Source of the DNA: a virus
Length of the DNA stretch: 35,793 bases
Strand: one strand, 5' to 3'
IMG/VR virus record: IMGVR_UViG_3300005581_000053
Coordinates: 1-35,793 of that record
The notes beneath the pieces are model-generated. The model had not been told where the DNA came from, made no database searches, and saw nothing but the letters and a program-made list of their open reading frames with translations. The translations under genes and the position numbers were made by a program. Below are positions 1 to 35,793 of this stretch, piece after piece. Position 1 is the stretch's first letter. Each line of letters starts with the position of its first letter.

Positions 1-976
1 TAGTAGTAATGATAACCACATTGCTAGTAGATGATAAATTATTTCCATTAAAAGTTAGATTACCTAAATTAACTTCGGCAGGCAAACTAGCAAAAATACC
101 ATTACCATAAAATACCTGAGAACTACTGCCACTAATATTGATATTAGAAATATTACCTAGTGTTGGTTTATTTTGAATAAATGCTTTACTGGCTACATTT
201 GTTTCAGTCCAATCACTGTTGATTTGTGCATCCGGTATAGTGGGTCTACCAGTTAAATTAGCCCACGTAATGTTTGCAAGTTTATTATCTACATAAGTAA
301 CGTTTGCTTTATTTGCTAAAATATTTGTAATATCAGTTGCGTAATTTGCGTTATTACCTAAAGCAGTTGCAAGTTCATTTAATGTATTCAATGCTGCCGG
401 TGAACTATCTACTAGATTAGCAATAGCATTTCCAACATAACTTTGAGTAGCAATATTTGATGGGACATCAACTAAATTCGTATAGCTAGGATGTGCCCAT
501 TGCTGACTAATGCCATTGGTCATTAAGAATTTACCACTATTACCTACATCTGATGGGAATGCACTTGCCCAAGTAATAACACCACTACCATTTGTTTTTA
601 ATACATCTCTATTGTTTCCACCTAATATAGTTAGATAATTGATAGAACCTAAATTTGCACGATTTGCATTAAGCTGGTTAACGTCTAATGTTCCAGTAGT
701 CAATGTATCTGAATTCGGCTCATATAACAATCCAGGATCACCTGTATAAGAACCATCTTCATTAAATTGAACTTGTCCATCACGTCCTCTAGGACCTCGG
801 GTGATATAAATGTTATTAACCGTATTGGTTAAAGGTGTTGACGGTGTTGAGGTAGTAAACGTTGAGTTAGCATCTACAAATCCAAGACCTAAATCTTCTT
901 TAGGTACAACAGGAGGACTAAGTCCTGGGTCTTGAGTTATATCTACTTGTTGCGGTTTTATCCAAATTTTTGACAT
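1..976 (-). CDS. Tail fibre-like protein, 3' end outside the window
   Basis: The minus-strand frame is open from an ATG at 976 to the window edge (325 codons, no stop), so the C-terminus is missing. An AAGGAAG Shine-Dalgarno precedes the start. The protein is rich in Asn, Thr, Gly and Ser. A short collagen-like GPRGRDG lies at residues 61-67. Near residues 194-215 is an ALNTLNELATALGNN stretch typical of repeat units in phage tail fibres. It is probably a distal receptor-binding or fibre shaft subunit on the virion. It is the last gene of a late unit that starts at the TATAAATA motif at 2198-2205. The fibre-like composition is seen directly; the exact role is inferred. Confidence 0.75.
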   Translation of the reverse strand, partial: MSKIWIKPQQVDITQDPGLSPPVVPKEDLGLGFVDANSTFTTSTPSTPLTNTVNNIYITRGPRGRDGQVQFNEDGSYTGDPGLLYEPNSDTLTTGTLDVNQLNANRANLGSINYLTILGGNNRDVLKTNGSGVITWASAFPSDVGNSGKFLMTNGISQQWAHPSYTNLVDVPSNIATQSYVGNAIANLVDSSPAALNTLNELATALGNNANYATDITNILANKANVTYVDNKLANITWANLTGRPTIPDAQINSDWTETNVASKAFIQNKPTLGNISNINISGSSSQVFYGNGIFASLPAEVNLGNLTFNGNNLSSTSNVVIITT

Positions 977-995
977 TTAATCTTCCTTCTTATTC

Positions 996-1862
996 TTATG
1001 GTCTAAGTAACGGTGGGATACCCGCACGACTTATTTTACTTCCTAATTTCTTAGCATTTTGTTGCATTGTAAATGGTGTGATATCTGCGGTTAATGCAGT
1101 CATCCATCGTCTATCATTCTTTTCATTTGGGCTTGGGATGTACCCGCTGGACTCAGGTAAACTTAATCGTTGACTGTGTAGTAATTGTAATTTCTCATAT
1201 AATTTCTTAATTATACCTTTATTACGCAATGCTTTAAATGCAATATTTTCTGGGCCAAACTCACCATTATAATCTAATCCAATTCTTCTATATTTCTTAA
1301 CAGTATTAATTAATCTATTAATCTTTTCTGGATCATCAGACTTTAATGCATATCCTGCTAACTTGTATAACTTGCGATATTTCAATTTAGTAGCAACTTG
1401 GTCAAAGTCTGCTTTGCGTTTTCTAGGTAGCTTTAACCATTTATCATTCATTACTGAGTACTCACCAAGACTAATAACAGGTTCATTACTATCCTGTACA
1501 TATAATTCTACTTCATACCCATCAATCAATATGTCGTGGTTATCATTATATACAGTCTTTTTAGCGTCAAACAGTTCACGGTAAACATCATCTTCGTTGA
1601 ACTGAGTCATATCAACCAATAGATGTAAATCAATATCACTTAGATTAGTATAACTATAGGCTGCATTACTTCCAGAGATAGTGATATCTTGAATTGCTAA
1701 ATCAGATAAGCCAAGATGTTCTATAAAATCGCTAGCAATCAATAATAATTGCTCTCTTACGTTTTCTTTCATGTGGTCACCGTTAAATATGGCAGGATTC
1801 AAATGTTCGTGAAAACGAACAGCATCCGACATGTTGAAACTATTTAATTCATTAAAATTCAT
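996..1862 (-). CDS. Pol-beta-superfamily nucleotidyltransferase
   Basis: The 288-aa protein carries the signature of the DNA polymerase beta-type nucleotidyltransferase fold: a GS motif at residues 64-65 (GSNAAYSY), then DID at 76-78 in SDIDLHLLVD. A further acidic residue in the strand EVELYV (117-122) could be the third metal ligand. Such enzymes transfer NMP from an NTP to a protein, RNA or small molecule; the substrate here is unknown. The C-terminal part is basic and helical. The gene sits among tail-fibre and hypothetical genes, 6 bases after the 101-aa gene and 19 bases before the fibre gene, so it is probably transcribed late. All core catalytic residues appear present, so it may be active. 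Confidence 0.7.
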   Translation of the reverse strand: MNFNELNSFNMSDAVRFHEHLNPAIFNGDHMKENVREQLLLIASDFIEHLGLSDLAIQDITISGSNAAYSYTNLSDIDLHLLVDMTQFNEDDVYRELFDAKKTVYNDNHDILIDGYEVELYVQDSNEPVISLGEYSVMNDKWLKLPRKRKADFDQVATKLKYRKLYKLAGYALKSDDPEKINRLINTVKKYRRIGLDYNGEFGPENIAFKALRNKGIIKKLYEKLQLLHSQRLSLPESSGYIPSPNEKNDRRWMTALTADITPFTMQQNAKKLGSKISRAGIPPLLRP

Positions 1863-1868
1863 TGTATT

Positions 1869-2174
1869 TTACCAATTAAATAAACCTTTTTTAGTTATAG
1901 TCATCTTTGAATTTGTAGCAATAGTTGACGGTGTTGCAATACGGCTTGTTGTTGGTATGGTTGTGGAAGCCGGTTTCGTAGGAGGAGTTGACGGTTTTCC
2001 AAATAACGATGCAGAATAACCTATAGAGACCCCAAACCAACTGTTAAAATTAGTGTTAACTTTAGGTGCTGTTGGTTCCATCTTATCATTTAAGTTTGGT
2101 GCTGAAATTGGCATAGATATATTATACGGTGGTGCTTTACTAAACGGCGGGTTAGAAAATAAAAATGAGAACAT
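1869..2174 (-). CDS. Hypothetical Pro/Thr-rich protein
   Basis: A 101-aa protein with no family I recognise. The first 20 residues are hydrophobic and aromatic with prolines. The middle (about residues 60-85) is a Pro-Thr-Ser-rich linker, followed by a lysine-containing tail. It is the first gene behind an exact TATAAATA late motif (2198-2205), with an AAGGA Shine-Dalgarno between the motif and the ATG. A late transcript starting there would carry this gene, the nucleotidyltransferase and the fibre gene, so a small virion or assembly role is plausible but unproven. Confidence 0.6.
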   Translation of the reverse strand: MFSFLFSNPPFSKAPPYNISMPISAPNLNDKMEPTAPKVNTNFNSWFGVSIGYSASLFGKPSTPPTKPASTTIPTTSRIATPSTIATNSKMTITKKGLFNW

Positions 2175-2197
2175 AGTAGATAATCCTTAGTATATAG

Positions 2198-2205
2198 TAT
2201 TTATA
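2198..2205 (-). promoter_or_regulatory. T4-type late promoter motif
   Basis: On the minus strand this reads TATAAATA, identical to the T4 late -10 consensus. It lies 23 bases upstream of the ATG at 2174, just beyond the terminator that ends the preceding unit. Confidence 0.75.
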
Positions 2206-2206
2206 T

Positions 2207-2240
2207 AAAAAAATGGCTATCACGGTGTGTGATAGCCATT
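2207..2240 (-). terminator. Intrinsic terminator after glycosyltransferase
   Basis: A perfect 12-bp stem (AATGGCTATCAC with GTGATAGCCATT, plus-strand arms 2212-2223 and 2229-2240) with a 5-base loop is followed on the minus strand by a run of T. It lies 19 bases past the stop of the gene at 2260 and next to the late promoter of the next unit. It is one of the clearest terminators in the window. Confidence 0.9.
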
Positions 2241-2259
2241 AAAATAGAATTAAATTCTA

Positions 2260-3228
2260 TTATTGTGCTGGGGTTGCGGCTGCTTGTTGAGCGGCTTCAG
2301 CTTGTTTCTTCTGTAATTCTTGAACATACATAGGACCAATTGAATTCATCAAATGATCCTGATTTTCCATACAGAATACATAGCTACCACTATGGCGCAA
2401 TAATACACGTTTATCAACATAGATTTTACCACCTAGATCACGCCAGTTTTCACAGAATGTCCAGTCTTCACTGTAGTAACGATTTTGACGAACTGCTGTA
2501 TCAAAATATGTCTTTAAATGTGCGTCAAATTTTGGATCTAATCCAATGTCGTTCTTGTATTGCTTAACAGCAGGATGTGCTTTAAGTTTTTCAAATACAT
2601 GACGCTTCATTAACAAGAATCCGGTACCTGCTTTACTTACTTCTTGGAATCCATCTGGACCTTCTTCAGCACCATCAAATCCATTAACTACCCACTTGAT
2701 CGGCATAGTTTTCATTGGATACAATCCACCGATAACGTCAACGTCACGGTTGATTAATACTAACAAGTGCCATGGTTCCCAACCAATATCAGCATCAACA
2801 AAGAATAAATGCGTTGAGCCTTCTTGTTCTAAGAACTTAGCTGTTAGTGTATTACGAGCACGACTGATTAATGATTCATTAACCATTGTTTCCAATGTCC
2901 AGTCAATACCAAGTTGACGGGCAGTATTAGCCCACTTAATAAATGACATGAATGTACTTTCAGTCAACATACCACCGTAACATGGCATTGCAATGTGTAC
3001 TTTGGTTGTTTTTAGATAGTCAACGTTAACTTGAATCTGTCCGGGTTGTGGAGCTTGTTCTTTAGCTGCCTGTTCAGCAATTTCTTGAACCTTTTCTACA
3101 GGAACCGTTTTGGGTTCTTTAGTAGATTTAATTGATTTTGTTGCCTTTTTTGCAGTAGGGGCTGCCTCGGCTACCGGTGCTGCTACGGGTGCTGCTTCGG
3201 GTGTTACTTTAGTTTTTTTAGTTGCCAT
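2260..3228 (-). CDS. GT-A-fold glycosyltransferase
   Basis: The 322-aa protein has two parts. Residues 1-65 are low-complexity Ala/Pro/Lys. The rest looks like a family-2-type GT-A glycosyltransferase: a first strand KVHIAMPCYGG (76-86), SLISRARN (119-126), a DAD metal/nucleotide-sugar motif in FFVDADIGW (145-147), and a downstream SEDWTFCENW (253-262) with the acidic pair usual near the acceptor site. It probably adds sugar to a virion component, DNA or host surface; the substrate cannot be told. The gene has an AGAGGACC Shine-Dalgarno that lies in an inverted repeat (3230-3271). It ends at a strong terminator and follows a structural-type hypothetical gene. Confidence 0.75.
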   Translation of the reverse strand: MATKKTKVTPEAAPVAAPVAEAAPTAKKATKSIKSTKEPKTVPVEKVQEIAEQAAKEQAPQPGQIQVNVDYLKTTKVHIAMPCYGGMLTESTFMSFIKWANTARQLGIDWTLETMVNESLISRARNTLTAKFLEQEGSTHLFFVDADIGWEPWHLLVLINRDVDVIGGLYPMKTMPIKWVVNGFDGAEEGPDGFQEVSKAGTGFLLMKRHVFEKLKAHPAVKQYKNDIGLDPKFDAHLKTYFDTAVRQNRYYSEDWTFCENWRDLGGKIYVDKRVLLRHSGSYVFCMENQDHLMNSIGPMYVQELQKKQAEAAQQAAATPAQ

Positions 3229-3229
3229 T

Positions 3230-3271
3230 TGGTCCTCTTAAATGATGTAATTATTTACACACTGAGGACCA
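3230..3271 (-). promoter_or_regulatory. RBS-sequestering hairpin with internal late-like motif
   Basis: Arms TGGTCCTC (3264-3271) and GAGGACCA (3230-3237), read on the minus strand, are perfect 8-bp complements. The right arm is the Shine-Dalgarno of the glycosyltransferase. A nested TGTAA/TTACA stem (3246-3259) overlaps a weak late-like TGTAAATA (3252-3259). Read-through RNA could hide the ribosome site, while a transcript starting inside the loop would not. Confidence 0.5.
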
Positions 3272-3278
3272 CCCCGAA

Positions 3279-4214
3279 TTATTTTTCTTGTAGAAAATCT
3301 TTAGATTCTTTTACTTTTTTCTTGTTAGGGATAACGGTTTTAGTACGTTTTTCCCCCTCCAGCATACTTAATGCTGATATTATACTTTGATTACCCGTTT
3401 GTTCTTTTTTGGCAAGTTCTTTGGCACTAATCATATAATCCATGACACCTACAATCTTATCTTGTGATTGGCTAAGTAACATTTGTACCCATTCAGGTAA
3501 ATTTTCGTCATCACCTATTGCATTTTCTAAATGTGATAAAACACGTAGCATAGTTTGTATTTGATTCTTTACAAAACGACCTTCTGTCTCTCCATGATCG
3601 TCAGGATCAATTGATTTTAAATCATCTTCCATTATGTCAGGATCATGTGGGACAAAATCTTTTAATCTAATTGGCTTACCATCCGCATCTTTTATCTTTT
3701 CTGCAGGTTTAGGACGTGATGGAATTATTGTATCACCTGATTGATTTTGCGGAAGTATTGGTCCTGGTTGTATAGGGTTATCAAAAGCATTTCTCATTGT
3801 ATCATATGCAGGTTCCCGTTGGCGTAAATGCACATCTTTTACTTTTGTATGTATATCGGACCCTGGTTGTATTGGTTCACCTTGATGGTAATAATCCCAA
3901 TCCTCAAATGAGTTTGGATCTTGATTAGGTCTTGCTGATATCTTTCCTGACAGTGGTATAGCTTGGTCTTCATCTAAACCATGTTGACCATCTAATAATT
4001 CACGCAGTTGTTCAGTAGTAGCTAATTCTAAATCACTTGCGTCATATTTACCAGTTCTGACTAATTTACGAATCAATGCCATACGTTCATCAAAATTCTC
4101 TTTCAATGCAACCTTCATTAGTTTCATTAATTTAAGTTTTTGCTGTGGATTGGCTTCCTTTAATAAAGGACGAATCTTTTTAAGTTGTTCTGCGATTAAT
4201 GTTGACTTAAACAT
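3279..4214 (-). CDS. Conserved hypothetical, probable structural or assembly protein
   Basis: A 311-aa hydrophilic protein. The first 70 residues are basic and helical (LKKIRPLLKE, then repeated KLMKLMKVA). The middle is Pro/Asp/Gly-rich and probably disordered. A helical segment at about residues 218-265 contains ENLPEWVQMLLSQSQDKI, which I associate with uncharacterised virion-related proteins of marine T4-like phages. No enzyme motif is visible. Its start is one base beyond the stop of the 118-aa gene downstream, so translation is probably coupled within the late unit behind the motif at 4761-4768. Function unknown. Confidence 0.65.
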   Translation of the reverse strand: MFKSTLIAEQLKKIRPLLKEANPQQKLKLMKLMKVALKENFDERMALIRKLVRTGKYDASDLELATTEQLRELLDGQHGLDEDQAIPLSGKISARPNQDPNSFEDWDYYHQGEPIQPGSDIHTKVKDVHLRQREPAYDTMRNAFDNPIQPGPILPQNQSGDTIIPSRPKPAEKIKDADGKPIRLKDFVPHDPDIMEDDLKSIDPDDHGETEGRFVKNQIQTMLRVLSHLENAIGDDENLPEWVQMLLSQSQDKIVGVMDYMISAKELAKKEQTGNQSIISALSMLEGEKRTKTVIPNKKKVKESKDFLQEK

Positions 4215-4215
4215 T

Positions 4216-4572
4216 TTAATAACAGACCTTTACATAATTAATTGTTCCAGAAGTGTATGCCGATACTTTTGCTCTTACCCATGCAAAATTACCAGTGATA
4301 TTTACAAAACTTACTGCTGGATTAGGTATTGACCCGCCATTATTATTACCTGTAGTACAAATTAAATTATATACAGGGAACCAATCAGAATCAGTTGTTG
4401 GATTCTCAACTAGACTTGCTTGAACAATTACAGTTCCTAAGAATGCTGAAAGTTTCCAAGTAATAGTTTGTAGGGTTTTTCCAGAGGTGTAATAACTTAC
4501 CCCGGGTTGTTTGTCCCCGGTTACTACTGCAATAGTTGTTGGTAATAGGGTAAGTGCGGTTGTTTGGCTCAT
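4216..4572 (-). CDS. Hypothetical beta-rich small structural protein
   Basis: A 118-aa protein rich in Thr, Val, Tyr and Asn with alternating hydrophobic residues, as in a beta-sandwich decoration or fibre-tip protein. It has no signal peptide and no catalytic motif that I can see. Its ATG overlaps the TAA of the 55-aa gene upstream (TAATG), and its stop is adjacent to the start of the 311-aa gene, so the three are translated as one late block. A virion surface protein is the best guess. Confidence 0.6.
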   Translation of the reverse strand: MSQTTALTLLPTTIAVVTGDKQPGVSYYTSGKTLQTITWKLSAFLGTVIVQASLVENPTTDSDWFPVYNLICTTGNNNGGSIPNPAVSFVNITGNFAWVRAKVSAYTSGTINYVKVCY

Positions 4573-4739
4573 TATGCTTTTTCAACTTCCACTAAAACAT
4601 CACCTGCAACTAACTGTTGCACGACTTCTTCAATAGTTTTTGGAAGCTCATCAAACCCAGCAGTCTCTATAGATGCTGGATTATCTCTTACTAATTGACT
4701 TAATTTTACTACAAATACAGTTTCGACAATCTTTGCCAT
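4572..4739 (-). CDS. Small 55-aa hypothetical protein
   Basis: An ATG at 4739 opens a 55-codon frame that ends in TAA at 4572-4574, overlapping the next ATG. It has a GGAG Shine-Dalgarno at proper spacing and a GATAAATA late motif 21 bases upstream, so it is likely a real gene despite its size. The sequence is acidic and amphipathic: MAKIVETVFVVKLSQLV, then FDELPKTIEEVVQQLV. It looks like one strand plus helices. No family is recognised. It is the first gene of the late block 4739 to 2260. Confidence 0.7.
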   Translation of the reverse strand: MAKIVETVFVVKLSQLVRDNPASIETAGFDELPKTIEEVVQQLVAGDVLVEVEKA

Positions 4740-4760
4740 GGTAAACACTCCATTATAGAG

Positions 4761-4768
4761 TATTTATC
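4761..4768 (-). promoter_or_regulatory. Late promoter motif GATAAATA
   Basis: Minus-strand GATAAATA, one base from the T4 late consensus, 21 bases before the ATG at 4739. It separates the dnaJ-clpA unit from the late block 4739-2260. Confidence 0.7.
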
Positions 4769-4771
4769 ATT

Positions 4772-5488
4772 TTATGTTGACTCTGGGCGTTTTTCTAAAG
4801 TGTATTTCCTAGAAATAATCCCGGTAAAGGTAAGTGCAAAAATCGTAATAAAACTCTCATCATTGTATTCAATAAAGTAATGACTGCTACAATAACTGCG
4901 TTTCCAAGAGAGGTATCCACCTAAACTAGGAGTTCCCCTTTCAGTTAACCAGTCATTTAATGAGGGGCTGGGAGAAATTTTAGTGCCTGTACCTTTATAC
5001 CTATCAAACATATTCTTCAATTTCTTAGGAAAATCTTCAGAAACTCGTTTGCTTTTTAAATAGATACGATACTTGAATTTGGGTTCATTGACAAAGTATT
5101 TTATACCTACAGGTACTACATCTTCAATTGCAGTAAAATCAACATTGAATCCTAGTGATTCTAATTCTCTTAAAAACTCTAGGTTATTAGAAAACACACT
5201 AGCAGACTGTCCCTCAATACGAAAAGTGATATCACTTTTCTTTTCTTTCTTTTGAGTATTCTTCCAATCAGCAAAAAGAACTAGTTCATCGACCTTGGCT
5301 CCTGCCATGGTTTTCTTATTGATTTTTATTCGCTTTTGAAAATCTTCTTTTTTCGTAGCATATGAACATAAATATGCACCGATCATATGAACTCTTGCAC
5401 GGTAATTAAATTTACCGAAATACAAGTCTCTATGGTCGATATACCCTACGCCATCACTGCGTGTCTGTTGTAACTTTAATAATGCCAT
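4772..5488 (-). CDS. Hypothetical protein co-operonic with clpA
   Basis: About 238 aa from the ATG at 5488, which has an AGG Shine-Dalgarno five bases upstream. A GTG at 5494 would add two residues. The gene begins inside the last 35 bases of clpA in another reading frame, so its translation is tied to clpA. The protein is basic with many Lys, Phe and Tyr, has no clear membrane segment, and contains SPSPSLNDWLTERGTPS near residues 175-191. I recognise no family. By position, downstream of dnaJ and clpA in one transcription unit, it is a candidate partner or adaptor of the chaperone genes, but only context supports this. Confidence 0.65.
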   Translation of the reverse strand: MALLKLQQTRSDGVGYIDHRDLYFGKFNYRARVHMIGAYLCSYATKKEDFQKRIKINKKTMAGAKVDELVLFADWKNTQKKEKKSDITFRIEGQSASVFSNNLEFLRELESLGFNVDFTAIEDVVPVGIKYFVNEPKFKYRIYLKSKRVSEDFPKKLKNMFDRYKGTGTKISPSPSLNDWLTERGTPSLGGYLSWKRSYCSSHYFIEYNDESFITIFALTFTGIISRKYTLEKRPEST

Positions 5489-7736
5489 CTTCACCTACTT
5501 CTGCTATTAATTTTTGTTGAACATCAAAAACAATTTCTCCGTTCTCTAAGTTAGCATTGATTGTACTATTTTTGATACGCTCAAACAAGAGTTTCTTGCT
5601 CAGAGGTACCCGAATTAGTTCATCAATCTTTCTTGCTAGTGGGCGGGCTCCCATTTTATTATCATAACCCTTTTCTGCTAGATACTCAACTACTGGTTCG
5701 CTCAAGTGTAGTGTAATATTATGTGCCTCTCTGAGAGATTTCTTCAAGTCATCAGCAAATTTAATAACAATTTTTTTGATTGCCAACATATCTAGTTTAC
5801 CAAACTTACATACCAAGTCAATTCGATTTCTGAATTCTGGCTTAAAGAATTCTTTTAATGCTTTGTCATCTTCCCCGCTACGTTCTTGACTACCAAAACC
5901 AATTACATTTCGTTCACTGTCACCACTACCTAAGTTACTAGTCATAATGATAATACAGTTTTTAGCATTGACTTCTTTACCATTGCTACCGGTAACACGA
6001 CCTTCATCAAGCAATTGCAAGAAGATATTAAAGATATCTGGGTGAGCCTTTTCAACTTCGTCAAATAATAGAATTGAATGTGGGTTCTTGCTTAAGTCAT
6101 TAATCAGTCGTCCACCACCTAGTGATCCCTCACCAAAGCCAACATAGCCCGGGGGCGCGCCAATCAAACTTGATACCGAAAACTTTTCACCATACTCTGA
6201 CATATCGTACTTGAGTAGTTTCATGTCAAGGTTCTTAGACAATAATTTAGCTAATTCAGTTTTACCTGTACCGGTTGGGCCTAAGAATAAGAAACTCGCT
6301 TGTGGTTTAGTTTGATTGCCGATACCAGCAAAACTAACATATACACGTTCAAGTACCTTATTAACTGTTTCTTCTTGTCCATATAGTTTTGATTTTACAT
6401 TAGACTCAAGGTTAATAATACGTTCTGAGTTATCATCAGTTAATTTATCAGCAGGAACTCCGGTGTATTTTTCAATCTGATCAAACACTAATTCTTTAGT
6501 AATGATAGCGCCCTTGTTCTCTGCTACTCGTTGTTTAGCACAAGCGGCATCTAACAAATCAATAGACTTGTCTGGATTCTTACGATCCTGAATGTATCGT
6601 GTTGCACCTTCAACTGCGGCTTCAATCGCTTCATCTGTAATCTCCACACTGTGGAAGTCATTCAATCGTACACTTAGACCTTTAAGAATACTAACTGTAG
6701 ATTCACGACTTGGTTCATCAATACTCACACGATAGAACCTTCGCATCAATGCGCGGTCCTTTTCAAATGATTCGTAGTACTCTTCCCAAGTTGTACTTGC
6801 AATAACTTTTAATGTACCCTTAGTAATTGCAGGTTTAATCATGTTAGCAAAATCAACTGCACCATTTGTTGCACCACCGGCGCCACGCATTGTATGTGCT
6901 TCGTCAATGAACAGAATTGCATCTTTCTTAACAGTCAGTGCATCAAGTACTGCTTTAACTTTTTCTTCAAAGTCACCGCGATACTTACTACCTGCTAATA
7001 GACTACCGATCTCTAAACTGTAAAGTTCATGGTCTTTTAAGAATTCAGGGACTTCATCATTGACAATCATTTGTGCTAGACCTTCTGCAATTGCAGTTTT
7101 ACCAACACCAGGATCACCTACCATCAATACATTTGACTTGAATCGTTTAGCTAATACATTGATAATGTCATCAACTTCTTTACTACGACCAATCACAGGC
7201 TCTAGTTTCTGCAACTTAGCCAGTTGTGTTAAATTGATAGTGTATTCTTCTAGGATATTATCTGCTTGTTCGTCTGTTAGTTTAACATCAGCTTGTGTGC
7301 CTTTGTAATGTTTTTGCCAAAAAGGAACAAATTCATTCTTAACAAAACCATGTTTCAATAAGAAATACTGTGCATGACTATTGCCTTCAGCCATAATACT
7401 AAGATACAAGTCAATAGTTGTTACAACTTTACGACCGGTAAATAATACTTGAGTAACGCTACGATTCATTACACGTTCTAAGCTATTAGTTTTGCGTGGC
7501 TGAATTTCTTGTCCTTCAGATACTGATAATTCGATATATTTTAAATTATCTAAATATGTAATTACTTCTTTACTCATAGTATCTGCATCAATACCAAAGC
7601 TGCCTATACATTTCTGAAATGGTGCATAAGAAATTAATGCTAATAGTAGATGTTCTACTGTGCAATATTGATGGTTGCGTTGTTTTGCTAAATCAACTGC
7701 TTTTTCAATAATTGATTCGATTTCCGGTGAGTGCAA
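5454..7736 (-). CDS. clpA: ClpA-like AAA+ unfoldase
   Basis: The 760-aa protein matches ClpA in layout and size (E. coli ClpA is 758 aa). A Clp N-domain spans residues 1-145. D1 has Walker A GDPGVGKT (207-214), pore loop KYRGDFE (251-257) and Walker B LFIDEA. D2 has Walker A GPTGTGKT (486-493), pore loop GYVGFGEG, Walker B LLFDE (556-560) and a sensor-2 GARPL (696-700). There is no ClpB/ClpC middle coiled-coil domain. An IGF tripeptide at 612-614 sits where ClpA and ClpX carry the ClpP-docking loop, so it should feed a ClpP peptidase; none is seen here. The start is TTG with an AAAAGGA Shine-Dalgarno. It follows dnaJ by 24 bases and overlaps the next gene by 35. Confidence 0.93.
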   Translation of the reverse strand: MHSPEIESIIEKAVDLAKQRNHQYCTVEHLLLALISYAPFQKCIGSFGIDADTMSKEVITYLDNLKYIELSVSEGQEIQPRKTNSLERVMNRSVTQVLFTGRKVVTTIDLYLSIMAEGNSHAQYFLLKHGFVKNEFVPFWQKHYKGTQADVKLTDEQADNILEEYTINLTQLAKLQKLEPVIGRSKEVDDIINVLAKRFKSNVLMVGDPGVGKTAIAEGLAQMIVNDEVPEFLKDHELYSLEIGSLLAGSKYRGDFEEKVKAVLDALTVKKDAILFIDEAHTMRGAGGATNGAVDFANMIKPAITKGTLKVIASTTWEEYYESFEKDRALMRRFYRVSIDEPSRESTVSILKGLSVRLNDFHSVEITDEAIEAAVEGATRYIQDRKNPDKSIDLLDAACAKQRVAENKGAIITKELVFDQIEKYTGVPADKLTDDNSERIINLESNVKSKLYGQEETVNKVLERVYVSFAGIGNQTKPQASFLFLGPTGTGKTELAKLLSKNLDMKLLKYDMSEYGEKFSVSSLIGAPPGYVGFGEGSLGGGRLINDLSKNPHSILLFDEVEKAHPDIFNIFLQLLDEGRVTGSNGKEVNAKNCIIIMTSNLGSGDSERNVIGFGSQERSGEDDKALKEFFKPEFRNRIDLVCKFGKLDMLAIKKIVIKFADDLKKSLREAHNITLHLSEPVVEYLAEKGYDNKMGARPLARKIDELIRVPLSKKLLFERIKNSTINANLENGEIVFDVQQKLIAEVGEDGIIKVTTDTQ

Positions 7737-7760
7737 AATGATTTCCTTTTAAAATCTTAT

Positions 7761-8573
7761 TTAATTACTTCGACTCTGCAAAATGCTAGCAGTTATCTTG
7801 TTGTCTATTTTATCAGGAATAAATGGTTTAAGCAATAGCAATTGGTCACCGTTGCCTTGTTCATTCATGTGAGGTAATCCCTGACCCGAAACTCTTAATG
7901 TACTATCAGGTTGTGTTCCTGGTTTGACTTGGACTTGAAATGTTTTCCCACTAATAGTAGTGAAATCAAATGACGTACCCACAATCAAATCTAATACACT
8001 AATTCTATGTTGTGAAACTAAGTCTTGCCCCACACGGTCAAACTTAGGATGTACATGAACTCTGAATTCAACAATAAGAACTCCGCCGGCAATGAGATTA
8101 TCATATCTCATTTGAGCACCGTTCTCTATTCCTTTTGGAATCTCAACTTTAATAGTTTGAGGGCCGCCCTGACCTTGTAGTTGTAATAGTTGTTCAGCCC
8201 CATTGAATACTTGTTCTAACGATACCCAAATGGTTGTCTTAAATGTTTGTTGGAAAGAATGACCAAAAGGATTATTACGTTGTCCCCCAAACATCTGCCC
8301 AAAAATATCATTGAACTGCATATTAAACCCTCCTCCACCTGTAGTAAAGTGAAAGCCACCAGGGCCACCGCCTTGACCAAACGGATTTGGATTATCGTAT
8401 TCTTGTTTCTTTTGTGGATCGCTTAGTGTTTCATAAGCACTTTGAATTTTTTGAAATGTAGCAGTATCACCACCCTTGTCCGGGTGATGAACTCCTGCTA
8501 ATTTGCGATATGCTTTTTTAATGTCATCGGAGGAGGCATTTCTGTCTACCCCTAAAGTTTGATAGTGTTCCAT
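7761..8573 (-). CDS. DnaJ/CbpA-type (class B) co-chaperone
   Basis: The 270-aa protein opens with a complete J domain (about residues 2-62) with the DnaK-activating HPD at 30-32, then a Gly/Phe-rich linker (about 65-105), then two beta-type substrate-binding domains. The four CXXCXGXG zinc motifs of classical DnaJ are absent, so it is a CbpA-like class-B protein. It should stimulate ATP hydrolysis by a host DnaK and deliver substrates. It is the first gene of a unit with clpA. There is no Shine-Dalgarno. A consensus-like sigma70 promoter ends 7 bases before the ATG, suggesting leaderless mRNA. Confidence 0.92.
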   Translation of the reverse strand: MEHYQTLGVDRNASSDDIKKAYRKLAGVHHPDKGGDTATFQKIQSAYETLSDPQKKQEYDNPNPFGQGGGPGGFHFTTGGGGFNMQFNDIFGQMFGGQRNNPFGHSFQQTFKTTIWVSLEQVFNGAEQLLQLQGQGGPQTIKVEIPKGIENGAQMRYDNLIAGGVLIVEFRVHVHPKFDRVGQDLVSQHRISVLDLIVGTSFDFTTISGKTFQVQVKPGTQPDSTLRVSGQGLPHMNEQGNGDQLLLLKPFIPDKIDNKITASILQSRSN

Positions 8574-8580
8574 AGTATTG

Positions 8581-8609
8581 AGTATAGCACAGTTTGTGTG
8601 CTAAGTCAA
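8581..8609 (-). promoter_or_regulatory. Sigma70-type promoter of dnaJ-clpA
   Basis: On the minus strand: -35 TTGACT (8604-8609), a 17-base spacer, and -10 TATACT (8581-8586). Each hexamer differs from consensus by one base. The expected start of transcription is at or next to the dnaJ ATG (8573). Confidence 0.75.
8585..8603. promoter_or_regulatory. Inverted repeat inside the dnaJ promoter, possible operator
   Basis: TAGCACA and TGTGCTA are perfect 7-bp complements around a 5-base centre. They fill the space between the -35 and -10 boxes and overlap two bases of the -10. This is the expected place for a repressor site; the binding protein is unknown. Confidence 0.5.
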
Positions 8610-8617
8610 TATTTATT
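8610..8617 (-). promoter_or_regulatory. Possible late motif AATAAATA upstream of dnaJ
   Basis: Minus-strand AATAAATA lies directly beside the dnaJ -35 box, 36 bases before the ATG, and overlaps the stop of the preceding gene. It could give a second, late start for dnaJ. The evidence is weak because the motif is AT-rich and the spacing is longer than at other late genes. Confidence 0.35.
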
Positions 8618-9215
8618 AAGCTACGCCGGCTACTTTTTCTTTTGTACGACCGTATGCGGCAATACCTAGAACTGCGCCCATTGCAATATGGTAAAGTCCT
8701 GCACCTTGTAATGTCAATGGTTGCCATTGACTTGTTACTGAGCCATGACTCATTGCTTGTAACACTGACCATAGTACCGGGAAGATAACAAAGTCACATG
8801 TACATGTCAACATATAAATCCAACCCATCATTGGGCGCATTTTCTTGTTGATCCAATCTGTAGAACTTTGATCCAATGCTACAGTAGATTCTCCACCTTC
8901 ACTCATTGCACCACCGCCACTTTTTAGTGACTCTGCTTGATTGTGTGTTACTTGTACTGATCCTGCCATATTTCCTCCTGAGTCTTTTCCTGGAATAACT
9001 GCTCCAAAACTTCCGAGTCCACTGGAGCTTGATGCTGGGGGAACTGCACCAAAGCCGGGTGCGGTTGTACCGAATCCGTTTGAAGATGTTCCTCCGAATG
9101 AGCTACCTTGCGGGAATGCTGATATACTAGGATCAGCCGCTAATGCTTCGTGGTGATCGTCTGTCTTTGCTAATGGTATAGTACCGTCTGCTTTTTTTGC
9201 TAATAATGTTGCCAT
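8616..9215 (-). CDS. Putative holin-like membrane protein
   Basis: The ATG at 9215 is preferred over an upstream TTG at 9236, because AGGCAGGA lies at proper spacing before it and it begins one base after the upstream stop. The 199-aa product has a long Gly/Ser/Pro-rich soluble N-terminal part, then two predicted membrane segments at about residues 129-152 (GWIYMLTCTCDFVIFPV) and 170-188, with a basic tail RTKEK. A conserved WQPLTLQGAGLYH lies between them. Similar RPMMGW-type proteins in marine T4-like phages are often called holins. It would release the GH19 endolysin encoded at 17470-18093. The holin role is inferred from topology. Confidence 0.6.
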   Translation of the reverse strand: MATLLAKKADGTIPLAKTDDHHEALAADPSISAFPQGSSFGGTSSNGFGTTAPGFGAVPPASSSSGLGSFGAVIPGKDSGGNMAGSVQVTHNQAESLKSGGGAMSEGGESTVALDQSSTDWINKKMRPMMGWIYMLTCTCDFVIFPVLWSVLQAMSHGSVTSQWQPLTLQGAGLYHIAMGAVLGIAAYGRTKEKVAGVA

Positions 9216-9216
9216 G

Positions 9217-9795
9217 TTATAATCCTGCCTTTGCAATAAAATCTTTTAATAAACTATCTTTTTGTTTATTCATCTTAGCTGGTTCTAATCCAGCTTGTCT
9301 ACGCATTTCATTTAATTCAGGTTCAATATTTTCTTTTTCATCTTCTTCATCTTCTTCAGTATCTTCCGGATTGCTTTCACGGTAAGAATGAGGACTTAAT
9401 TCGAACAAACCTTTTAACTCTGAAATATCTGCACCATATTCTGAACCATCAACTGTAACTGTCCAATCTGCTAATGACATGTTTGTTAGTGTTTCTAAGT
9501 CATCAATCAATTCAACAATACGTTCAACTGCTTTAGTTCTTCTTTCAATCTCAACAAAAACTAAATATTTTCCAGCAGTATACTCACCTTCACTTACTTG
9601 TGCATCTAGTACCCACTCGTAACCACGTTCAAACCAATCAACCAAATCTGTACTAGCTGCTTTACCGACAACTTTAAAAGCTAATGTGATAATCTCATCA
9701 TTGCTTCCTGCTTTTGCTTCATATTCATCAATAGATAATGTTGGGATTACTTGTCCAACTAAATCACGATAATCTAAGTTTTCAACTAGTCTCAT
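9217..9795 (-). CDS. Conserved hypothetical acidic protein
   Basis: A 192-aa protein. Residues 1-130 look like a compact alpha/beta domain. This is followed by a strongly acidic linker at about 138-160 (SNPEDTEEDEEDEKE) and a basic helical tail. The function is not recognised. Its ATG overlaps the TAA of the 207-aa gene upstream (TAATG) and its stop is one base from the holin candidate's ATG, so the three genes form one coupled block. Being downstream of late motifs at 10480 and 10424 suggests late expression and a virion or assembly role. Confidence 0.65.
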   Translation of the reverse strand: MRLVENLDYRDLVGQVIPTLSIDEYEAKAGSNDEIITLAFKVVGKAASTDLVDWFERGYEWVLDAQVSEGEYTAGKYLVFVEIERRTKAVERIVELIDDLETLTNMSLADWTVTVDGSEYGADISELKGLFELSPHSYRESNPEDTEEDEEDEKENIEPELNEMRRQAGLEPAKMNKQKDSLLKDFIAKAGL

Positions 9796-10418
9796 TACAT
9801 TGCTCCCTGAGGGGGTGCCATTGGTTGCGGTGGCATACCGCCCGCCATTGGTGGTTGACCCATAGCCTGATTGGCTGGCGCATTACCTTGTTCTTCAGTA
9901 CCTTCTTTATCTAGGTCATCTTCGTATGCTGAATCTAAATCATCTAGTTCAATTGTCTGTCCTGCTAAGTCAATACTACCTTCACGGACATCATTCATTA
10001 ATTCTCTTGGTATTTCAATACGTACTAACCATACCGGCTTCTCAACCATCTTAGGATAATGTGTGCCTGGTTCAAAATCTTCATGTCCTTCGATTTTTAC
10101 TGGAACTTCAATTGATGTTTTCTTGAAATGTATAGTACATCCTAAGTGTGTTAATCTCTTTCCACCTTTTGGATTGGGCATTAGTTTCTCGGGATACATA
10201 AACACACAGGTTACTGTGTATTTTTTGCTAATAGGACCGTTGACAAGTTCACCTAGTTCCCAGTTCTGGTATGCGTACAAGTCTGCCTCATCTAATACAC
10301 GCTCAAAGTCAAGCAATGTATTAATGGTACCGTCGCTGGTGAAGATACCCTTGATATTATCAATAATATTTGGATAATCTATATCTTTAAAAAAGTCGTC
10401 AGATGGAAGTTTACTCAT
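9795..10418 (-). CDS. Conserved hypothetical phage protein
   Basis: About 207 aa if started at ATG 10418 (MSKLPSDDFF). In-frame upstream ATGs at 10433 and 10454 would add 5 or 12 residues; none of the three has a good Shine-Dalgarno. The main domain has repeated strands with FERVLDEADLYAYQNWELGE and KLMPNPKGGKRL. An acidic segment and a Met/Pro/Gly/Gln-rich tail (PPMAGGMPPQPMAPP) follow, a tail type common in phage structural proteins. I believe similar proteins occur widely in marine T4-like phages without known function. It heads the minus-strand block facing phoH. Confidence 0.65.
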   Translation of the reverse strand: MSKLPSDDFFKDIDYPNIIDNIKGIFTSDGTINTLLDFERVLDEADLYAYQNWELGELVNGPISKKYTVTCVFMYPEKLMPNPKGGKRLTHLGCTIHFKKTSIEVPVKIEGHEDFEPGTHYPKMVEKPVWLVRIEIPRELMNDVREGSIDLAGQTIELDDLDSAYEDDLDKEGTEEQGNAPANQAMGQPPMAGGMPPQPMAPPQGAM

Positions 10419-10423
10419 AGTTG

Positions 10424-10431
10424 TATTTATC
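10424..10431 (-). promoter_or_regulatory. Late motif GATAAATA next to a start codon
   Basis: Minus-strand GATAAATA ends only 5 bases before the ATG at 10418. If used, the RNA would start at or inside the reading frame. It may therefore be inactive, or give leaderless or truncated products. Confidence 0.4.
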
Positions 10432-10479
10432 ATTCTTGCAATGATAATGAGCAATTAGATTTTTTGTAGCGTAGCCTAA

Positions 10480-10487
10480 TATTTATC
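10480..10487 (-). promoter_or_regulatory. Late motif GATAAATA of the 10418-8616 block
   Basis: Minus-strand GATAAATA, 61 bases before the ATG at 10418, in the divergent gap with phoH. It is the more plausible late start for this block. Confidence 0.55.
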
Positions 10488-10509
10488 ACCAGATGATGTG
10501 TTAAAAGTA

Positions 10510-10518
10510 TGCTATATT
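10510..10518 (+). promoter_or_regulatory. Extended -10 promoter of phoH
   Basis: TGCTATATT fits an extended -10 (TGn plus TATATT). No good -35 is present at 16-18 bases. It would give a leader of about 60 bases ending in the AAAAAGGAG ribosome site of phoH. Confidence 0.5.
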
Positions 10519-10585
10519 GCGTGGACCGTTTCACCTTAAATACTCTTGAATGTTATGAGCATTCGGCTCTAAAAAGGAGAATATT

Positions 10586-11374
10586 TTGAGCAAACGCAAA
10601 ACAAGTGCTTTACGCACTCAGGATCAAGATACAAGATACGCACACAGTAAAAAATACGATAACACACAGAAAACATACTACACACACGAATCAAAAACAA
10701 TCAACTTTGACCAAAGTCGTCCTAAGCTGAATAGTAAGCCCATTGTCATGGTGCCCAAATCAGTAAACCAAGAAAAATATATCCTCGCACTACTAGACCA
10801 AGAGACTGATATTGTCGTGGTCGGTGGACCTGCAGGAACGGGAAAAACTTATCTTGCTATGTTAGCTGCAATCAAAGCACTAAAAGCAGGTGAAGTTTCT
10901 CGTATCATTCTTACACGACCCGCCGTTGGGGTAGATGATGAAAAGCATGGCTTCTTGCCAGGTGATCTGAACGCTAAGATGGAACCTTGGACAAGACCTT
11001 TGCTTGATGTATTGAGAGAGTATTATACGGTAAAGGAAATCGCCCACATGCTAGAAGAACAGATAGTGGAAATTGCACCCCTAGCATTCTGTCGAGGTCG
11101 AAACTTTAAACATAGCTATATCGTATTAGATGAGGCTCAAAACGCAACCCCCAGTCAACTCAAGATGATTATGACTAGAATCAGTATCGGCAGTAAGATT
11201 GTAATTACTGGCGACATAGAACAAGCTGATAGAAAAAAAGCCGACAATGGGCTACTAGACTTACAAAATCGATTGGGGAAGGGGGTGATTCCAGGGTTGC
11301 AATTGTGTAACTTTGAACTGAAAGATGTTCAACGCCACAAAATTATAGAGCACGTACTTAGACTGTACGCTTAA
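10586..11374 (+). CDS. phoH: PhoH-like P-loop ATPase
   Basis: The 262-aa protein has the PhoH fold: Walker A GGPAGTGKT (80-88), ILTRPAVG (108-115), LPGDLNAKMEPW (124-135), Walker B YIVLDEAQN (178-186), and a sensor-like ITGD (207-210). PhoH proteins are ATPases widespread in marine phages; the role in infection is not settled and RNA metabolism is often proposed. The first 55 residues are basic and polar and precede the ATPase domain. The start is TTG, chosen because AAAGGAG lies 6 bases before it. It is one of two complete plus-strand genes here, isolated with its own promoter and terminator. Confidence 0.95.
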   Translation: MSKRKTSALRTQDQDTRYAHSKKYDNTQKTYYTHESKTINFDQSRPKLNSKPIVMVPKSVNQEKYILALLDQETDIVVVGGPAGTGKTYLAMLAAIKALKAGEVSRIILTRPAVGVDDEKHGFLPGDLNAKMEPWTRPLLDVLREYYTVKEIAHMLEEQIVEIAPLAFCRGRNFKHSYIVLDEAQNATPSQLKMIMTRISIGSKIVITGDIEQADRKKADNGLLDLQNRLGKGVIPGLQLCNFELKDVQRHKIIEHVLRLYA

Positions 11375-11381
11375 TCGGGTT

Positions 11382-11411
11382 TAGGGGTGCTCATAACATC
11401 CCTATTTTTTT
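11382..11411 (+). terminator. Intrinsic terminator of phoH
   Basis: Arms TAGGGGTG (11382-11389) and CATCCCTA (11397-11404) form an 8-bp stem with one G-U pair and a 7-base loop, followed by seven T. It acts only for the plus strand, since no T run follows on the minus side. Confidence 0.85.
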
Positions 11412-11661
11412 ATATTCCGTTAATTTTTTCTAATTGATCAATTTGGTCTGGATATACTTTTTTGTAATATTCTAGCAGTGTACTCCATGATAGATTCATC
11501 ACATTACCTTGAACTACATTCTTCTGAACATTCTTTTCTTTAAAATCTAAAATAATATTACACATAGTAATATCTCTATCCTTTAGATTTTTAGAAATCT
11601 CTACTTGTTCATCAATCTTGCCATCAGGCTTAGTTACGTATGTTACTAAAAAATATCTCAT
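11410..11661 (-). CDS. Conserved hypothetical 83-aa protein
   Basis: A small alpha/beta protein beginning MRYFLVTYVTKPDGKIDEQV, with ITMCNIILDFKEKNV in the middle and EYYKKVYPDQIDQL near the end. I associate this type with short conserved genes of T4-like marine phages next to the clamp loader; its function is unknown. It is the last gene of the operon and starts 7 bases after gp44. Its stop falls in the T tract of the convergent phoH terminator. Confidence 0.7.
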   Translation of the reverse strand: MRYFLVTYVTKPDGKIDEQVEISKNLKDRDITMCNIILDFKEKNVQKNVVQGNVMNLSWSTLLEYYKKVYPDQIDQLEKINGI

Positions 11662-11668
11662 ATTGTTC

Positions 11669-12592
11669 TCAACTTGTTAATTCTACCATTGTGGCTGCAA
11701 GACTGATCTCAGGGATGCCAACCATTGATAGATTCGCTAGACCATTACGAATGATAATGATACTAGCATCACGCTTCTCGTTTGAATTACCCCACAAATC
11801 TAAATTATTATACAGCCAACGATAGATATCTTCTAATCTACTAGGATATAAACTTAAATGTTGTAGTAATTGCTGACGACCTTCTAAAATTTTACCTGCT
11901 TTAAACAATTGTGTTGCTTCAAAAAGCAATTCATCTTCACCTTTGCCAGCATCTACTGGAGGTAACAATTTACCCGTACTACTATTTACTTGAATCTGAT
12001 TCAAACACTTACGCAAGTCAGGATATGTAGCACTGACATAGCTATCTAGTATATCTAAATCAAAGTCTATGTTCTCAGCAACCAATACTGTTGCGGCACG
12101 TGCAGTAAATTCTGTCTTATCCGTTTTAGTTATTCTAAATTCATGACATCTGCTTTTAAGTGCAGGGATAATTCTGTGTTCATAGTTACAAGTTAGAATA
12201 AATCGTGCAGTCATGTGATATGCTTCCATATCATTACGCAATGCTGCCTGACCTGCTGGAGTTAGATAATCTGCCTCATCTAATAATACGACTTTGAATT
12301 TACCAAATGGCATTGTTTGCACAAAGCCAATGATTTTGTTTCGCACTACGTCAACACTATTCTCACGTGATGCATTGATTTCCAATACATCATATTCTTC
12401 TACACCTAATTCTTGTATAAGAACTTTTGCAAGTGTAGTCTTACCTGTACCGGGTTCGCCACTTAACAATAGATGAGGGATGCTTTCAGTTTCTATCCAA
12501 CCGTTAACTTGCTCTTTCTGTCTGTCATCTACAAAGACATAATCTTCTACAGAATGAGGTCTATATTTTTCTACCCAGAGTTGATTTTTCAT
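11669..12592 (-). CDS. 44: Sliding-clamp loader large subunit (gp44-like)
   Basis: The 307-aa AAA+ protein has Walker A GEPGTGKT (45-52), Walker B VLLDEADYL (102-110), sensor 1 LTCNY (133-137) and the SRC arginine-finger motif (147-149). This is the RFC/gp44 pattern and about the size of T4 gp44 (319 aa). With a small subunit (gp62, not in this window) it loads the gp45 clamp for replication; in T4 the clamp also activates late transcription. The opening WVEKYRPHSVEDYV is the usual clamp-loader N-terminus. Its ATG overlaps the upstream TGA (ATGA). Confidence 0.95.
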   Translation of the reverse strand: MKNQLWVEKYRPHSVEDYVFVDDRQKEQVNGWIETESIPHLLLSGEPGTGKTTLAKVLIQELGVEEYDVLEINASRENSVDVVRNKIIGFVQTMPFGKFKVVLLDEADYLTPAGQAALRNDMEAYHMTARFILTCNYEHRIIPALKSRCHEFRITKTDKTEFTARAATVLVAENIDFDLDILDSYVSATYPDLRKCLNQIQVNSSTGKLLPPVDAGKGEDELLFEATQLFKAGKILEGRQQLLQHLSLYPSRLEDIYRWLYNNLDLWGNSNEKRDASIIIIRNGLANLSMVGIPEISLAATMVELTS

Positions 12593-12918
12593 CGTTTTAA
12601 TGCTTCGTAAGTGATAATGTGGTTAAGTGCTTCACCCAAGTCTTTGTCATGTGGTATGATATGTAATGAGTTTTTTATTCTGTCTGCTTTATCATCATAG
12701 TTACGCAGTTCAACTACATGCCCGCCGTTAGCAGAATATAGATTGAATGATACCCCACGACTTTCTAATTCACCAGAAGAATCATGTCTTGTTGAAATCG
12801 CACGACCGATGTTTTGTCTTTTACTACCAGTCATAACAAGATTGGGTCCTTCGTCTGCTTCTTGATGATCCCAAGCCCAACGTACTTTCTTTAAGAACCA
12901 ATTATCTAACCATTTCAT
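12589..12918 (-). CDS. Conserved hypothetical 109-aa protein
   Basis: A small basic protein starting MKWLDNWFLKKVRWAWD, an aromatic amphipathic helix. Then come a Gly/Ser linker, a strand-rich core (SFNLYSANGGHVVELR) and a helical end. No catalytic motif is visible. It sits between the co-chaperonin (2-base gap) and gp44 (ATGA overlap), so it is probably made with the replication proteins. Function unknown. Confidence 0.65.
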   Translation of the reverse strand: MKWLDNWFLKKVRWAWDHQEADEGPNLVMTGSKRQNIGRAISTRHDSSGELESRGVSFNLYSANGGHVVELRNYDDKADRIKNSLHIIPHDKDLGEALNHIITYEALKR

Positions 12919-12920
12919 TT

Positions 12921-13289
12921 TTATCCTTTTTCACCAATTGTTAAATCATAGACGGGTTCGTCTGATACTAGTAGTATATCATTTTCATCGACTCTACGCA
13001 ACGTCTTTTCTCCCGTTTCATCTTCAACATCAATGCCCCGTGTCCATCTTCCATGACTAATACAAATCCATTTACCCACTTGTATCTCATCATCATTGAA
13101 GTCAGAACCCAATGCATATACTTGCGCCCAGCGTGGTCTGATACCATGATCCTTACGATTATCAGATAACAACACGATTCCACCTGTCGTGATTCGCTCA
13201 TCAAATTCCATATCACTTACAATGATATGTTTTCCAACGGGTTTAAAACTCTCTTTACTAAACTTATGTGGTTCAAACGCTAATTTCAT
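12921..13289 (-). CDS. GroES/gp31-like co-chaperonin
   Basis: The 122-aa protein has the GroES core: KPVGKHIIV (17-25) as first strand; a mobile loop DERITTGGIVL whose IVL (38-40) matches the GroEL-binding IVL of GroES; then WAQVYALG, VGKWICISHG and a final ENDILLVSDE strand. It is longer than GroES (97 aa) and close to T4 gp31 (111 aa). It should cap host GroEL, as gp31 does for folding of the T4 capsid protein. Its ATG overlaps the upstream TGA. Divergence outside the core is high, but the order of motifs is convincing. Confidence 0.88.
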   Translation of the reverse strand: MKLAFEPHKFSKESFKPVGKHIIVSDMEFDERITTGGIVLLSDNRKDHGIRPRWAQVYALGSDFNDDEIQVGKWICISHGRWTRGIDVEDETGEKTLRRVDENDILLVSDEPVYDLTIGEKG

Positions 13290-13654
13290 TTCTTTGCTTT
13301 CGGTTTCTCTGTTTCGGTTTGCTTGATTTCTTCAACTTCTTCGTAATCATCAAATTCTTCAAACATTTTTTGTTCTTCTGGATTCAAGTCAGGTGCTATT
13401 ACTTCTACTACCGGTGGAGGAGTAACTACAGGAGTTACAACTTCTGGTTGTACATCTTCTTGAATTGATGGTTTATTAACAGTATTACTATATTGTCTTT
13501 TAACTCGTTGTGTATTATCCTGTACCACTCTGCCGTGACTGTCGATAATATCACCTCTAGCATTTACGTTCATGTTACCCACGGCACGTACTTTTTCATT
13601 TTTTGAAACCAATGAAGACATATCTACTGTTTTACCTAATGCTGATCTATGCAT
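13286..13654 (-). CDS. Conserved hypothetical, disordered C-terminus
   Basis: A 122-aa protein. The N-terminal 55 residues contain what I take to be a conserved block, MHRSALGKTVDMSSL then KVRAVGNMNVNARGD. The rest is Pro/Val/Glu-rich and ends in a Lys tail. I recall similar short proteins in marine T4-like phages with no assigned function. It precedes the co-chaperonin with an ATGA overlap and follows the Pol III-like gene by 10 bases, with AAGGAG as ribosome site. It may bind nucleic acid or a replication protein, but this is a guess. Confidence 0.65.
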   Translation of the reverse strand: MHRSALGKTVDMSSLVSKNEKVRAVGNMNVNARGDIIDSHGRVVQDNTQRVKRQYSNTVNKPSIQEDVQPEVVTPVVTPPPVVEVIAPDLNPEEQKMFEEFDDYEEVEEIKQTETEKPKAKK

Positions 13655-13664
13655 AATTTTCTCC

Positions 13665-14171
13665 TTATTTTAAGAACTCGTCAATGGACAAGTCATAATG
13701 CAAACTATTTATTCTGTGTATCCCCATCAAATACAGAACATAACTGGATACACTACTACCACGACCTACTCCCCAAACAACTTTATTTGCTCTCATAGTA
13801 TCAACTAGATACTTACAATAACGCAATAATTGAAACAAATCTCGTTGCTGATATAATATTAACTCTTGCCCAACTCGTTGTAATTCTGCGTCAGTTTGAC
13901 ATAAGTCTAGTACATGTTTGGCTATATCTAATTGATTGTATTCTTCTGGAATAAACCAATTACGTTGTAATTGATTGTCAAACTCTTCCTTAGTTATAGA
14001 TTGCTTGACATATTTCTTGAATGTGGGTATATTTTCTATCTCTAAATCTTTATCAAAATAGATATCATCAGAGACTAATGCGTTTTTGATTTTTATGTTG
14101 GGGTCAGATAGAAAGGCACTGCATAAGTCCATTTCATCTAAAATTTGCTGACCGTATATATCAATTTGCAT
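13665..14171 (-). CDS. DNA polymerase III alpha-like fragment (GRGS region only)
   Basis: The C-terminal 50 residues of this 168-aa protein, with VVWGVGRGSSVSSYVL (131-146) and then YDLSIDEFLK, resemble the part of bacterial DnaE around GPGRGSGAGSLVAYAL and LLFERFLNPER. The protein stops just where DnaE continues into the catalytic PDFDVDF. It has the GS motif but no catalytic Asp pair, so it should not polymerise DNA. It could be a remnant, a binder of a replication partner, or an inhibitor. The ATG has no Shine-Dalgarno and a promoter-like sequence ends 6 bases before it. It heads the operon with groES-like and gp44. Confidence 0.7.
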   Translation of the reverse strand: MQIDIYGQQILDEMDLCSAFLSDPNIKIKNALVSDDIYFDKDLEIENIPTFKKYVKQSITKEEFDNQLQRNWFIPEEYNQLDIAKHVLDLCQTDAELQRVGQELILYQQRDLFQLLRYCKYLVDTMRANKVVWGVGRGSSVSSYVLYLMGIHRINSLHYDLSIDEFLK

Positions 14172-14177
14172 TGTGCT

Positions 14178-14206
14178 ATGATAACATAGTTTCTACAAAA
14201 ATACAA
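14178..14206 (-). promoter_or_regulatory. Sigma70-like promoter of the 14171-11410 operon
   Basis: Minus-strand -35 TTGTAT (14201-14206, weak), 17-base spacer, -10 TATCAT (14178-14183, five of six consensus bases). Six bases follow before the ATG, so the message would be leaderless. A small inverted repeat CTATG/CATAG (14176-14189) covers the -10. Confidence 0.5.
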
Positions 14207-14221
14207 TAGCTATTTGCCCTT

Positions 14222-14458
14222 TTAGGCTTTATTATTGTCAATTTTGATATTGTTTTGGATGTTTTGCTTCTTGTACAGTTCATCCATTCTCTTGGCATAT
14301 TCTTTGTTATAGCCTTCAAGAACCATATGTATTTGATTTACCATAAACTCTTTACCAATACGATGTGCAAAAGTTAATTTACTAGTTAAATCTTGAATAG
14401 ATGTTTGTAGTTCATCTATTGTTTTATTTGACAAATCTGGCATGAAAGGGTGTTCCAT
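14222..14458 (-). CDS. Conserved hypothetical 78-aa helical protein
   Basis: The ATG at 14458 (MEHPFMPDLSNKTIDELQ) is chosen over one at 14488, because it overlaps the TAA of the upstream fibre gene as TAATG. The product is almost entirely helical with regular hydrophobic spacing (LQTSIQDLTSKLTFAHRIG), suggesting a coiled coil or oligomer, and has an Asn/Lys tail. I believe short proteins of this type occur in other T4-like phages; their function is unknown. It ends the late fibre block. Confidence 0.7.
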   Translation of the reverse strand: MEHPFMPDLSNKTIDELQTSIQDLTSKLTFAHRIGKEFMVNQIHMVLEGYNKEYAKRMDELYKKQNIQNNIKIDNNKA

Positions 14459-15276
14459 TAAGTTGTCTCTGCCGGAACTAATGACCAACCAGGTTTACCC
14501 CAGATAGTAGTAGAACCGTCATATGCTCCAATACATATATACAAATCATATCCATCGAAACAAATAGCTCCGGGCATGTCACCAGGCACACCCTTGTTGG
14601 TAGGTTGTCTTAAATTTATATAAGAAGTAGTTTGATTTCTATTTAATGGCTGTACACTTATTGTTGTGCCACAATTTACTGTACTAAATTTTAACTGTAA
14701 TTCAGTAACACCTGCAGGTGCAGTAATTTGATTAGTTACGGTAGCATTTACTCCAGGAGTACCGATGAACCCGTAATTTTCTAATATAGTTACCGTAGCA
14801 TCCATTCCATTGGCAATGGTTGCTTGTGCATTATAAACTGTACTAGGTAAATAGATAGTATATCCAGCGTTCCAATCAATAGTCAAATTAAGTTGAACAC
14901 TACACAATGTACCAGTAGTGGCCCAGCCAGCAAAACTAATAGTAGTGTCACCAACAATAGTTCCGTATTGTACATCACCTTTAGTTACATCAATTAATAG
15001 AGTATCACTTATGCTAGAACCCATATTATGCATTGGTTGGCGAAATCCTTTAATACTAGCATTAGATATCAATACGCCTGCCATATTATTATCTAATGTT
15101 CTACCAGCTAATGCAGATTTTACAAGAACTTTATTTTGTAGGTCATTTAACTCTGTTTTTGCAGTATCTAAGTTATTCTTAATACTGGTAAAGTTATCCC
15201 TGAATCCTTGGGTGCTATTATTCACTCCAGGGATTGGGTAAGCTGTGTTAATTGCACTAGTGTTAATTGAACTCAT
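14458..15276 (-). CDS. Fibre-type structural protein
   Basis: A 272-aa protein. The N-terminus (INTAYPIPGVNNSTQGFRDNF) and its following short helix (about residues 30-55) look like the virion-attachment segment shared by several fibre proteins in such phages; a related NF-containing segment opens the 1921-aa protein here. The rest is beta-rich with Asn, Thr and Gly. Near the end, GDMPGAICFDGYDLYICIG resembles a small C-terminal head domain of tail fibres. An exact TATAAATA lies 19 bases upstream. Likely a baseplate- or neck-attached short fibre. Confidence 0.7.
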   Translation of the reverse strand: MSSINTSAINTAYPIPGVNNSTQGFRDNFTSIKNNLDTAKTELNDLQNKVLVKSALAGRTLDNNMAGVLISNASIKGFRQPMHNMGSSISDTLLIDVTKGDVQYGTIVGDTTISFAGWATTGTLCSVQLNLTIDWNAGYTIYLPSTVYNAQATIANGMDATVTILENYGFIGTPGVNATVTNQITAPAGVTELQLKFSTVNCGTTISVQPLNRNQTTSYINLRQPTNKGVPGDMPGAICFDGYDLYICIGAYDGSTTIWGKPGWSLVPAETT

Positions 15277-15295
15277 AATTTTTAATTCCGTCTTC

Positions 15296-15303
15296 TATTT
15301 ATA
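15296..15303 (-). promoter_or_regulatory. Late promoter motif TATAAATA
   Basis: Exact T4 late consensus on the minus strand, 19 bases before the ATG at 15276, in the short gap after the adhesin gene. Confidence 0.75.
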
Positions 15304-15305
15304 GT

Positions 15306-17468
15306 TTAACTATTTGGTAAAATAGTTTTTTTGCTGAAAAGAACAACTGCATCATTCGAATCGAATGGGTCCGGTACAGGTGTTGCACTTGGTAAATCAC
15401 TCCAAGAAGGAATAGTCAAGTTAGTATTCCAGTTATATGTTGCACTCTTGTCAACTATGAATCGATCTATAGTAAAATCAATTTCATTTAGCGTATAATT
15501 CCAATTTTCATTGATATTATTTTTAATAATCTCAGCATATCCAGGTTTAGTATAACATATAATCCATCCCTGTACATAGCCCAAAGTAGAATCTAGTGTT
15601 GTATCCGTTTGTTGTGAGGTCATCCACAACGGCATCAATCTATTATCAAAATTTTGAGTAATATTTGATGTTAATGCTGATCTCATGTTATGCAATCCTG
15701 CAGGATATACAAACATAGTTGTTCCGGGACTCGCATTAATTTTAACAGTAGACGTATTGATTAATAGTGAGGAGTTATTAATGAACCAAGGGCCCAATCG
15801 TAAACTTATTGGATTATTAAAAGTTAATTTATCTGATACTCCCTTACCGTTTTCATTTTGTAAATTATCTATAATATTACTGTATACTACTTCATACAAT
15901 ACAGTACCGTCAGAATCAGTGGCTATCGCTGTTTTTATTTCACCTAACGTAATTTTACGTTCATAGTAATTTTTCTGTGTAGCGTTAATATAACTCTGCA
16001 TTGAACTAGCAGTTATTCCATATACATGAACAAATCTAACATCTGTTGCTTTTCCAAAATACATGTCATTGGGTCTATATAGATAGTCAGTTGGTATTAA
16101 ACTGGTATCTGTCAATAATGATAAAATTACTCGTTTTCCATAAGTATTAGGGAATGCTTTGAAATATACATTCTCTAACGGTTCAGGGTAGTATTGATAT
16201 ACCGTAATTTTAAATTGTTTACTTTTTGTTAGTAACGGATAAGTTCTGCTAAATGCTCTAATAGTAAAATTGAATTCAATAGTATCACCTATTGTTAATA
16301 TTTTGTAAACGTCAGGTTGTTGAGCCACTCTTCCTGCAATTTCACCAGTTTCTAATAAAACTAAGTTTTTAGGTAAAGAACCACTGACAACTTCATACAC
16401 TAATGATTCAGTAGCAGTAGCTGAAACTTTAAGCATACTTATTGTACCATTGAATATTGTTCCTAAATCACTACCGGTATTCCATGCAATATCTTCTTCA
16501 ATATCTTTACGTATACTAATTCTAAAAATTTCTTGGGCAGAAACTAATGTTTGATTATTTCTTTTTGCTACACTGACTGAAATATCATATGTTACAATAT
16601 TTTTTCTAGGTTCTTTTGGGATGCCCGTAATCCAACCAGTAGTACTATTACCAACTAGTCCAGGTGGCAGTCCACCAAATTGATAATCGATGAGCGAGTT
16701 ATCAAAATCTACTGCAATTATTTTAAAAGCAAAATATTCATTAGCTTTGATAGTAGATATTGATTCACCTTCTAACAAATAATAATCAGTGTATGGATCA
16801 TCGACCCTAATAGGTTCATGTAATGGTTTTTTATTTAAGATTACCGGAATTCTATTATTGAGTGGACTTGATAATTGTTTATTTCTTACCACGATTGAAA
16901 AAATAGCAATATCATTTCCCAAATCACTTGTCAATAACACTGTAAAGGTATATTTTATAGTTGTTGGGCTTTTGTTAGCTAAAAACGGTTTTTTGGGATA
17001 ACCTTTAATTATTCCCTCAGGATTTAAATATAATCCCGGTGGTAAATTTCCTGCCAGGATAGTAAATGATATGTTATTTGACGAAACGACATTTGAATAT
17101 TGAATTTTATAATCTACATACAAACTATCAATTACGTTTATGATTTCACCTGGCAGCGTAGTTATTTTTGGTTTATTAATTACACTTGACGTTGCTAGGT
17201 TAAATGTTCTATCACGTATTTTATTTAACTCATCAGTAGCACGTATTGTGAAAGTGAAATTTTTTTCAACTAAACTATTTGAGGGAATACCGTTAATATT
17301 TCCAAATGCGTCTAAAGATACACCTGTTGGTAATTCTCCGCTTAATAATTTATATTCTAAATAACTTGCAGGAAATGTTGCTGCCGCACTCAATGTTAAA
17401 TTTATTGGGGTTCCTATATTATAGGTTCCTAAATCTCCTGCGGGGGTTTTCCAAACCGGCTGTGACAT
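15306..17468 (-). CDS. Tail adhesin with Ig-like (He_PIG) repeats
   Basis: The first 430 of 720 residues hold four divergent copies of a putative Ig fold, each marked by a LPxGLxLxxxGxIxGxP hairpin: ELPTGVSLDAFGNINGIP (45-62), NLPPGLYLNPEGIIKGYP (141-158), a third at 266-284 and a fourth at 364-380. He_PIG-type domains are common in surface adhesins and phage fibres and bind carbohydrate or cell-wall targets. The C-terminal 290 residues are unrelated and may form the attachment or assembly part. The gene follows the endolysin by one base and is probably part of the same late transcript as the 1921-aa fibre. Confidence 0.8.
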   Translation of the reverse strand: MSQPVWKTPAGDLGTYNIGTPINLTLSAAATFPASYLEYKLLSGELPTGVSLDAFGNINGIPSNSLVEKNFTFTIRATDELNKIRDRTFNLATSSVINKPKITTLPGEIINVIDSLYVDYKIQYSNVVSSNNISFTILAGNLPPGLYLNPEGIIKGYPKKPFLANKSPTTIKYTFTVLLTSDLGNDIAIFSIVVRNKQLSSPLNNRIPVILNKKPLHEPIRVDDPYTDYYLLEGESISTIKANEYFAFKIIAVDFDNSLIDYQFGGLPPGLVGNSTTGWITGIPKEPRKNIVTYDISVSVAKRNNQTLVSAQEIFRISIRKDIEEDIAWNTGSDLGTIFNGTISMLKVSATATESLVYEVVSGSLPKNLVLLETGEIAGRVAQQPDVYKILTIGDTIEFNFTIRAFSRTYPLLTKSKQFKITVYQYYPEPLENVYFKAFPNTYGKRVILSLLTDTSLIPTDYLYRPNDMYFGKATDVRFVHVYGITASSMQSYINATQKNYYERKITLGEIKTAIATDSDGTVLYEVVYSNIIDNLQNENGKGVSDKLTFNNPISLRLGPWFINNSSLLINTSTVKINASPGTTMFVYPAGLHNMRSALTSNITQNFDNRLMPLWMTSQQTDTTLDSTLGYVQGWIICYTKPGYAEIIKNNINENWNYTLNEIDFTIDRFIVDKSATYNWNTNLTIPSWSDLPSATPVPDPFDSNDAVVLFSKKTILPNS

Positions 17469-17469
17469 A

Positions 17470-18093
17470 TTAATGTCCTTGTAATAAATCTAATGCAAGA
17501 TGATAATGATGTTGTCTATCTTCAAGCCCAATAGTTCCGCCGTTGATTCGTTTTGTCAATGTAACAAAATCATCACTATCACAATATTGATTTAAGTTGT
17601 TGTTATCCCAGAACCAACCTGCACTGCTTACTGCACCTTCAGGTGTTTCTAAATATGCAACAGTCTCGTCAATACTGATACCTAAATCTGCGGCAAACTT
17701 AGTATAATTTTGTTTACCTGTTAACTGAATCAATCCACGACCACAGAACTTATAACCATCACCTGATTCTTCTGGACCATTGCCCATACGTCCACCGTAA
17801 ACACGATTTGCAATCTTTTCTGGCTTGCGTTCATACTGTCTTGCTAAGTCATCAGTAGGGAAATACTTTTTAAAAGTACCCATCAATCCTTTAGCACTGT
17901 AGTTTAGATTTTCTTTAACAAAGTTAAAGCCACCTGATTCATGTGCAGTTTGTGCAACAAATGCTGCCGCTCTACGCATGTTATCATACATGTCATAGTA
18001 TTCTGCTACTTCATGTAAGGGTTGAGCATATACTTTTAGTACTGCTACTTTAGTTTTTGGGCATAATGCCTGTAATAATTCCAATGTTATCAT
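17470..18093 (-). CDS. GH19 endolysin
   Basis: The 207-aa protein is a glycoside hydrolase family 19 (chitinase-like lysozyme) catalytic domain without extra binding domains. The catalytic acid is expected at Glu52 in AQTAHESGGF and the second carboxylate at Glu61 in ENLNYSA. The family signature GRGLIQLTGKQNY is at 118-130. It should cut peptidoglycan glycan chains for lysis or as a virion-associated hydrolase. No signal peptide is seen, so export would need a holin; the best candidate is at 8616-9215. An AAAAGGA ribosome site precedes the ATG. It lies between two large fibre genes. Confidence 0.93.
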   Translation of the reverse strand: MITLELLQALCPKTKVAVLKVYAQPLHEVAEYYDMYDNMRRAAAFVAQTAHESGGFNFVKENLNYSAKGLMGTFKKYFPTDDLARQYERKPEKIANRVYGGRMGNGPEESGDGYKFCGRGLIQLTGKQNYTKFAADLGISIDETVAYLETPEGAVSSAGWFWDNNNLNQYCDSDDFVTLTKRINGGTIGLEDRQHHYHLALDLLQGH

Positions 18094-18103
18094 AATTTTC
18101 CTT

Positions 18104-21100
18104 TTAAGAATAAACTCCTGTTAGAGCATACCATTTTGTTAATGTGCCGGCTACAAATTGAATTCTTGCTCCTGCACCCAATGGAAAGGATGCACCGCCT
18201 GTAAACCCATCCAAATTCACACCAGCACCAATTGGTAATATATTGATTGTCTGTGCTGAATCATTAAACACAAATATACTTCTACCCAAAGCTATTGTAG
18301 GCATCGTGACGTTATATGGAGCTACTCCAACTCCAGATATAATGTTAATTGTTTTATTCATTGCAGGTGCAGTAGATTGAGCAGTTAGTGTTTGATTGGT
18401 GCTAAAATTAACGTGACTACCTGTTGCATCTCTAACTATAAGACCGTTAACATTTGCTAAACCAGTAACTGTGTCACCGGTTATAGTTAAAGAACTTAAT
18501 GTACCTACTGCATTAATACTAGTATACGGTCCTGGGGATAGACCGTAAGCTAATGTTGCACCTGCTACATTGCCTAAAACGTTTGCTCCATTTGCAGATG
18601 CTAAGAAGAATCCGTTTCCAAGTATGTTACCTGCATTCAAATTGCCAGTTAACGATATTGTTCCATTTCCAAAATTAGTATTAGCTGTTGCATTACCTAC
18701 AAATAATTTAAGTAGATTACCAACTTCAGTAATATTTGTCTGTGAAGCACCGGTAACCGTTGTAGCAGATCCAGCAGTAACTGCTGTATTAGCCACATTA
18801 GCTAATGGAGCATAACCAGTTATATTTGCTGCTGGTATATTTTGAAGACCATTTGCATATCCAGTGAATTGACCAGCTATAACTGTCCCTGTTGCAGTTA
18901 ATCCACCACCAAAGGTTGCTGAACCAGTGCTAACTAAGAATGGTCTGAAGTTTAATGAGGCAACTGAAATACCAATTGTGCCTGTAGGTGCTGATGCCAC
19001 AGTAAATGTAAATGTATTTGATGTGGCAGTAGCAATTACAAACCATGCTGGATTTCCACCTGCATTAATATTTGGCGGGAATGTAGTTGCTGTTGTACCG
19101 GTCAATGTAAATTCAGTGCCCATACTTCCGCCATGATCAGTAGTTGTAGTAACAGTTACCGTAGTACCAGAATTAGTAATTGAAGTAATTCCTTTAAGGG
19201 TACTTGGTAACGATAAACTTGCTATGTTAGCAGTACCTGCAACAGTCAATATACCACTAGCAATTAAGTTAGCACCGGATACGTTTCCTGACACAGAAAC
19301 TAATGTACCATTGATATCTTTTGTAGTGATGTTACCTACACTTGCATTGCCGTCTACCTTTAACATTCCATTGGTAGTTAAATTACCACCGGAAACATTT
19401 CCTATCGCAGTGATTATAGTTGAAGATACTAGAACATTTCCCTGTACGTTGCCTGATGCAAATAAGTGAGGGATGCCAAGATTACCACTAAAGTTAGATT
19501 GATTAGTACTAGTGATTGTTAAGTTACCACCTGCAATAATTTGACCTGTTATGTTTGCTAATCCAGGTGTTGACAAATTACCAAATTTTGCGTTACCTGT
19601 TATATTAGCATTTGATCCGTTAAAATCAGATGCTTGGAAAGTAGCTCCTGAAATCAATGTACTTACTGACAATGAAGTTAATCCAGTTAAACTACCTAAA
19701 ATTTCTGCATTGCCGCCTACTTTTAATCGACCATCAAAGATACCAGAACCTGCACTAGAGATTAAAGGTCTTACTGTTACAACAATTGTTCCACCTAATG
19801 TACCTGTTGGTGCTACTGCGGCTGTGACTGTAAAGCTACTAGGTTGTCCACCTACTTGTGGTGTTCCTGGGATTGTTGCAATCACATAGACACCATTAGG
19901 TGCATTTGTTGCTGCTGTTATACCTGATAATACAACTTCATTACCAACACTTAGTTGGTGTGCAATTGTACTAATAATCGTAATAGTAGTAGATGCATAT
20001 GTTGCAGAAATTGTTCCTAATACAGTAGCTGATGCAGGGAATTGTAAGTTACCAACATTAGCACTACCAGTAACGGATAATCCTCCACCAATACTAGCAC
20101 TACCAGTAGCACTTATTATTGCAGTACTGAAGTTACCTACACTAGCATTGCCGACAACGTTTAATATACCAAGTGACTCAATATTACCGTGTGAGCTATT
20201 TCCAGTGACATTAGCACTTGCAAGAGTAGCTAAACCAGTAATATTGGCATTTGCGGATTTTAGTAAACCACTAGTAGAAATAGTACCAGTAGACACAATG
20301 TGCATGATATTACTGATATTACCAATATTTGCATTTGCTGTTACTTTGAATACAGATCCACTAAAGTTAGCATTACCTGTTGAATCAATGTGTAATGAGG
20401 TTAATGTACCGGTTATGTTTGAACTCAGTGCTTTAATTAATCCAGAATTTGCATATAAGTTTCCGCCTGTTACTAAATTGCCTACGTTGGCTAATCCAGT
20501 AACGTTTGCATTTTTTGAGAATACATACCCAGATGAGGCAGATATATTACCACTAGCATCAACGTGAGTTGTTCCAACGTTACCAGCAGACATTGTTCCG
20601 GCAATAGATGCTGACCCAGAACTAGATAATATTGGTTTAATTGTTATAGATGTAGTTGCTCCTACGGTTATTGATGCTGATGGTGCTACGTTAACTACAA
20701 ATTCAAATCTTTTTGAATCGACAATATTAGAAACAATCCAAGTACCATTGGTTGTTGTGCTTGCATTGGTTACAACAACAGTTGCTCCAATTACTGCCAT
20801 ACCGTGCGAATTAACAGTGGTTACACGAATAGTAACAGTATTGTATAGAATTGATGTGATTGCTGACGTACCAGTTAATACAACTGATGGTAAAGTCATG
20901 TGAGATACATTAGCTGTACCAGCGACTGTTAATTGTCCCGGAGTAGATAAATTACCTCCGGTCAATGTATTTGTTGCAACTAGGTTCGCAGCCTGAATAT
21001 TTGCTTGTGAAGTAATGTTACCCGCAGTAGGTACTTCAGCGAATGAGGCAGAAGCTGTTACTTTGAATACAGATCCACTAAAGTTAGCATTACCTGTTGA

Positions 21101-23869
21101 ATCAATGTGTAATAAAGATGCAGTTCCGGTAAAGTTTGCATTAGCAGATTTTATTAAACCACCATTTGCATACAAATCACCCGATGCTGTTAGGTGAGTA
21201 GTAGCAGCATTACCAAATGTACCAGTACCCGTAACAGTCATTGTACCGCCAAATGATCCTGATCCTGTACTTGTTAATAATGGTCTAATAGTTAATGTTC
21301 CACCAGAAATACCACCCGATGGCGCTACAGTTGCAGTAAATGTAAATGTTGTATTAGTGGGAACTGTAGCAACTGTATAAGGTCCACTTGGAGCATTGGT
21401 ACCAGAAACACCTGATAGTGTTATCTGTGCTCCTGCCACTGTCATGCCATGATCGGCTGTAGTTGTAACTGTAATAGTAGTACTACTTGCTGATATAGAT
21501 GCCATTGACACTGACGCTATTGTAGGTAGAACTACGTGTGAGAAATTAGAAGTGCCGGAAACAGTTAGTGCATTACTTCGCATTGTGTTACCAGAAATAT
21601 TACCCGTAATATTGCCAACAAGCATTGAAGTGAAATTTGCATTGGCTGCATTAATCCAACCACTACTTGCATTAATATTACCAGTTGTTCCGATATTACC
21701 AGTAGATGTTACATTCCCCAAACTAGCATTCTGTGCATTAACCCATGCTGTTGATGCATTGATATTACCGTCAGCAAATATTTGCTGTGTTACATTGACA
21801 TTACCCTGAGATGACAACGAACCAACATTAGCAATACCTGTGATATTAGCATTAGCTGTTACTACATTGCCTACCGTTGCCGTTCCGATAGATATAATTC
21901 CGCCACCAATATTGATAGTTGTACCAATACCGCCTACAATATTACCGGTTGTAATTAATATGCCTGTGTTTAAATTACCTGTTGTTGCATTTCCAGTAAC
22001 TTGTAGTAATCCACTTGTGCTTAGATTAGCGCCATCTAAATTTCCTCTTGCAGATAAATCTAATGTTGTTAGTTTAGTTGTTACGTTTATGTTTGCAGTA
22101 ACTACACTACCGTCTTGCATTGTAGTGCCACTAATATTAGCACCACCTGAAGTTTTAAGAGATTCTGCGCTTGTTCCTTGAATAGTGACAAGCCCGCTTG
22201 CAACTAAATTAGCTCCAGATACGTTACCACTAACACTTACAATATTGCCACTAAGCGTTCTAGCTGAAATATTTCCTACTGTTGCATTGCCAGTGACGGT
22301 TAATAATCCATTTGTAATTAAATTGCCACTGTTTACATTTCCAGTAACGTTTGCATCACCTCTACTGATTAAATCTCCTACGTTAGCAGCCGCAGATGCA
22401 AATATTATACCTGTTGAATTTAAATTGCCACTTGAAATATTTGCAGTAATGCTAAACAATCCAGTAGTTTTATTATATGTTGCACCTGTGTGTGCGCCGG
22501 CAATGCCACTATCATTGAATACCAATTGTGTGGTTGCTCCTGGTAAAAAGATATTACCAGAAATATTACCAGAAATATTACCAGACACGTTTCCAGACAT
22601 ATTGCCGGACATGTTACCAGAAACATTTCCAATAACATTTCCTGTTAAAGTACCTGCAACATTTCCTGTCAAATTACCTGCAACATTTCCCGTTAAGTCA
22701 CCGGCAACATTTCCTGCTAGATTGCCAGCAAGACTAGTAGCAGCTATAGTAGCGGCAGTGAATGTAGTCACATCCATTAGTGATGCACTCATTCTACCAG
22801 TTAATGTAATATTACCACTAGTTAAGTTACCTTCAACTGCTAATCCATCTAGCAATCCTAATTTTCTAATATTAGGTTGACTTGAAGATGTTACTTGTCC
22901 TTCAATATACGTAGCACTAATATTACCGATAGATGCATTACCTTGAACGTTTAATATAGTCAACGTTCCTAAACTAGTAATGTTAGGTTGTGATGCCCCG
23001 GTGACCTGTATTGATCTGTCTGCTGTTCCTGCTAGATTACCAATAACATTACCGGCTAAATTACCAGTAACGTTACCTGCAATAGTAGGTGCGTTTAATG
23101 TACCGGAAACCTGTAAACTTGAAAGAGTTCCAACTGACGTAATTGCTGGCTGAGCAGCTCCAGTAACCACTGAAGCATTTGAAGCCGGGCCTAAGAAAGT
23201 ACCTATGAAATATTGACCATATACGTTGGCAGAGGCAGTAAGATTAATAGCACTAACACCACCATTAATTACAGTAAAATCTCCGTTCATTTGTAATGAA
23301 GTACCAGAGTATGTTAATCTAGAGGCTGCCCCAATATTACCTCTATTATTGAATAATAACTGAGTATTTGCTCCTGGCGCAGCTACCGTTCCTGAAATAG
23401 TGCCGCCTACTAGATTACCTAAAAAGTTAGAGGCAGTGACATTACCAGTAACACCTAATGATACCAGAGTACCTAGACTAGTAACATACGGCTGGGATGC
23501 TGTTCTTAATGTACCGGTGACACTGGTTGCAACAACATTAGAAATTGATATCTGTGTAGAAAGACCAATAACAAAAGGTGTAGCAGAATTTGTTATTGTA
23601 GCAGATGTTGATGTAGGAGATCCAACCCCAATTAATAATCCATTCTGAGTTTGTATTGTGATACTGGCTATATTTGCGCTTACAAGAACAGCCCCAGTAG
23701 TTCTATTTTGTGTTAATCCGGGACCAGTTGTTACTGATGTGACACCAGTGGTAAGTGTAGTTGAATATAAATCCGTAAAATTGTTCTGTACTTTTTGAAA
23801 GGCTGCTCGTATTGGGTCGGCAGCAGGGTCATTTGGGAATGCGCCGAAATCTATAATTTGTTGTGCCAT
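18104..23869 (-). CDS. Giant repetitive tail fibre/adhesin, 1921 aa
   Basis: The protein opens with an attachment-like segment (FQKVQNNFTDLY, about residues 24-35). Most of it is degenerate Gly-Asn repeats of beta-helix character (GNISG, ANVGN, SGNLNSTG). Residues about 380-439 are a pure tetrapeptide xxGN array. At least four larger modules recur, coded near 21530-21255, 20900-20590, 20050-19720 and 19220-18900. Each has TTxTVTT, then HG, TLSG, a Y/FxVAT strand, TFTF, and RPxLxSTGSA. A 60-bp stretch is duplicated exactly. The end (KWYALTGVYS) resembles a fibre C-terminal strand. It is a virion fibre, probably for host recognition. A GATAAATA lies 19 bases upstream. Confidence 0.85.
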   Translation of the reverse strand: MAQQIIDFGAFPNDPAADPIRAAFQKVQNNFTDLYSTTLTTGVTSVTTGPGLTQNRTTGAVLVSANIASITIQTQNGLLIGVGSPTSTSATITNSATPFVIGLSTQISISNVVATSVTGTLRTASQPYVTSLGTLVSLGVTGNVTASNFLGNLVGGTISGTVAAPGANTQLLFNNRGNIGAASRLTYSGTSLQMNGDFTVINGGVSAINLTASANVYGQYFIGTFLGPASNASVVTGAAQPAITSVGTLSSLQVSGTLNAPTIAGNVTGNLAGNVIGNLAGTADRSIQVTGASQPNITSLGTLTILNVQGNASIGNISATYIEGQVTSSSQPNIRKLGLLDGLAVEGNLTSGNITLTGRMSASLMDVTTFTAATIAATSLAGNLAGNVAGDLTGNVAGNLTGNVAGTLTGNVIGNVSGNMSGNMSGNVSGNISGNISGNIFLPGATTQLVFNDSGIAGAHTGATYNKTTGLFSITANISSGNLNSTGIIFASAAANVGDLISRGDANVTGNVNSGNLITNGLLTVTGNATVGNISARTLSGNIVSVSGNVSGANLVASGLVTIQGTSAESLKTSGGANISGTTMQDGSVVTANINVTTKLTTLDLSARGNLDGANLSTSGLLQVTGNATTGNLNTGILITTGNIVGGIGTTINIGGGIISIGTATVGNVVTANANITGIANVGSLSSQGNVNVTQQIFADGNINASTAWVNAQNASLGNVTSTGNIGTTGNINASSGWINAANANFTSMLVGNITGNISGNTMRSNALTVSGTSNFSHVVLPTIASVSMASISASSTTITVTTTADHGMTVAGAQITLSGVSGTNAPSGPYTVATVPTNTTFTFTATVAPSGGISGGTLTIRPLLTSTGSGSFGGTMTVTGTGTFGNAATTHLTASGDLYANGGLIKSANANFTGTASLLHIDSTGNANFSGSVFKVTASASFAEVPTAGNITSQANIQAANLVATNTLTGGNLSTPGQLTVAGTANVSHMTLPSVVLTGTSAITSILYNTVTIRVTTVNSHGMAVIGATVVVTNASTTTNGTWIVSNIVDSKRFEFVVNVAPSASITVGATTSITIKPILSSSGSASIAGTMSAGNVGTTHVDASGNISASSGYVFSKNANVTGLANVGNLVTGGNLYANSGLIKALSSNITGTLTSLHIDSTGNANFSGSVFKVTANANIGNISNIMHIVSTGTISTSGLLKSANANITGLATLASANVTGNSSHGNIESLGILNVVGNASVGNFSTAIISATGSASIGGGLSVTGSANVGNLQFPASATVLGTISATYASTTITIISTIAHQLSVGNEVVLSGITAATNAPNGVYVIATIPGTPQVGGQPSSFTVTAAVAPTGTLGGTIVVTVRPLISSAGSGIFDGRLKVGGNAEILGSLTGLTSLSVSTLISGATFQASDFNGSNANITGNAKFGNLSTPGLANITGQIIAGGNLTITSTNQSNFSGNLGIPHLFASGNVQGNVLVSSTIITAIGNVSGGNLTTNGMLKVDGNASVGNITTKDINGTLVSVSGNVSGANLIASGILTVAGTANIASLSLPSTLKGITSITNSGTTVTVTTTTDHGGSMGTEFTLTGTTATTFPPNINAGGNPAWFVIATATSNTFTFTVASAPTGTIGISVASLNFRPFLVSTGSATFGGGLTATGTVIAGQFTGYANGLQNIPAANITGYAPLANVANTAVTAGSATTVTGASQTNITEVGNLLKLFVGNATANTNFGNGTISLTGNLNAGNILGNGFFLASANGANVLGNVAGATLAYGLSPGPYTSINAVGTLSSLTITGDTVTGLANVNGLIVRDATGSHVNFSTNQTLTAQSTAPAMNKTINIISGVGVAPYNVTMPTIALGRSIFVFNDSAQTINILPIGAGVNLDGFTGGASFPLGAGARIQFVAGTLTKWYALTGVYS
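20337..20396. repeat. 60-bp direct repeat, copy 1
   Basis: Identical over 60 bases to 21054-21113, 717 bases apart and in frame. It codes for LHIDSTGNANFSGSVFKVTA in the giant fibre. Confidence 0.9.
21054..21113. repeat. 60-bp direct repeat, copy 2
   Basis: Second identical copy of the repeat at 20337-20396. The exact match contrasts with the diverged modules around it, pointing to recent duplication or gene conversion. Confidence 0.9.
22551..22730. repeat. Degenerate 12-bp tandem array (15 units)
   Basis: Fifteen units of 12 bases, the first two identical (ATATTACCAGAA on the plus strand), without gaps. Each codes one xxGN tetrapeptide (VSGN, ISGN, LTGN, VAGN). Length changes would keep the reading frame. 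Confidence 0.85.
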
Positions 23870-23888
23870 TTTATCCTACCTTATTATG

Positions 23889-23896
23889 TATTTATC
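23889..23896 (-). promoter_or_regulatory. Late promoter motif GATAAATA of the giant fibre
   Basis: Minus-strand GATAAATA, 19 bases before the ATG at 23869 and just past the terminator of the 1045-aa gene. Confidence 0.7.
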
Positions 23897-23920
23897 GTTT
23901 TTAATCAGTAAGATGGAACC

Positions 23921-23950
23921 AAAAAAATAGCCCGGCGAACCGAGCTATTT
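23921..23950 (-). terminator. Intrinsic terminator after the 1045-aa gene
   Basis: Minus-strand AAATAGC/GCTATTT arms with an inner CGG/CCG pair, one mismatch and a 4-base loop, followed by seven T. It lies 17 bases past the stop at 23967. Confidence 0.85.
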
Positions 23951-23966
23951 AAAGTACGGATTTTTA

Positions 23967-26900
23967 TTATTTTATTCCGCTTAATTTTCTAAAGTCGTGT
24001 AATAGACTTGTTGAATCTTTCAATAACTTTGTTTCATATGTTACTTTAGTTGGATTGCCAACAGATTGTTTTTCTTTAGGGTAGTGCATATCATTGCCCA
24101 CGTTTAACAAATGCTTTAAACTAGCCATTTCTTCATGACCAGCTTCGTTTGCGTAATCTTCTGCCATTCCAACAGGCATACGAGATCCTTTAGCTGTATT
24201 AGCACCTGGTTCATTTTTTACGTAATGGTTACTGTTTCCAGTGAAGTCGGTAGGTTTACCTGCTCTTTTATCCATGCCATGCTGTATTCTAGTACTTTGA
24301 TTTGCATAATCAGTTGTGGCATTATGATCTTTATCTTGGTAACTCTTGTTCATCATAGCGTTTGATTTGTTTACCGCTTTTTGCATCAACTTGGGACTTA
24401 GTTCATCTAGTTGTTCTTCTTCAACTTGTTCTTTACCCGGCTCACAAACACAACGTGCTTCATACATACCACATTCGTTACAGGTTTCATGACCTTCGTG
24501 GTTATGACCTTCTTCTTTTACTGGAAGATTCTGTCCACCTGTTGTGATGCGTTGTTGGCTATCAGGAATATTGTCTGATTTCTTTTGGCGAACTTCGTTT
24601 CCAAAAGCATTACCTTCTTCCATTTCATCTTCATTGGTTGCTCCGGTTGTTTTAACTTCACCTGTGTTAAAATCTGTGCTACCACCTGGATATTCTGCTC
24701 TTAATTCTGAAATTTCTTCACCTTCGTCATCTGATTCTTCATGGCTATGACCATCAGAACCGTGTTTTGCTTGCTCATCATCTTCTTCTGAACCTTCTTC
24801 ACTTGAAAAATCAACTACTGCAACGCCTTCTGGTTCTTCACTTCCTTGATCGCCGCTATCTTGTATACCTGACATTTTCTTAATCAATGCCATCATATCA
24901 TCACCGTCTCCAACTACCGCTGGACTCATTTCTGGTTCAGAACCAGCTCCTGTTGGTTCATGACTGTGCATTGGTGAGCCGTAACTACTACGTTCTTCTT
25001 CGCCACCAAACACTCCTAAGCCAGCTTGACGTAGGACTTGTAACAATTCTGCTGAATCTCCGTCAGTTGCATTAACGCTAACTGAGTCAGGTGAACCTTG
25101 TTGACCAGTACTTGTAGATACAGTAATGCCTTCATTGATAGTTAGTAAAGAATTTAATTCTTTTTCCCAGTTTTCTAATTGAATATCTTTCATTTTTTTA
25201 CTTTCGAATGTTTTATTAGATTGACCTAATGTACTTAAAAAATTACCTTCTTTAACGCCTTCTGGATCCATTGGAACGGGTACTCCTCTTTCACCTGGCT
25301 TAGGAGGATCAGCATTCCATACACCACCTTTGATGGTGCCCATTGCTGGTCTAGGTGAGGTGTCAGGTACTAAAGGTTTATAGTCATCTCTGCCCCATCC
25401 TGGTGCAGCGGATCTTGCTGGTGGCAAGGGTGCTGAAGGATTAACTGCCGGTGGATTTACTGAACCACGTCCTGCGCCTGCGGCTTCATCTGTAATTCTC
25501 TTTTTACTGTGATGCAAATGTACTTTTAAGAATGAATCTATCAATTCAGATGTGTGACCTGTCTTTTTAAACATCTCTACATCATCTTGCAATTCAATCA
25601 ACATTTCTTGTACTTCTGAATCTGCTGAAGCCATTAATTCTTTAAAGTTGATGCCTTCTAATATTTGCATAGTACGATCTTCTTTAACTTTTTTCTTTTT
25701 TGACAATGCTTTAAAGTCTGCACCAGTTAACTTACCTTTTGGTGGTGCAACATCTAATTCATCTTGATCACCTGGTAAGTCTTTTGCCTTAGTTTTTTCT
25801 TTACCTTCCATCATACCAGTATTAGCAGGACCTGCTTCTTGACTCATATCAGGAAATTGAGCCATAATAGTTGAGCCGTCTAACTTACCAGCACTTGCTG
25901 GGTAAATAGTCATGAATGGAGGGTGTACAAATGTATTTTTAGAAAGAGCATGTTTAATTACTTCTTCTGCTCGGTCACGACTTATAGGTTTTGTTCTTTG
26001 TACAACTGCTTGGCCTGAACGGTTATGTTGCACTATGCAGGCAACATACGCTTCTTCCTGTTGTTCAAAGTTACCTTCGCCTTCACCAATAGATTCTGAA
26101 CTAGGGCGTTTAAATCCATAATGGCGTTGCTGTGCTTGTCTCATACGATCAGATGTTCTAGGATATTTAGGTTTTTCATCTTCCCAACCTTCATCATTGG
26201 CTCCACCGTCTTGTTGATATGCTTGAGAATCCTTCTTATCAAAGCCTGTAGTTGCCGAATACTCGTCTCGGCTGTAAGCGTCACGACCTCTGTACCCACC
26301 TTCTGATACCGGTTCTTCTTTTTCTTTACCCGAGACGCCCTTAGCACGAATAGCAACTGCTAATTCTTTCATGTTTTTATACTGTGTGCTATCTTTTTCA
26401 TGAGGTCCAGTTTTCTTTAAATGCTTAAATGCTTTTAGTAATTCGCTTTTACTTTTGCCTTTATACTTGCCTTCTGCTGAAGCGTCAGTTTTAACTGGCT
26501 TGTCAGATTTTTCAGTCATTGGTTGTGAACTAGTGCTATTAGAAGTAGTACTACTATCATCACCTGACAAATTCAATGTACCTTTTTCAGCTGCCGCTTT
26601 AATAGCATTGGCAGTTGCAGGATCAGCAGTTCCCATTGACTTACCATCTTGACCAATGATTTGACTTGCTTGAATTGGTTTGACTGAAACATCTTCTTCA
26701 TTCAATTGATTGTGCTCAGATACTTCAATCCAATCTTTTAAACTTTTCTTTTCAGTTTTTTCTTTTTTCTTTTCTTCCTTATCGGCGGCGTCCATCTTAG
26801 AAACTTTTGTACCTTTTTTACCTGCTGGTACATCACCGGTAGTGCGACCAAACAAGTCACCTACTTTTTTATTTTTTGGATCATCTTTACCTGTCAACGG

Positions 26901-27104
26901 CTTGTCAGCCTTTACAGGTGCGCCACGTTTCTTAGGTGTATCATCTTTAGGACCCATCTTAGCTAAACTTACTTTACCAATCGGCTTACCGTATTGGTCA
27001 GTTTGTGTTTCTGTACCATGACGATTACCATATCCGCCCGGACCTGCTTTGTGTACAGTTTCACTTATATTATCCATTGTTTGTAGTAATGATTTAAAAT
27101 CCAT
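23967..27104 (-). CDS. Large mostly disordered hypothetical protein, 1045 aa
   Basis: The first 150 residues are Lys/Gly/Asp-rich, ending in a KKSLKDWIEVSE helix. Long low-complexity acidic and polar stretches follow, with several short folded islands. One, about 348-415, has AYVACIVQHNRSGQAVVQRT. A helical one, about 475-535, has LEGINFKELMASADSEVQEML. Near residues 905-920 a His/Cys cluster (HETCNECGMYEARCVC) could bind zinc. No enzyme is recognised. I recall similar long proteins in marine T4-like phages, unassigned. Its position between small structural genes and the giant fibre, with its own terminator, suggests a virion-internal, scaffold or DNA-binding role. Translation is coupled to the 73-aa gene (TAATG). 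Confidence 0.7.
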   Translation of the reverse strand: MDFKSLLQTMDNISETVHKAGPGGYGNRHGTETQTDQYGKPIGKVSLAKMGPKDDTPKKRGAPVKADKPLTGKDDPKNKKVGDLFGRTTGDVPAGKKGTKVSKMDAADKEEKKKEKTEKKSLKDWIEVSEHNQLNEEDVSVKPIQASQIIGQDGKSMGTADPATANAIKAAAEKGTLNLSGDDSSTTSNSTSSQPMTEKSDKPVKTDASAEGKYKGKSKSELLKAFKHLKKTGPHEKDSTQYKNMKELAVAIRAKGVSGKEKEEPVSEGGYRGRDAYSRDEYSATTGFDKKDSQAYQQDGGANDEGWEDEKPKYPRTSDRMRQAQQRHYGFKRPSSESIGEGEGNFEQQEEAYVACIVQHNRSGQAVVQRTKPISRDRAEEVIKHALSKNTFVHPPFMTIYPASAGKLDGSTIMAQFPDMSQEAGPANTGMMEGKEKTKAKDLPGDQDELDVAPPKGKLTGADFKALSKKKKVKEDRTMQILEGINFKELMASADSEVQEMLIELQDDVEMFKKTGHTSELIDSFLKVHLHHSKKRITDEAAGAGRGSVNPPAVNPSAPLPPARSAAPGWGRDDYKPLVPDTSPRPAMGTIKGGVWNADPPKPGERGVPVPMDPEGVKEGNFLSTLGQSNKTFESKKMKDIQLENWEKELNSLLTINEGITVSTSTGQQGSPDSVSVNATDGDSAELLQVLRQAGLGVFGGEEERSSYGSPMHSHEPTGAGSEPEMSPAVVGDGDDMMALIKKMSGIQDSGDQGSEEPEGVAVVDFSSEEGSEEDDEQAKHGSDGHSHEESDDEGEEISELRAEYPGGSTDFNTGEVKTTGATNEDEMEEGNAFGNEVRQKKSDNIPDSQQRITTGGQNLPVKEEGHNHEGHETCNECGMYEARCVCEPGKEQVEEEQLDELSPKLMQKAVNKSNAMMNKSYQDKDHNATTDYANQSTRIQHGMDKRAGKPTDFTGNSNHYVKNEPGANTAKGSRMPVGMAEDYANEAGHEEMASLKHLLNVGNDMHYPKEKQSVGNPTKVTYETKLLKDSTSLLHDFRKLSGIK

Positions 27105-27325
27105 TATTTTGATCCTTGTTTTCTATCTAGTTTGTCTTCCATGCGAGTTAATTGTTTTTGTAACTCAGACATATTTGTTTTCATGTCATCCATTTTTGCA
27201 CTTGATATTTGTACACTGGTATCTAACTCTTTAATTTTAGTATCCACAGACATGTAACCAGTACCGCCTATACTGCAAGCCCCGATGAGTATCCAACTGA
27301 GTTGGGTAGAAGTAAAGTCGATCAT
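27104..27325 (-). CDS. Small membrane-anchored coiled-coil protein
   Basis: A 73-aa protein with one likely membrane segment at about residues 9-25 (LSWILIGACSIGGTGYM). A heptad-like helix follows, reaching the C-terminus (SAKMDDMKTNMSELQKQL), with a basic end. This topology fits a small holin, a spanin-like subunit or a membrane-bound assembly factor; none can be chosen. Its ATG overlaps the upstream TGA (ATGA) and its TAA overlaps the next ATG. Confidence 0.65.
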   Translation of the reverse strand: MIDFTSTQLSWILIGACSIGGTGYMSVDTKIKELDTSVQISSAKMDDMKTNMSELQKQLTRMEDKLDRKQGSK

Positions 27326-27930
27326 TTATGTGCTCCGATTGCTGGTCTTTCTGGCATCTTAACACTACTAAAAGGACTCTTTGTTTGAATACCATCTTTG
27401 CTTGTGTTCTTGATTGTTGGGGTTTTCTTAGCATTATAAGGGATATCAATGCTTGATTCTTTTGGAATTACTTTATCTAGATATTGATTAGCATAGTCTT
27501 TGCTAGCTTGTTTGCCGTTATCTTCTAATTCAGGTGTATCTAATAATGCTTTCTTTTCTTCATCTTGCACTTGATTAGCATATTTGTCATTTTCAGCATT
27601 GATACTGTCATTGTAATCTTTTGTTACTGCACGAATCATATTTCTTAGACCTGATTGTTGTGCAATTTGTACAATCATCGGTTCTGTTGCTGGATATTTG
27701 AATTCAGCTTGAATAATTATTACACTTTGATTCGTTTCTTCAAGTGGGAATCCATAAGGATTTTTTTGAATTACAGTTGTTTTGGGATCACTGATTTTTA
27801 CAGGATCAAATTTACTTAGATTATGTATAAACATATTCAATAAGTTTTTGTTCTCTACATCACCCAAGATTTTAATCGTGTAGTTGTATGTGCGAACACT
27901 TTCCATTAAGTAATGACGAAGGGTTTTCAT
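27322..27930 (-). CDS. Conserved hypothetical, probable structural protein
   Basis: A 202-aa protein starting MKTLRHYLMESVRTYNYTIKI. The first 100 residues look like a mixed alpha/beta domain (KFDPVKISDPKTTVIQKNPY, then EFKYPATEPMIVQIAQQSG). The C-terminal half is charged and probably flexible, ending in PERPAIGAHK. I associate this N-terminal domain with conserved virion-region proteins of marine T4-like phages; no function is known to me. A GATAAATA late motif lies 19 bases before the ATG, overlapping the stop of the gp16 candidate. Confidence 0.7.
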   Translation of the reverse strand: MKTLRHYLMESVRTYNYTIKILGDVENKNLLNMFIHNLSKFDPVKISDPKTTVIQKNPYGFPLEETNQSVIIIQAEFKYPATEPMIVQIAQQSGLRNMIRAVTKDYNDSINAENDKYANQVQDEEKKALLDTPELEDNGKQASKDYANQYLDKVIPKESSIDIPYNAKKTPTIKNTSKDGIQTKSPFSSVKMPERPAIGAHK

Positions 27931-27949
27931 TATGTTATTCCTATTCTAT

Positions 27950-27957
27950 TATTTATC
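27950..27957 (-). promoter_or_regulatory. Late promoter motif GATAAATA
   Basis: Minus-strand GATAAATA, 19 bases before the ATG at 27930. It overlaps the last codon region of the preceding gene. Confidence 0.65.
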
Positions 27958-28441
27958 AATTATCCGTTTTTTTGTTTGCCAATATGGTTTTTAGCAACTC
28001 ATTACGGTCAACTAGACTACCCTCACCTAACGGGGTATTCTCAATTTCTTCAGTTTTACTTGCAATTTTTTGATCTAACTGTGCTTTCTTTAACTGTAAA
28101 TCAAGCATTTTTAACTTCTTATTAATCTTTGCAGTCTTAGCAGTGATAGCATGTCCTAACATACCGCTTGCACTATTGAATATTTCGGCTGAAAAGCGAC
28201 TATCTACTTGCATACCTAAATCCATCAAGTCTTTATAGCTACTAGTAGCCAATGATGCAAGTTCGTCCATTTCATTATCGCTTGCTTCTAACCCACGAAC
28301 TTGGGGCAAAGCAATCTCAATTTTCTGTAATGTATCGTATGTTTCTTGTGTGACAAAACTAACCTGTGTGTTTTCAAACACTTGATTGTTTACCTCATCA
28401 TCAATTGGTAGTTCAAATAATTCTTCTAACTTTTTTGTCAT
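27956..28441 (-). CDS. Probable terminase small subunit (gp16-like)
   Basis: A 161-aa all-helical protein, close to T4 gp16 in length (164 aa). Its centre, SYKDLMDLGMQVDSRFSAE then ASGMLGHAITAKTAKINKK, has the layout of the T4-type small terminase central domain: two long helices with an alanine/serine-rich turn, followed by a basic coiled-coil end. Small terminases form rings that select DNA for packaging with gp17. The call rests on length, helical pattern and position next to gp4; no catalytic motif exists to confirm it. The large terminase is not in this window. Confidence 0.55.
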   Translation of the reverse strand: MTKKLEELFELPIDDEVNNQVFENTQVSFVTQETYDTLQKIEIALPQVRGLEASDNEMDELASLATSSYKDLMDLGMQVDSRFSAEIFNSASGMLGHAITAKTAKINKKLKMLDLQLKKAQLDQKIASKTEEIENTPLGEGSLVDRNELLKTILANKKTDN

Positions 28442-28462
28442 GTGCTATCCTAAATAACAGTA

Positions 28463-28470
28463 TATTTATT
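28463..28470 (-). promoter_or_regulatory. Late promoter motif AATAAATA
   Basis: Minus-strand AATAAATA, 21 bases before the ATG at 28441, overlapping the stop of the gp4 gene. Confidence 0.55.
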
Positions 28471-28906
28471 ACTTACGACGGCCCTGATGAAAAAGGTCAT
28501 CCTCTGTAACCACCCGAAAAGCAAATCCATTCTGTCTACAATAAGCATTGGCTGCTACCCATTTAGCATGATTGACTGCGACAATAGCCCTATCTCTAGC
28601 ACTAGCTACTTTGCTTTCAATAAGACTTTGTTTTTTAGGTTTGATTTCTACAACTTCTGCTATCTGTTTTCCATGTCTGTTTGCATACACTACAAAGAAG
28701 TCGGGTATGTACATTGACATCTTACCAGTTAATGGGTGGCGGTATGGGATACTGATTGCTTCGCTAGCCCACTTAAGTACGTTCTTATTGTTATCACAAA
28801 ACATCATAAAAGTCATTTCCCAACCACTACGATATCTAGGTTTATGTTTTCCTATATATTTCTCGGGATTCTGTACTTCATATATACCCTGTGCAAAACT
28901 AGCCAT
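28469..28906 (-). CDS. 4: Head-completion protein gp4 (TnsA-like nuclease fold)
   Basis: The 145-aa protein matches the T4 gp4/gp50 family: FAQGIYEVQNPEKYIGK, then YRSGWEMTFM, WASEAISIPYRHPLTGK, YIPDFFVVY and EVVEIKPKKQ. The restriction-endonuclease-like residues Glu30, Asp69 and Glu87-x-Lys89 are all present. In T4 gp4 completes packaged heads before tail joining; the nuclease fold suggests trimming or sealing of DNA ends. The ATG shares its A with the stop of the 121-aa gene (TAATG). Confidence 0.88.
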   Translation of the reverse strand: MASFAQGIYEVQNPEKYIGKHKPRYRSGWEMTFMMFCDNNKNVLKWASEAISIPYRHPLTGKMSMYIPDFFVVYANRHGKQIAEVVEIKPKKQSLIESKVASARDRAIVAVNHAKWVAANAYCRQNGFAFRVVTEDDLFHQGRRK

Positions 28907-29271
28907 TACGTTACTATGTTTCGTTGAATTGATTCATTGGGTGTAGGTTCTGCATTTACACCATATAATGTAGTTTTACTTTTTAAACTGTTAAGATAAT
29001 AAACCATTAATCGTGTAGCCTTCATTTTATCTCCAGTACCCTGTAGATAATCTAATAATGTCATTGGGTTTTCATCAATAGTAGAAGCAATTCTAAACAA
29101 CATTGCTGTGAAATTTTTAGCAGTATTTCTACTTTTGCAAACAGATAAAAAATATGAAAAAACTATTTCATATTGATTGGCACCAACTGAAGCGGTGAAA
29201 TTATAGTAGCTGTCAAAAATTTTAACAGTTCTATCTAATTGTGTTTGTGGTCCGTCTATTATTTGTGCCAT
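28906..29271 (-). CDS. Conserved hypothetical structural-region protein
   Basis: A 121-aa, mostly helical protein: LDRTVKIFDSYYNF, YEIVFSYFLSVCKSRNTAKNF, LLDYLQGTGDKMKATRLMVYYLNSLKSK, ending PTPNESIQRNIVT. I associate this pattern with a small conserved gene near the tail tube and gp4 genes in marine T4-like phages, unnamed. It may be a neck, tail-completion or baseplate accessory protein. The start lies inside a perfect 8-bp hairpin (29270-29288), and a CATAAATA late motif overlaps the far arm. Confidence 0.7.
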   Translation of the reverse strand: MAQIIDGPQTQLDRTVKIFDSYYNFTASVGANQYEIVFSYFLSVCKSRNTAKNFTAMLFRIASTIDENPMTLLDYLQGTGDKMKATRLMVYYLNSLKSKTTLYGVNAEPTPNESIQRNIVT

Positions 29272-29288
29272 ATCTACCTCGTAGATAT
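29270..29288 (-). promoter_or_regulatory. Hairpin over ribosome site and start codon
   Basis: Minus-strand ATATCTAC-GAG-GTAGATAT is a perfect 8-bp stem with a 3-base loop. It encloses the GAGG ribosome site and two bases of the ATG at 29271. RNA that starts at the late motif next to it would lose the upstream arm. Confidence 0.6.
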
Positions 29289-29295
29289 ATTTATG
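29288..29295 (-). promoter_or_regulatory. Late promoter motif CATAAATA
   Basis: Minus-strand CATAAATA, 16 bases before the ATG at 29271. Confidence 0.6.
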
Positions 29296-29316
29296 CTATA
29301 CTGTTTTGGTTAGTAT

Positions 29317-30618
29317 TTAGTCGTACCTAGCATCCTGGCCTTGACCAATAACTTGAGGTTGAGATTTAGCCGGGGCACGTGTAAATGCTCCTTTAACAAC
29401 ATCAACTCCTTTTTGAATTCCGTTATTAATACCTGACGATGCGGCACTAGGAAAATCAAATCCTCCCCTATTACTAGGAGCCATTATTTTATTAGATATG
29501 ATACCGCCCGCCTCGCCTTTTGCAATGCTAAGTGTTTTACCTAATCCATTTTTCAAATCAAATGTTTTATATGCAGTTCCTGCTTTTTGTATTGCGCCAG
29601 TAAAATTTCCAGTAGAAATATCATCTATGATACCATCAATAGCATCAACCGCGCCACCTTGCCCAAGGATGCTTGCATTACTCCCTGCTTTACCATTAGG
29701 GCTAAGTCTAGTATCATAATGTCCCGGATCACCAAATCCCGACACAATAGCGCCGGGGTTTTGGCCATTGAGTGCTCCTTGAAAATATTTGACAGTTTCA
29801 TATTCAATTGTCATATTATTTTCCATCACGCCGGCTTCAGAATATGAATATTGATCGTGGTTAAATGATGAAATTATAGGATTTATCAATTTATACATCA
29901 TAAAATTATGTTGATGAAATCCAAAGATGTTTATAGATTTAAAAAAAGCAATTTTAGGACTGCCTAGCAAACCAGATGTTGTTGTTAGCGATGGGTTTCC
30001 CTCACCGATAAAACCCCAATCATCATTGTTTGGAATAATAGTATCATATAAATTTCTATTATCTTCATAGCGTTTACCTATTCCTGAGGTAGATCCCCCT
30101 GCTGTCCTAGAAGAATTTATATCAACTTGTGCGGCATCTTTATAGTAATATGTATAATAAGCATGCCATAATTTATTAACTAGATTACTATTATCATCAT
30201 GGAATTTTATTGATACCGCCTCATATTTTACTTTAGTCTGTACAATACGTTTACGGTTATATTGATTTAAGGAATGTGTTTCAAAATTGAATTTAGGTAG
30301 TTGAATTGATTTTACATTCAAACTAAAATTAGCATCTTCCGGCCAATTATTACCTACTTCAGTCAATGCAGTGTTTATATCAAAATATACGTGAAATAAA
30401 TGTTTAAACTTGGGAGCATAAGCATAATTATTTGGAGTAAAAGTTTTACTTGCATGAGTAGCATCACGTAAGTATTCGCCGCCACCAAAGAATGCCTTTG
30501 CGGCATTCCCTGCTTCGGCAGCAACATCTATTCCAAAAATATCTTTGACGGCGCCGCTGACGACATCTTTGCCTTTGCCAAAATTGCCATTTACAAGGCC
30601 ATCAATACTGAATGCCAT
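29317..30618 (-). CDS. Second tail-tube-fold protein (possible baseplate tube initiator)
   Basis: A 433-aa protein. Residues about 65-295 show the tail-tube layout: FKHLFHVYFDINTAL (edge strand), SLNVKSIQLPKFNFETHSLN with YNRKRIVQTKVKYEAVSIKF, then a helical insert, and a closing MTIEYETVKYFQGAL. This parallels gp19 but with an insertion and a 140-residue Gly/Ser-rich tail. In T4, gp48 and gp54 are tube-like proteins that start the tube on the baseplate, so this is a candidate for that role. It could instead be a second tube subunit. It follows gp19 by 12 bases, an unusual pairing that suggests co-assembly. Confidence 0.7.
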   Translation of the reverse strand: MAFSIDGLVNGNFGKGKDVVSGAVKDIFGIDVAAEAGNAAKAFFGGGEYLRDATHASKTFTPNNYAYAPKFKHLFHVYFDINTALTEVGNNWPEDANFSLNVKSIQLPKFNFETHSLNQYNRKRIVQTKVKYEAVSIKFHDDNSNLVNKLWHAYYTYYYKDAAQVDINSSRTAGGSTSGIGKRYEDNRNLYDTIIPNNDDWGFIGEGNPSLTTTSGLLGSPKIAFFKSINIFGFHQHNFMMYKLINPIISSFNHDQYSYSEAGVMENNMTIEYETVKYFQGALNGQNPGAIVSGFGDPGHYDTRLSPNGKAGSNASILGQGGAVDAIDGIIDDISTGNFTGAIQKAGTAYKTFDLKNGLGKTLSIAKGEAGGIISNKIMAPSNRGGFDFPSAASSGINNGIQKGVDVVKGAFTRAPAKSQPQVIGQGQDARYD

Positions 30619-30630
30619 TGTTTACCTAAG

Positions 30631-31260
30631 TTAACTGCCTAAACCAGTGACCGATGTTCCACCAAATGCACGACCAACATTAGTACCAACGCCAGAACTT
30701 AATGGAGATTGAATTGCATTATCAAAACGGATAGATAACTGAATAGATACTGGATCATTTGATTTATAATCCATGTTATTGTAGTTTGCTGATTTAATAA
30801 AACATCCATACAATTCCCAGGTTTCTAGTACATTAGGAACCAATGTACCATTACCACCGTCTAGAATTTCATAGTTAATCTGGAACTTGTAGTCCTGGCC
30901 TGAAGCCGCACTTGCTTGCTCAACAAAGTCAAATTGTTTCTGTAGTTGCTGACCAACTAATTTTGAAACATTACCGGCAGCATCATCACGCAAATTAATT
31001 TGCGTTTCTTGCCAAGAATGTTTGCCGGCTAGATATACTTTACTGTTGTAAATGTCGATTACTGTTTCTTCAAAAGAAACGTTGGGACGTTGTATATCCA
31101 TAACTTGTTTGGTTAACTCTTGAGTTGCACCACCTGTACCAAAGTTTAAAAATAATGCTCTGAATCTAAACTGTAGTTTAGGCATTAACAAACCCTGAGA
31201 ACTAGGTGTGTTGTCTGATCCGACAGTCATGTTGAACAATGAATTTGAGGCTGTTGCCAT
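30631..31260 (-). CDS. 19: Tail tube protein (gp19-like)
   Basis: The 209-aa protein has the tail-tube pattern: LQFRFRALFLNFG (first strand), VMDIQRPNVSFEETVIDIYNSKVYLAGKHSWQETQINLRDD (beta-hairpin and sandwich), a helix with QQLQKQFDFVEQAS, and closing strands WELYGCFIKSANYN and VSIQLSIRFDNAIQ. It is slightly longer than T4 gp19 (163 aa). It polymerises to form the inner tube through which DNA passes. It lies directly after the sheath gene, as in T4. A GATAAATA lies 19 bases upstream with an AGGAG ribosome site. Confidence 0.88.
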   Translation of the reverse strand: MATASNSLFNMTVGSDNTPSSQGLLMPKLQFRFRALFLNFGTGGATQELTKQVMDIQRPNVSFEETVIDIYNSKVYLAGKHSWQETQINLRDDAAGNVSKLVGQQLQKQFDFVEQASAASGQDYKFQINYEILDGGNGTLVPNVLETWELYGCFIKSANYNNMDYKSNDPVSIQLSIRFDNAIQSPLSSGVGTNVGRAFGGTSVTGLGS

Positions 31261-31279
31261 ATTACTATCTCCTATATAT

Positions 31280-31287
31280 TATTTATC
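31280..31287 (-). promoter_or_regulatory. Late promoter motif GATAAATA of gp19
   Basis: Minus-strand GATAAATA, 19 bases before the ATG at 31260. It gives the tube its own late start, in addition to any read-through from the sheath gene. Confidence 0.7.
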
Positions 31288-31294
31288 TTAAATA

Positions 31295-31312
31295 ACTCCC
31301 CCTGAGGGGAGT
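31295..31312 (-). terminator. Hairpin after the sheath gene, possible terminator
   Basis: A perfect 7-bp GC-rich stem (ACTCCCC/GGGGAGT) with a 4-base loop, 5 bases past the sheath stop. On the minus strand only TTATTT follows, so termination is probably partial; it may instead stabilise the mRNA 3' end. Confidence 0.5.
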
Positions 31313-31316
31313 GTAT

Positions 31317-34300
31317 TTATTGAGCTCCAATAGCCCCGGTGTTCATAACACGAACCGGTATGTAAATGAATTCTGCTGCCTTAACTGGCTCAATTGCAAT
31401 ATCAATCCACAATTCATTTCTATCAATTCTAGATGGAGTATTATTACTTGCATCACATACAACTAGATAGTCATACAATCCGCGCTTTCCAACTAAGTCA
31501 ATAAACAATGACTGAACAACACCGGTAAGTTGATTACGTGTAAGAGCATCGTTTGGTTCGAATACGAATGGACGAGCCGCAACTTGCAGTCTTTCACGAA
31601 TATAACAAACTAAACGTGATACATTGATGCGATCCAATGCTGATTGTGAATCAAATGAGTTCTTATTACCATAATTCAATAGACCAACACCAGTAAAGAA
31701 TGCTAATGGATTGATTTGATTCAAATATAACACATCACGAATACTCATACGATTCTTAACTACTTGGAATTCACCAGTAGTAGCATCTAAGTATCCAATA
31801 TTTGTAGCGTTGTCAATTGTACCACGGCGTGTACCTGCTGGAGCTAACCAAGGATAACCCAATGTATCGTTTCTTAGTAACGTGCGTAACATCATATGAC
31901 TTGCAGGAACAACTGCGGCTGTACCTGTTGTATCTGATGTAATACCGCTTGGGTAGAACACACCTAAATACGTATCACGGGTAACCCAACCATCTTCACC
32001 TGACTCGGTTGCTAATGCTTCATTAGTCGCCCAATTTGTAATATTAGTAGCTTGATCTGGTAATCTTAATGGAGTATCACCTACAATGTAAGCAGTATTA
32101 TTGCGGTCATTGTTTAACGTTACCATATTAGGTTGTAGTTCTGGATAACCAGGAGCTGCTATCAAGTTAAAGAAATTATCTTCTTCACGTATAGTTTGAT
32201 TTGTATCAATTACCGATTTCATCGCTGACACAATCATATGACGCTGTGCGTGACGACCTAAGTAAGCCGAACCATCTGACTTCAATCCGCTAGCACTAAC
32301 CCAAGCATAACTTACTTGAGGTAAATTAGCATTGTTTGTCGGTGCGCCTGAATTATAGTTACCGGCATTAGGATAATTTTTGTTTGTAAAATAATTAGTC
32401 TTGAATTCTTTAATATTGTATCCTGAACGGCGTGTATTGAATAATAACATACCCTGTGGAGATAAAGCTGGATTTGGTGCATCTAAATCTAAGTGATTAC
32501 TAGTTAATAAAGTAGTTATAGATGGAATAGGATCATCTACTGGATTCACAGCACCCGAATGACTCCATCTTGCATCAGCAAACAAAATACCATTACTACT
32601 AGTTTGGTCATTTTTATCAATCAAAACCCATTGATCTACACTACTAACTGCTTCCCAACGATATAACATTGGATAGTTTTCTAAATCAGCAGAATCAAGC
32701 CATAGATCACCATAAACCAATACAGTTCCATCACTTTGCGTTATTGGTGCTGATGCACTAACAATAGGGCCCGTAGAATCAGTATTATTTGTTCCTGAGT
32801 TAGCTGGATGACCAGAACTATCAAAGTTTACATTTCTATATCCCTTCCATACTCCACCTTGGTTGACCATGATATCAACTTGACTTGGTGTGCTAAAGTA
32901 CCAATATCTACCGTTTGCAGGTAATTCTACAGGAGCACCTTCATTTGCAGTATACTCAATTTCTTCCCAATTTGAAATTTGGGTATAATACTTTCTATCT
33001 GCAAATTGAGTTGTTGTTGATATTCTAACTGATTCCAAAGATCCTGCATTAACTTTAGTGACATTTAATTTCAAATCATTAACACCGTTAGAACCACTAA
33101 GATAACCACCACTGACTTTTAAAACATCACCCACTGCGTAACCGGAACCACCACTAACAGTGTTTATTATATATTTTCCTGCACTATCCACAGACACGGA
33201 AATTGATCCACCTGTGCCGGATGTTGTTACTGCTTCAGGTGTAACAGATACAGTAAATGTATGTATCGGTCCATATTTAATACCTACCCCATCAAATCCT
33301 AAATCAGCATACAATACATCTGAGCGTTGGAGTGTTATAGGGTCAATATCTGATATAAAAATTTCACCACCTAATGTATGAGTAATTTGAATAGTTCCAT
33401 CAGTTGTTAATGTAGCAGTTGTATAGGGAATTTGAGCATTTTGCCAATCTGTAACAAATGAAGCCGCGGTTGTTCCTGTATTCTCGAATATTATTTTGGT
33501 TGCGGGTAAATCTATACTAGACAATCTTTCACCAGGAATACTCACATATACAGTAAAACTATTGCCTGTAGTAATTGTAGGGTTAGCTATTGTTGTAGTA
33601 GTAACTGTAGGCCCCGTAGCCAGTCTATTAAATAATTTTACTGGTGCAGTACTTTGACTACCGCCAGCACCAGGACTAGCATATCTTGCAAAAATTGTAT
33701 TTTGGGGAATAGCCTTTCCACCAGTACTATCTAATGCAGCGGTTGCGTTAATTTCGCTACCATATGCTGAAACAAATTGTGAAGTCCAACTAGCAGTTGC
33801 TACGCTATATTTTGAGAGTGATAGTGATAATCCATTCCCGGCGCTGCTTGTTTTAATCCAAACAGATCCAGTAGCACGGGGTTTTGCCTGACTTGAAGTC
33901 CATAATGGCATTTGAGCACTGGTACCATAATGACATGTAACACCATAATAAGAACCTGCAGTAATTCCCAATTGAGTAAGCAAGGAACCGTCAGTGGAAT
34001 GATTAGCTAATGTGACAATATTTCCATCAACTACATAGATATTCAATTTATTATCAATTACGTCAGCGTTAAATTGAATGTCGTTTAAATTATTAAGATA
34101 AGTTGCAATATCGTTCACATCATCACCGGCGGCTACAATAATATTGGTTGTTGATGCCATTCCGCTTGCCTCACAGGTTAATGTTATATCAAAACTATAT
34201 CCAGTAGTTAATGTTGGATTAGAGATAGTAGAACTTACTGATGGATTACTTGAAGCCAATGAATCACTATTTAATGTCATCCATGTATTATCCATCATTT

Positions 34301-34916
34301 TATAGAAATAGGTACTATCCCCGGCAGGCTCACCAGCGTGATGCATTGCAACAATTGCATATTCTCCCACGTTACCAATGGTATCTAATGGATGTCGTGC
34401 ATCAGTTAATTGATCGGTACTTGTAAGAACATATGGAATTTGATTAACAAACTTACCAGACGTAGCATTAAATTCATAAATGCCCCATGTACTATTAGTT
34501 GTATCTAACCAATATGTACCATCTACCGCTTCACCTGATGGTCTAGAAACTGATCCTACAAATTCTGATAAATCGATATCTGCTCTTAAAATATAGCAAC
34601 GATTTGTTGTGCCCAATAATGAATAGGCTGCTAATAAACCATATTCGTTTAATTCATATCCATGAATCGGTGTACCATTTGTTGTCTTATAGAAGAATGG
34701 ATTACCAAACAAAGTAGTTAAGTCACGTTGACTTGTTACTTGATATAATTTACCTGCATTTGCTTTTGTTGTTCCTACAGCTACTGCTGTGCCTGCGGCG
34801 TTTGCTTTATTTTGTGCTGATGCAACAATTAGCAACGGAACTGAATTTGTGGCTGCTGGTAAATATTGACTTTGGTCGATGATATTTACTTCTACGCCTG
34901 GTGATACTAGTGCCAT
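31317..34916 (-). CDS. 18: Tail sheath protein (gp18-like), enlarged to 1199 aa
   Basis: The N-terminus (VSPGVEVNIIDQS, about 4-16), the strand/helix SVPLLIVASAQNKA, and the C-terminal domain after about residue 1050 (IRDVLYLNQINPLAFFTGVG, SRLVCYIRERLQVAARPFVFEPND, ending VRVMNTGAIGAQ) are those of contractile-tail sheath proteins. T4 gp18 has 659 aa; here several hundred extra beta-rich residues lie between about 130 and 780. They are presumably extra domains facing outward on the sheath. The protein contracts to drive the tube into the cell. Ribosome site AAAGGA before the ATG; stop next to a hairpin. Confidence 0.93.
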   Translation of the reverse strand: MALVSPGVEVNIIDQSQYLPAATNSVPLLIVASAQNKANAAGTAVAVGTTKANAGKLYQVTSQRDLTTLFGNPFFYKTTNGTPIHGYELNEYGLLAAYSLLGTTNRCYILRADIDLSEFVGSVSRPSGEAVDGTYWLDTTNSTWGIYEFNATSGKFVNQIPYVLTSTDQLTDARHPLDTIGNVGEYAIVAMHHAGEPAGDSTYFYKMMDNTWMTLNSDSLASSNPSVSSTISNPTLTTGYSFDITLTCEASGMASTTNIIVAAGDDVNDIATYLNNLNDIQFNADVIDNKLNIYVVDGNIVTLANHSTDGSLLTQLGITAGSYYGVTCHYGTSAQMPLWTSSQAKPRATGSVWIKTSSAGNGLSLSLSKYSVATASWTSQFVSAYGSEINATAALDSTGGKAIPQNTIFARYASPGAGGSQSTAPVKLFNRLATGPTVTTTTIANPTITTGNSFTVYVSIPGERLSSIDLPATKIIFENTGTTAASFVTDWQNAQIPYTTATLTTDGTIQITHTLGGEIFISDIDPITLQRSDVLYADLGFDGVGIKYGPIHTFTVSVTPEAVTTSGTGGSISVSVDSAGKYIINTVSGGSGYAVGDVLKVSGGYLSGSNGVNDLKLNVTKVNAGSLESVRISTTTQFADRKYYTQISNWEEIEYTANEGAPVELPANGRYWYFSTPSQVDIMVNQGGVWKGYRNVNFDSSGHPANSGTNNTDSTGPIVSASAPITQSDGTVLVYGDLWLDSADLENYPMLYRWEAVSSVDQWVLIDKNDQTSSNGILFADARWSHSGAVNPVDDPIPSITTLLTSNHLDLDAPNPALSPQGMLLFNTRRSGYNIKEFKTNYFTNKNYPNAGNYNSGAPTNNANLPQVSYAWVSASGLKSDGSAYLGRHAQRHMIVSAMKSVIDTNQTIREEDNFFNLIAAPGYPELQPNMVTLNNDRNNTAYIVGDTPLRLPDQATNITNWATNEALATESGEDGWVTRDTYLGVFYPSGITSDTTGTAAVVPASHMMLRTLLRNDTLGYPWLAPAGTRRGTIDNATNIGYLDATTGEFQVVKNRMSIRDVLYLNQINPLAFFTGVGLLNYGNKNSFDSQSALDRINVSRLVCYIRERLQVAARPFVFEPNDALTRNQLTGVVQSLFIDLVGKRGLYDYLVVCDASNNTPSRIDRNELWIDIAIEPVKAAEFIYIPVRVMNTGAIGAQ

Positions 34917-34967
34917 GTTATTTTCCTTTATGTTATGATTATGAGGGTTAACGCCCTAACGTACTAA

Positions 34968-34975
34968 TATTTAGT
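34968..34975 (-). promoter_or_regulatory. Weak late-like motif upstream of gp18
   Basis: Minus-strand ACTAAATA, 51 bases before the sheath ATG. It is the only late-like motif in this gap on that strand. The spacing and first bases are poorer than at other late genes, so confidence is low. Confidence 0.3.
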
Positions 34976-35020
34976 GTAAATGGTAAAAAAGTACCAATAA
35001 GCGTGCCTTCGAAGGTTACA

Positions 35021-35038
35021 ATGATAAATATAGTATGA
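35021..35038 (+). CDS. Possible 5-codon leader ORF coupled to the next gene
   Basis: GAAGG lies 5 bases before ATG ATA AAT ATA GTA TGA. The TGA overlaps the ATG at 35035 as ATGA. The next gene has no ribosome site of its own at normal spacing, so ribosomes could reach it by re-initiation. It is short enough to be chance. Confidence 0.3.
   Translation: MINIV
35023..35030 (+). promoter_or_regulatory. Late motif GATAAATA next to a plus-strand start
   Basis: GATAAATA on the plus strand ends 4 bases before the ATG at 35035. This leaves no room for a leader, so it may not drive this gene in the usual way. It matches the arrangement at 10424-10431. Confidence 0.3.
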
Positions 35039-35376
35039 GACCAATATGCAACACATGCGGTAAGAATAATACTGCTGTAAATTATAAACGTGATGGCATA
35101 ACACACTATCGTAGTATGTGTGATGAATGTGGTCGTAAGAAAAATAAACTTAAACCAAGAGAACCTAGTTGGAAAAAGTCAGGGTACAAGAAAAAAGCCA
35201 CATGTGATTTATGTGGCTTTAAGAGTTCATATCCTAGTCAGACTACTGTGTTTCATATAGATGGTAAACTAGAACACACTGAGTTTACTAACCTACGTAC
35301 AATCTGTTTAAACTGTGTTGAAGTGGTAAAAAGAAAAGAAGTTAACTGGCGTCGGGGCGATTTAGAAGTTGACTAA
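35035..35376 (+). CDS. Zinc-finger, HNH-like small protein
   Basis: A 113-aa basic protein with three Cys pairs or clusters: CNTC (5-8) with CDEC (29-32), then CDLC (57-60) with CLNC in RTICLNC near residue 91-94. Between the latter, VFHIDGKLEHTEFTNLRTIC resembles the HNH nuclease core, where HxD and N-x-x-x-C positions recur; the first catalytic His of a classical HNH is not clear, so activity is uncertain. It probably binds DNA. It is on the strand opposite to its neighbours, and its last 35 bases overlap the convergent dNMP kinase gene. Confidence 0.75.
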   Translation: MRPICNTCGKNNTAVNYKRDGITHYRSMCDECGRKKNKLKPREPSWKKSGYKKKATCDLCGFKSSYPSQTTVFHIDGKLEHTEFTNLRTICLNCVEVVKRKEVNWRRGDLEVD

Positions 35377-35793
35377 GTGTAGCATGTAAATCATCAATAG
35401 ATCCGTTATTGTCAATATAATGGTCGTATTCTAATCCCACACTAGAGTATTCACTGGCATGAATCTTAGCTTTGTCTAACTTAGCTTTGCTCAAAGCCCA
35501 AAGACTATTCCCGTCAGGTCCCTTATTATATGCTTTTGCCGCATCGTACCATTCGGGTTCAGGACCTCGATTTGATCTTAAAGTAATACCATTTGCATTT
35601 TTGATAGCATCAACTTCATTACGGAATCTACAATCAGTAATGACGATATCATCTTTTGTTTGTCGTAGTTTGTTCTCTACACTTGCTACCCATATATCGT
35701 CATGGAAGTTAGCACGACAAACTTCAGTACCCCATTGTTGTAGAACCCAGCGTGGTGTTAGTTCAGGGATGTTTAATCGTTGACTCCACCAAG
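35342..35793 (-). CDS. 1: Deoxynucleoside monophosphate kinase (gp1-like), 5' end outside
   Basis: The frame is open from the window edge to a TAA at 35342-35344. About 149 C-terminal residues are visible; the P-loop start is missing. The visible part begins near WWSQRLNIPELTPRWVL and continues QQWGTEVCRANFHDDIWV, DDIVITDCRFRNEVDAI and SNRGPEPEWYDAA. This is the pattern of T4-type dNMP kinases (gp1), with LID/acceptor-site arginines. The enzyme makes dNDPs from dNMPs for phage DNA synthesis. Its 3' end overlaps the convergent zinc-finger gene by 35 bases. Confidence 0.85.
   Translation of the reverse strand, partial: WWSQRLNIPELTPRWVLQQWGTEVCRANFHDDIWVASVENKLRQTKDDIVITDCRFRNEVDAIKNANGITLRSNRGPEPEWYDAAKAYNKGPDGNSLWALSKAKLDKAKIHASEYSSVGLEYDHYIDNNGSIDDLHATLSQLLNRPDAS

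Follow-up and report, generated by a model that had tools for sequence, protein, structure and literature searches.

A virus-encoded ClpA and its probable place in a phage-encoded ClpAP(S) protease

We propose, with a probability of about 0.7, that the clpA gene of IMG/VR record IMGVR_UViG_3300005581_000053, a virus fragment of 35,793 bases here called the window, encodes the unfoldase component of a ClpAP(S) protease supplied by the phage itself. Because relatives of the window carry ClpP, ClpS, and chaperones, this phage probably possesses a protein-destroying machine of its own and does not depend on that of its host alone. The window record ends 5.4 kb past clpA and contains no ClpP or ClpS gene within its 35,793 bases; we infer the presence of clpP and clpS in the window's own phage from these relatives. 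The earlier note on this DNA had suggested the recruitment of host ClpP, which we no longer put first: in relatives, ClpP and ClpS are both encoded by the phage, beyond the window's reach, and gene content now makes phage-encoded ClpAP(S) the likely pairing.

Identity of the window ClpA

The clpA reading frame occupies the minus strand (Table 1), the plus strand at 5454-7736 being riddled with stop codons, and it begins with a TTG start codon shortly 5' of which stands the ribosome-binding-like AAAAGGAAA. The product counts 760 residues versus 758 for E. coli ClpA, and TIGR02639, the NCBIfam ClpA model, covers residues 4-724 with 778 bits. This score lies under the curated equivalog cut-off of 993 bits, a threshold for naming bacterial orthologues, which restricts any claim of strict equivalog status and leaves membership in the ClpA family intact. 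In a sequence comparison with the PDB, E. coli ClpA scored best (590 bits, residues 4-739), against ~497 for ClpB and 495 for ClpC. Length, TIGR02639, and the top PDB match all agree with the full-length ClpA-like unfoldase described in the earlier note.

Table 1. Features of the clpA locus in the window
Feature	Positions	Strand	Evidence
clpA, 760-aa ClpA-type AAA+ unfoldase	5454..7736	minus	TIGR02639 E=1e-233; PHROG 4871 E=7e-236; top PDB match E. coli ClpA
ClpA N-domain, residues 1-145	7302..7736	minus	Pfam Clp_N at 13-62; alignment with structures of the E. coli ClpA N-domain
AAA+ module D1, residues ~161-430	6447..7256	minus	Pfam AAA and AAA_lid_9; K213, D278/E279, Y252, R332/R333 intact
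AAA+ module D2 and small domain, residues ~431-725	5562..6446	minus	Pfam AAA_2 and ClpB_D2-small; K492, D559/E560, Y531, R638, R698 intact
Flexible ClpP-docking loop (predicted), residues 604-627	5856..5927	minus	pLDDT <50 throughout in the AlphaFold2 model
IGF tripeptide, residues 612-614	5895..5903	minus	aligns with E. coli ClpA I617-G618-L619 (IGL)
dnaJ, product of 270 aa with a J domain and a DnaJ C-terminal domain	7761..8573	minus	Pfam DnaJ E=3e-22; DnaJ_C E=1e-24

All the residues checked by alignment are identical to those of E. coli ClpA, namely, the Walker A lysines K213 and K492, the Walker B pairs D278/E279 and D559/E560, the pore tyrosines Y252 and Y531, the arginine fingers R332/R333 and R638, and the sensor-2 residue R698, which bears out the complete Walker motifs and intact pore loops read earlier. 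The middle domain is absent, the 760-residue protein being colinear with E. coli ClpA and showing no insertion for it, so that the lack of a ClpB/ClpC-type middle domain also holds. The N-domain that had been credited to the protein is present and is its most divergent large domain, with 27% identity to E. coli ClpA compared to 49% in D1 and 43% in D2; in this domain, E28 is retained and E23 is replaced by Q, a substitution that counts against the ClpAPS reading. The window protein thus resembles the ClpA of E. coli ClpAP and ClpAPS in its length, in the arrangement of its domains, in the catalytic and pore residues that were checked, and in the IGL/IGF loop, whereas it differs by its overall identity of ~40% and by added residues beside the D2 pore loop. 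With the ClpB and Hsp104 disaggregases it shares two AAA+ modules, but it lacks their coiled-coil middle domain and has the IGF loop that is absent from ClpB.

The window ClpA is a full-length match to PHROG 4871, a jumbo-phage protein family labeled "ATP-dependent protease" with members in Atu_ph07, Phosso, PA5oct, 121Q, RaK2, and GAP32. A ClpA-family gene was already annotated in Atu_ph07, PA5oct, 121Q, GAP32, and others, and ClpA has been counted among the core genes of "moraphages" (PMC12619734). Phage-encoded ClpA is not new and the window gene, which looks like a common ClpA found in an unusual setting, adds to a known phage family; the earlier designation as a phage ClpA stands as an identity and is no novelty. 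The protein is ~36-41% identical to the ClpA of isolated phages, and no DNA-level match to any phage record was obtained with window positions 1-20000. In a tree comprising few bacteria and three Hsp100 outgroup sequences, the window ClpA belongs to a freshwater clade of its own (support, 100/100), beside other phage ClpAs and apart from the sampled bacterial ClpA. This clade separates the window from the PHROG 4871 isolates, which are like its family in the company of ClpP and ClpS. Phage ClpA and its sister group, bacterial ClpA, split from the outgroup sequences at 100/100, whereas the single group formed by all phage ClpAs reaches just 90/91; the phylogeny that the earlier note had suggested, run with few bacterial ClpAs, is thus firm on grouping with ClpA over other Hsp100 proteins and less so on a phage-only group. 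A 3.5-kb contig (L116) from a Chitinophagaceae MAG encodes a protein 78% identical to the window ClpA; it is probably a mis-binned phage contig and no clue to the host.

ClpP, ClpS, and chaperone genes of related phages

A clpP gene lies 56-68 kb downstream of clpA in 9/9 of the examined relatives whose sequence extends for at least 68 kb on that side, and ClpS is also encoded. Both are carried by the closest relative, the ClpA of which is 93% identical to that of the window. No clpP was found in relatives with 60 kb or less downstream of clpA, with the exception of one oddly arranged contig of 37,661 bases, in which clpP is located ~35 kb away on the opposite side of clpA and which is probably rearranged or mis-assembled. 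That clpA and clpP are separated by such a distance and are not adjacent speaks against the phage ClpAP pairing. The ClpPs of the relatives all retain the Ser97/His122/Asp171 triad. Window-family ClpP resembles bacterial ClpP and, as in E. coli, retains Y62, F82, I90, M92, and L114 in the hydrophobic pocket, the site at which the E. coli enzyme receives the IGF/IGL loop. The ClpS of relatives retains N34, D35, T38, M40, and H66, the residues of the N-degron pocket. A second, divergent ClpP-like gene was observed ~0.65 kb downstream of a canonical clpP (L099, 1044-1619). Some records label ClpP as a head-maturation protease, an assignment that we rejected: a separate T4-type prohead protease (PF03420) occurs in 7/7 isolates tested and in the four largest relatives, and ClpP is therefore probably not the head protease. 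In one viral contig of 524,565 bases, clpA, clpP, and clpS each occur twice although there is one prohead protease; the contig may have been assembled as a chimera or with part of it duplicated.

The clpP gene of the relatives belongs to a row, clpX-(dnaK)-hsp20-clpS-(sprT)-clpP, in which dnaK and sprT are optional and the order of which is kept in 51 of the 52 related loci having sufficient upstream DNA; dnaK is part of the row in 14. One example (L127, 7760-15752) reads clpX, dnaK, hsp20, clpS, SprT-like, and clpP, all on the same strand. Full-length DnaK was found in 5/15 records searched, the phage ClpX bears an IGF motif as well, and neither GrpE nor GroEL was found in the nine relatives searched. 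This row and the J-domain protein encoded upstream of clpA are partners that did not appear in the earlier note. The dnaJ gene, the product of which retains the HPD motif, is separated from clpA by a 24-base gap, and dnaJ is found immediately upstream of clpA in 78/78 loci with DNA extending that far. It also adjoins clpA in PA5oct and Atu_ph07 and stands one gene apart in Phosso, where the intervening gene (L103, 1939-2457) encodes a peptide deformylase that could be relevant to N-terminal degradation signals. In window-like phages, clpA sits within a block of tail and structural genes. The window encodes, at 31317-34916, a 1199-aa protein with a tail-sheath C-terminal domain, adjoined by two tail-tube-like genes (29317-30618 and 30631-31260). 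A PhoH-like gene (10586-11374) is on the plus strand amid a block of minus-strand genes.

Searches of whole genomes yielded ClpP and ClpS matches in 12/12 isolated phages with ClpA, the XaC1 ClpS match being under the curated cut-off, and, among eight hand-picked phages with no ClpA match, ClpS in 0/8 and ClpP in 3/8. The phages are related to one another and do not count as independent cases, so we claim no significance for this co-occurrence; the control phages were, in addition, selected by hand. ClpX, ClpA, ClpP, ClpS, and DnaJ were given together for Agrobacterium phage Atu_ph07 (PMC6102473), and the freshwater family likewise has these five in one phage; the Atu_ph07 set is a list for a single phage, whereas the freshwater family displays a compact, conserved clpX-hsp20-clpS-clpP row, often with full-length DnaK. 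Other phages have been said to carry ClpS "instead" of ClpP (PMC7824862). The generality of a phage ClpAPS/ClpXP and chaperone set in jumbo phages is apparently unreported in the literature searchable here, the coverage of which is incomplete.

Docking loop and competing readings

The IGF tripeptide is invariant in all ~80 window-family relatives aligned, and the adjacent loop positions vary. Its assignment to the ClpP-binding position, made in the earlier note, is upheld by the alignment with the E. coli IGL, and a buried IGF, which would have spoken against docking, is at odds with the AlphaFold2 model, where the loop is predicted to be flexible and not a packed segment. This model was built on 36 sequences and its domain packing is weak overall (pTM, 0.42); the PDB chains that it matches best come from ClpC, ClpA, and ClpB, with ClpAP and ClpAPS complexes among them. 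The RaK2-like phages, in which clpA is solitary among structural genes, have loops that read IGM, LGM, VGM, MGM, MNM, or IGV, with VGF in XaC1, and a ClpP pocket altered at positions 82 and 114. The joint change of loop and pocket would fit co-adaptation, in what is essentially a single lineage. That RaK2-like phages have no ClpP, as its absence from the top BLAST list had suggested, was rejected when a profile search found a divergent ClpP in all of them.

Our working model is that a ClpA hexamer would grip its substrates via the N-domain, either directly or through the phage ClpS acting as adaptor for N-degrons, and, driven by ATP, would pull them through its two AAA+ rings, six IGF loops docking the hexamer onto a ClpP tetradecamer that the phage also encodes. 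The product of the upstream dnaJ would presumably pass misfolded clients on, together with host or phage DnaK. The position of clpA among tail and structural genes makes a role late in infection the likeliest, when the protease would serve in the quality control of phage proteins and would clear away particular proteins of the host or the phage.

An unlikely alternative is that host ClpP is what the phage ClpA docks on, to be steered by it to new substrates. ClpP is nearly universal among bacteria, the IGF loop is intact and of the bacterial type, and the pockets of phage and bacterial ClpP are alike; with both the phage ClpP and the loop bacterial-like, cross-docking with host ClpP could therefore take place. 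However, the relatives and all the examined ClpA-bearing isolates supply their own ClpP, which makes borrowing unnecessary, and in the RaK2-like phages, the loop and the phage ClpP pocket have both changed. We also regard as rather improbable that ClpA acts without ClpP, as an unfoldase or remodeler working with the adjoining DnaJ, in the manner of a disaggregase or a virion-assembly chaperone. The presence of dnaJ directly upstream in every untruncated locus, the position of clpA in a structural block in both window-like and RaK2-like phages, the loss of IGF from the RaK2-like loops, and the published suggestion that phage ClpA may serve as a translocase or in assembly (PMC7824862) would suit such a role, but IGF is held constant in the otherwise variable loop of the window family, the middle domain for DnaK contact is lacking, and ClpP and ClpS strictly accompany ClpA.

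That clpA is an inert or decaying acquisition from a host appears very improbable indeed. ClpA is a bacterial family and the N-domain has diverged, but dN/dS between the window clpA and its closest relative is ~0.08, a value that places the gene under purifying selection, and all checked catalytic residues are retained. Furthermore, the gene is conserved over hundreds of contigs, ClpA relatives being encoded by 345 candidate stretches in IMG/VR, and the 100/100 clade is distinct from the sampled bacterial ClpA. The phage-encoded ClpAP(S) protease is the reading that we favor.

Implications for proteostasis during infection

Beyond the window gene, we tentatively suggest, at somewhat less than even odds, that freshwater jumbo phages of a large, uncultured lineage possess a proteostasis system complete in itself, composed of ClpA, ClpX, ClpS, ClpP, Hsp20, DnaJ, and often DnaK, which would be independent of the host Clp system or compete with it and would include an N-degron branch run by ClpS. 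The matched differences in loop and pocket between phage lineages make docking specificity directly testable. In the common view, phages borrow or block the proteases of their hosts. If motor, protease, adaptor, and chaperones are all supplied by the phage, protein turnover in infection would be under phage control, with consequences, if true, for the takeover of the host, for counter-defence, and for the quality control of virions.
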